NCBI RefSeq assembly: GCF_009208075.1
Contig: NZ_WFKJ01000027.1
Coordinates: 1-40,285, forward strand
Reading direction: 5' to 3'
DNA: 40,285 nucleotides
From: Poseidonibacter ostreae
GTDB lineage: Bacteria; Campylobacterota; Campylobacteria; Campylobacterales; Arcobacteraceae
Shown: positions 1-40,285 of the stretch, in pieces
Numbering within the stretch: position 1 is the stretch's first letter
How the letters are laid out: the number at the start of each line of letters is the position of its first letter
Notes under the pieces: generated by a model
What the model was told of the DNA's origin: nothing
Databases searched by the model: none
What the model saw: only the letters and a program-made list of their open reading frames with translations
Translations under genes and position numbers: made by a program

Positions 1-11
1 TTATATTTTCC

Positions 12-1544
12 TTATTTTTCTTCGTCAACTTCACTATCATCGTGAAGATTAATCTCATGTTTAATTGGTTTCATAGCTGGAAAAAGTAATACATCTCTAA
101 TAGAGTGTTCATTTGTAAGCATCATTACTAATCTATCCATTCCAATACCTTGACCTGCACATGGAGCCATACCATAAGATAAAGCATTTACAAAGTCTTC
201 ATCCATTTCGTGTGCTTCATCATCACCACCAGATTCTTTGGCTTCCATTTGACCTTCAAATCTTTTTAATTGATCAATTGGGTCATTAAGTTCTGAGAAT
301 GCATTTGCTATCTCTTTTCCAGCAATAAATAATTCAAATCTATCAGTTAAATGAGGTTTTTCATCATTTCTTCTAGCTAATGGAGAAATTTCTACTGGAT
401 ATTCTGTAATAAAAGTAGGGTTAATAAGTTTGTCTTCTACATACTCATCAAATAATTCACCTTGAAGTTGTCCTAGGTTCATTTTTTCATTTACATCAAT
501 ATGCGCTGCTTTTAAATATGCAATTATTTTTTCTTTATCTAAAGTTATATCAGCTGGAACTCCACCTATACTTGTTAGAGATTCAATTAATGGAATCTCG
601 CTAAAGTCTGCAAAATCAATCTCTAAATCCCCATAAGGTAATACTGTAGGTAAATCTAAATGTTCAAATAAAAATTCAAAATACTCTTTTGTTAAAATAA
701 TTAAATCTTTATATGTTTTATATGCCCAGTAAAATTCAATTGATGTAAATTCAGGATTATGAGTAGCATCCATACCTTCATTTCTAAAACATCTATTTAT
801 TTCAAATACAGCTTCAAATCCACCAACAATACATCTTTTTAAATATAACTCAGGTGCGATTCTTAAAAATCTATCAACTCCTAAAGCATTGTGATGTGTT
901 GTAAAAGGTTTAGCATTTGCACCTCCTGCAATTGGGTGCATCATTGGAGTTTCTACTTCTAAGAAACCTTTGTTTTCAAAGAATCTTCTAGTTAAAGATA
1001 TAACTCTTGATCTTACATGGAAAGTTTTTCGAACTTCACTATTCATAATTAAATCTAAATATCTTTGTCTATATCTAAGCTCTTTATCTTGAATTCCATG
1101 GTATTTTTCAGGAAGTGGAGAAATTGATTTTGTTAATATTTTTAATCCATCAACATGAAGTGATAATTCACCTTTTCCTGTTATAAATGGATATCCAGAA
1201 ACTTCAATAATATCACCAACTTCTACAGTTTTTTTGAAAGTTTCATTATAAAAGCCAACAGGCAAATTATCTCTACTTACATAAATTTGTAATATCCCTG
1301 ATTCGTCTTCAATCTTTAAAAAAGAAGCTTTTCCCATAAGTCTAAAGAATTTTATTCTTCCTGCAACTGTATAGTTTCTTTTTTCATCTCTTTTTTCTTC
1401 TACTTGGAAAATATCACTATTAACATTTAAAAATTTTCCAATTGTTGTATTTCTTGAGCTTTCATTTGAATAAGGGTTGATTCCTGATTCTCTTAATTTT
1501 TCAGCTTTTTCTATTCTTTGTTGTATATATTTGTTTTCAAACAA
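12..1544 (-). CDS. lysS: Lysyl-tRNA synthetase, class II
   Basis: Charges tRNA-Lys with lysine in the cytoplasm, using ATP. The 510-residue product has the usual length. It shows the N-terminal OB-fold anticodon-binding region, then the class II core. Motif 2 is visible as [15 protein letters not shown], and motif 3 near the C-terminus as [13 protein letters not shown] followed by [11 protein letters not shown]. The C-terminal tail is acidic. It is transcribed from the minus strand, 12 bases downstream of the CvpA-family gene, so the two probably form an operon. On the minus strand an AAGGA lies at 13-9, just past the lysS stop, which suggests that another gene of the same operon starts right outside the window. 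Confidence 0.97.
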
Positions 1545-1556
1545 TATAAGATCCCT

Positions 1557-2351
1557 TTATTTATTTTCTTCAGTTTTATTTACTATGCTTTGTAATTTTT
1601 CTTTTACAGTATTAATTTGCTCTTCAGTAGCATTTGTAGTATTTACTATAGTCTCTTCAACTTTTTTAACTACTTCTTCTTCAACAGATTTTTTTACATC
1701 ATTGATTGTACTTTGAACACCATCTGTAATATCTTTTTTAGTCTCTTCAATTGTTTCTTTTATTTCTTTTACAGGAGTTGTATCTTCTGTTTCTTTAGGT
1801 GTTGTAGCTTCTTTTGCAGTATCTACAACTGTATCAACAGTTTTTTCAATATTTTGAGTAATTGAAGAAGTGTCAAGTTTAATAATATAAGAACCAACGC
1901 TAATTAAATGTGGCATTACAACAGAACCTGCTGTTTTATTATCAATAGCTTTCTTGAAAGATTGAACTTGGTATAAAGCGTATGAAATAACAGAAAATAT
2001 TAAAAATACTTTTGCTGCTCCAAATACGAATCCAAAAATTCTATCAAATAATCCTAACCCACTTGCAGAGAATATTTTACTAACTATTACTCCAAGTACA
2101 TAGACAATAAGCCAAAAACCAATTAGTGCTATTATAAACCCAATTAATTTAATTGTAGTTTGATTCTCTAATGCTAAAAAAGGAGCGATTAAATTACCAA
2201 TTTCTCCTGCTGCTCTAGATGCTACAAAAATTGCACCAATAATTCCAACAATTCCAAAAACTTCTTTTATTAAGCCTCTGAATAATCCTTTTAGTCCTAA
2301 AACTAGAGTAATACCTAGTATTACCATATCAAAAATAGTAAACTCTTGCAT
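1557..2351 (-). CDS. CvpA-family membrane protein with long C-terminal extension
   Basis: The first 160 or so residues match the CvpA family (colicin V production protein). They carry about four hydrophobic segments, an early FDMVILGITLVLGLKGLFRG helix and a glycine-rich second helix (VFGIVGIIGAIFVASRAAGE). CvpA proteins are inner-membrane proteins of poorly defined role, linked to envelope stress and secretion. This one has 264 residues, about 100 more than is usual. The extra C-terminal part is rich in Lys, Glu, Thr and Val with heptad-like spacing and no hydrophobic segment, so it is probably an extended amphipathic or coiled-coil tail. It precedes lysS on the same strand. An AGGAAA Shine-Dalgarno on the minus strand supports the start. 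Confidence 0.85.
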   Translation of the reverse strand: MQEFTIFDMVILGITLVLGLKGLFRGLIKEVFGIVGIIGAIFVASRAAGEIGNLIAPFLALENQTTIKLIGFIIALIGFWLIVYVLGVIVSKIFSASGLGLFDRIFGFVFGAAKVFLIFSVISYALYQVQSFKKAIDNKTAGSVVMPHLISVGSYIIKLDTSSITQNIEKTVDTVVDTAKEATTPKETEDTTPVKEIKETIEETKKDITDGVQSTINDVKKSVEEEVVKKVEETIVNTTNATEEQINTVKEKLQSIVNKTEENK

Positions 2352-2417
2352 AGATTTCCTTTACATAATATGCGCTATTGTATCTAATGTTTTCAAAATT
2401 AAAGTTTAAAAAAACTT

Positions 2418-2449
2418 TTGACTTTAATTTAAACTTTTTTAGATAAAAT
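2418..2449 (+). promoter_or_regulatory. Candidate ispG promoter directly abutting the start codon
   Basis: A TTGACT box at 2418-2423 is followed by an AT-rich stretch and the -10-like TAGATAAAAT at 2440-2449. The ispG ATG begins six bases further on, at 2456, and no GGA-type Shine-Dalgarno precedes it. The spacing suggests that transcription starts at or very near the ATG. The exact -10 hexamer is ambiguous. Confidence 0.45.
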
Positions 2450-2455
2450 CTCTTC

Positions 2456-3517
2456 ATGATAAAAAGATACCCAACAAAACAAATATTCGTAGGAAATGTA
2501 CCAGTTGGTGGCGATGCCCCAATTCCTGTACAGTCAATGTGTTTTACAAAAACAACTGATGTTGAAGCTACTGTTGAACAAATCCGAGCATTACACTTTG
2601 CAGGTGCTGATATTGTAAGACTTGCAGTACCTAATAAAGAGGCGGCATTAGCTTTAAAAGAGATAAAAAAACAAGTAGATTTACCAATTGTTGCAGATAT
2701 TCATTTTCACTATAAACTTGCTTTAATAGCAGCAGAAGTTGTAGATTGTATTAGAATAAATCCAGGAAATATTGGAGATAAAAAAAGAGTACAAGAAGTG
2801 GTAAAAGCTTGTCAAGAAAGAAATCTTCCAATTAGAATTGGAGTAAATTCAGGATCACTAGAAAAACAATTTGAAGATAGATATGGACAAACACCAGAAG
2901 GAATGGTAGCAAGTGCAGACTATAATATAAAATATCTTGAAGATTTAGGTTTTACTGATATAAAAGTATCCCTAAAAGCTAGTGATGTTCAAAGAACAGT
3001 ACAAGCTTATAGAACTTTAAGACCTATGAATAATTATGCTTTTCATCTTGGAGTTACAGAAGCTGGTACTCAGTTTCACTCTACAATTAAATCATCAATT
3101 GCTTTAGGTTCTTTACTTTTAGATGGTATTGGTGATACTTTAAGAGTTTCAATGACAGGTGAATTAGAAAAAGAGATTGAAGTAGGTAAGGCTATTTTAA
3201 AAGATGTAGGAATTACAAAAGAGGGCTTAAATATTATCTCTTGCCCAACTTGTGGAAGAATTGAAGCTGATTTAGTAAGCGCTGTTGCAGAAGTTGAAAA
3301 AAGAACAAAACATATAAAAGCTCCTTTAGATGTGTCTGTTATGGGATGTGTTGTAAATGCAATTGGAGAAGCAAAATCTGCTGATGTTGCAATTGCCTTT
3401 GGAAAAGGTTCAGGACTTGTTATGAAAAAAGGCGAGATTGTTGCAAAACTTTCTGGTGATGCTTTAATTAACAAATTTCTTGAAGAAGTAGAATTTGAAG
3501 CAGAAAAAAGAAAATAA
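2456..3517 (+). CDS. ispG: 4-hydroxy-3-methylbut-2-en-1-yl diphosphate synthase
   Basis: Catalyses the penultimate step of the MEP isoprenoid pathway, the reductive conversion of MEcPP to HMBPP with a [4Fe-4S] cluster. The product has 353 residues, close to E. coli IspG. It has the N-terminal TIM barrel followed by the cluster domain with C263-P-T-C266 and C298; E305 is the usual fourth ligand. The sequence has no insert domain of the plant or chlamydial type. It is transcribed divergently from the cvpA-like gene and converges on the geranylgeranyl-reductase-type gene. No Shine-Dalgarno is visible, so it may be read from a leaderless mRNA. Confidence 0.97.
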
Positions 3518-3519
3518 AG

Positions 3520-3545
3520 AAGAGAAGATAAATTCTCTTTTTTAT
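3520..3545. terminator. Hairpin with T-tract between ispG and the convergent flavoprotein gene
   Basis: Seven-base arms AAGAGAA (3520-3526) and TTCTCTT (3533-3539) enclose a six-base loop and run into a T-tract on the plus strand. It starts two bases after the ispG stop and looks like its intrinsic terminator. The A-rich left flank could make it work in the other direction too. Confidence 0.65.
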
Positions 3546-3547
3546 TT

Positions 3548-4654
3548 CTAACTTTTAAAGAAATACTTAAAAAACTTTATTACTATATCTTTCGCACTAA
3601 TAGGTTTTGCTTTATTGTCCCAATATAAAAGAGCTTTTTCTTGAAGTTTTTTATTTTTAAAAAAATCCAACATTTTATTTGACATAAAATCTGAGTATAA
3701 AAAGAATCGTTCAGCCCAATGATAAGAAAGAAAACTCTTTTCAAATGTTTCTTTCCATTTTTTTTCATAAAATAAAGGCTCATTTTTAGAAATAGCATTT
3801 GCTAAGATTCTAGCACTTCTCATTGAATAATATATTCCCTCATATGTAAAAGGAAGTGTTTGTCCTGCTGCATCACCTAAGAAAAAAACTCTATTTTTAT
3901 AAAAAACACTTTTCTTATCCCAGTTTGGAATATAAAAACCTTTTTTCTTATAACTTTTTGCATCTTTTTCTTTTAATAAATCATCAAAGATTTTAGATGC
4001 ATTTGAATTAGGTTCAAATATAGAACCAATTGAAGTATCTTCTCCATGAGGAAAAATCCAAGCATATCTTTTGGGAGCATATTTTGAACCAAAATAAAAT
4101 TCACAAGAATCAATACTTTTATTTTTAACAATTACATAATTTGTCAAAAAGGATTTTGGATAAACATTTAAAATATCTTTTTTAACACTTGATTTTACAC
4201 CATCTGCACCTACTAAATAATCTGCTTTAATTATCAATATTTTTTCATTTGTTTTGATTTTTGCAATAATATAATCTTTAAAACACTCAATGCTTTTATA
4301 TTTACCTTCAATTAAGTTTGTACCTTCTTTTTTTGCTAATAATCTTAAAGAATGGTCAAATTCTTTTCTTAAAACTATTGATAAAGGAGCTTTTTTTATA
4401 TTAAAAACTGCACTGTTTAAATTAGAAAATAAATTTACATTTGTTATTTTCTTTGTTTCAAGAGTTTTTGGAAGATTAAACTCTTTAAAAACTGAAGATT
4501 TAATTCCACCACCACAAGGCTTATCATAGTTAAAATTTTTTTCTATTAGTATATTATCTATATCATGTTTATTTAATTCTCTTGCAAGTGTTGAACCAGC
4601 AGGTCCTCCTCCAATTATCAAAGTGTTTGTTATAAAATCAAATTTATCATTCAT
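3548..4654 (-). CDS. Geranylgeranyl-reductase-family FAD-dependent oxidoreductase
   Basis: A 368-residue flavoprotein of the p-hydroxybenzoate-hydroxylase fold. It has the FAD-binding GGGPAGS at residues 15-21, the GGR-family KPCGGG at 45-50, the family motif YAWIFP at 197-202 (consensus YxWxFP), and the second FAD motif FFLGDAAGQ near residue 260. Enzymes of this family saturate isoprenoid double bonds, as in chlorophyll, archaeal lipids or menaquinone side chains. The natural substrate here is unknown. A polyprenyl or menaquinone chain is a reasonable inference, and the neighbouring ispG makes isoprenoid precursors, though on the opposite strand. The C-terminal third is Lys- and Phe-rich. 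Confidence 0.82.
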   Translation of the reverse strand: MNDKFDFITNTLIIGGGPAGSTLARELNKHDIDNILIEKNFNYDKPCGGGIKSSVFKEFNLPKTLETKKITNVNLFSNLNSAVFNIKKAPLSIVLRKEFDHSLRLLAKKEGTNLIEGKYKSIECFKDYIIAKIKTNEKILIIKADYLVGADGVKSSVKKDILNVYPKSFLTNYVIVKNKSIDSCEFYFGSKYAPKRYAWIFPHGEDTSIGSIFEPNSNASKIFDDLLKEKDAKSYKKKGFYIPNWDKKSVFYKNRVFFLGDAAGQTLPFTYEGIYYSMRSARILANAISKNEPLFYEKKWKETFEKSFLSYHWAERFFLYSDFMSNKMLDFFKNKKLQEKALLYWDNKAKPISAKDIVIKFFKYFFKS

Positions 4655-4724
4655 TTTTTAGCCTAATATTTTCTTAGATATATTATACGCAAAATAATTT
4701 ATATATTCTAAAAATGATTTTAGA

Positions 4725-4730
4725 TATAAT
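4725..4730 (+). promoter_or_regulatory. -10 box for dnaB
   Basis: A TATAAT 25 bases before the dnaB ATG, preceded by TTTTAGA. It would give a transcript starting near 4737 with a leader of about 18 bases that contains the GGAG Shine-Dalgarno at 4747-4750. There is no clear -35 box, as is usual in Campylobacterota. Confidence 0.6.
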
Positions 4731-4754
4731 CTTTTATTAATAAAATGGAGTAAT

Positions 4755-6842
4755 ATGGATAGCGTTTATAGTATAAATATTGAAAGAGCAGTATTAAGTT
4801 CGATACTTTTTAATCCTGAAGAATTAGAAGATGTTTTAGGGGTTTTAAAACCTAAAGATTTTTATCTTCCTGCGCATCAAAAAATATTTGATGTAATGAT
4901 TAAACTTCATGATGATGATATGCCAATTGATGAAGAGTTTATAAGAAAAAGAATAAATGCAAAAGATGTTGATGATTCTATTTTAATAGAAATATTATCA
5001 GCAAATCCAATTACTAATACACTTGCGTATGTAAGAGAAATAAAAGATGGTTCGGTAAAAAGAGAACTTGCAACCTTAGCAACTACTATAAAAAAAGTAG
5101 CACTTGAAGAAGAAGTAAGTGGAAATGAAGCCCTTGATACAGTTCAAGGTGAACTATACAAAATCTCTACAGATTCAGCAACTTCAGAATTAAAAGATAT
5201 GCAAGAAATCACAGGTGACACACTTTCATATATAGAAAGAATGAAAAAACTTGGAAATAAACACCTTATTGGTGAAACAACAGGTTTTGATGCACTTGAT
5301 AAAAAAACAACTGGTTTTAATGAAGGGGATTTAATTATCATTGCTGCACGTCCTGCTATGGGAAAATGTCTTGCTAAAGGAACAAAAGTTCTGATGTTTG
5401 ATGGCTCTTTAAAAGCTGTTGAAGATGTAATAAGTGGTGATAAACTAATGGGTGATGATTCAACTTCTAGAAAAGTATTATCAATTGCAAGAGGAAAAGA
5501 ACAGATGTACTGGGTACGTCAAAATAAAGCAATAGATTACAGGGTAAATGAATCTCATATTCTATCATTAAAAAGAAGTAGAACAGAAGGTTCACATAAA
5601 AATGGAGATATTTTAAATATAAATGTAAAAGAATATCTTGAAAAAAGTGATAAATTTAAAAGTAATTATAAAGGCTATAAAGTAGCTGTAGAGTTTAAAA
5701 ATGAAAATTTATCAGTTTTAAAAAGAGAAGAAGAGTTAAATTCATTTATTGATAAAAATTCAACTACAGAGAAAGACTATATACTTTTTGACCAAAATTT
5801 AGATGAGATAGAAAAAATTAAATTTCTAGCAGATTCTTTAGGCTTTATTACATATTTTGAGAATAAAAAATTATATATATCAAAACTAAAGCAAGAAATA
5901 AATTTAACAGAAATAAAAATCGAAAAAGATATAGAAGATGAATACTATGGCTTTGAAATTGATGGTAATAAACTATTTTTATTAGAAGATATGACAGTAA
6001 CACATAACACAGCACTTGTGTTAAATATGGCTTTAAAAAATGTAGAAGCACAAAAGGGTGTGATTTTCTTCTCCCTTGAAATGCCAGCAGAACAACTAAT
6101 GCTTAGAATGCTAGCTGCAAAGACTTCAATACCTCTACAAAATCTTAGAAAAGGTGATATGAGTGATAATGAATGGAGTCAGCTAAGTGGAGCCTTTGAA
6201 GATTTGAACACAAAAAAATTATTTGTTGATGATGGTGGAAGTATTAATATTAATCAACTAAGAGCAAGAGTTCGAAAACTAGCACAAAATGAAGATAATA
6301 AAATCTCGCTTGTAATCATCGATTACCTTCAACTTATGCAAGGAACAGGTGGAAAAGATAGACACCAAGAAGTATCGGATATCTCAAGAGGTCTTAAAAT
6401 GCTTGCAAGGGAGATGAAAATACCAATCATCGCTCTTTCACAGTTAAATAGGGGAGTTGAAAGTAGACCAGATAAACGACCAATGCTTTCAGATTTAAGA
6501 GAGTCTGGTGCTATTGAGCAAGATGCGGATATTATCATGTTTGTATATAGAGATGATGTATATAAAGAAAGAGATGAAGCAAGAAAAGAAAAAGAAGCAA
6601 AAGATAAAGGTGAAGAGTACAAATCGTCATTTGTAAACAAACCAGTAGAAGAAGCAGAAGTAATAATAGGAAAACAAAGAAATGGACCTATTGGTACAGT
6701 TAAACTTGACTTTCAAAAAGCACTTACACGATTTGTAGATAAAGAAAATGATATGAATTCTTCAACACCTGTAGAAATTATCTTTGAAAATGTAGCTGAT
6801 GTGGAAAGAGAAACTAATATGGATATGCCGGATATCCTCTGA
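4755..6842 (+). CDS. dnaB: Replicative DNA helicase DnaB with an in-frame intein
   Basis: The hexameric helicase that unwinds DNA at the replication fork. The precursor has 695 residues. Removing residues 205-418 leaves 481, the normal DnaB length. The N-terminal primase-interacting domain covers about residues 1-150 and the RecA-like motor the rest. The Walker A sequence RPAMGK (199-204) is broken after the lysine and resumes with T419. Walker B is seen as LVIIDYLQLMQ, and the conserved SQLNRGVESRPDKRP and LRESGAIEQDAD follow. Because the intein splits the P-loop, the helicase can only be active after protein splicing. A GGAG Shine-Dalgarno precedes the ATG. The polysaccharide locus starts 64 bases downstream. 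Confidence 0.97.
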   Translation: MDSVYSINIERAVLSSILFNPEELEDVLGVLKPKDFYLPAHQKIFDVMIKLHDDDMPIDEEFIRKRINAKDVDDSILIEILSANPITNTLAYVREIKDGSVKRELATLATTIKKVALEEEVSGNEALDTVQGELYKISTDSATSELKDMQEITGDTLSYIERMKKLGNKHLIGETTGFDALDKKTTGFNEGDLIIIAARPAMGKCLAKGTKVLMFDGSLKAVEDVISGDKLMGDDSTSRKVLSIARGKEQMYWVRQNKAIDYRVNESHILSLKRSRTEGSHKNGDILNINVKEYLEKSDKFKSNYKGYKVAVEFKNENLSVLKREEELNSFIDKNSTTEKDYILFDQNLDEIEKIKFLADSLGFITYFENKKLYISKLKQEINLTEIKIEKDIEDEYYGFEIDGNKLFLLEDMTVTHNTALVLNMALKNVEAQKGVIFFSLEMPAEQLMLRMLAAKTSIPLQNLRKGDMSDNEWSQLSGAFEDLNTKKLFVDDGGSININQLRARVRKLAQNEDNKISLVIIDYLQLMQGTGGKDRHQEVSDISRGLKMLAREMKIPIIALSQLNRGVESRPDKRPMLSDLRESGAIEQDADIIMFVYRDDVYKERDEARKEKEAKDKGEEYKSSFVNKPVEEAEVIIGKQRNGPIGTVKLDFQKALTRFVDKENDMNSSTPVEIIFENVADVERETNMDMPDIL
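5367..6008 (+). mobile_element. Mini-intein in the DnaB P-loop (214 residues)
   Basis: Encodes residues 205-418 of the DnaB precursor. It begins with Cys (C205, in CLAKGTKVLMFDG, block A) and ends with H417-N418, followed by T419 as the +1 extein nucleophile. Block B is VNESHIL with N265 and H268 in the N-x-x-H arrangement. The C-terminal block reads YYGFEIDGNKLFLLEDMTVT before the final His-Asn. These are the residues needed for standard Cys-type splicing. It has no LAGLIDADG motif and only 214 residues, so it has no recognisable homing endonuclease. FLADSLGF at residues 357-364, followed by YISK, resembles the region after the endonuclease in larger inteins and may be a remnant. Base composition is like that of the flanking dnaB. 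Confidence 0.95.
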
Positions 6843-6860
6843 TTAATAAGCTGTTATTAA
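6843..6860 (+). terminator. Weak hairpin after dnaB
   Basis: Arms TTAATAA (6843-6849) and TTATTAA (6854-6860) flank a GCTG loop and are followed by ATTATTTTTA. The stem is entirely A-T, so termination would be weak; it may only attenuate read-through into the polysaccharide locus. Confidence 0.3.
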
Positions 6861-6871
6861 ATTATTTTTAG

Positions 6872-6877
6872 TATAAT
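6872..6877 (+). promoter_or_regulatory. -10 box for the polysaccharide operon
   Basis: A TATAAT in the 64-base gap between dnaB and the first wbp gene. It would start transcription near 6884 with a leader of about 23 bases carrying AAAGGA at 6896-6901. No convincing -35 box is present. Tight gene spacing downstream suggests that this promoter serves the genes up to about 16094, and possibly to 21997. Confidence 0.5.
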
Positions 6878-6906
6878 TTATTATAAACTATCAATAAAGG
6901 AAAAGA

Positions 6907-8175
6907 TTGAAAAAGATATGTATAATAGGCCTAGGATATGTAGGTCTGCCACTAGCAGCAGCCTTTGCAAAAAAATATACTGTTGTTGGATTTGATATTA
7001 ATGAGCCAAGAGTAGAAGAGCTAAATAATGACTTTGATAGAACTTTAGAATTAAATAAAGAACAATTAGTTGAAGTAAAAGATTCTATTACTTATTCTTG
7101 TAACCTAGATGATATTAAAGATGCAAATATTTATATAGTAACAGTTCCTACTCCTATTGATTCTTCAAATAGACCAGATTTAACTCCTTTAGTAAAATCA
7201 TCTCAAATGATTGGACGTGTACTTAAACAAGATGATATTGTAATTTATGAAAGTACAGTATATCCTGGAGTTACAGAAGAAGTATGTGTACCACAACTAG
7301 AAGCTGCTTCAGGTATGACTTTTAATAAAGACTTCTTCTGTGGATATTCTCCTGAAAGAATTAACCCAGGTGATAAAGAGCATACAGTAACTAAAATTCT
7401 TAAAATTACAGCAGGTTCAAACCCAGAAATTGCTGATGAAGTAGATGAACTGTATAAATCAATTATAACAGCAGGTACTCATAAAGCAAGCTCAATAAAA
7501 GTAGCAGAAGCAGCAAAAGTAATAGAAAATACTCAAAGAGATGTAAATATTGCTCTTGTAAATGAATTAGCTTTAATATTTGATACTATGGGTATTGATA
7601 CAAATGATGTAATAGAAGCAGCAGCAACTAAATGGAACTTTATAAAATTAAAACCAGGATTAGTTGGTGGACATTGTATTGGCGTAGATCCATATTATCT
7701 TACATTTAAAGCAGAAGAACTAGGATATAAACCAAACCTAATTTTAGGTGCTAGACAAATCAATAATGGTATGGGTAAATATATAGCTGAAAAAACTATT
7801 AAAAAAATGATAAAAAATGATAAAAAGATAAAAGACTCAAATATCCTTGTGTTAGGTGTTACTTTTAAAGAAGATTGTCCTGATTTAAGAAATACAAAAG
7901 TAACTGATATTGTAGATGAATTACAAGAATATGGAGCAAATGTAGATATATACGATCCATGGGTTGACTTAGAAGAAACAAAAACTCATTTCAATCATGA
8001 ATTAATGGAAAGAAATCCTTTTGAATCTGATAAAAAATATGATTCAATAATTGTTGCAGTTGCACATGAACAATTTAAAAAATTAACAGAAGATGATTAT
8101 AAATCAATATCAACACAAAAAGAAATTTTAATAGATATTAAGGGTATTATTAAAAACCCTACATGGAGATTATAA
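6907..8175 (+). CDS. wbpA: UDP-N-acetyl-hexosamine 6-dehydrogenase (WbpA type)
   Basis: Oxidises C6 of a UDP-N-acetyl-hexosamine to the uronic acid with NAD+, in the cytoplasm. The 422-residue product has the N-terminal Rossmann motif GLGYVGLPLA, the STVYPG motif, and the catalytic cysteine in the GGHCIGVDPYY loop. The C-terminal UDP-binding domain contains LGVTFKEDCPDLRN. Related enzymes include WbpA, WbpO and TviB. The following wbpB, wbpD and wbpE homologues favour the WbpA role, on UDP-GlcNAc. It starts at TTG, supported by AAAGGA six bases upstream and by the N-terminal MKKICIIGLGYVG aligning with the family. It ends two bases before the next start. Confidence 0.9.
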   Translation: MKKICIIGLGYVGLPLAAAFAKKYTVVGFDINEPRVEELNNDFDRTLELNKEQLVEVKDSITYSCNLDDIKDANIYIVTVPTPIDSSNRPDLTPLVKSSQMIGRVLKQDDIVIYESTVYPGVTEEVCVPQLEAASGMTFNKDFFCGYSPERINPGDKEHTVTKILKITAGSNPEIADEVDELYKSIITAGTHKASSIKVAEAAKVIENTQRDVNIALVNELALIFDTMGIDTNDVIEAAATKWNFIKLKPGLVGGHCIGVDPYYLTFKAEELGYKPNLILGARQINNGMGKYIAEKTIKKMIKNDKKIKDSNILVLGVTFKEDCPDLRNTKVTDIVDELQEYGANVDIYDPWVDLEETKTHFNHELMERNPFESDKKYDSIIVAVAHEQFKKLTEDDYKSISTQKEILIDIKGIIKNPTWRL

Positions 8176-8176
8176 T

Positions 8177-9142
8177 ATGCCAAACATAAAAAGATTCGCT
8201 CTAATAGGTGCATCAGGATATATAGCACCAAGACATATGCAAGCAATAACTGAAACAGGAAATGAATTAGTAGCTGCATTAGATCCATATGATGGAATAG
8301 GAATAATGGATTCTCACTTTCCACAAGCATCTTTTTTTACAGAGTTTGAAAGATTTGATAGGTTTGTAGATAAATACCATAGAGAAAATGAAAAAAGAAT
8401 AGATTATATGGCAATTACAACTCCAAATTATTTGCATGATGCACATATTAGATTTGCATTAAAAAGTGGAGCTGATGCTATTTGTGAAAAACCATTAGTT
8501 TTAAATCCACATAATATTGATCAACTAAAAATTATTGAGCAAGAAACAGGTAAAAGAGTAAATAATATTTTACAATTAAGACTTCATCCTTCTATTATTG
8601 CATTAAAAGAAAAAGTTCAAAAAGAATTAATAGAAAATCCAAATAAAGTATATGATATTGATTTAACATATTTAACTTCAAGAGGTAAATGGTACTTTGT
8701 TTCTTGGAAAGGTGATGAAGCTAAATCTGGTGGAATTGCATCTAATATTGGAGTTCATTTTTATGACATGCTTTGCTGGATATTTGGTGAAGTTGAAGAG
8801 AATATTGTACATTTAAAAACTCCTGATGCAAATGCTGGTGGCTTTAAATTAAAACATGCAAATGTTAGATGGTTCTTATCTGTAAACTATGATTATATTC
8901 CTCAAGATGTAAGAGATGCTGGACAAACAACATTTAGATCTATTACTGTTGATGGAGATGAAATAGAGTTCTCAGGTGGATTTAAAGACCTGCATACAAG
9001 ATCTTATGAAGAAATCTTAGCTGGTAACGGATTTGGACTAGATGAAGCATATGGATCAATTAGAACAGTTGCAGCAATTAGAAACCAAGATGCTATTGGA
9101 TTAAAAGGTGAATACCACCCATTTTGTAAAAAGATAAAATAA
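8177..9142 (+). CDS. wbpB: UDP-GlcNAcA 3-dehydrogenase (WbpB/WlbA-like, Gfo/Idh/MocA family)
   Basis: Expected to oxidise C3 of UDP-GlcNAcA, giving the 3-keto sugar that WbpE then transaminates. The 321-residue product has the family N-terminus FALIGASGYIAPRHMQAI, the typical ALDPYDGIGIMDSHFP segment, and the catalytic CEKPLV motif. It is followed by GGIASNIGVHFYD in the substrate domain. The order wbpA-wbpB-wbpD-wbpE is the same as in Pseudomonas aeruginosa B-band O-antigen and related Bordetella loci. Its TAA overlaps the next ATG by one base, indicating translational coupling. Confidence 0.9.
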   Translation: MPNIKRFALIGASGYIAPRHMQAITETGNELVAALDPYDGIGIMDSHFPQASFFTEFERFDRFVDKYHRENEKRIDYMAITTPNYLHDAHIRFALKSGADAICEKPLVLNPHNIDQLKIIEQETGKRVNNILQLRLHPSIIALKEKVQKELIENPNKVYDIDLTYLTSRGKWYFVSWKGDEAKSGGIASNIGVHFYDMLCWIFGEVEENIVHLKTPDANAGGFKLKHANVRWFLSVNYDYIPQDVRDAGQTTFRSITVDGDEIEFSGGFKDLHTRSYEEILAGNGFGLDEAYGSIRTVAAIRNQDAIGLKGEYHPFCKKIK

Positions 9143-9723
9143 TGGCAAAGTTTTTTTATCATGAATCTTCTTTCATAGATGATAATGTAAATATTGGTGA
9201 TGATACTAAAATTTGGCATTTTTCCCATATCCTAAGTGGAACAACTATTGGTTCAAATTGCTCATTTGGACAAAACTGTGTAGTAGGTCCTAAAGTAAAT
9301 ATTGGAAATGGTGTAAAGGTTCAAAATAATATTTCAATCTATGAAGGTGTAGTTGTAGAAGATGATGTTTTTTTGGGACCTTCTATGGTTTTTACAAATG
9401 TAATAAATCCAAGATCTTTTATAGTTCGTAAAGAAGAGTTTAAAATTACTCTTCTTAAAAAAGGTTGTTCAATTGGTGCTAATGCAACTGTAGTATGTGG
9501 TAATACTATTGGGAAATATGCACTTGTAGGAGCTGGAACTGTAATTAATAAAGATGTAAAAGATTTTGCTCTAATGGTTGGAGTTCCTTGTAAACAAATT
9601 GGATGGGTTTCAATTGCTGGAAATAGATTAGTTTTTAATGATGAAAATATTGCAATAGATTCATTTGATAATTCTAAATATAAATTAGAAAATGATGTAG
9701 TAACTTTGATTGAGGAAAAATAA
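9142..9723 (+). CDS. wbpD: UDP-GlcNAc3NA 3-N-acetyltransferase (WbpD/WlbB-like)
   Basis: A left-handed beta-helix acyltransferase of 193 residues, with hexapeptide repeats such as VNIGDD, TTIGSN and VNIGNG running to about residue 150. The family signature GPSMVFTNVINPRS lies in the middle. It is expected to transfer an acetyl group from acetyl-CoA to the 3-amino group made by the next enzyme. The C-terminal VGVPCKQIGWVS is typical of WbpD/WlbB proteins. It overlaps wbpB by one base and is separated from wbpE by three. Similar folds use other acyl donors, so acetyl is inferred from the pathway. Confidence 0.88.
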   Translation: MAKFFYHESSFIDDNVNIGDDTKIWHFSHILSGTTIGSNCSFGQNCVVGPKVNIGNGVKVQNNISIYEGVVVEDDVFLGPSMVFTNVINPRSFIVRKEEFKITLLKKGCSIGANATVVCGNTIGKYALVGAGTVINKDVKDFALMVGVPCKQIGWVSIAGNRLVFNDENIAIDSFDNSKYKLENDVVTLIEEK

Positions 9724-9726
9724 AAT

Positions 9727-10872
9727 ATGAAAATAGATTTTGCAAACTTACAATACCAATATCAATTATATAAAACAGAAATTGATGAAGCGATTAGTGC
9801 TGTATTAAATAAATCAAATTATATAATGGGTGAAGAAGTAGCTACTTTAGAAAATTCACTTCAAGAATTTACTAAAGCAAAATATGCAATTACATGTAGT
9901 AATGGTACTGATGCTTTACTACTTGCTATGATGGCTTTGGATATTAAACCAGGTGATGAAATAATCACTACTCCTTTTACATTTATAGCAACAGCTGAAA
10001 CGATTGCATTTCTAGGAGCAACTCCAGTATTTGTAGATATAGATGAAAAGACTTATAATATTGATCCATCTTTAATTGAAGAAAAAATTACAGATAAAAC
10101 AAAAGCTATTATGCCAGTTAGTTTATATGGACAACCATCTGATATGGATGCAATTGCTTCTATTGCAGATAAACATAACTTAAAAGTAATTATAGATGGA
10201 GCTCAAAGCTTTGGATCAACTTTTAATGGACTAACAGATTCAAATTTAGGTGATATATCAACTACTTCATTCTTCCCTGCAAAACCATTAGGTTGCTTTG
10301 GCGATGGTGGAGCAGTTTTTACTAATAATGAAGAATTAGCATTAAAGATGAAATCATTAAGAGTTCATGGTCAATCAAAAAGATACCATCATAAATATAT
10401 AGGAATGGGTGGAAGACTCGATACTTTACAAGCAGCAGTATTAAATGTAAAAATAAAACACTATCCTAAAGATTTATCTTTAAGACAAGAAGTGGCTTCT
10501 AAATACACAAAAGCACTAGAAAATAAAACAAATTTAATACTTCCCTTTGTAGCTCCTTCTGCAACATCAGCATGGGCACAATATTCTGTTAGAGTTAAAA
10601 ATAGAGATGAAGTTCAAGCAAAATTAAAAGAGCAAGAAATTCCAACTGCTGTTCATTATCCTATGCCTTTGCATTTGCAAGAATGCTTTGAATACTTAGG
10701 ATATAAAAAAGGTGATTTTCCAGTATCTGAGATAGTTTCAGGTGAGATTATGTCTTTGCCTATGAATCCTTATATTACTAATGAAGAAATAGATTATATT
10801 TCTAAAAATGTAATAAGTACGGATAATATAAAATTAAAAAAAGGTAAAAGATGTCAGATGAAAATAAAATAG
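9727..10872 (+). CDS. wbpE: UDP-2-acetamido-3-keto sugar aminotransferase (WbpE/WlbC-like)
   Basis: A PLP-dependent DegT/DnrJ/EryC1 sugar aminotransferase of 381 residues. It puts a 3-amino group on the keto sugar made by the WbpB homologue, normally with glutamate as donor. Visible family features are SNGTDALLLAMMAL (phosphate contact), DGAQSFGS, and the PLP lysine in SFFPAKPLGCFGDGGA. YHHKYIGMGGRLDTLQAA is a close WbpE-like segment. Its last 22 bases overlap the next gene, a clear sign of coupled translation. Confidence 0.92.
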   Translation: MKIDFANLQYQYQLYKTEIDEAISAVLNKSNYIMGEEVATLENSLQEFTKAKYAITCSNGTDALLLAMMALDIKPGDEIITTPFTFIATAETIAFLGATPVFVDIDEKTYNIDPSLIEEKITDKTKAIMPVSLYGQPSDMDAIASIADKHNLKVIIDGAQSFGSTFNGLTDSNLGDISTTSFFPAKPLGCFGDGGAVFTNNEELALKMKSLRVHGQSKRYHHKYIGMGGRLDTLQAAVLNVKIKHYPKDLSLRQEVASKYTKALENKTNLILPFVAPSATSAWAQYSVRVKNRDEVQAKLKEQEIPTAVHYPMPLHLQECFEYLGYKKGDFPVSEIVSGEIMSLPMNPYITNEEIDYISKNVISTDNIKLKKGKRCQMKIK

Positions 10873-11711
10873 ATTTAATAGAACTTTTTAGTAAAATATA
10901 TCAGAAAAAGAAATATATATTAAGTGTTGTTATTTGTTTAACTTTATTAGCAACTATTTATACATACATGAAAACACCTATCTATGAAGCAAGAGCTTTT
11001 GTTAAAGCGGGAAACTATTATGATCTTATAGAATCAGATGTAATAAATAAAAAAACTAAAGAAGTTGAATACTTTGAAAGTGTAAGATCTAAATTTACTG
11101 TAAGTAGTGAAGTGATTGTTGAAATGATTAAAAATAGGTTTCAAGGGAAAAACATAAATAATGCTATAATTAGTTATGTGTGGAATTATCCTAAAAAAGA
11201 CGGCTATTTTTCTATAAAATCTCATTCTTCTTCAAAAGAGATAGCTGCCGAACACATTAATTATGTATTATCAGAAATTTCTAAAGAAGTTAATAGTAAA
11301 TCTAATTTATTATTAGAATATAAACAATCAGAAAAAGAAAAAGTACAAAATGAGTTGGTAATTATAAATTCTTTCTTACTAGTATCTCAAAATAGAATAA
11401 AAGATCTTCAGAGAGATAATAGAGCAATTCTAAAAGATAAACTTTTTGATGCGCAGTATAAAGAGTATTCTCTAAAAGTAAAAAAAGAAGAGTTAATCTT
11501 GAGGTCTAAAAGATTGGAATCAGAATTAATAAGATTAAGTGATAGAAGTTTAGAACTAGTTGATGAAATAGTAGTAAAGGATAGTCCAATAAAACCAAAT
11601 AAAAGAAAAATTATAATCATGGCATTTATAGGGTCTTTATTTTTGGCATTGATTACATTACCTTTTTTATATAGATATGAAGAATTAAAATCTAAAAGAT
11701 ATAATGATTAA
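10851..11711 (+). CDS. wzz: Wzz-type polysaccharide chain-length determinant
   Basis: An inner-membrane protein of 286 residues with the Wzz layout. The short cytoplasmic N-terminus (IDLIELFSKIYQKKKYIL) leads into a first membrane helix at about residues 24-41. A large helical periplasmic domain with coiled-coil character follows (about 150-235), and a proline-containing segment (SPIKPNKRK) leads into a second helix at about 252-272. These proteins set the number of repeat units added by Wzy. There is no kinase domain, so it is not the BY-kinase type. It overlaps wbpE by 22 bases and the flippase gene by 8. The sequence is poorly conserved, so the call depends on topology and context. Confidence 0.8.
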   Translation: MSDENKIDLIELFSKIYQKKKYILSVVICLTLLATIYTYMKTPIYEARAFVKAGNYYDLIESDVINKKTKEVEYFESVRSKFTVSSEVIVEMIKNRFQGKNINNAIISYVWNYPKKDGYFSIKSHSSSKEIAAEHINYVLSEISKEVNSKSNLLLEYKQSEKEKVQNELVIINSFLLVSQNRIKDLQRDNRAILKDKLFDAQYKEYSLKVKKEELILRSKRLESELIRLSDRSLELVDEIVVKDSPIKPNKRKIIIMAFIGSLFLALITLPFLYRYEELKSKRYND

Positions 11712-12981
11712 AAAATTAAATAATTGTTCTAGTTTTACTAAAAATGTTTTAACATTGATGACCGGAACAACAGTAGCTCAAGCAATACCTATTGCTATAA
11801 GTCCAATATTAACTAGGATATATACCCCTTCTGATTTTGGTCTTTTAGCTTTATTTATTGCAATAACTGCGATATTTGGAAATATCGCAAATGCTAAATA
11901 TGAATTAGCAATTATGTTACCTAAAAAAGATGAAGATGCTATAAATATTTTAGCTTTTAGTATGATCATTGCCATATGTATCTCTTTATTCTTATTAATT
12001 ATAGTATTCTTATTTAGTGGATATATTACAGAGCTATTAGGAAATAAAGATATAGAATTTTGGTTATATTTTATTCCCATAACTGTTTTATTTTTGGGCT
12101 TATTTAATTCTTTAAATTATTACAATATAAGGAAAAAATATTTTAAAGATATTGCAAAAGCTGTAATAATTAAATCTATTGTAATGGCTTCCTTCCAGCT
12201 TACGATTGGTTTTCTTGTTCAAGGAGTTGTAGGGCTAATATCGGGTGAAGTATTTTCGAAGTTATTTGCAAATCTTAAATTAGCTAGAAATATATTAAAA
12301 GATAAAGTAATTATTTCTAAAATCTCAAAGCCAAAAATGATTGCATTAGCTAAAAAATATAAAGGCTTTTTTTATTACAATACACCAGCATCATTGGTAG
12401 ATAGTGCTACCTTGCAGATGCCATTTATTTTTATTATAAAAATAGCAAATGAAGCTATAAGTGGATATTTTTTCTTAGCTTCAAAAATTGTAATGTTGCC
12501 AAGTGCATTGATTGGTAGTTCAATAGCTCAAGTCTTTTTTCAACAAACTACAGAACATATACATAATAAAGAATTAGTAGCTCCATTAGTATTTCAAACA
12601 ATGAAAAAGCTAGTTATAATAGCTTTACCTATTACAGTTTTAATAATATTGATTGGACCTCATATATTTGGAATAATTTTTGGTAAAAACTGGGGAGTTG
12701 TTGGTACTATAGCTCAGTATGTTGCATTGATCTTTTTTATAAGGTTTGTTGTTTCATCTGTTAGTCAGATATTATCAATTAAAGAGTATTTAAAAAGAGG
12801 ATCAATATGGAAATATATGTATTTTTTTACTAGTGTACAAATGTATACGTATGCAATATATGGAAATATGGATTTTTATGATTTTATGATTTTATTTGTT
12901 ATTCATGAATATGTTTTATATTTAATATATTTGTATTTAATATTAAAATCAGTAAGAGATATCGATAGTAGGATGAATTAA
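11704..12981 (+). CDS. wzx: Wzx-type polysaccharide flippase
   Basis: A polytopic membrane protein of 425 residues with about 12 hydrophobic segments. Its N-terminus, with TGTTVAQAIPIAISPILTRI then YTPSDFGLLALF, is characteristic of the MOP/RfbX exporter superfamily. It would move undecaprenyl-PP-linked repeat units across the inner membrane. It lies between the Wzz gene and asnB, and its TAA overlaps the asnB ATG by one base. It could also be a flippase for another lipid-linked glycan, but the locus argues for O-antigen or capsule. Confidence 0.88.
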   Translation: MIKKLNNCSSFTKNVLTLMTGTTVAQAIPIAISPILTRIYTPSDFGLLALFIAITAIFGNIANAKYELAIMLPKKDEDAINILAFSMIIAICISLFLLIIVFLFSGYITELLGNKDIEFWLYFIPITVLFLGLFNSLNYYNIRKKYFKDIAKAVIIKSIVMASFQLTIGFLVQGVVGLISGEVFSKLFANLKLARNILKDKVIISKISKPKMIALAKKYKGFFYYNTPASLVDSATLQMPFIFIIKIANEAISGYFFLASKIVMLPSALIGSSIAQVFFQQTTEHIHNKELVAPLVFQTMKKLVIIALPITVLIILIGPHIFGIIFGKNWGVVGTIAQYVALIFFIRFVVSSVSQILSIKEYLKRGSIWKYMYFFTSVQMYTYAIYGNMDFYDFMILFVIHEYVLYLIYLYLILKSVRDIDSRMN

Positions 12982-14789
12982 TGTGTGGTATAAGTGGAAT
13001 TATAAATACTAATAATAAAACAGTTGAAAAAATAGAAATTGAAAAAATAAATAGGCTAATATCTCATAGAGGTCCGGATGATGAGGGTTATTTTTATAGA
13101 GATAATTTTGCATTTGGTCATAGACGATTATCTATTTTAGATTTATCAAGTGACGGTCATCAACCGATGAATTATAAGGATGAAAAGTACACAATTACTT
13201 ATAATGGGGAAATATATAACTATATAGAATTAAAAAACGAATTATCAGAATTGGGTTATAATTTTAATTCAAATACTGACACTGAGGTGATTTTAGCTTC
13301 ATATGATAAATGGGGCGATGATTGTGTTTCAAAGTTTAATGGGATGTGGGCATTCTCGATTTATGATAGAGAAAAAGAGATACTTTTTTGTAGTAGAGAT
13401 AGATTTGGTATAAAACCATTTTATTACGCTGAAGTAGAAAATAAATTTGTTTTTGGTTCAGAGATTAAACAATTATTGCCTTTTTATGAGAGTAATTATG
13501 TAAATAAAACTATTTTGATGGATTATCTTATATTGGGATATGAAGCCCATACAAATGAAACATTTTTTAAGAATATATTTCAGTTAGAACAGGGGCATAT
13601 ATTAAAATACAATTTAAAAAATCATAGCTATGTTATTAATAGATTTTATGATATCAATGAATCTTCTTTAAATAGTGAAGAAGATGAATCAATTGAATCT
13701 TACAAGTCAGCACTTGAAAGAAGTATAAATCTAAGGCTTCGAAGTGATGTTAAGGTAGGAACTTGCCTTAGTGGAGGGCTAGATAGTTCATCAATAGCTT
13801 CTTTAGCTGCTAAACAATATAAAGATGACAGTGGGCAAAAATTTACTGCTATTCATGCTAAATCTTCTCAAAAGTCAAATGATGAAAGTGAATATGCAAA
13901 AATAGTAAGTGAACATTGTGATTTGGATTTAAATATTGTTGAACCTACAGAAGAGGATTTTATAAAACATATTGATGAAGTTATTTATACCCAAGAAGAA
14001 CCATTTGGAAGCCCTTCTATTTTTATGCAATATTTTGTAATGAAAAAAGCACGTGAAATTGGTTGTACTGTTATGCTTGATGGACAAGGTGGGGATGAGA
14101 CATTATTAGGTTATGAAAGATATTATTCTGCTTATTTAATTAGTTTAGGTTTTTGGAAATCTTTACAGTTTATACTTAATTCATCTAAAAACTCAAAACT
14201 ATCTATAAAACAATTAATAATGTATTTTATATATTTTACTAATAGTAAAATAAGATTGGGTCGTTTAAAGAAAAAAAATAGTTTTATCTCTTCAAAATAT
14301 TTCGATATGGTAAGTAAAGAAATTGTAGAAGAAAATGCTAAAAACTACTTAAAGATATTTAATCTTCAAAGAATGGAAATATTTAAGACACAGATGCCAC
14401 ATTTATTAAAATATGAAGATAGAAACTCGATGAAACATTCAATTGAGGCTAGATTACCATTTATTGATTATAATGTACTTGAGACAGCATTAAATATTGA
14501 TAATAACTTTAAAATTAAACAAGGGTGGACTAAATATATTTTAAGAAAAACTATTGAAAAGCTTCTACCTGATAATGTTGTATGGAGAAAAAATAAATGT
14601 GGTTTTGAGGCTCCCTCTTCTTTGTGGCTAAAAAGTATAGAAGCAGATATTGAAAAATCAATTTTTAATTCAAAAATAATAAAAGAGATAACAACTTCTA
14701 TTGATATAAAAAAACTCGATAATAAGACCCGTTGGAGATTATTTAATATATCAAAATGGGAAGCTCTTTATAATGTTAAAATTGATTAA
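12981..14789 (+). CDS. asnB: AsnB-type glutamine-dependent amidotransferase
   Basis: Contains the class II glutaminase domain with nucleophile Cys2 (MCGISGI), HRGPDDEG, the DLSSDGHQPM segment and the YNGEIYNY motif. The synthetase domain has the PP-loop SGGLDSSS at residue 264. The length of 602 matches asparagine synthetase B. In sugar loci, proteins of this kind (such as WbpS in P. aeruginosa) are thought to amidate the carboxyl of a uronic acid. The preceding WbpA homologue makes such an acid, so this role is favoured over free asparagine synthesis. That is an inference from position. It is coupled to the flippase gene by a one-base overlap. Confidence 0.9.
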   Translation: MCGISGIINTNNKTVEKIEIEKINRLISHRGPDDEGYFYRDNFAFGHRRLSILDLSSDGHQPMNYKDEKYTITYNGEIYNYIELKNELSELGYNFNSNTDTEVILASYDKWGDDCVSKFNGMWAFSIYDREKEILFCSRDRFGIKPFYYAEVENKFVFGSEIKQLLPFYESNYVNKTILMDYLILGYEAHTNETFFKNIFQLEQGHILKYNLKNHSYVINRFYDINESSLNSEEDESIESYKSALERSINLRLRSDVKVGTCLSGGLDSSSIASLAAKQYKDDSGQKFTAIHAKSSQKSNDESEYAKIVSEHCDLDLNIVEPTEEDFIKHIDEVIYTQEEPFGSPSIFMQYFVMKKAREIGCTVMLDGQGGDETLLGYERYYSAYLISLGFWKSLQFILNSSKNSKLSIKQLIMYFIYFTNSKIRLGRLKKKNSFISSKYFDMVSKEIVEENAKNYLKIFNLQRMEIFKTQMPHLLKYEDRNSMKHSIEARLPFIDYNVLETALNIDNNFKIKQGWTKYILRKTIEKLLPDNVVWRKNKCGFEAPSSLWLKSIEADIEKSIFNSKIIKEITTSIDIKKLDNKTRWRLFNISKWEALYNVKID

Positions 14790-14801
14790 AATGACAATAA
14801 T

Positions 14802-16094
14802 ATGAATACGTTAAAAATTGAAAAAATATTTATTGTAGAGTTTTTATTTATTATTTGTATAAAATTAATAATAGAATATTTTTATCTTGAAATTCTTAGT
14901 ACTACTTATCTATATGCAGGCTTTGTTCTTGATTTTGATATGACTAAATATATTATAGGATGGATTATCTATTTATTTGGATATTCTTTTTTATATTATA
15001 AACGAAAGTTACATATATTTGAGATATATCTATTTTTATATTTTTTATATTTTTTACCTAATGTAGTATATTTTAGTTTAAGTAATCAACCTGTTTTAGA
15101 TTTTGTATCTTTAGTTTTTCCTTTCTTATTTTTAATTTTTATGACAACAAATAAAGAGATTATTCCTTTATCTAGGATGAAATATGGTAAATTAGTTGTT
15201 TTATCTTTATCATTAGGGATTATTACACTAGTAATTTGGCATTTTTATAAAAGTACAGGTGGAGCATATGTTTTAAATTTTTTAGATGTATATCCTTTTA
15301 GGGCAAAATATGATGATGTAAGTAATGCTGGTATATATGGATATTTAAATAGTTGGGCAATGAAGATATTTTCTGTATTTTTATTAGCATGGGCTTTATT
15401 AAGAGCTAAAATATCTTTAATAATAATCGCTGGAATTTCGATAATTATGTTATTTATATTTTCTGGACATAAAAGTGCTTTACAAGGGATTGTTCTTGTA
15501 TCATTTTTTTATTTTTTATTTGGATTTAAAGATAGAAGAGTACTTATAATAGGGGGATTCTTTTTTATGTTTTTAATAGCTTCAGTTTTGACAATTTTTG
15601 CAGATCAGATTATGATAGGATCAGTTCTAATAAGAAGATTATTATTTGTTCCTGCTCAATTGAATTTTTCTTATATTGAATATTTTAGTTTAAATGAACA
15701 TATATATTGGGCAAATAGTGTATTAAAGCTTTTTATGGATTATCCATATGAAGTAACTCCAGCAAAATTGATAGGAACGTTTCTAGGGGAACCAGATATG
15801 TCTGCAAATACAGGATTTATAGCTTCTGGATTTATGCATGGGAGCTATTTAGGAATATTGATTTATATGTTAATTGCAGTTATTATATTTAATATAATTA
15901 ATCTATTAGCAAAAAATATTGATAAATATATTGTATTATCTATTATTATTTTACCTATAAATACAATGTTTATATCATCTGATCTGTTAACTACTCTATT
16001 AACTCATGGATTAATAATTGCAATTATAGTATTATGGTTATACGATAGTGAAGAGTACAGGTTATCTATTAAAAAATTATCTATAAAAATTTAG
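14802..16094 (+). CDS. Candidate O-antigen polymerase (Wzy-like) membrane protein
   Basis: A very hydrophobic protein of 430 residues with about 10-12 membrane segments and a larger soluble loop near residues 280-350 (LNEHIYWANSVLKLFMDYPYE and following). No signature motif is recognisable. Polymerases of this class diverge too far for motif recognition by eye. It is called Wzy-like because the locus has Wzx and Wzz but no other polymerase candidate, and because topology and size fit. The gene is extremely AT-rich, even for this window. An alternative is an unrelated membrane protein or a second transporter. Confidence 0.65.
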   Translation: MNTLKIEKIFIVEFLFIICIKLIIEYFYLEILSTTYLYAGFVLDFDMTKYIIGWIIYLFGYSFLYYKRKLHIFEIYLFLYFLYFLPNVVYFSLSNQPVLDFVSLVFPFLFLIFMTTNKEIIPLSRMKYGKLVVLSLSLGIITLVIWHFYKSTGGAYVLNFLDVYPFRAKYDDVSNAGIYGYLNSWAMKIFSVFLLAWALLRAKISLIIIAGISIIMLFIFSGHKSALQGIVLVSFFYFLFGFKDRRVLIIGGFFFMFLIASVLTIFADQIMIGSVLIRRLLFVPAQLNFSYIEYFSLNEHIYWANSVLKLFMDYPYEVTPAKLIGTFLGEPDMSANTGFIASGFMHGSYLGILIYMLIAVIIFNIINLLAKNIDKYIVLSIIILPINTMFISSDLLTTLLTHGLIIAIIVLWLYDSEEYRLSIKKLSIKI

Positions 16095-16142
16095 TATTAA
16101 TTTATTTAAGAGAGATTATAAGTTTATAATTAAGGAAAAGAA

Positions 16143-17255
16143 GTGAGTATTAAAATAGCACATTTAACATCTGCCCATACAAGATATGATATAAGAATAT
16201 TTATAAAAATGTGTGTTTCGTTGGCAAAAGACAAAAGATTTGATGTTAATCTAATTTCAGCTGATGGTTTAGGAAAAGATGTAAAAGAAAATGTAACAAT
16301 ACATGATGCTGGTGCAAAAAGTGGAAGTCGTATATCTCGTATGACTAAAACAGTTGATAATGTTTATAAAAAAGCATTGGAAATTGATTGTGATGTGTAT
16401 CATTTACATGATCCAGAACTTATACCAGTAGGACTAAAATTAAAGAAATTAGGTAAAAAAGTAATTTTTGATGCCCATGAAGATTTACCTAAGCAATTAA
16501 AAAGTAAGCCTTATTTAAATAAAACACTAAGATTTATATTATCAAACTTATTTTCTTTATATGAAAAATATTCTTGTAGGAAATTTGATTATATTGTAAC
16601 AGCTACACCAAATATTAGAGACAAATTTTTAAATATAAATAAAAATAGTATAGATATTAATAACTTCCCAATTTTAGGTGAATTGAGTATCTCCAATGAA
16701 TCTTATACTAAAAAAAATGAAGTGTGTTATGTGGGTGGAATCTCTGAAATAAGAGGAATAAAAGAAGTTATTAATGCATTGGAATATTTAGATGGAATAA
16801 AACTAAATCTTGTAGGAAAGTTTAATAATAAGACTTTAGAAGAAGAGGTTAAAACCTATCCTGGATGGAAAAAAGTTAATCATTTAGGATTCCTTGAAAG
16901 AGATGAAGTAGCGGATGTAATGGGTCGTTCAAAAGCAGGAATTGTTACTTTTCATCCTTTACCAAATCATGTTGATGCCCAACCAAATAAGATGTTCGAA
17001 TACATGAGTGCGAAACTACCAATAATAACTTCAAATTTTCCACTTTGGAGAGAGATTGTAGATGGTAATAGTTGTGGAACTTGTGTCGATCCTTTAGACT
17101 CTAAACAGATAGCTCAGGCTATTAAAGAGATAGTAGATAATGAATTAAAAGCAGATGAATTGGCAAAAAATGGTGAGAAAGCAGTATTAAGTAAATATAA
17201 TTGGGATATAGAAGAACAAAAATTATATAAGATATATGAGGATATTATAAAATGA
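16143..17255 (+). CDS. Family 4 glycosyltransferase (GT-B fold)
   Basis: A 370-residue cytoplasmic or membrane-associated glycosyltransferase. The N-terminal domain has HLHDPELIPVGLKL and VIFDAHEDLPKQL, and the C-terminal domain has the nucleotide-sugar region ending in KMFEYMSAKLPIITSNFP with the conserved glutamate. This subgroup is common in loci making ManNAc3NAcA-containing glycans, next to a WbpI-like epimerase as here, so transfer of that sugar is a plausible inference. It starts at GTG with AAGGA at 16132-16136. Its stop overlaps the epimerase start by four bases. Confidence 0.85.
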   Translation: MSIKIAHLTSAHTRYDIRIFIKMCVSLAKDKRFDVNLISADGLGKDVKENVTIHDAGAKSGSRISRMTKTVDNVYKKALEIDCDVYHLHDPELIPVGLKLKKLGKKVIFDAHEDLPKQLKSKPYLNKTLRFILSNLFSLYEKYSCRKFDYIVTATPNIRDKFLNINKNSIDINNFPILGELSISNESYTKKNEVCYVGGISEIRGIKEVINALEYLDGIKLNLVGKFNNKTLEEEVKTYPGWKKVNHLGFLERDEVADVMGRSKAGIVTFHPLPNHVDAQPNKMFEYMSAKLPIITSNFPLWREIVDGNSCGTCVDPLDSKQIAQAIKEIVDNELKADELAKNGEKAVLSKYNWDIEEQKLYKIYEDIIK

Positions 17256-18325
17256 TAAAAATTTTAACAATACTAGGTGCAAGACCACAGTTTATAAAAG
17301 CAGGATCAGTGAGTCGTGAGATAGCAAAACATAAAAATATAGAAGAGATTATAGTCCATACAGGACAACACTACGATGCAAATATGAGTGATATATTTTT
17401 TGAAGAGATGCAAATACCAAAACCAAACTACTTTTTAGGAATAGGTGGAAAATCTCATGGTGCTATGACTGGACAAATGATAGAAAAGATAGAAGAAGTT
17501 GCTTTGAAAGAAAAACCAGATTGGGTAATGGTATATGGCGATACTAATTCTACCCTTGCCGGAGCAATAGTAGCTTCAAAACTACATATAAAAATTGCAC
17601 ATATTGAAGCAGGTCTTAGAAGTTTTAATATGAAAATGCCAGAGGAAGTAAATAGAATACTTACTGATAGAGTTAGTCAAATATTATTTTGTCCTACTGA
17701 TGCAGCAGTTGAAAATTTACAGAATGAAGGTTATGAGAATCTTGATTGTAAAATAGTAAAATCAGGTGATGTTATGCAAGATGGTGCAATATTTTATAAA
17801 AAACTTGCAGTTAAACCATCATATGAAATAAAAGATGATTTTGTCTTATGTACTATACATAGGGCTGAAAATACTGATGATGAAATAAGATTAAAAAGTA
17901 TATTTGAATCACTAAATGAAATAGCAAGAGAGAAACAAGTTATCTTACCACTTCATCCTAGAACAAAAAAGATTTTAGAGAATTTGAAATTAAATATTCA
18001 GAATTTGACTATAATAGATCCTATTGGGTATTTACAAATGGTATGGCTAATAGATAATTGTAGTTTGGTAATGACAGATAGTGGAGGACTACAAAAAGAA
18101 GCATATTTCTTTGGAAAACAATGTATCACCCTAAGGGATGAGACAGAGTGGGTTGAACTAATAGAATGTGAAGCTAATGTTTTAGTAGGTGCAAATGGAA
18201 CAAAAATATTAGAAGCATATAAAAACAATAAAAAATCAAATACTAGTAATTATCAATCACTGAATCTATACGGTGGTGGAGAAGCTAGTAAATATATTAT
18301 TAAAGAGTTATTAAATGATAGATAA
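17252..18325 (+). CDS. wbpI: UDP-GlcNAc3NAcA 2-epimerase (WbpI-like; UDP-GlcNAc 2-epimerase family)
   Basis: A non-hydrolysing UDP-sugar 2-epimerase of 357 residues. It has GARPQFIKAG at the N-terminus, HTGQHYD, YGDTNSTLAGA, HIEAGLRSF, the PEEVNRILTD segment, HPRTKK, and TDSGGLQKEA near the C-terminus. The YFLGIGGKSHGAMTGQM stretch resembles WbpI rather than WecB. With WbpA, B, D and E upstream, the product would be UDP-ManNAc3NAcA. WecB activity (UDP-ManNAc) is the alternative. It overlaps the upstream glycosyltransferase by 4 bases and the downstream deacetylase by 11. Confidence 0.88.
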   Translation: MIKILTILGARPQFIKAGSVSREIAKHKNIEEIIVHTGQHYDANMSDIFFEEMQIPKPNYFLGIGGKSHGAMTGQMIEKIEEVALKEKPDWVMVYGDTNSTLAGAIVASKLHIKIAHIEAGLRSFNMKMPEEVNRILTDRVSQILFCPTDAAVENLQNEGYENLDCKIVKSGDVMQDGAIFYKKLAVKPSYEIKDDFVLCTIHRAENTDDEIRLKSIFESLNEIAREKQVILPLHPRTKKILENLKLNIQNLTIIDPIGYLQMVWLIDNCSLVMTDSGGLQKEAYFFGKQCITLRDETEWVELIECEANVLVGANGTKILEAYKNNKKSNTSNYQSLNLYGGGEASKYIIKELLNDR

Positions 18326-18953
18326 ATTCAAAACAGTATATGTTCTAGCTCCACATACAGATGATGGAGAATTAGGTGCAGGAGGAACAATAAGTAAACT
18401 TATAGAAAGTGGTGCAAATATATATTATTTTGCTTTTTCAACTGCTGAGACATCAGTCCCTGATGGATTTCCAAAAGATATACTTAAAACTGAAGTTATA
18501 AATGCAACTACTAGACTTGGAATAAAAAAAGAAAATGTTATAATTTATAATTATGAAGTAAGAAAACTAAACTATGCAAGACAAGAAATACTTGAAGATT
18601 TAATAAAACATAGAAGAGAATTAAAACCAGATTTAGTGCTTATGCCTTCATTAAATGATATTCATCAAGATCATAGTACTATTGCACAAGAAGGACTTCG
18701 TGCATTTAAGAATATGACAATATTAGGATATGAACTTATTTGGAATAATCTTACATTTAATACTACTTCTTTTGTTAAACTGGAAAAGAAGCACATACAG
18801 GCAAAATGTGATGCATTAAAAGAATATAAATCTCAAGGGAGTAGAGATTATATGAGTGAAAGTTTTATTTTTTCTTTAGCAAAAACAAGAGGTGTTCAGA
18901 TAGGAACAGATTATGCAGAAAGTTTTGAGGTTATTAGATGGGTAATGGAATAA
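18315..18953 (+). CDS. PIG-L / LmbE-family N-deacetylase
   Basis: A zinc-dependent de-N-acetylase of 212 residues. The metal and catalytic motif is PHTDDGELGAGGT near residues 13-25 (consensus PHPDDExLGxGG), with the distal HQDH near residue 118. Family members remove N-acetyl groups from GlcNAc-type sugars, as in GlcNAc-PI or bacillithiol precursors. In this locus it overlaps the epimerase (11 bases) and an acyltransferase (16 bases). This suggests that it frees an amino group on a nucleotide sugar or lipid-linked sugar, which the next enzyme then acylates. The substrate is not evident from the sequence. Confidence 0.85.
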   Translation: MIDKFKTVYVLAPHTDDGELGAGGTISKLIESGANIYYFAFSTAETSVPDGFPKDILKTEVINATTRLGIKKENVIIYNYEVRKLNYARQEILEDLIKHRRELKPDLVLMPSLNDIHQDHSTIAQEGLRAFKNMTILGYELIWNNLTFNTTSFVKLEKKHIQAKCDALKEYKSQGSRDYMSESFIFSLAKTRGVQIGTDYAESFEVIRWVME

Positions 18954-19849
18954 GTGCTCAAATTATAGCGGGTTATTTGCAAAAAGAATTACATGGAGAA
19001 GAGTTTTATATTACTAAAGTACTAGCTTTAAGTAATGTACAGGATTATTGTTTCACTTTTTCAAAGAATAATAATGTTAATATAGACAAAAAATGTCTAA
19101 TTCTGGTTCCTAATGATTTTAATAGTTCTAATAATTGTTCTTTTTCTTATATAAAATCTGATAATCCTAGATTAGATTTTGCTAAAGTCATTGATGATTT
19201 TTTTACAAAGAAAGTTTTTTCTGGAATTGCAGATATTGTTAAAATTGGAAAGAATACAATTATATCTGATAGTGTACAGATAAATGATTTCTGTTTTATT
19301 GGAGAGAATGTTAAAATTGGTAAAAATACAGTGATAAATAACAATGTTACGATTTATAATAATACTATTATTGGAGAGAATTGTTATATAAAGTCAGGAT
19401 CAGTTATTGGAGAAGATGGTTTTGGATTTGACTTTGAGGATGATGGAACACCAATTAGAATTCCTCATATTGGAAATGTAGAAATTGGTAATAATGTTGA
19501 AATCGGAGCAAAAAATACAATTGCTAGAGGAACGTTAGGCTCTACACAAATTAATGATAATGTAAAAATTGATGATCAGGTCCATATTGCACATAATTGT
19601 AAGATCGGAATGAATACAATTATTACAGCATGTGCAGAAATAAGTGGGTCTGTTACTATAGGAAAAAATTGTTGGATTGGTCCAAATTGTAGCATTATTC
19701 AGAAAGTTAAAATTGGAGATAATGTAATAATAGGCATTGGATCAGTTATTACAACTAATATTGAAGATAATAAAAAAATCATGGGGTTTGAAAGCTTAAA
19801 TTTGCGAAGTTTACTTAAAGTTAAAAAGAGAATAGATTATGGAAAGTGA
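18938..19849 (+). CDS. LpxD-like hexapeptide N-acyltransferase
   Basis: A 303-residue protein. Residues 1-100 resemble the uridine-binding N-terminal domain of LpxD; residues from about 105 to 270 form a left-handed beta-helix of hexapeptide repeats (VKIGKN, VTIGKN, VKIGDN). DDQVHIAHNCKIG contains the histidine that is catalytic in LpxD (IAHN), and PHIGNVEIGNNVEIGA is also LpxD-like. True LpxD makes lipid A and usually sits with lpxA/fabZ. Here the gene lies in a glycan locus, coupled to a deacetylase, so N-acylation of an O-antigen amino sugar is more likely. The acyl donor (acyl-ACP, acyl-CoA or other) is unknown. Confidence 0.8.
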   Translation: MGNGISAQIIAGYLQKELHGEEFYITKVLALSNVQDYCFTFSKNNNVNIDKKCLILVPNDFNSSNNCSFSYIKSDNPRLDFAKVIDDFFTKKVFSGIADIVKIGKNTIISDSVQINDFCFIGENVKIGKNTVINNNVTIYNNTIIGENCYIKSGSVIGEDGFGFDFEDDGTPIRIPHIGNVEIGNNVEIGAKNTIARGTLGSTQINDNVKIDDQVHIAHNCKIGMNTIITACAEISGSVTIGKNCWIGPNCSIIQKVKIGDNVIIGIGSVITTNIEDNKKIMGFESLNLRSLLKVKKRIDYGK

Positions 19850-21041
19850 AAAAACTATTTGTATTATAAATCATTATGCTTTCCCTTATGGATATGGTTT
19901 TCATACACGACAACATACTATAGCAAAAATCTTAAAGAATTTAGGACATAATGTAACTATTATTAGCTCTTCTTTTAATCATCTTAAAATAAAAGCAGTT
20001 GATATCGAGAATATATATAAAGAAGAAATTCATGATGATATTAAGTATATTTGGATTAAAACAAAAGAATATCAAGGTAATGGATTAGCAAGAATCAAAA
20101 ATTTATTTGAATTTTCCAAAAAATTAAATAAGATTTATAAAAAACTTAATATAACTCCTGATATAGTTTGGGTGTCCTCTCCTCAGCCTTTTAGTATATA
20201 TAATGGTATTAAGATGAAAGATTATTTCAAATGTAAGTTTGTATATGAAGAAAGAGACATCTGGCCACTAACTTTACAAATGTTAAATGGAATTAATAAG
20301 TATAATCCTTTGGTTTTAATTTTCCGATATCTACAACTTCAAGCATACAAAAAGAGTGATATTATAGTGTCACCTCTTGATAACCTAAAAGAGTTTGTAG
20401 AAAAAAGTGGATTTCCCAATAAAAAAGTCGAGTACCTTCCTCAACCTTTTGTTGAATTTGAAATAGAAGAATTTGATATAAACCTACCAAAAGACAAGTT
20501 TATTGTTGGATATCTTGGTAGCATTGGAGATTCTAACAGTGTCTTTAATCTAGTAAAAGCAGCAAATTTATTAAAAAAAAGAAATGATATTTATTTTGTT
20601 ATGGTTGGTGATGGTCCGCAATTAGATGAACTGAAAGAGTTCTCTAAAAATAATGATTTAACAAACATAGAATTTTTAGGAAAATTAGAAAAGAAAAAAG
20701 CAATGTATTTTCTATCTCAATGTAGTATTCTATATAAAGGTAATCCAGATATAGAATTATACAAATATGGTATAGGTTCTGTTAAACTTGTTGAATACCT
20801 ATGGTTTAATAAACCGATTATTAATGCAACAAATATAAAGAATGATTTGGTGTCATTATCAAATACTGGTTTAGTTATTGAATCTGAAGATTCAAATAAA
20901 TTAAAAAATTCTATTAAAAAACTAGCAGATGATAAAGAGTTATATCAAAAGTATTTAAACAATGGTAAAAAATTTGTTGAAGAAAAGTTCACAGAAAAAT
21001 GGATTCAAGAAAAATTATACAAAATTATGGAGGGTTTATGA
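19839..21041 (+). CDS. Family 4 glycosyltransferase (WbuB-like)
   Basis: A GT-B fold glycosyltransferase of 400 residues. The N-terminus has NHYAFPYGYGFHTRQHTIAK, matching the WbuB group that transfers amino sugars such as FucNAc to a lipid-linked acceptor. YEERDIWPLTLQML in the middle is also typical of that group. The donor-binding domain includes GYLGSIGDSNSVFNLV and the acidic site near KLVEYLWFNKPII. It overlaps the acyltransferase gene by 11 bases and the WbpL-like gene by 4. In many loci a WbuB-like enzyme adds the second sugar after the initiating transferase encoded next door. Confidence 0.85.
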   Translation: MESEKTICIINHYAFPYGYGFHTRQHTIAKILKNLGHNVTIISSSFNHLKIKAVDIENIYKEEIHDDIKYIWIKTKEYQGNGLARIKNLFEFSKKLNKIYKKLNITPDIVWVSSPQPFSIYNGIKMKDYFKCKFVYEERDIWPLTLQMLNGINKYNPLVLIFRYLQLQAYKKSDIIVSPLDNLKEFVEKSGFPNKKVEYLPQPFVEFEIEEFDINLPKDKFIVGYLGSIGDSNSVFNLVKAANLLKKRNDIYFVMVGDGPQLDELKEFSKNNDLTNIEFLGKLEKKKAMYFLSQCSILYKGNPDIELYKYGIGSVKLVEYLWFNKPIINATNIKNDLVSLSNTGLVIESEDSNKLKNSIKKLADDKELYQKYLNNGKKFVEEKFTEKWIQEKLYKIMEGL

Positions 21042-21997
21042 TTTATTTATTCTTATTAATTGCCTCATTTTTACTTACATATTTTATAAAAAATTATGCC
21101 ATTAAGAAATCATTAGTTGCAGTTATAAATGAAAGAAGTTCTCATACTACTCCTACTCCGCAGGGAGGTGGTATTGCCATTGCTACTACTTGGTTTGTTG
21201 GTTTGTTTTATTTGTATTTAACAAATGAAATAGAAGCAAATCTTTTTTATGCATTATTAGTTGGACTTGTTATTAGTATTGTCAGTTTTTTTGATGATAT
21301 CTATGAACTTAGTGCAAAGCTTAGACTTATTGTTCAATCAATGGTGGCAGTTGTTGGTATAGTTGCTATTGGTGGATGGAATAGTATTGATTTTGGTTTT
21401 TTTATTATTGAGAATCAGATTATTACAAATATATTTGCATTTTTTATGATAGTTTGGTTTATAAATCTTTATAATTTTTTAGATGGTATAAATGGCTACG
21501 CAGGAAGCGAAGCTGTATTCTTATCAATTGCTGGTTTTTTATTGTTTGGAGGAAGTCACTTTTTAGTTTTAGTTGTAGCTGTTCTTGGATTTTTATTTTG
21601 GAACTATGGAAATGCTAAGATATTTATGGGAGATGTTGGAAGTACACTTTTGGGTTATAATGTAGCTATTTTTACACTTTATTATGCGAATAAAGAATCA
21701 TTAAATCTTTGGATTTGGATGATATTATTTGGTATTTTTTTGTTTGATGCAACAATCACATTATTTAGAAGAAAGCTAAATAATGAAAATATAAGTAAAG
21801 CACATAAAAAACATGCTTATCAAAGATTAAATCAAAGTGGCTGGAGTCACTTTAAAGTTACAAATTTTGCTATTGGATTAAATATAGTTTTATTTTCTAT
21901 AGTTTATTTTATATCTAATATTTTCCTAGCTCTTTTAATTTCTCATATCTTATTGATATTAGTTTTGAAATTTGTAGAAAATAAAAAGAAGTTTTAG
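21038..21997 (+). CDS. Undecaprenyl-phosphate N-acetyl sugar-1-phosphate transferase (WbpL/WecA-like)
   Basis: Starts the glycan by moving a sugar-1-phosphate from a UDP-sugar to undecaprenyl phosphate in the inner membrane. The protein has 319 residues and about ten membrane helices. It contains FFDDIYELS, NLYNFLDGINGYAG, NAKIFMGDVGSTLLGY, and the loop HKKHAYQRLNQSGWSH, which resembles WbpL. I chose the ATG at 21038, not the upstream in-frame ATG at 20999. A strong GGAGG sits three bases before 21038, that start overlaps the previous stop by four bases, and the extra residues would precede the first helix without any family match. WbpL enzymes typically use FucNAc or QuiNAc donors. Confidence 0.9.
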   Translation: MIYLFLLIASFLLTYFIKNYAIKKSLVAVINERSSHTTPTPQGGGIAIATTWFVGLFYLYLTNEIEANLFYALLVGLVISIVSFFDDIYELSAKLRLIVQSMVAVVGIVAIGGWNSIDFGFFIIENQIITNIFAFFMIVWFINLYNFLDGINGYAGSEAVFLSIAGFLLFGGSHFLVLVVAVLGFLFWNYGNAKIFMGDVGSTLLGYNVAIFTLYYANKESLNLWIWMILFGIFLFDATITLFRRKLNNENISKAHKKHAYQRLNQSGWSHFKVTNFAIGLNIVLFSIVYFISNIFLALLISHILLILVLKFVENKKKF

Positions 21998-22045
21998 TAC
22001 ATCTAAAAAGTTATTAATTTAACTAATATCTAATTATTATTTAAC

Positions 22046-22072
22046 TATAATACGAAATACTAAATATAAGGA
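22046..22072 (+). promoter_or_regulatory. -10 box and Shine-Dalgarno for the wbpM-like gene
   Basis: TATAAT at 22046-22051 lies in the 80-base gap before the dehydratase gene, followed by AAGGA at 22068-22072, five bases before the TTG start at 22078. This suggests that the last gene of the locus has its own promoter. Confidence 0.55.
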
Positions 22073-22077
22073 TTATT

Positions 22078-23850
22078 TTGCTGACAGCTTCTCCATTGAA
22101 AAGAATAATATTTTTTTTATTAAGCGATACTTTAATCTCACTTTTTACACTATATTTAGCATACAATCTTAGATTTAACTTTACTGTACCAACTGATTTT
22201 TTAGACAATTTTTTAAATATATTTTTTGTAATTTTAATTTTAAAGATTATAATATTTATATTTTTTAGACTCTATAGAACTGCTTGGAGATTTTTTTCTC
22301 TTCATGAAGTAAAGAAAATACTTTTAGCACATATTATTGTTTATAGTGTATTTACTATAATATTAATACTTTTTAGAGAGGATATGATGCCTTTTGCAAG
22401 AAGTATAATCGTAATAGATTTTATGCTTTCACTTGTATTTATAACACTTTTAAGACTTAGTAAAAGAATTATTTTAGAAAGTGGAAAAGAAAGTAATTAT
22501 AAGAACACTTTGATAATAGGTGCAAATAGTTCTATAAATAGACTTTTGAATGATAAAAAAAATATCGAATACACTCCAGTAGCAATAGTAGATAAAAGTA
22601 AAAACTTAATAAATACATATATTTTTAATCTAAAGATTTATTCATTTGATGATTTAGAGAAGGTTATATTAAATAAAAGTATTGAAGCTGCTATTATATC
22701 AAAAGAGTATCCTCAAGAAGAACTAATAAATATTTTTGAAGTATTAAATAAATCAGGTATAAAAGATATAAAAATAGTAAATACCTTATCTTCAAATCAA
22801 AGTACAAAAAAACAATTAAAAGATATTTCTGTTGAAGACTTATTAGCAAGGCACCCAAAAGATTTAGATACAAATAAAATCGAATCATTCATCAAAGATA
22901 AGGTTGTACTTATCACTGGTGCAGGAGGGAGTATTGGCTCTGAAATATCAAGGCAGTGTAAAAAGTTTGATGCTAAACAACTTATTCTTTTAGACCATAG
23001 TGAGTATAACTTATATCAAATATGTGAAGAATTATCTGATTTTGATGTAGTGCCTGTTATGCAAACAGTTAGAAAAATTGAGTATTTAGAGAGTACATTT
23101 ACTAAATATAAGCCAGATATTGTAATTCACGCAGCTGCTTATAAACATGTACCTTTAGTTGAAGATAATATATTAGAAGGTATTTCAAACAATATTATAG
23201 GAACAAAAAACTGTATTGATATGGCTATTAAACATAATGTTGAAAAATTTGTACTTATTTCAACAGATAAAGCAGTTCGTCCTACAAATGTAATGGGTAC
23301 TACAAAGCGTATTTGTGAGTTATATGCACAAAATGTTGACTCAAAAAATACTGAAATAGTTGCTGTTCGATTTGGGAATGTTTTAGGAAGTTCTGGTTCT
23401 GTTATTCCAAAGTTTAGATCACAAATCCAAAAGGGTGAAAACATCACTGTAACTCATCCTGATATTACAAGATACTTTATGTTAATTCCAGAAGCTTGTG
23501 AACTTGTACTTCAAGCAGGTGCAATTGCTAAAGGTGGAGAAATATTTATTCTTGATATGGGGGAGCCAATTAAAATAGTTGATTTAGCTAAAAAAATGAT
23601 TGATTTATCAGGCCGTGATAATATTGAAATAGAGTTTTGTGGCTTAAGACCTGGGGAAAAGTTATATGAAGAACTATTGATAAATGATAGTGATAAAAAA
23701 ACCCAATATGAGTCAATTACAGTAGCAAGTTCTACAAAGTTTAATATAGATGAATTAAATAAAAAGATTGAAGAACTTCTACTAAAAGATGATAAATTAA
23801 GTATTTTAAAAGAGATAGTACCTGAATTTAATCATAAAAAAAATAATTAA
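22078..23850 (+). CDS. wbpM: Membrane-bound UDP-GlcNAc 4,6-dehydratase (WbpM/PglF type)
   Basis: A two-part protein of 590 residues. The first 130 or so contain four membrane helices, and the middle holds a degenerate Rossmann segment. The C-terminal SDR dehydratase has TGAGGSIGSE from residue 280, HAAAYKHVPLVE, and M406-G-T-T-K410 in place of YxxxK. The Met is normal for this WbpM/PglF class. It converts UDP-GlcNAc to UDP-4-keto-6-deoxy-GlcNAc, the precursor of QuiNAc, FucNAc and diamino sugars. It closes the polysaccharide locus and has its own -10 box. It starts at TTG. PglF of the N-glycosylation pathway is the main alternative, but no other pgl gene is present here. Confidence 0.9.
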   Translation: MLTASPLKRIIFFLLSDTLISLFTLYLAYNLRFNFTVPTDFLDNFLNIFFVILILKIIIFIFFRLYRTAWRFFSLHEVKKILLAHIIVYSVFTIILILFREDMMPFARSIIVIDFMLSLVFITLLRLSKRIILESGKESNYKNTLIIGANSSINRLLNDKKNIEYTPVAIVDKSKNLINTYIFNLKIYSFDDLEKVILNKSIEAAIISKEYPQEELINIFEVLNKSGIKDIKIVNTLSSNQSTKKQLKDISVEDLLARHPKDLDTNKIESFIKDKVVLITGAGGSIGSEISRQCKKFDAKQLILLDHSEYNLYQICEELSDFDVVPVMQTVRKIEYLESTFTKYKPDIVIHAAAYKHVPLVEDNILEGISNNIIGTKNCIDMAIKHNVEKFVLISTDKAVRPTNVMGTTKRICELYAQNVDSKNTEIVAVRFGNVLGSSGSVIPKFRSQIQKGENITVTHPDITRYFMLIPEACELVLQAGAIAKGGEIFILDMGEPIKIVDLAKKMIDLSGRDNIEIEFCGLRPGEKLYEELLINDSDKKTQYESITVASSTKFNIDELNKKIEELLLKDDKLSILKEIVPEFNHKKNN

Positions 23851-23922
23851 CTTTATATTTTAATAAATTATTTTATTATTAATAGATAATCTTTTATGTT
23901 ATTAAAATATAAAGGACTTATC

Positions 23923-24321
23923 ATGAAAAAAATGAAAAAAGGTTTTTCTCTATTAGAGTTAATATTCGCTATTGTTGTTATTGGTATTATTGCATCTTTT
24001 GCAATACCAAAATATTTAGATACACGTGATTCTGCTTTAGTCTCTACTCTTAAAAGAGATATCTCAACTGCTATTACATCAATTCAAAGTTATCATTTAC
24101 AAAATGGAAGTATCAGTAAAATTTCTGATGCAGTTACTTTAAATACTACTAATTGGACGATTGAAGATTTGAAAATTACTTATAAAGACAATACAACAGA
24201 TTGTGCGATTATAGAAGTAAAAGAATCAAAGCTTAATCTTACTGTTTCTGCTGATGCTGGTGATATTTGTAAAAAACTAGATGAAGCTGGTATCAAAACT
24301 ACAAGTTATGATTTATTTTAA
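23923..24321 (+). CDS. Type IV pilin-like / pseudopilin protein
   Basis: A 132-residue protein with a class III leader. A short basic MKKMKKG precedes the prepilin peptidase site G|FSLLELIFAIVVIGIIASFA, with the conserved Glu at position 5 of the mature form, then a long hydrophobic helix and a small globular domain. Two cysteines near residues 97 and 117 could form a disulfide. I chose the ATG at 23923; an upstream in-frame ATG at 23896 would add nine residues that do not fit a prepilin leader, and AAAGGA stands just before 23923. It is alone, without secretion or pilus genes around it. It could belong to a type II secretion-like or competence apparatus encoded elsewhere. Confidence 0.85.
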   Translation: MKKMKKGFSLLELIFAIVVIGIIASFAIPKYLDTRDSALVSTLKRDISTAITSIQSYHLQNGSISKISDAVTLNTTNWTIEDLKITYKDNTTDCAIIEVKESKLNLTVSADAGDICKKLDEAGIKTTSYDLF

Positions 24322-24393
24322 ATTATTCATTTCCAAATCTTTTAATTAAGGTTTGGATGACTTCTTTCCATTACAAATAACTAAATAAATTAA

Positions 24394-24439
24394 TTGACAA
24401 TAAGTACTAAATAAAGTATAATAATAAGTACTAAATAAA
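24394..24439 (+). promoter_or_regulatory. Consensus promoter embedded in two direct-repeat operators of the toxin-antitoxin operon
   Basis: TTGACA (24394-24399) and TATAAT (24417-24422) are both perfect matches with a 17-base spacer. The 17-base sequence AATAAGTACTAAATAAA occurs twice, at 24399-24415 (inside the spacer) and 24423-24439 (just after the -10), 24 bases apart. Each copy contains the palindrome AGTACT. A related AATAACTAAATAAA lies just upstream. This is the layout of a promoter that the antitoxin or the toxin-antitoxin complex represses. Binding is inferred. Confidence 0.75.
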
Positions 24440-24448
24440 AGGATAAAT

Positions 24449-24706
24449 ATGCAACCTATTTTGGCAAACTATACAGCAAGTATTTCTGAATTAAAAAAAT
24501 CACCTACTCAATTATTGAAAAATGCAGGAGATGAAGCTGTTGCAATACTTAATCACAATGTTGCTAGTGCTTACCTTGTTCCAAGTAGTTTATATGAAAA
24601 AATGATGGATGTAATGGATGATCATTATTTAAGTAAAACTGTTGATGAAAGATTAAAAGATAATGAAAAACCTATTAGAGTTGATATAGATGACCTACTT
24701 ACTTGA
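24449..24706 (+). CDS. Antitoxin, Phd/YefM-like (StbD type)
   Basis: An 85-residue protein with an N-terminal Phd/YefM DNA-binding and dimerisation region (YTASISELKKSPTQLLK, then AVAILNHNVASAYLVP) and an acidic C-terminal tail, which usually wraps the toxin. It should neutralise the RelE-like toxin whose gene overlaps it by 17 bases, and repress their common promoter through the repeats just upstream. The start codon is preceded by AAAAGGA. Confidence 0.85.
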   Translation: MQPILANYTASISELKKSPTQLLKNAGDEAVAILNHNVASAYLVPSSLYEKMMDVMDDHYLSKTVDERLKDNEKPIRVDIDDLLT

Positions 24707-24974
24707 TTTTCATCCTAAAGCTTTTAAAGAATGGAAAAAATTAAATAATTCTATAAAAGTTCAATTTCAAAAAAAACTAAAAGAAAGACTTACAAATCCG
24801 AGAATAATAAAAGATAAACTTAGCGGTTATGAAAATATGTATAAAATTAAACTAAAAAGTATTGGATACCGTCTAGCTTATGAAGTTAAAGATGATGAGA
24901 TTATAGTTTTTGTTATTAGTGTTGGAAGAAGAGAAAATGAAAAGGTTTATCATAATTTAGAAAGTAGAATATAA
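24690..24974 (+). CDS. RelE/ParE-family toxin (StbE type)
   Basis: A basic protein of 94 residues with the RelE-fold sequence LDFHPKAFKEWKKLNNSIK at the N-terminus, the strand YKIKLKSIGYRLAYEV in the middle and FVISVGRRENEKVY near the end. RelE-type members cleave mRNA at the ribosome; ParE-type members inhibit gyrase. The GRRENEKVY end is more like RelE/StbE. Overlap with the antitoxin gene secures coupled translation. It ends two bases before the convergent ligase gene. Confidence 0.85.
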   Translation: MTYLLDFHPKAFKEWKKLNNSIKVQFQKKLKERLTNPRIIKDKLSGYENMYKIKLKSIGYRLAYEVKDDEIIVFVISVGRRENEKVYHNLESRI

Positions 24975-24976
24975 AC

Positions 24977-25813
24977 TTATTCCTCTTCTCGAATTCTTAA
25001 AAAAGATGCAAACTTTGGTTTTCCAAATCTTGTGAGATTATAGTATTTAAAAGTAACTATATCTGCAATTTTTGGATGATTTATTCTCTCTTCTTTTGAA
25101 AAACCATTTCCTAGATTAAACACTACATTATTTTCTAGTTTTAAAACTAAACTTTTAAATTTAGCTTTTGTGTTATTTGAACCTTCTTTATTTTCATGAT
25201 AATTAATACTTATTACTTCAGCCTCTGCATCCAAAAACTTTTTTACTTTTAGTATATTTGAACTTCTTCCAACAAAATATTTTAAAGAAGGATTTTTTAT
25301 CATAACCCCTTCGGCTTTTAAATTTATAATTTTCTCTAAGTATTCTTCTAAGTGTTTATCATTTTTGCATTTTATTTGCTCTATTATTTTTATATATTTG
25401 TTATTATTTGTTTTTTGCCAATTATTTATTTTTTCAAGTCTTTTTAGAAAATCTCCTTTCTCTTCAGGTACTTCAAATATATTGTAAGTGATTTTTTCCC
25501 ACTGCTTACTTGGCTTTTTATCTAAAACTATACTTTGAATATTTTCAAAATCATCTCTTTTCGTCCAAAGTTCTCCATCAAGTTTAAATTTTGGAAAATC
25601 TTTTATAAACCACAAAGGTGCATGTATAGTATTTCCATTTTTACTTAGTAGTTTTTCCCCGTCCCAATAAGCTCTAATACCATCGAGTTTTTCACTCATC
25701 ATCCAGTCTTTTATATTGTGCTGTGTAGTGTAAGTTTTAGCCTTTTGTAAATTTATTGCATTTAAATTTGGATTAATAAGTATTATTAATAAAAGTGTAA
25801 AAAGTGATCTCAT
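24977..25813 (-). CDS. Secreted small ATP-dependent DNA ligase (LigE-like)
   Basis: Seals nicks in double-stranded DNA using ATP. The 278-residue protein starts with a signal peptide (MRSLFTLLLIILINPNLNA), so it is probably periplasmic. The adenylation lysine is K42 in EKLDGIR (motif I, KxDG). LDGELW (motif III) follows near residue 80, then EGVMIKNP (motif IV) and ILKVKKF (motif V), and a short OB-fold domain ends the chain. It has no extra DNA-binding domains. Lig E enzymes occur in naturally competent and biofilm-forming Gram-negatives and are thought to act on incoming or extracellular DNA. It lies tail to tail with the toxin gene, and its start is divergent from apt. Confidence 0.9.
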   Translation of the reverse strand: MRSLFTLLLIILINPNLNAINLQKAKTYTTQHNIKDWMMSEKLDGIRAYWDGEKLLSKNGNTIHAPLWFIKDFPKFKLDGELWTKRDDFENIQSIVLDKKPSKQWEKITYNIFEVPEEKGDFLKRLEKINNWQKTNNNKYIKIIEQIKCKNDKHLEEYLEKIINLKAEGVMIKNPSLKYFVGRSSNILKVKKFLDAEAEVISINYHENKEGSNNTKAKFKSLVLKLENNVVFNLGNGFSKEERINHPKIADIVTFKYYNLTRFGKPKFASFLRIREEE

Positions 25814-25959
25814 TTAATATTCCTTTAGTAACTTTTTTAATTATATTTAAAGCAGAATTAAATAAATCTAAATAATTGGATTAAATCATAAAGTCATAAT
25901 AATTATTTGGATAAAATATTTAACTTTTCACTATAAGTAGTGACAAAAAAGGATTATAT

Positions 25960-26514
25960 TTGAATAAAAAATTATTAACAGAAGATGAAAAAAATATATT
26001 ATTAAACTCTATTCGAAGTATTGAGGACTTTCCAAAAGCTGGTATTGTTTTTAAAGATATTACAACATTATTAAATGATAAAGAAGCATACTCACTTTTA
26101 ATGTCTCACTTTGAAGATAGATATAAAGATTACAACTTAGATTATATTGCAGGAATTGACTCTAGAGGTTTTATTTTTGGAGCAGCATTAGCTGATCGTT
26201 TAGGTATTGGTTTTGTGCCAGTTCGTAAAAAAGGTAAACTTCCTAGTACTACTGTATGTGAAAAATATGAATTAGAATATGGTTTTGATGAAGTAGAATT
26301 ACACTTAGATGCATTTAGAGATACAAAAGATGCAAGAGTACTTTTAATAGATGATATTATCGTAAGTGGTGGAACTGCTTATGCTGCTGCAAACTTAATA
26401 AATAAATTAAATGTAAACTTAGTAGAGATGTGTTTTTTAATGGATATTAAAATGCTAGGTGGTGCTAAAAAGCTTGAGAAAGTAGCACCTGTTTATTCTG
26501 TATTAGAAATATAA
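25960..26514 (+). CDS. apt: Adenine phosphoribosyltransferase
   Basis: Purine salvage: converts adenine and PRPP to AMP. The protein has 184 residues, the usual length. It has the N-terminal [12 protein letters not shown], the [14 protein letters not shown] segment, [10 protein letters not shown], and the PRPP-binding motif [17 protein letters not shown]. The start is TTG at 25960, preceded by AAAAGGA. It leads a run of four plus-strand genes: apt, trpB, the dedA-like gene and pepA, with short gaps or overlaps. Confidence 0.96.
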
Positions 26515-26526
26515 AGAGGAAAAAAT

Positions 26527-27735
26527 ATGAATGATTATATACCAAAACCAAGCCTTTTTGATCCAGATGAAAAAGGTCAATTTGGAATTTTTGGAGGACA
26601 ATATGTTCCTGAAACATTAATGCCTATTTTAAAAGAATTAGAAAAAGAGTATAAAAAATATAGATTTGATGATGAGTTTTGGGCTGAAGTAAATTCACTA
26701 CTTAAAGATTATGTAGGAAGAGAACATCCTTTATATTTTGCAAAAAACATCTCAGAAGAAATAGGTGCAAAAGTATATTTAAAAAGAGAAGATTTAAATC
26801 ATACAGGAGCACATAAAGTAAATAATGTAATTGCTCAAGGACTACTAGCAAAAAAACTTGGAAAAACAAAAGTTATTGCTGAAACTGGAGCTGGACAACA
26901 TGGAGTTGCAACTGCAACTATTGCTGCTTTAATGGGTTTAGAATGTACAGTTTTTATGGGTGCAAAAGATGTTGAGAGACAAGAATTAAATGTATTTAGA
27001 ATGAAGCTTTTAGGTGCAAAAGTAATTGCCGTAGAAAGTGGAAGTAAAACACTTAAAGATGCAATGAATGACGCAATTAGATTCTGGGTTACAAATGCAC
27101 GTGATACTTTCTATATAATTGGAACAGTTGCTGGTCCACATCCATACCCTATGATGGTTAGAGATTTTCAAGCAGTTATTGGTTATGAAGCTAGAAAACA
27201 AATCTTAGAAAAAGAGAATAGACTTCCTGATTATGTAGTTGCTTGTATTGGTGGTGGTTCAAATGCTATTGGTATGTTTTCGCATTTCTTAGAAGATAAA
27301 GAAGTGACTTGTGTTGGAATTGAAGCAGGTGGTTTAGGAATTGATACAAATAAACATGGATGTTCTCTTGCAAAAGGAAGTCCTGGAGTATTACATGGGC
27401 AATGCTCTTATCTTTTACAAGATGAAGATGGACAAATAACTGAAGCCCACTCTATTTCAGCTGGACTTGATTATCCAGGAATTGGACCAGAACACGCTTT
27501 TCACAAAGATAATAATAGTGTTCAATATGATTCTGTGACAGATAAAGAAGCTTTAGATGCCTTTGTATGGTTAAGTAGGAAAGAGGGTATTATTCCTGCT
27601 TTTGAAAGCTCACATGCAATTGCTTATTTAAAAAAGGCAAAAGATAAACTAAAAGATAAAATTGTGATTATCAATCTATCTGGACGTGGTGATAAAGATA
27701 TGATACAGGCGAAAAGTTTACTAAATTTTGACTAA
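26527..27735 (+). CDS. trpB: Tryptophan synthase beta chain
   Basis: Joins indole with L-serine to give tryptophan, using PLP. The product has 402 residues and is of the classic TrpB1 type. It has the PLP lysine in [27 protein letters not shown], the [10 protein letters not shown] phosphate loop and [13 protein letters not shown]. No trpA or other trp gene is adjacent, so the alpha subunit must be encoded elsewhere if it is present. It follows apt by 12 bases, with GAGGAAAAA as the Shine-Dalgarno. Confidence 0.97.
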
Positions 27736-27746
27736 AAAGGAAAAAG

Positions 27747-28466
27747 ATGGAACAGTTCTTTAAAAAGTTTCAACCCCATTCAGGAAAGATATTAGCAAGC
27801 ATTGTTATTGTTTTCTTCTCTTTTTTAGCTTACAATCTTTATCAAGCACCAGTTGATGGTTTTGAAAATAGATTCGTTTATTTACTAAAAGAGTATGGAT
27901 ATATAATACTTTTTGCTTGGGGTATGCTTGAAGGAGAAGCTGGTCTTATCATGGCTGGATTACTAGCACATACAGGAGATATGAATCTTTATATAGCTAT
28001 TTTTGTAGCTGGACTTGGTGGCTTCGCAGGGGATCAAGTCTATTTTTATATAGGTAGATTTAATAAATCATATGTTCATAGTAAATTTAAAGGTCAGCGA
28101 AGAAAGTTTGCCTTAGCTCATTTGTTGCTTCAAAAATATGGCTGGCCTATTATTTTTGCACAAAGATACATGTATGGAATGAGAACTATTATTCCAATTT
28201 CAATCGGACTTACAAGATATGATGCAAAAACATTTGCATTTATAAACCTTATCTCAGCTTGGTGTTGGGCTGCAATTACAATTGTGCCTGTTTGGTATTT
28301 TGGAGAAGAGATTTTAAAGATATTACATTGGGCAAAAGAACATTGGTACTTAGCTCTTCCAATTGCTTTAGGATTTGGAGGTAGTATTATTTATTACTTT
28401 AATAAAGCATCACAAAAAGCAGAAAAGAAAAATTCAAAAAAAGTAGAAGAAAAAAATGAAAATTAA
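27747..28466 (+). CDS. DedA-family membrane protein
   Basis: A 239-residue inner-membrane protein of the DedA/SNARE-associated family, some members of which flip undecaprenyl phosphate or phosphatidyl lipids. It has an N-terminal helix near residues 18-34, the family segment EGEAGLIMAGLLAH, GGFAGDQVYFYIGR, and FAQRYMYGMRTIIPISIGL with the conserved arginine, then two more helices. The C-terminus is a lysine- and glutamate-rich cytoplasmic tail. Its stop overlaps the pepA start by 11 bases. Confidence 0.9.
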   Translation: MEQFFKKFQPHSGKILASIVIVFFSFLAYNLYQAPVDGFENRFVYLLKEYGYIILFAWGMLEGEAGLIMAGLLAHTGDMNLYIAIFVAGLGGFAGDQVYFYIGRFNKSYVHSKFKGQRRKFALAHLLLQKYGWPIIFAQRYMYGMRTIIPISIGLTRYDAKTFAFINLISAWCWAAITIVPVWYFGEEILKILHWAKEHWYLALPIALGFGGSIIYYFNKASQKAEKKNSKKVEEKNEN

Positions 28467-29889
28467 TTTAACAAATACAAAAATAAATAAAATAAAATCA
28501 GATATTGAAATAGTATTAGTAAATAGTATTGAAAATTTAAAAGAAAAAGAGTTATTAGAGAGTTTAGACTTTAAAGTTTCAGATGAAGTTATGGTTTATT
28601 TACCAGAATCAGGAAAAATATTTGTAGCTTATGAAGAAGAGACATATGATTGTCTTGCAATTGCAATTGCAACTGCAATTAAGAAGTTTCAAACAACTAA
28701 TTTTAAAACTGCAAAAGTAGACTTAAACTCTTTTGATTCAAAAATCTTAAAATCAATTGTCGAGGGTACACTTTTAGGTTCATATACTTTTGATAACTAT
28801 AAATCAAAGCAAGAGAAAAAGAAAAAACAAGAACTAATAATTTCAATTCAAGAAGATTCTCCAAGTCTTGATAATATTGAATTAAATTCAATATTAAATG
28901 AATCTACTATTATTTCAAAAGCAGTAAATAAAGCAAGAGACATGGTAAATACAACTCCTGGCGATTTTTATCCAGATGTAATGGCAAAATTAGCTAAAAA
29001 GCTAGCAAAAGATGCAAAAATTGAGTATAAAATCAAAGGTGAAAAGTTCTTAGAAAAAAATGATATGAATGCAATGTTAAGTGTTGGTCGTGCTTCAATT
29101 CATGAATCAAAACTAATTCACTTATCATATAAACCAAAAGATGCAAAAAAGAAAATTGTTTTAGTAGGAAAAGGTCTTACTTATGATTCAGGTGGATTAT
29201 CTTTAAAACCTGCTGATTATATGGTAACAATGAAATCTGATAAAGCAGGTGGTTGTGCAGTATTAGCAACTATTTGGGCAATTGCAAAACTTGAACTTCC
29301 TTTTGAAGTACATGCTGTAATTGGTGCAGTTGAAAATATGATAGGTGGAGATGCTTATAAACCAGATGACGTTTTAGTTGCAAAGAATGGAACTACAATA
29401 GAAGTTAGAAATACAGATGCTGAAGGAAGACTTGTTCTTGCAGATTGTCTATGTTATGCACAAGATGAAATTCATGATATTGATTATATATTTGATTATG
29501 CAACCCTAACTGGTGCTTGTGTAGTAGGCGTTGGACAATATACAACAGGAATTATGGGTAATAATGAAATCTTAAAAAGAAATGCAGTTTTATCAGCTTT
29601 AAAATCTGGTGAATATGCAACTACATTAGATTTTAATAGATATTTAAAGAAAACTATAAAATCTGATATTGCAGATATTTCAAATATTGCAAGTACTAGA
29701 TATGGTGGAGCTATTACTGCAGGATTATTTCTAGATAATTTTTTAAAGAAAGAAAATAAAGAAAAATGGATTCATTTTGATATTGCAGGACCTGCGTTTG
29801 TTGAAAAAGCTTGGGGATATAATCCTTATGGAGCAAGTGGCGCTGGAGTTAGAATGACAATAGAGTTTTTAAAAAATATAGATAAGTAA
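28456..29889 (+). CDS. pepA: Leucyl aminopeptidase (M17 family)
   Basis: A cytosolic metallo-aminopeptidase that removes N-terminal residues from peptides, working as a hexamer with two metal ions. The 477-residue product has the N-terminal macro-like domain and the catalytic domain from about residue 160. Metal-binding and catalytic motifs are GKGLTYDSGGLSLKP, MKSDKAGGCAV and the M17 signature NTDAEGRLVLADCL. It is the last gene of the apt run and is followed by the damaged kinase gene. Confidence 0.95.
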   Translation: MKINLTNTKINKIKSDIEIVLVNSIENLKEKELLESLDFKVSDEVMVYLPESGKIFVAYEEETYDCLAIAIATAIKKFQTTNFKTAKVDLNSFDSKILKSIVEGTLLGSYTFDNYKSKQEKKKKQELIISIQEDSPSLDNIELNSILNESTIISKAVNKARDMVNTTPGDFYPDVMAKLAKKLAKDAKIEYKIKGEKFLEKNDMNAMLSVGRASIHESKLIHLSYKPKDAKKKIVLVGKGLTYDSGGLSLKPADYMVTMKSDKAGGCAVLATIWAIAKLELPFEVHAVIGAVENMIGGDAYKPDDVLVAKNGTTIEVRNTDAEGRLVLADCLCYAQDEIHDIDYIFDYATLTGACVVGVGQYTTGIMGNNEILKRNAVLSALKSGEYATTLDFNRYLKKTIKSDIADISNIASTRYGGAITAGLFLDNFLKKENKEKWIHFDIAGPAFVEKAWGYNPYGASGAGVRMTIEFLKNIDK

Positions 29890-29923
29890 AAATAAATATT
29901 GTAAAAATAAAATAGGAATTTAA

Positions 29924-30019
29924 ATGTCTAAAAAAATATAAAAATATAAAAGTAGAATATATTCTTATATTATTTACAATAGGTGTTATTTTTAGTTTTA
30001 TTTTTCTCATTCACTAAAT
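29924..30019 (+). pseudogene. Out-of-frame 5' remnant of the hybrid kinase gene
   Basis: A proper Shine-Dalgarno (AGGAA at 29914-29918) precedes an ATG at 29924, but the frame stops after five codons, next to a run of seven A (29930-29936). With one A fewer, the reading would continue as MSKKYKNIKVEYILILFTIG and further hydrophobic residues up to a stop at 30015, a typical first membrane helix of a Cache-type sensor kinase. The kinase frame resumes at 30020 without a ribosome binding site. It appears that the original 5' end is broken in two places. Confidence 0.65.
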
Positions 30020-32833
30020 ATGAAAAATCAAGAAGCTTGGTTTTCAAACTTAGATTTAAACATTGAAAATGAAAAGGTTCAAAAACCTTTTACTCCTACT
30101 ATTAGAGCTATTTTACCAATAAGAGAAAATAACGGTTTTAATGGTATTCTTATTATTAATTATAATATGGAAAATTTCTTAGATACCTTAAAAGATAATA
30201 CCATTTATAATACAATTTTATTTGATAAAGATGGAAATACATTAACTCACTATGAAAAAGAAAAAAGTTGGGGTTTCTATTTAGATAAAAAATATAATCT
30301 TAATGATGAATATAAAAATGAAATATCAAATGCCTTAAAAAACAATCAATATGAAAATTCAGAGGTTTTTATCAAGAAGTTTGATTTTGATGTTTCAAAT
30401 GAACTTTATTTACTTGTAAAATTAAAAGACAAATATATAACACAATTAAAAACAGATCAGTTTAAAGAGTATATAGTTGTTTCTTTTATTGTATTTTTAC
30501 TTGGAATAATTTCATCATTATTTATTTCACGAATCTTCAATAGCTTATCAAAAATAATTTCAAAAACTGATGATAGGCTAATCGAGACATCTGTTTTAGT
30601 TAAGCTTAGTTATTTTAAGTACAATTATGAAGATAGGTTGATTACTTTTGATGATAATTTTTTTAACCTTTTAAATTACAAAGATATTGAAAAAAAATCT
30701 TTTAATTTTGATGAATTAAAAAAGTTTTTTAATAAAGATTTTTTAGATAAATTAAAAATAAAAATTTCAGATATAAAAGATAAAGACTCTTTTGAATTTG
30801 AAATTCAAACAAAAGAGAATAAAACTTTAATCTTTTTTACAAAATTTAGAGCAATATATGAAAACAATAAAATTGCAGAGATTGAAGGGATTTTTCAAGA
30901 TATAACAGAACAAAAAAATTTAATGCAATCTTTTGAAGAGGCAAGTATTGAAGCAAAAAATGCAAATGAAGCAAAAAGTAAGTTTTTAGCTACAATGAGT
31001 CATAAAATTAGAACTCCATTAAATGGAATAATTGGTTTAAATAAATTAGCACTTGATTCTAATCCAAACACTAAAATTAGAGAATTCTTAGTAAAATCAG
31101 AGATTTCTTCAAAGGCTTTATTAAACGTTATTAATGATATTTTAGACTATTCAAAAATTGAAGCAAATATGTTGAGTTTAGAAAAAACAACTTTTGAATT
31201 AGATAAATTATTTTTAAATGTAACAGATCTTTTTGATTATCAAGCTTATAAAAAAGAGATTGATTTACATATCGATTTTGACAATAATATTCCAAGAATA
31301 TTAATAGGTGATCCTCATCGAATTACACAAATTCTTAATAACCTTGTTGGTAATGCAATAAAGTTTACAGATACAGGTTCAATTGAAGTAAATGCAACTT
31401 TAATTGAAAAAAACGATAATAACTTGGTATTAAAATGTAGTGTAAAAGATACTGGAATTGGAATGGATGCAAATGAGCAAGAGAAATTATTTAAATCTTT
31501 TTCTCAAATTGATGATTCAACTACAAGAGTTTATGGTGGAAGTGGTTTAGGTCTTACTATTACAAAAGAGTTAATTGAATTAATGAATGGAAAAATAGAA
31601 GTTTCAAGTAAAAAAGGCTTAGGAACTATTTTCTCTTTTACAATCGATTTAGAATATGAAGATGCCTTTGAATTTAATAATACACTTTTTAAAAGTAAGA
31701 ATTTTTTAGTTATTGATGATAATGAAATAGATATTAGAATTATAGAGAATATATTAAAATCCTGGGAAATCAAAACATATAGTTGTTTAAATGCAAAAGA
31801 TGCATTATCAAAGATTGAAGAGGGCGCTCATTTTGATTATATTTTAGTTGATTGGATTATGCCTGAAATTGATGGGGTTGATTTTATTAAAGAACTTCAA
31901 GAAAAGAATTTGAAAACTTGTCCTAAAATTATTATGGTTACAGCATATGAAGAGGATAATTTAAAGCAAAAATTAAAAGATGAAGATGTTATAGTAAATA
32001 ATATTCTAAGAAAACCTTTTACTCCCTCTTCAATTTATGATACATTAATTGAGTTTGAAGAATCAAATAAAGAAAATTATAAAAATAGTAATAATGATTA
32101 TGAAAAAGAAAAAAATATAAATAGTATTAATGCAAATATATTAGTAGTTGAAGACAATAAGATTAATCAAACAGTGTGTCAAGAAATATTAAAAAGAGTT
32201 GGAGTAAAAGTAACTCTAGCAAATAATGGTATTGAAGCTGTAAATATATGTAAATCTAATAAGTTTGATATGATTTTAATGGACCTACATATGCCAAAAA
32301 TGAATGGTTTTGATGCTTCATTAAGTATTAGGCAATTTGATGATAAGACACCAATCATTGCTTTAACTGCAGCTGTAATGCCTGAAGATAAAATATTATC
32401 TAAAAAGGTAGGAATGCAAGATCACTTAGCAAAGCCAATTGAGTTTGATGAGTTGTTTAAATGTATTAATAAATATATTCCAAATCTAGTTGTTTTAAAT
32501 GAAAGTAAAAAACAAGTAAGTAGTTCAAATATTCATTTGGATTTCGAAGAACTTTTAAACAGAGTTGGAAGTAGTGAACTTGCAAATGAATTATTAAATG
32601 AGTTTATAAATGAATATAAAAACTGTATTAATGAATTTAAAAGTAGTTTAAATAATGAAAGTTTTAATAACGATATTCATAAACTAAAAGGTGTTAGTGG
32701 AAACCTTTCATTAAAAGTTTTATATGAAATTTGTATTAAGATTGAAAAAGAAACAGAAAATGAAAAAAGAAGTAAACTCTTAGATGATTTATCTGTAGAG
32801 TTAGATGAAGTTATAAGAGTTATTCAAAGTTAA
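30020..32833 (+). CDS. Hybrid sensor histidine kinase, probably 5' truncated
   Basis: The open frame of 937 residues holds the second half of a dCache-like periplasmic sensor (1-145), a membrane helix (151-171), a PAS-like region (195-300), HisKA (318-385), HATPase (430-545), two receiver domains and a C-terminal HPt domain. HATPase shows the N box near 433-450, DTGIGM (477-482) and GGSGLGL. Receiver 1 has D611, T641 and K665; receiver 2 has D755 and K805. The HPt histidine is H887 (HKLKG). The H-box is SHKIRTP: H328 is present, but K329 replaces the usual Glu. The start lacks a Shine-Dalgarno and the first membrane helix is out of frame upstream, so function as a membrane sensor is doubtful. 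The downstream phosphorelay domains look intact. Confidence 0.8.
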   Translation: MKNQEAWFSNLDLNIENEKVQKPFTPTIRAILPIRENNGFNGILIINYNMENFLDTLKDNTIYNTILFDKDGNTLTHYEKEKSWGFYLDKKYNLNDEYKNEISNALKNNQYENSEVFIKKFDFDVSNELYLLVKLKDKYITQLKTDQFKEYIVVSFIVFLLGIISSLFISRIFNSLSKIISKTDDRLIETSVLVKLSYFKYNYEDRLITFDDNFFNLLNYKDIEKKSFNFDELKKFFNKDFLDKLKIKISDIKDKDSFEFEIQTKENKTLIFFTKFRAIYENNKIAEIEGIFQDITEQKNLMQSFEEASIEAKNANEAKSKFLATMSHKIRTPLNGIIGLNKLALDSNPNTKIREFLVKSEISSKALLNVINDILDYSKIEANMLSLEKTTFELDKLFLNVTDLFDYQAYKKEIDLHIDFDNNIPRILIGDPHRITQILNNLVGNAIKFTDTGSIEVNATLIEKNDNNLVLKCSVKDTGIGMDANEQEKLFKSFSQIDDSTTRVYGGSGLGLTITKELIELMNGKIEVSSKKGLGTIFSFTIDLEYEDAFEFNNTLFKSKNFLVIDDNEIDIRIIENILKSWEIKTYSCLNAKDALSKIEEGAHFDYILVDWIMPEIDGVDFIKELQEKNLKTCPKIIMVTAYEEDNLKQKLKDEDVIVNNILRKPFTPSSIYDTLIEFEESNKENYKNSNNDYEKEKNINSINANILVVEDNKINQTVCQEILKRVGVKVTLANNGIEAVNICKSNKFDMILMDLHMPKMNGFDASLSIRQFDDKTPIIALTAAVMPEDKILSKKVGMQDHLAKPIEFDELFKCINKYIPNLVVLNESKKQVSSSNIHLDFEELLNRVGSSELANELLNEFINEYKNCINEFKSSLNNESFNNDIHKLKGVSGNLSLKVLYEICIKIEKETENEKRSKLLDDLSVELDEVIRVIQS

Positions 32834-32942
32834 TTATCGTTTTATCTATTTCTTTGGCATTTTCGTTTATAATCTGCTTCAATAAACTTCTTAAAAGATT
32901 GTAAAAGATATTAGAATAATATCAAAAAGTAAAAGGAAATAA

Positions 32943-34046
32943 ATGGGACTAGGTGTAGGAATCGTAGGATTACCAAATATAGGAAAGTCGACAACGTTTA
33001 ACGCGTTAACAAAAGCACAAAATGCAGAAGCACAGAATTATCCATTTTGTACTATTGAGCCAAATAAGGCAGTTGTTCCAGTACCTGATAAGAGATTAGA
33101 TGCATTAGCTAAAATTGTTGATCCAGAGAAAATTCAGCACTCTACAATTGATTTTGTTGATATTGCAGGTTTAGTAAAAGGTGCCTCAAAAGGTGAGGGT
33201 TTAGGTAATCAATTTTTATCTAATATTAGAGAAGTTGAAGTTATCTTGCATATGGTTAGATGTTTTGAAGATGAAAATGTTGTTCATGTTGAAGGTGGAA
33301 TTGATCCATTAAGAGATATTGAAATCATTGAAACAGAGCTTATTTATGCAGATATCACACAAGTTGAAAAAAAGTGTGATAAGCTAAAAAAAGAATCAAA
33401 ATTTGATAAAACTGCAGCTGCAAAATTACCAATTGCACAAGCTTTATTAGCTCATTTAGAAGATTTAAAACCAGCATCTGCATTTGAAGATAGAGATGAT
33501 GAAAACTTTATTGAATTAGATAGAGAGTTAAGATTATTATCAAATAAAAGTATAATTTATGGAACAAATGTTGATGAAGATTCATTAGCAGATGGTGGAA
33601 ATAAATATGTTGATTTAGTAAAAGAACATGCAAATAGTGTTAATGCTGATGTGATTGTATTATGTGCAAAAATTGAAGAAGAATTAGTTGGTTTAGAAGA
33701 TGATGAAGCACAAGAGTTCTTAACAGATTTAGGCGTTGAAGAATCAGGATTAGAGCAAATTATTCATCATGCTTTTGATAAACTTGGACTTCAATCATAT
33801 TTTACTGCAGGTAAGATGGAAGTTAGAGCTTGGACTATTAAAAAAGAAACAAAAGCACCACAAGCAGCTGCTGTAATTCATAATGACTTTGAAAAAGGTT
33901 TTATTAAAGCAGAAGTAATTGCCTATGAAGACTTCGTTTCTTTAGGTGGAGAAGCTAAAGCAAAAGAGGCTGGAAAACTAAGATTAGAAGGAAAAGATTA
34001 CGTTGTTAAAGACGGCGATGTGATGCATTTTAGATTTAATACATAA
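32943..34046 (+). CDS. ychF: Ribosome-associated ATPase YchF (OLA1/Obg family)
   Basis: A P-loop NTPase of 367 residues that prefers ATP over GTP and binds ribosomes; it is linked to stress and redox responses. G1 is GLPNIGKST, G3 is DIAGLVKGASKGEGLGNQF, and the G4 position reads NVDED instead of NKxD, as is normal in YchF. A coiled-coil insert (about 130-200) and the C-terminal TGS domain ending in GDVMHFRFN follow. Shine-Dalgarno AAAAGGA precedes the ATG. It stands alone between the kinase and the HDOD gene. Confidence 0.96.
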   Translation: MGLGVGIVGLPNIGKSTTFNALTKAQNAEAQNYPFCTIEPNKAVVPVPDKRLDALAKIVDPEKIQHSTIDFVDIAGLVKGASKGEGLGNQFLSNIREVEVILHMVRCFEDENVVHVEGGIDPLRDIEIIETELIYADITQVEKKCDKLKKESKFDKTAAAKLPIAQALLAHLEDLKPASAFEDRDDENFIELDRELRLLSNKSIIYGTNVDEDSLADGGNKYVDLVKEHANSVNADVIVLCAKIEEELVGLEDDEAQEFLTDLGVEESGLEQIIHHAFDKLGLQSYFTAGKMEVRAWTIKKETKAPQAAAVIHNDFEKGFIKAEVIAYEDFVSLGGEAKAKEAGKLRLEGKDYVVKDGDVMHFRFNT

Positions 34047-34132
34047 TATAGTTTTTTAATTTTAATAATTTATATTTAATTGATATATAATTAGTTATAA
34101 TAAAAAAATAACAAAAAAAACAGGAGTTCATT

Positions 34133-34951
34133 TTGACTAGTAATATATTAGAGAAAATAGAATCTTTACCGCCTTTACCAAAAACAATTATAGAGATTGA
34201 AGAGTTTAGGAAAAAATATGAAAAGGAAGCATCTGAACTATTATTAATAATAGAAAAAGATGCATTAATTATTTCTACTTTATTAAAGATATCAAACTCT
34301 GCAATGTTTGGATTTAGATCAAAAGTTGAAACTCCTGGTCGTGCAATTAATTTATTAGGTATTAATTTTACTATTTCAATAGCAATTGGTGGAACAGTTC
34401 AAAATTTACTTAATACAAATTTAGAGCCTTATAGTATCTCTAGTGATGATTTTATGAGAGCTTCAAATCTTTCTTCAACACTTACTAGTCTTTGGTTATC
34501 AAGAGTTGATGTTGATTTAAAAGATGAGATTTTATTACCTGCTTTATTACAAGAAGCTGGAAAATTTATTTTAGCAGATATTATTACTAGTGAGCAAAAA
34601 ACTGATGAGTTTAAAGCAATGATTGCTTCTGGTTCTTCACTAGCAAATGCTGAAAAAGAAATAGTTGGATTAACGACTTCTGAAATCACTGCAAAAATAT
34701 TTAGACATTGGAAATTAAGTGAAAACTTAATTGATTTAATCGAATTTGTTGATGATATTCCAAAATGTGCTGAAGATAAAAAACAGAAAGCCCAAATACT
34801 TGATGTAATTAAAACAGTATGTAGTATCTCTAATCCATTAAGTGATGAAAGTGTTGCTAAAGCTATTGAAAAAGCTACAAAATATGGCTTAGATGTTAAA
34901 ACATTAGAAAAAGCTATTGAAACATTACAAGATAGATTATTAGACGAATAA
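34133..34951 (+). CDS. HDOD-domain signalling protein
   Basis: A cytoplasmic protein of 272 residues. LPPLPKTIIEIEEF near the N-terminus, then IIEKDALIISTLLKISNSAMFG and GRAINLLGINFTISIAIGG, are typical of HDOD domains, relatives of HD phosphohydrolases that have lost the catalytic residues. Such proteins are usually adaptors in signalling. No receiver, GGDEF or EAL domain is attached. It starts at TTG, supported by AGGAG at 34122-34126, six bases upstream. Two TATAAT boxes (34086-34091 and 34096-34101) lie before it. It converges on recO. Confidence 0.85.
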   Translation: MTSNILEKIESLPPLPKTIIEIEEFRKKYEKEASELLLIIEKDALIISTLLKISNSAMFGFRSKVETPGRAINLLGINFTISIAIGGTVQNLLNTNLEPYSISSDDFMRASNLSSTLTSLWLSRVDVDLKDEILLPALLQEAGKFILADIITSEQKTDEFKAMIASGSSLANAEKEIVGLTTSEITAKIFRHWKLSENLIDLIEFVDDIPKCAEDKKQKAQILDVIKTVCSISNPLSDESVAKAIEKATKYGLDVKTLEKAIETLQDRLLDE

Positions 34952-34979
34952 AGTCTAATAGTTTGTTTTAATTACAAAC
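34941..34979. terminator. Two small hairpins between convergent HDOD gene and recO
   Basis: TAGAC (34941-34945) pairs with GTCTA (34953-34957), and GTTTGT (34961-34966) with ACAAAC (34974-34979). They overlap the ends of both convergent genes. There is no long T-tract, so efficient termination is uncertain. Confidence 0.35.
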
Positions 34980-35586
34980 CTTGTAAAATTATCTCCCATA
35001 AATACTCAACTTCTTCATCTGTTAAATTTATTAATTTTTTTTGCTCAAATAACTCTTTAATTTTTTTTAAGTCAAAAATTTTAGAATAAGTACATTTTGC
35101 GTGAACAGGTAAAAAACCTCTAACAAGTGATATATTTTCAATGATTTTATTTTCACATATTAAGCACTCATAATCAGTATGAAGTCTTCCCTCATACTCT
35201 AAAATAGTTATATATGATTCACAAATTGCTCTTAGTGCATTTTGTTTTATCATAATATGAACTAAGTTATCAAGATTATAAAAATAAAAAGCATCAATCT
35301 CTTCAAGCTCTTTTAAATGTGGATAAAATAGTTTAACAAATCTTTGCCAACAATACATTTTTTCATAGTCTAAAATCCATTGAAAGCCTAATTGTATAAC
35401 ATCTTTAAGTCTGGGAATTGTAGATTTTGTATCTTCTAGTTCGAAATCTATTTTATAACCTATATTGATATTAGAGTGCCTTGCACCATAAAATCTATAG
35501 GTAGTTAAAATAGATGTTTCTGTTAGTATTGATACTATTAGGTCATCATCTTTTACAGGTTTAATATCTATTATATAACCTTGCAT
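34972..35586 (-). CDS. recO: DNA repair protein RecO, short Campylobacterota type
   Basis: Helps RecR load RecA onto SSB-coated single-stranded DNA in gap repair. The 204-residue protein is shorter than E. coli RecO (about 240). It has an N-terminal OB-like fold (MQGYIIDIKPVKDDDLIVSILTE), a helical middle, and a CxxC pair plus a later Cys in CLICENKI and FLPVHAKC that recall the zinc-binding region of RecO. The gene starts eight bases after the stop of a small acidic protein gene, so they are probably co-transcribed. Confidence 0.8.
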   Translation of the reverse strand: MQGYIIDIKPVKDDDLIVSILTETSILTTYRFYGARHSNINIGYKIDFELEDTKSTIPRLKDVIQLGFQWILDYEKMYCWQRFVKLFYPHLKELEEIDAFYFYNLDNLVHIMIKQNALRAICESYITILEYEGRLHTDYECLICENKIIENISLVRGFLPVHAKCTYSKIFDLKKIKELFEQKKLINLTDEEVEYLWEIILQGL

Positions 35587-35594
35587 AAAAAATA

Positions 35595-35849
35595 TTAGTC
35601 CTCTTTTCTCATTTCATTAATCTCTTCCATTATCTCTTTAGCTTCTTCTTCATCAATTTCACCTGCAGCTAAATCTTTTAGCATGTCATTAAAATCTTCT
35701 CTCATTTCTTGCATTGAAGCTAACTCTTCTTTTGTTCTTTCATCTTCTTTTTTTGATGCAATGATTTCAAATAATTCATCAATATAATCTTCTATTTCAA
35801 TTAATACATCATTTTTTAGTAAAGATGCTAATTCATCTTGAATAGTCAT
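35595..35849 (-). CDS. Small acidic helical protein of unknown function
   Basis: An 84-residue protein, very rich in Glu and Asp, predicted by eye to be almost all alpha-helix (segments such as EIEDYIDELFEIIASKK and EEAKEIMEEINEMRK). There are no cysteines, no signal peptide and no membrane segment. I do not recognise a family. It lies eight bases upstream of recO on the same strand and has its own Shine-Dalgarno (AAGGA on the minus strand, about 7 bases before the ATG), which suggests an operon. Confidence 0.75.
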   Translation of the reverse strand: MTIQDELASLLKNDVLIEIEDYIDELFEIIASKKEDERTKEELASMQEMREDFNDMLKDLAAGEIDEEEAKEIMEEINEMRKED

Positions 35850-35929
35850 AGTTATCCTTATTTATTTTTGGCAATTATATCTAAAAAGAACTAGCCTTTT
35901 GCTTCAATAAAACTAAATAAACTTTATGT

Positions 35930-35956
35930 TACAATTTATAAAATTTATGTAAGGAA
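35930..35956 (+). promoter_or_regulatory. -10-like box and Shine-Dalgarno for ppnP
   Basis: TACAAT at 35930-35935 precedes AAGGAA at 35951-35956 and the ATG at 35962. Spacing fits a short leader; no -35 box is evident. Confidence 0.45.
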
Positions 35957-35961
35957 GTTAT

Positions 35962-36279
35962 ATGGCAGAATTTAATAATGTTTCTATCGCAAAAGCTGCA
36001 AGTGTTCTTTTTGAAGGGAATATTACAAGTAGAAGTATTGAATTTGAAGATGGTTCTAGAAAGACATTAGGTATTATGTTACCTGGAGAATATGAGTTAA
36101 ATACAGTTCATACAGAAATAATGGACATTCAAAGAGGAAAGTTAGAAGTTTTATTACCTGCTCAAGAATGGGTTGAGTATACTGGACCAGCTACATTTGA
36201 AGTTCCTGCAAATTCAAAATTTAAATTAAGAGTTCATTCCTTAGTTGACTACTGTTGTTCTTTTATAAAAATTAGATAA
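35962..36279 (+). CDS. ppnP: Pyrimidine/purine nucleoside phosphorylase PpnP (DUF1255)
   Basis: A single small cupin of 105 residues, the usual size (E. coli YaiE/PpnP has about 94). It splits a range of nucleosides with phosphate into base and ribose 1-phosphate. Recognisable parts are DGSRKTLGIMLPGEYE, the INxG-like core with TEIMDIQRGKLEVLLP, and PANSKFKLRVHSLVDYCCSF at the end, which is well conserved in the family. It is a single gene converging on the NosL-like gene. Confidence 0.9.
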   Translation: MAEFNNVSIAKAASVLFEGNITSRSIEFEDGSRKTLGIMLPGEYELNTVHTEIMDIQRGKLEVLLPAQEWVEYTGPATFEVPANSKFKLRVHSLVDYCCSFIKIR

Positions 36280-36301
36280 ATATAATTTAAACTTTATTTA
36301 T

Positions 36302-36331
36302 AAAGCAATACGAATTAATTCGTATTACTTT
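36302..36331 (-). terminator. Long palindrome between ppnP and the NosL-like gene
   Basis: AATACGAATT (36307-36316) is followed immediately by its reverse complement AATTCGTATT (36317-36326), and AAAG/CTTT extend the arms. On the plus strand one pair is a C-A mismatch; on the minus strand the same position is a G-U wobble, so the hairpin is better in the NosL-like transcript. The T-tract is short on both sides. Confidence 0.55.
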
Positions 36332-36336
36332 ATCTT

Positions 36337-37440
36337 CTAATATAAAAACTCTTCTTTTATCTCTTCAAACTTTAATACCTTTTTTCCAAAATGACTTTTT
36401 GAAAAATCCTCTGCTTCTTTTTTTGTTTTAAATGGAATTAACTCTTCCCCCATTGGACCATAGATATTAGAGCCCATTACATAGTAAGCACTTTTAGCAT
36501 TTATTGCATTTAAACTATAATAGTCTGTAACAAGCATCTTTGAAATATCTTGTGTTTTGTGTGTGTGTTTAAATTTTGATGGATTAAAGTAAAACTTCAT
36601 CATATCTTTTACTCCATCAAAATAGTGTGAATGTTTTTGTTTTACTTCTATTTGTGCTACCCATTTTGGATATTTTGATACAAACATTCCACATACAGGA
36701 CATTTAGTATCTTTTGCTACTTTTATCATTTTATCTTTATTTGCAGCTAATACAGGGTCATATAAATAAATAGCAACTGCTTGTTGCATTTTAGGCTTTA
36801 GCGTTTTACATAAGTTATTATCAATAATATATTGTTTACTCTCTCCAACTGAATTAAATTCAGGGAATTTATCTTGTTTACACATTGAAGAGTATATCTT
36901 TTTACCTTTTTTTGCCATCATCATTCTTTTCTTTGTTGTAGCCATTGTGTCTTTTGATAATGAGTCTTTTGCTATCTTTAATGTTTCTTCAAAACTATGA
37001 ATTTCTCCACCAAAGTTTTTTTGAAAAGATAAAGCATCTTCTTTTTTCTCAAATGCATATTTACTAATAGCACTCATCGTTCCTTTTTTTGAAGAACCTA
37101 CAACATAAGTAGCTTTTTTAGCATCAATTAGTTTTAAAGATTTTGTATCAACAACTTCAATTTGCTTTATTTTATCAGCATGATCATTATGTATATGAGC
37201 TTGACAACGAATTGAACAGTATTGTTCTTTCTTTTCATTTTTAAATGTAGTTGCATGGCTTGTTTTATAGAATTTTGTTAAGTGCATACCACAAACATTA
37301 CAAAAACTTTTGCTTGAATCTGTTTTTACTAATGTAGCTTCTGAAGGCTTAACTGTTTGGAACATTTTATTATCTTGTGCATTAAGTAAAGAAGTACTTA
37401 ATATTAGTGCAGTGAATAAAACTAGAAGTTTTTTTAACAT
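36337..37440 (-). CDS. Tandem NosL-domain protein, exported
   Basis: A 367-residue protein with a signal peptide ending near LLNA (residues 18-21). The first NosL domain has C47-N-V-C50-G-M-H and a second pair in YCSIRC (75-79); the second NosL domain has C247-P-V-C250-G-M. NosL binds copper and helps mature nitrous oxide reductase. No nos gene is near, so a more general copper role in the periplasm is possible. The part between the domains (about 178-230) recalls a small cytochrome c helix pattern (GKKIYSSMCK, AVAIYL) but has no CxxCH haem site. No lipobox is seen. Confidence 0.8.
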   Translation of the reverse strand: MLKKLLVLFTALILSTSLLNAQDNKMFQTVKPSEATLVKTDSSKSFCNVCGMHLTKFYKTSHATTFKNEKKEQYCSIRCQAHIHNDHADKIKQIEVVDTKSLKLIDAKKATYVVGSSKKGTMSAISKYAFEKKEDALSFQKNFGGEIHSFEETLKIAKDSLSKDTMATTKKRMMMAKKGKKIYSSMCKQDKFPEFNSVGESKQYIIDNNLCKTLKPKMQQAVAIYLYDPVLAANKDKMIKVAKDTKCPVCGMFVSKYPKWVAQIEVKQKHSHYFDGVKDMMKFYFNPSKFKHTHKTQDISKMLVTDYYSLNAINAKSAYYVMGSNIYGPMGEELIPFKTKKEAEDFSKSHFGKKVLKFEEIKEEFLY

Positions 37441-37535
37441 TATATTTCCTTTTTTTGTGTATTAAAAGAAGTATATAAAAAAGTAGTTAATTATTTGTTA
37501 ATCTAAATCAATAAAGTAGAGTTTAAAAAGAAATA

Positions 37536-37569
37536 AAAAAAGGCAAAGAACTTAATCTTTACCTTTTTT
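37536..37569 (-). terminator. Intrinsic terminator of the superoxide reductase gene
   Basis: Arms AAAAAAGG-C-AAAGA (37536-37549) and TCTTT-A-CCTTTTTT (37556-37569) form a 14-pair stem on the minus strand, where the C/A position becomes a G-U wobble. The loop has six bases. The minus-strand transcript then runs into a U-rich tract. It begins 25 bases past the stop codon of the gene. Confidence 0.8.
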
Positions 37570-37593
37570 ACTTGTTTAAGTTAAATAAAAAGC

Positions 37594-37980
37594 TTACGCT
37601 TCTACAGATACTTCAACAGCTGTTGATTCCCATATACCGTGCTTAGTACAGTAACCATGAGCAGTTAAGTTTAATTTTTTTCCAGTTGGAATAATTGTAA
37701 AAGTTGTAGTATTATGTGCTTTAATATTTCCTAATGTTCCTGGAACATAAGTAACTTGAGCTAATTTTACATCAGCATTGAATAATGTAATTGATTCAAT
37801 ATAGTGATCAAAATCATCTGGATGAGTATATTCGTTACCCATTTTAACAGTTACTTCAAATGGCTCACCTTGTTTTGCAGTTGCAGCACAGTGAATAAAT
37901 GGTGAATGTCTATCAATTAAATCTTTCTTCGCTTCTCTTTCTACAGTATCAATATCAACATATTTGTTAATTTTTGGCAT
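37594..37980 (-). CDS. Superoxide reductase (neelaredoxin / desulfoferrodoxin-like)
   Basis: Reduces superoxide to hydrogen peroxide at a mononuclear iron centre in the cytoplasm. The protein has 128 residues and is of the one-iron class, without the N-terminal rubredoxin-like domain. Likely iron ligands are H25 (RHSPFI), H53 (THPDDF), H59 (DHYIES), C111 and H114 (GYCTKHGIWES). The usual EKHVP motif reads D23-R24-H25-S-P here, so Arg stands where Lys is common. The start has AGGAGA on the minus strand, with a -10 box further upstream. The gene is divergent from thiL, and a palindrome lies between the two. Confidence 0.92.
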   Translation of the reverse strand: MPKINKYVDIDTVEREAKKDLIDRHSPFIHCAATAKQGEPFEVTVKMGNEYTHPDDFDHYIESITLFNADVKLAQVTYVPGTLGNIKAHNTTTFTIIPTGKKLNLTAHGYCTKHGIWESTAVEVSVEA

Positions 37981-38010
37981 AATTTCTCCTAAGTTTTTTA
38001 AATTAGCCTT

Positions 38011-38016
38011 ATTATA
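38011..38016 (-). promoter_or_regulatory. -10 box of the superoxide reductase gene
   Basis: On the minus strand this reads TATAAT, about 30 bases before the start codon. The Shine-Dalgarno AGGAGA lies at 37990-37985 on that strand. The expected -35 position falls at the edge of the palindrome at 38038-38058. Confidence 0.6.
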
Positions 38017-38037
38017 CTATAATTTTTCTAAAAGTAA

Positions 38038-38058
38038 ATAGGATAAAATATATCCTAT
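38038..38058. promoter_or_regulatory. Candidate operator palindrome between superoxide reductase gene and thiL
   Basis: ATAGGAT and ATCCTAT are perfect inverted repeats separated by seven bases. The site lies where the -35 region of the superoxide reductase promoter would be. A second, smaller inverted repeat, TCATT-TGAG-AATGA, follows at 38070-38083. Which regulator binds is unknown; Fur/PerR-type control of this enzyme is known elsewhere, but the site is not a clear Fur box. Confidence 0.4.
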
Positions 38059-38107
38059 ATTAATTATTATCATTTGAGAATGAACATGTGTATATTTTGC
38101 TCATATT

Positions 38108-38116
38108 TGGTATAAT
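38108..38116 (+). promoter_or_regulatory. Extended -10 promoter of thiL
   Basis: TGGTATAAT is an extended -10 element (TGn then TATAAT, with TATAAT at 38111-38116). The expected start of transcription is at 38122-38124, where the thiL ATG begins. There is no Shine-Dalgarno. Confidence 0.65.
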
Positions 38117-38121
38117 TGCGA

Positions 38122-38943
38122 ATGAATAAAGAAGAGTATTTTATAAAACAGTTTTCAAATAGTAAATTTATAGGTGATGATGGTGCAGTTGTAGGCTCAC
38201 ATGTCTACTCTATGGACGCATTTTTTGAAAATATTCATTTTAAAAGAGAGTGGTTTAGCTTAAAACAAATAGCTTACAAAGCTATGATTGTTAATATTTC
38301 AGATGCAATAGTTATGAATGCAATTCCTAAATATGCATTACTTAGTGTCGCAATTCCATCAACATATAGTACTAAAGAGTTAAATCAATTATCCAAAGGC
38401 TTTAAAAAAGCTGCTAAAGAGTTTAATATTGAAATAATTGGTGGAGATACAATATCAAATAATAAACTTGATATTTCAATTACGATTATTTCTAAAACAA
38501 AAAATCCAATACTTCGTTCAAGTGCAAAAAAAGATGATTTGTTTTGTTATACAGGAACATTAGGAACTTGTAAAAAAGATTTAGCAAAATTATTTGCAGG
38601 AAAGAAGATAAGTAAAAAATCTAAGTTTATAAAACCTAAATTAAATGCAGATTTTTTTTATGAAAGTTCTAAGTATATAAGTTCAGCGCTTGATATTTCA
38701 GATGGACTTTTTTTTGAATTACAAAGAGTTTCAAAAGCAAGTAATATTGGCTTTGAATTTTTTAAACAAATTCATGAGGATATTGGAACATCAGGAGAAG
38801 AGTATGAAATTCTTTTTTCTTTCAATAAAAAGCATTTAAGTAAAATTGAAAAAATAGCAAAAAAACATAAAGTAAAATTAAATATATTTGCAAAAGCTAT
38901 TAAAGGTAAATATGAAACGAAAAGTAAAAACCATCATTTTTAA
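38122..38943 (+). CDS. thiL: Thiamine-monophosphate kinase, short form
   Basis: Phosphorylates thiamine monophosphate to thiamine diphosphate with ATP. The PurM-like fold is seen in FIGDDGAVVGS near the start, YSMDAFFENIHF, YKAMIVNISDAIVMNAIPKYALLS and IIGGDTISNN. A C-terminal domain with ALDISDGLFFEL and SGEEYEILFSF follows. The product has 273 residues from the ATG at 38122, against about 325 in E. coli, and Campylobacterota forms are generally short. A TTG six bases upstream is also in frame, but it overlaps the -10 box, so the ATG is preferred and the mRNA is probably leaderless. Confidence 0.9.
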   Translation: MNKEEYFIKQFSNSKFIGDDGAVVGSHVYSMDAFFENIHFKREWFSLKQIAYKAMIVNISDAIVMNAIPKYALLSVAIPSTYSTKELNQLSKGFKKAAKEFNIEIIGGDTISNNKLDISITIISKTKNPILRSSAKKDDLFCYTGTLGTCKKDLAKLFAGKKISKKSKFIKPKLNADFFYESSKYISSALDISDGLFFELQRVSKASNIGFEFFKQIHEDIGTSGEEYEILFSFNKKHLSKIEKIAKKHKVKLNIFAKAIKGKYETKSKNHHF

Positions 38944-38985
38944 AAATTACAAAATATAAACTAATAAAAAATCTAAGGAAAGATA

Positions 38986-40050
38986 TTGAAACAATTACAA
39001 AGATATTTAAATCACTCTAAAATAGACGTACTATTTAAACAAAATAAAGATGATTTTGTTGTAACAGAAATACCATTATACGAATTTTCAGGTGAGGGTG
39101 AACATCTTATTTTAAAAATAAGAAAAAAAGATTTAGCAACTTGGGATGCCTTAGAAATCATTGCAAAGTTTGTTGGTTGTAAAAGCAGAGACATAGGTTA
39201 TGCAGGATTAAAAGATAAAAATGCAATGACAGTACAAACTATCTCTATTCATAAACAATATGAAGAAAAATTAAAAACATTTAATCATCCAAATATTAAA
39301 ATTTTAGAAACTACTTATCATAACAATAAAATTAAAGTAGGGCATCTAAAAGGTAATAAGTTTTTTATTAGATTAAAAAGAGTTAATGTCTTAGATTCTA
39401 GAAAAATTGAAGCTGCTTTAGGAAGTATTGTGAGTTTAGGAATGCCAAACTATTTTGGATTTCAAAGATTTGGAATAGAGGGTGATAACTATAAAAAAGG
39501 TAAGGCTATTATTGAAGGTACTTTAAAAGAGAAAAGAAGAAATTTAAAACAAATGTATATTAATGCATATCAGTCTTACTTATTTAATTCTTGGCTTTCA
39601 AAAAGAATCGAAATATCAAAACTAGTTGATGCTTTTGAACCAAAAGAGATTTGTGAAAAATTAAATCTTCCTCTTGACGTTGTTAAAAGAATGAAGAAAC
39701 AAAAACATCCTTTAAAACTAATAACAGGAGATTTATTATCTCATTACCCATTTGGAAAAATATTTACTATTGAAGATTTAGAAACAGAATCAGATAAATT
39801 TTATGATAGAGATAGAGTTCCTACTGGATTATTATCAGGCAAGAGAGTTAAAACTTCAGTTGATTTAGCCTATGAAATAGAAAAAGAGTATGAGGCACCA
39901 ACTGGTGAAGATGGGGCAAGAAGATTTGCATGGATTTTCCCAGATGAAGTGGAAAGTAACTATAAAGAAGATAAAAATTGGATGGAATTAAAATTTACTT
40001 TACCAAAAGGTTGTTATGCAACTGAATTAATTGCAGAAATAATTCATTAA
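38986..40050 (+). CDS. truD: tRNA pseudouridine(13) synthase TruD
   Basis: Converts uridine 13 of tRNA-Glu to pseudouridine. The 354-residue protein has the catalytic Asp in GYAGLKDKNAMTVQ, the N-terminal DFVVTEIPLYEFSGEGEH segment, PNYFGFQRFG, and MYINAYQSYLFN, all TruD features. The middle insert (TRUD domain) is present. Start TTG at 38986 follows AAGGAA at 38975-38980. It comes 42 bases after thiL and could share its transcript. Confidence 0.95.
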   Translation: MKQLQRYLNHSKIDVLFKQNKDDFVVTEIPLYEFSGEGEHLILKIRKKDLATWDALEIIAKFVGCKSRDIGYAGLKDKNAMTVQTISIHKQYEEKLKTFNHPNIKILETTYHNNKIKVGHLKGNKFFIRLKRVNVLDSRKIEAALGSIVSLGMPNYFGFQRFGIEGDNYKKGKAIIEGTLKEKRRNLKQMYINAYQSYLFNSWLSKRIEISKLVDAFEPKEICEKLNLPLDVVKRMKKQKHPLKLITGDLLSHYPFGKIFTIEDLETESDKFYDRDRVPTGLLSGKRVKTSVDLAYEIEKEYEAPTGEDGARRFAWIFPDEVESNYKEDKNWMELKFTLPKGCYATELIAEIIH

Positions 40051-40137
40051 AAATCTACTAATAATTTTTAATAATATCTTTTAGTTAAGTTTAAATAAGT
40101 TAAACTAGTAATATAGTTTACTTACTAAAGGATATTT

Positions 40138-40285
40138 ATGCAATATGAAGAGTTAATAGTTCAATTATGTGATGTCATAAAAGAGTCTGAAAATAATGCC
40201 TTAGCTATTTATAATAACTTAGAAACAATAAATGATAAAGTAAATTCTCTATCAATTTTAGAACATGAAAAAGAAAAAATAAATT
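40138..40285 (+). CDS. Partial gene, helical protein of unknown function
   Basis: An open frame starting at ATG 40138 and running off the window end, 49 codons visible. AAAGGA stands eight bases before it, and a -10-like TATAGT lies at 40112-40117 within the inverted repeat TAGTAA/TTACTA (40106-40127). The visible part (MQYEELIVQLCDVIKESENN and on) is polar and rich in Glu, Lys and Asn with heptad-like spacing, so probably a coiled coil. I do not recognise it. Confidence 0.7.
   Translation, partial: MQYEELIVQLCDVIKESENNALAIYNNLETINDKVNSLSILEHEKEKIN

Follow-up and report, generated by a model that had tools for sequence, protein, structure and literature searches.

The replicative helicase gene dnaB of Poseidonibacter ostreae, located in a window of 40,285 nucleotides (the whole stretch of DNA that was analysed), is interrupted in its P-loop by what is in all probability a splicing-competent class 1 intein, descended from a full-length homing intein whose endonuclease has been lost. 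It clearly exemplifies a familiar type of genetic parasite caught late in its life cycle, and does not amount to a new kind of system. The features of the gene are given below.

4755–6842, + strand: dnaB, replicative helicase precursor, 695 aa (NF006306 (NCBIfam), 684 bits; TIGR00665, 461 bits)
4755–5366, + strand: N-extein, 204 aa, C-terminal end AARPAMGK (Walker A lysine)
5367–6008, + strand: mini-intein, 214 aa, from Cys1 to His213-Asn214 (PF05203, 85 bits; Hint fold model)
5367–5717, + strand: N-terminal splicing part, intein residues 1–117, with Cys1 and the block B His64 in NESH (alignment with full-length relatives)
5718–5876, + strand: homing endonuclease remnant, second LAGLIDADG half, intein residues 118–170 (alignment, profile match, dN/dS)
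5733–5762, + strand: decayed second LAGLIDADG motif ELNSFIDKNS, with Asn at the catalytic Asp position (alignment)
5877–6008, + strand: C-terminal splicing part, intein residues 171–214, last residues VTHN (alignment, model)
6009–6839, + strand: C-extein, 277 aa, first residue Thr(+1), the Walker A threonine

A mini-intein splits the Walker A motif of DnaB

The dnaB frame starts with ATG and runs without interruption over all 695 aa. As the original prediction had stated, 214 in-frame residues with Cys first and His-Asn last separate the Walker A lysine from the threonine. The insert corresponds to precursor residues 205–418 (642 nt), begins with CLAKGT, ends with VTHN and is flanked by AARPAMGK and TALVLNMA. 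The normal size expected for DnaB without the insert was likewise recovered, the 204 and 277 residues outside it adding up to 481 aa. When uninterrupted dnaB loci (L058–L087) were compared with the window, the matches to its two halves abutted exactly at the junction residue in 30 of 30 cases.

In Pfam, the insert matched PF05203 (Hom_end_hint, 85 bits, E 9.8e-24) over residues 1–213 of 214. Its nearest solved structures by sequence are fungal Prp8 inteins (6mx6, E 7.8e-15) and yeast PI-SceI, the VMA intein (1dfa, E 4.5e-11). An AlphaFold2 model built on 46 aligned sequences (pLDDT 83; ten-residue means of 81–97 through residue 110, but below 50 at residues 114–136) has a Hint fold closest to the Prp8 intein 6mx6 (Z 22.7, rmsd 1.4 over 140 residues), with PI-SceI at Z about 21; these best relatives by both sequence and fold reside in other host proteins, in eukaryotes. 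Judged by the model, the fold match to the mycobacterial DnaB comparison structure 6bs8 is lower (Z 16.6). Cys as the first residue, Asn214 as the last, Thr at +1, the Hint fold and the exactly joined empty alleles of relatives identify the insert as an intein, and the Pfam match, the modelled fold and the empty alleles bear out the proposal of a mini-intein in the DnaB P-loop.

Two features of the surroundings were noted in passing. dnaB is directly followed by an extended cluster (6907–23850) whose genes, assigned by reading, are of sugar-nucleotide, glycosyltransferase and flippase-like types; the first of its genes was not found in the ~3 kb behind dnaB in the congeners G001 and G002. At 24449–24974 a Phd/YefM-type antitoxin gene adjoins a ParE-type toxin gene.

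Predicted splicing pathway

Cys1, the block B His and the terminal His-Asn are common to 102 of 103 aligned inteins, the His position being unread in the remaining row. Three positions before the block B His, where Thr is usual, all 103 inteins including the window's have Asn. Cys1 of the intein, C205 of the precursor, is the sole Cys among its 695 residues, and the G001 precursor, which carries a mini-intein of the same length, likewise has one Cys. According to PMC7664689, class 1 inteins are those that have a Cys1 or Ser1 nucleophile and lack a WCT motif with the block F Cys, and class 3 inteins those with no N-terminal Cys or Ser but an internal Cys in a WCT motif. Because Cys1 is present and the precursor has no other Cys, class 3 as so defined is excluded, membership in the mycobacterial DnaB-b type was rejected, and the window's intein is predicted to belong to class 1. 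The mycobacterial inteins of the DnaB-b site, DnaBi1 of Mycobacterium smegmatis among them, resemble the window's in occupying the P-loop of DnaB, having a P-loop hydroxyl residue at +1 and lacking an endonuclease (PMC6195587, PMC5050341). They differ from it in belonging to class 3, their catalytic Cys being internal.

Splicing of the precursor would begin with an attack of Cys1 on the Lys-Cys bond, by class 1 chemistry as in other inteins, after which the N-extein would pass to Thr+1. Cyclisation of Asn214, assisted by His213, would then leave the exteins to be joined into a DnaB of 481 residues with its ATP-binding loop restored. The Walker A motif is interrupted in the precursor and complete only in the spliced form, and we infer from the sequence that the precursor does undergo protein splicing.

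Loss of the homing endonuclease

A search of 150 related genomes returned 18, the own genome included, with a match to the insert. In 14 of them the match is a dnaB intein with exactly the same junction, although in one case the residue expected to be Lys is unread. Eleven of the 14 are 339–342 aa long and carry LGLWLGDG- and LAGLLDSDG-type motifs, one (G149) has 291 aa, and those of the window and G001 have 214 aa. While a full-length relative matched Hom_end (46 bits) and LAGLIDADG_3 (45 bits), neither was found in the G001 insert by profile search, nor was PF05204 or PF14528 in the window's insert by Pfam search, as befits a mini-intein. Compared with the full-length form, the window's allele has two deletions, one of about 90 residues that includes the first motif and another of about 30 further on; between them residues 118 to about 170 are kept, and there RLELLAGLLDSDGHYD has become REEELNSFIDKNSTTEKD. 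A family endonuclease profile made from 98 full-length domains matched residues 118–180 of the window's intein with 24.4 bits and the G001 intein with 21.7 bits, the best of 200 shuffled controls reaching 7.6 bits. The original prediction that the insert lacks a LAGLIDADG motif is thus right in that none is intact and no working endonuclease is predicted, but the insert is not endonuclease-free, since half of the domain remains at residues 118–170.

Both catalytic Asp are kept in 98 of the 103 aligned inteins, and neither is present in those of the window, G001 and G149 or in the minis of viral contigs L179 and L192. In a model of the full-length Aliarcobacter vitoriensis intein (L092; pLDDT 83), helices occupy both motifs (119–128 and 210–224). 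With the first motif deleted and no Asp left at the second catalytic position, the window's intein, judged from its residues, should no longer home. A separate decay was observed in the 291-aa dnaB intein of G149 (L055), with LGGG at the first motif, LIDGNG at the second and a deletion between them.

Full-length, decayed and empty alleles in one genus

Comparison of dnaB across relatives revealed both occupied and empty alleles, also within the genus. Among its ten genomes, the window's (G000) and G001 carry the mini-intein, G002 carries a full-length intein, and G003–G007 and G009 are uninterrupted; no dnaB was found in G008. G003, which has no dnaB intein, carries an intein (Intein_splicing, LAGLIDADG_3) in the zinc-finger region of DnaG primase (L227, ORF 1–2697, minus strand).

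A tree built from the trpB region alone (4264 columns) gave ((G001,G004),(G006,(G000,G005))) and (G002,(G003,G007)), with the G001–G004 branch not strongly supported (91/94). Occupied and empty species are mixed in it, and the two genomes with the mini, G000 and G001, do not form a sister pair. Between the window and G001, dS was 0.635 (0.45–0.894) in the intein, 0.457 and 0.544 in the exteins, and 0.378–0.452 in lysS, cvpA, ispG and trpB (gene names by reading). Because intein dS is no lower than in the five genes compared (0.378–0.544), the two minis appear to date back as far as the species themselves, and the estimates do not support a recent passage of the mini from one of these genomes to the other. 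Nor was a local recombination tract seen at the insertion site: difference counts in 150-base windows along dnaB had no dip of the kind that allele replacement would leave, which counts against such replacement. The intein appears to be inherited with dnaB and to be replaceable by empty alleles, and the empty alleles of G004–G006 suggest either that an intein unable to home was cleanly lost or that alleles were exchanged early.

Instead of decaying in place, the mini-intein may have come ready-made, on a dnaB allele passed from one early lineage of the genus to another. We consider this possible but the less likely course. Empty species separate the two carriers in the trpB tree, and the intein tree places the mini pair apart from the congeneric full-length allele (weak support), both of which would fit such a transfer; the similar divergence of intein and exteins speaks against it, and ancestral presence followed by losses would explain the carrier pattern too.

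Selection on the splicing domain and on the remnant

Between the window and G001, dN/dS was 0.060 (95% 0.027–0.12) in the Hint part, 0.068 and 0.033 in the exteins, and 0.195 (95% 0.065–0.454) in the endonuclease remnant, the last being estimated from a small sample, 53 codons of one species pair. Within the remnant, neutrality lay within the range for residues 118–143 (0.276, 0.04–1.333) and was excluded for residues 144–170 (0.129, 0.003–0.518). Relative to the full-length allele of G002, the remnant showed dN 0.78 and dS 0.57, with the alignment of this changed stretch less sure than the rest, compared with a dN of 0.11 in the N-terminal Hint part. By these substitution estimates, the remnant has diverged strongly and is at present constrained. 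On a tentative reading, which we hold to be rather less likely than not, the fast change set in once catalysis was lost and the constraint came later, because the half-endonuclease is not a mere fossil and was recruited as a structural or regulatory part needed by the splicing domain.

Probable dependence of replication on splicing

The draft genome (156 contigs) yielded no other intact DnaB, although a gene may have been missed in it. The only other DnaB-type gene is an interrupted plasmid-type copy. It lies on a plasmid-like contig (C123; L007, 4746–8039) that also has a ParA-type gene, and is broken just behind Walker A by an IS21-type element (ORFs 5427–7224) with matches to IstB_IS21 (270 bits) and rve (63 bits) and a repeat of 5 bases at its ends. 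Of the two weaker DnaB_C matches in the genome, one is a RadA-like protein and the other, named by reading, a large ORF of helicase-like type. Given that the splice site is inside Walker A and that no other intact DnaB was found, we infer that replication should depend on splicing, which would account for the strong purifying selection on the Hint part.

A second DnaB serving as a backup that admits the intein was also considered. In the first 37 genomes of the family, a second DnaB-type gene (>170 bits) occurred in 5/5 carriers and 2/29 uninterrupted genomes (Fisher 7.5e-5), both the pattern and the 170-bit cut-off having been picked after looking at these genomes. In 54 further genomes it occurred in 1/4 carriers and 7/46 uninterrupted genomes (Fisher 0.51), and pooling gave 6/9 and 9/75 (Fisher 0.00075), a value driven by the first set and uncorrected for kinship. 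Since the association was not replicated in the further set, with its four carriers only, we do not put the backup explanation forward.

The original prediction had suggested that the insert might act as a switch, for example through the redox state of C205. On such a reading, conditional splicing would gate replication under stress. According to PMC6195587, splicing of DnaBi1, the P-loop DnaB intein of Mycobacterium smegmatis, is inhibited by oxidants through a disulfide between its catalytic and a second cysteine. That precedent, the presence of Cys1 and the persistence of the mini under purifying selection without homing lend the idea some appeal. Yet the precursor has no cysteine besides Cys1, which makes the intramolecular disulfide of the mycobacterial switch impossible here; a switch of the DnaBi1 type was rejected and the redox proposal is not supported as it was worded. 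The G001 precursor also has a single Cys, DnaBi1 belongs to class 3, to which the window's intein cannot belong, the need to splice alone predicts purifying selection, and six congeners have an uninterrupted dnaB. Mixed disulfides or sulfenylation of C205 are possible, but regulation by conditional splicing is, on balance, improbable.

It is more doubtful still that the mini-intein remains mobile through an endonuclease acting in trans. Such an enzyme could come from an allele like that of the congener G002, which is full-length with both catalytic Asp present, but the own genome has no match to Hom_end (PF05204) or LAGLIDADG_3 (PF14528) and no other Hom_end_hint match with these profiles, and intein dS, being equal to or above that of the other genes compared, does not point to a recent spread from G000 to G001 or the reverse. 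That the window's dnaB is inactive and another helicase replicates the chromosome is hardly credible, because the second DnaB-type gene on the plasmid-like contig is itself interrupted by the IS21-type element while the intein-bearing gene has an open frame and exteins of low dN/dS.

Distribution and transfer between phyla

The original prediction called an intein at this site in an Arcobacter-like genome, without endonuclease, notable. The insert proved to be no rarity of one such genome but a decayed member of a large family: the intein occurs in 9 of 91 searched genomes of the family Arcobacteraceae, in at least three phyla and in viral contigs. Of the other family genomes, 75 have an uninterrupted dnaB above the model's cut-off and 7 have no full-length match, among them G055, whose fragment is uninterrupted across the site. 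DnaB P-loop inteins of the same intein family were found in Campylobacterota, Bacteroidota (Hymenobacter, Saprospiraceae and others), Gammaproteobacteria (Methylobacter, Thiomargarita) and viral contigs. In the best 80 of 197 relatives from a scan of named genomes (L088–L167), the junction is GK|C...HN|T in 79 and GX|C...HN|T with X unread in the last, and the inteins are 336 aa or longer, members of the family usually having about 342 residues and an endonuclease with two LAGLIDADG motifs; as the ranking used a full-length query, minis are under-sampled in this set. Six of the 80 loci seem to duplicate contigs of the 150-genome set and were dropped before trees and counts. These inteins share the junction of the window's, and the Hint parts from Arcobacteraceae are 62–93% identical to the cellular relatives compared; they differ from it in length and, in those aligned, in having both catalytic Asp, where the 214-aa form has a predicted dead endonuclease.

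Hint identity between Arcobacteraceae and Bacteroidota has a median of 74.5%, compared with 35.3% for DnaB (132 pairs), whereas within Arcobacteraceae both Hint and DnaB reach 83% (55 pairs). The Hint part is thus not simply slow-evolving, which argues that the intein has moved between phyla. In a quick intein tree with many open forks (87 rows, 149 columns), the Arcobacteraceae inteins form one group (SH-aLRT 90), inside which the two minis pair (99); the tree and the identities used 12 of 35 Bacteroidota rows, with a few viral duplicates dropped.

Matches to the insert were found in 237 of 50,697 phage records, many annotated as helicase or terminase and none covering more than 80% of the query in one place, and in 6 of 72,556 plasmid records. 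Phage terminase and helicase inteins match the same family but occupy other host proteins as well as phage DnaB, and are mostly full-length in those read. Viral contigs carry the family in DnaB-like and other proteins, including two short minis of 143 and 138 aa. At L174, L176, L177, L185–L187, L189 and L191–L193, all on viral contigs, the host protein does not match the window's DnaB; the junction there is often exactly GK|T/S or just in front of GK, which gives the impression that the family passes from one P-loop to another without regard to homology. Related inteins were also seen beside Walker A in phage-type terminase large subunits (by reading) of G110 (L050) and G122 (L053), with the arrangement GHG|C...N|(T/S)GK, that of L053 ending in Arg-Asn and not His-Asn. 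In G078 the match is, by reading, a Hint-like protein unconnected with DnaB, and in G097 it is weak and partial.

Relation to described inteins and significance

P-loop DnaB inteins, mini-inteins arising from endonuclease loss, and inteins shared by phage terminases and host DnaB have all been published (PMC6195587, PMC5050341, PMC8966425 and PMC1654191), and the series from full-length through mini to empty in one genus fits the homing cycle as described in these papers. PMC4853749 reports a DnaB intein in Thiomargarita that has an endonuclease or a LAGLIDADG-like domain, and PMC6390638 reports GyrB and DnaE inteins. A limited literature search returned no description of the DnaB P-loop intein family in Campylobacterota.

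Full-length, decayed and empty alleles of one intein thus occur in one genus, in a gene that replication should need. The late steps of the homing cycle, namely endonuclease loss, persistence and intein loss, can be measured here in a bacterium, and the matched alleles allow one to ask whether endonuclease remains help splicing. If recruitment of the remnant is true, the 'mutualism' of endonuclease and Hint domain would have been caught in a natural allele series within a single genus.

Follow-up and report, generated by a model that had tools for sequence, protein, structure and literature searches.

A PIG-L deacetylase and an LpxD-like acyltransferase as a probable N-acyl exchange module in a Wbp-type O-antigen locus of Poseidonibacter ostreae

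Two overlapping genes in an O-antigen locus of Poseidonibacter ostreae, one for a deacetylase of the PIG-L/LmbE fold and one for an LpxD-like acyltransferase, very probably carry out an N-acyl exchange on a nucleotide amino sugar. Both lie in the window (the whole 40,285-nucleotide stretch of DNA analysed here) and, as a full explanation, we consider it probable that they form the N-acyl exchange module of a Wbp-type O-antigen pathway, as a variant of the Wbp/Vim pathway known from Porphyromonas gingivalis and Tannerella forsythia, whose enzymes are WbpA/B/E/D, VimE, VimA, WbpS and WbpI (PMC7468200). There, VimE strips the C-2 acetyl group of the Wbp product and VimA adds serine or glycine (PMC7468200). 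A preliminary description of the window had proposed the exchange and held that no such pathway had been described; because the Wbp/Vim pathway follows the same logic, the pair is a variant rather than a new kind of pathway, with PIG-L potentially in VimE's role and the LpxD relative in VimA's. The exchange reading itself gained support from comparative genomics: the partners are interchangeable, the deacetylase has apparently been replaced by a non-homologous protein in one locus, the pair lies within a wbp operon in one genome, and the deacetylase subfamily is found in a VimE-type operon in another. The PIG-L/LpxD-like enzyme pair turned up in none of the open-access papers searched (such an absence being weak evidence).

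As first described, the pair sits in an O-antigen locus directly after a WbpI-like epimerase gene, which shares 11 bp with the deacetylase gene (Table 1). Homology and gene order identify WbpA, WbpB, WbpD and WbpE enzymes in this locus, with Wzz, Wzx and a candidate Wzy also encoded upstream of the pair, and the enzyme set is that for UDP-ManNAc3NAcA (pathway in PMC10622841), here with a possible uronamide step. The candidate for that step, an AsnB-like amidotransferase, scored 375 bits against TIGR03108, under the cut-off of 817. A GT4 gene, such as the one that follows the pair, often comes after the amine-modifying module in other PIG-L loci.

Table 1. Coordinates of the gene pair, its junction and the surrounding O-antigen genes in the window
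Feature	Position	Strand	Length	Basis
WbpA-like UDP-GlcNAc 6-dehydrogenase	6907..8175	+		Homology
WbpB-like 3-dehydrogenase (GFO/IDH/MocA)	8177..9142	+		Pfam; WbpB name from pathway context
WbpD-like 3-N-acetyltransferase (hexapeptide)	9142..9723	+		Homology; in an operon with the pair in locus L142
WbpE-like DegT aminotransferase	9727..10872	+		Homology; in an operon with the pair in locus L142
Asparagine-synthase-like (AsnB-like) amidotransferase, candidate WbpS-like uronamide former	12981..14789	+		TIGR01536, 480 bits
GT4 glycosyltransferase	16143..17255	+		Pfam/HMM
WbpI-type UDP-GlcNAc3NAcA 2-epimerase	17252..18325	+		384 bits to PDB 8sxv versus ~145 to WecB; TIGR00236
PIG-L/LmbE-fold N-deacetylase, distinct HTDD subfamily	18315..18953	+	212 aa	PF02585; function proposed
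Junction, likely translational coupling site	18926..18953	+		GAGGT and next-gene ATG within the deacetylase FEVIRW codons
LpxD-like hexapeptide N-acyltransferase	18938..19849	+	303 aa	LpxD-family HMM matches; function proposed
GT4 glycosyltransferase, candidate transferase of the modified sugar	19839..21041	+		HMM; position in other loci
WecA/WbpL-type initiating glycosyl-phosphate transferase	20999..21997	+		PF00953; TIGR02380, 76 bits, below cut-off
WbpM-like membrane UDP-GlcNAc 4,6-dehydratase	22078..23850	+		PF02719

The deacetylase belongs to the PIG-L/LmbE superfamily, combining a PF02585 match (66.2 bits; gathering score 28.2) with a His-Asp-His metal site and an Asp base; the metal-site and base residues align as H14, D16, D17 and H117/D119/H120, and the Zn-site pattern matches that of the superfamily (Table 1 of PMC4101496). 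Its AlphaFold2 model (pLDDT 95) found its best PDB matches in diacetylchitobiose deacetylase, BshB and MshB, and the motifs PHTDD, HQDH and WNN are invariant across the subfamily (68 of 68 aligned sequences). For the whole subfamily, the best NCBIfam match is the BshB1 model, with the window member far under the cut-off (TIGR04001; 62.8 versus 182.5 bits), and identity as the bacillithiol deacetylase BshB1 was rejected on this score and on the differing motif. The PIG-L deacetylases of the teicoplanin/A40926, mycothiol and bacillithiol pathways share the fold and the Zn site with the window enzyme, but they are not UDP-sugar O-antigen enzymes, their partners are unrelated, and their motif is presumably HPDD, as opposed to the invariant HTDD here. 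In the teicoplanin and MshC/BshC routes, the freed amine is later acylated or aminoacylated. We propose that the window enzyme removes an N-acetyl group, probably at C-2, from a UDP-amino sugar.

The acyltransferase stands close to LpxD, with 230.6 bits against PRK00892 (over the cut-off of 207) and 212.6 bits against the LpxD equivalog TIGR01853 (under the cut-off of 242.5). In a tree of 33 sequences, a single branch (SH-aLRT 99) splits 18 such paired proteins from 14 genuine LpxD proteins. The catalytic His239 is present in 18/18 paired proteins and 14/14 LpxD, and the window enzyme thus keeps the histidine noted at the outset (H219, equivalent to Escherichia coli H239). By comparison, the Gly-His at positions 275–276 occurs in all 14 LpxD proteins versus at most 1 of the 18 paired proteins; the window sequence reads Gln-Lys, with Lys at the LpxD His276 position. 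A separate, PF04613-positive lpxD lies on another contig of the genome, adjoining ilvB/ilvH-like genes, and so the refuting condition named in the preliminary description, that the acyltransferase complements lpxD and the genome has no other lpxD, does not hold. Identity as a genuine LpxD was rejected on these three grounds: an lpxD elsewhere, the clade split and the lost second-histidine motif. The uridine-binding domain reported earlier is retained as a fold and not as a sequence match: PF04613 was unmatched by the first 90 residues in Pfam, and in the AlphaFold2 monomer model (mean pLDDT 78, with a weak C-terminal third) residues 1–91 matched the MurE N-terminal domain (Z ~10.5, 2.5 Å), while the whole model matched LpxD (Z ~20, though with a large rmsd of ~12 Å). 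Because the model matches LpxD over its full length and MurE over residues 1–91, the uridine-domain fold is kept. We propose that the acyltransferase puts a new acyl group, possibly a 3-hydroxyacyl, on the freed amine. The pair would resemble LpxC/LpxD, as a deacetylase followed by an N-acyltransferase at C-2 of a UDP-sugar, with the LpxD fold, catalytic histidine and uridine domain; it differs in having a deacetylase of another family, in the loss of His276 and in the separate lpxD of the genome. If the window sugar is a 3-amino uronic acid, the substrate cannot be UDP-3-O-acyl-GlcN.

The open reading frames of the two genes (18315–18953 and 18938–19849) bear out the 16-bp overlap given earlier. 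The conserved C terminus of the PIG-L subfamily, FEVIRW, has codons that hold both GAGGT and the next gene's ATG, likely a built-in translational coupling site. In several loci, the gene that starts at this junction is LpxD-like, ATP-grasp, WbqC, AMP-ligase or formyltransferase, and such varied genes at one junction agree with the idea of cassettes swapped at a coupling site that stays the same.

The pairing of the two genes exceeds chance. Among 397 genomes of the phylum (an even sample), 7 have the PIG-L gene, 6 the acyltransferase gene and 5 both (hypergeometric p = 1.6 × 10−9, or 7 × 10−8 leaving out the window genome). WbpB was found in 6 of the 7 PIG-L genomes versus 114 of the 397 overall (p = 0.003); genome G303 has the pair and no WbpB match. 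Locus L142 (G411) has the order wbpA-wbpB-wbpD-PIG-L-LpxD-like-wbpE, with short gaps and some overlaps, and L143 (G340) the order EPI, PIG-L, a 385-aa protein, LpxD-like and AsnB, with WbpB 13 kb off. WbpD occurs together with the pair in L058, L142 and the window. Aliarcobacter vitoriensis CECT 9230 (L058/L065) has a pair closely related to that of the window. L097 combines WbpA/B/E with the pair, the acyltransferase gene coming after WbpE; with no WbpD nearby, the acyltransferase there could act at C-3.

One locus, L148 (G421), has no PIG-L gene and an acyltransferase 48% identical to that of the window, with which it also has AsnB, GTa and EPI in common. The upstream position is held by a 241-aa non-PIG-L protein with CE4-like motifs (HDVD, GHQIGLH and LTHP), no relevant Pfam match even at E 10 and none in NCBIfam; our motif-based guess is that it is a CE4 deacetylase replacing PIG-L. 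Downstream, a MaoC/PhaJ-like gene overlaps the acyltransferase gene. The whole forms one gene run (L148:8519–13209) for a WbmS-like deacetylase (PF22537), a formyltransferase, an ATP-grasp-like protein, the CE4-like protein, the LpxD-like enzyme and the MaoC protein. A second hydratase neighbour, in L066, is a PhaJ-like hydratase-2 with the SGDNNPVH motif, which scores 108 bits against an (R)-specific enoyl-CoA hydratase of known structure; its gene separates PIG-L from an acyltransferase that shares 64% identity with the window enzyme. L060 contains a MaoC-SDR fusion and an AMP-ligase in one locus. That two separate loci have a hydratase neighbour suggests that the donor carries an (R)-3-hydroxyacyl group. 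No close PhaJ/MaoC homologue was found in the window genome at E < 1 × 10−5, so that the 3-hydroxyacyl idea rests on relatives and any such donor in P. ostreae would come from elsewhere, for example from acyl-ACP.

Beyond the LpxD-like partner, a genome-wide scan recovered 70 PIG-L loci from Campylobacterota, Bacteroidota, Chlorobiota, Pseudomonadota, Cyanobacteriota, an archaeal MAG and others, and the subfamily also occurs in Pelagibacteraceae, SAR86 and Prochlorococcus. An amine-modifying module stands at +1 of PIG-L in 45 of the 65 loci counted (the counts being phylogenetically non-independent): ATP-grasp in 20, commonly with a HAD gene, hexapeptide proteins in 14 (11 of them LpxD-like) and WbqC in 7, besides a formyltransferase (L123) and a GNAT (L112); in L060 and L066, an AMP-ligase and a MaoC gene, respectively, occupy +1 and are followed by the LpxD-like gene. 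None of the 20 bacillithiol-type PIG-L controls has these partner types at +1; a Fisher test of partners against controls drew on 67 loci, and the count of 65 leaves its conclusion as it was. Placing the three main kinds of partner on the PIG-L tree takes at least nine changes, and subfamily members are 77–90% identical between loci that differ in their other sugar genes. By inference, WbqC and the partner ATP-grasp proteins would act on amines. Many ATP-grasp and WbqC loci are without WbpA/B in the DNA examined, and the deacetylase substrate may therefore be broader than the Wbp product. In six Bacteroidota loci (L105, L110, L113–L115 and L122), PIG-L and ATP-grasp genes lie between DNA polymerase III delta'-like and PSP1-like genes (named by eye), with no glycan locus evident around them.

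Set against the Wbp/Vim pathway, the window shares a WbpS-like amidotransferase and a WbpI-type epimerase, and a Wbp product would likewise lose an N-acetyl and gain a new N-acyl group. It differs in that the deacetylase is PIG-L and not the CE4 enzyme VimE, the acyltransferase is an LpxD relative and not VimA, the new group is probably acyl or hydroxyacyl and not serine or glycine, and the genes belong to the O-antigen locus of a bacterium related to Arcobacter. Among the window-locus proteins scanned, none matched VimE (NF053580) and none gave a FemAB-like match with NCBIfam, a set without a VimA model. The PIG-L subfamily even occurs within a VimE-type operon in Parabacteroides (L084, 4248–9602), in the order recA-like, a VimA-size gene without a model match, PIG-L, VimE (NF053580, 650 bits) and glycosyltransferase; this vim-type operon thus has two deacetylases. 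L084 ties the subfamily to the Wbp/Vim pathway; with VimE kept there, and a VimE-like gene (205 bits) present in L069, PIG-L does not always take the place of VimE.

A route in keeping with these observations would start from UDP-GlcNAc3NAcA made by WbpA/B/E/D, which the WbpI-type enzyme could epimerise. PIG-L would then hydrolyse one N-acetyl group, most probably the one at C-2 that derives from UDP-GlcNAc, and the LpxD-like enzyme, binding the UDP-sugar by its N-terminal uridine domain, would use H219 to transfer a new acyl group to the freed amine, in parallel to LpxD acting after LpxC. Amidation of C-6 may fall to the AsnB-like enzyme, and transfer of the finished sugar may fall to the GT4 encoded next, the most likely product being a 2-N-acyl (perhaps 3-hydroxyacyl), 3-N-acetyl hexuronate or hexuronamide. 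For the site of exchange, we lean slightly towards C-2 of a diacetamido uronic acid, because a different WbpD would suffice to alter the 3-N-acyl group; for VimE, the authors placed the change at C-2 because C-3 deacetylation would undo WbpD (PMC7468200). A UDP-amino sugar still appears to be the substrate, as first proposed, with UDP-GlcNAc less likely than a 2,3-diacetamido uronic acid. A 3-hydroxyacyl group is a tentative assignment, and it might be a short one of (R) configuration, for instance 3-hydroxybutyryl. In Acinetobacter capsules, QhbA-type transferases are predicted to place 3-hydroxybutyryl on a UDP-amino sugar (PMC3628348), but these acylate a 4-amine made by an aminotransferase, and so no deacetylase is needed.

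Exchange could instead take place on another sugar of the repeat unit (for example UDP-GlcNAc itself, a 6-deoxy sugar formed by way of WbpM or a HexNAc carried on undecaprenyl), a rather unlikely alternative that nevertheless draws on several of the comparisons above: the high PIG-L identity across loci with differing sugar genes, the lack of wbpA/B in most ATP-grasp and WbqC loci, the recurrence of the same GT4 type after the module and the WbpM- and WecA-like genes of the window. Against it, and in favour of a 2,3-diamino uronic acid, stand the pair within the wbp operon of L142, its place directly after WbpI in the window, the co-occurrence of wbpB in 6/7 genomes and the PIG-L gene within the VimE-type operon of L084.

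Two further readings would separate the functions of the paired enzymes. It is improbable that the deacetylase alone matters, leaving a free amine in the glycan while the acyltransferase acts on a different amino group, for example at C-3 as a WbpD-like enzyme: the gene order of L097 would suit this, yet WbpD accompanies the pair in three loci, the window among them, and the deacetylase has interchangeable amine-modifying partners. Least probable is a second lipid A acyltransferase beside an unrelated PIG-L gene; although the broad NCBI LpxD subfamily model scores over its cut-off, the genome has its own lpxD by ilvBH-like genes, a branch with 99 support sets the paired clade, in which His276 is lost, apart from LpxD, and the acyltransferase co-occurs with PIG-L in 5 of 6 genomes.

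If N-acyl exchange by the pair is correct, N-acylated (perhaps 3-hydroxyacylated) diamino uronic acids are predicted in O-antigens annotated with a stray 'LpxD' and a 'PIG-L protein', and an HTDD PIG-L gene with a downstream partner would serve as a genomic marker for N-acyl exchange on surface sugars. It would also extend the Wbp/Vim logic to unrelated enzyme families, suggest the reuse of a lipid A-type enzyme for glycan diversity and give the uncharacterised WbqC family and some ATP-grasp ligases a testable role in amine modification on sugars. Found in many phyla with several kinds of amine-modifying partner, the deacetylase has the look of a plug-in unit by which bacteria vary their surface sugars. 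More speculatively, the HTDD subfamily might act as a general adaptor, exposing an amine on precursors of surface sugars, with partners (LpxD-like, ATP-grasp, WbqC or formyltransferase) swapped as cassettes behind a built-in ribosome site and start codon, yielding a family of undescribed 2-N-acyl sugars, some possibly protein-anchoring in sortase-like systems. In an Archaeoglobaceae MAG (L132:9998–11459), an archaeosortase C gene (TIGR03762, 157 bits versus a cut-off of 100) directly follows PIG-L, which fits such sugars as protein-anchoring groups.

Three other features of the window, all on the + strand, lie outside the O-antigen genes of Table 1. At 4755–6842, a DnaB replicative helicase carries a Hint/intein-like insert (PF05203, residues 205–417), a probable dnaB intein. 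Right after the O-antigen locus, 23896–24321 encodes a small protein whose N terminus has a methylation motif like that of type IV pilins (PF07963), and at 24449–24974, also downstream of the locus, a Phd/YefM antitoxin gene overlaps a RelE/StbE-type toxin gene.
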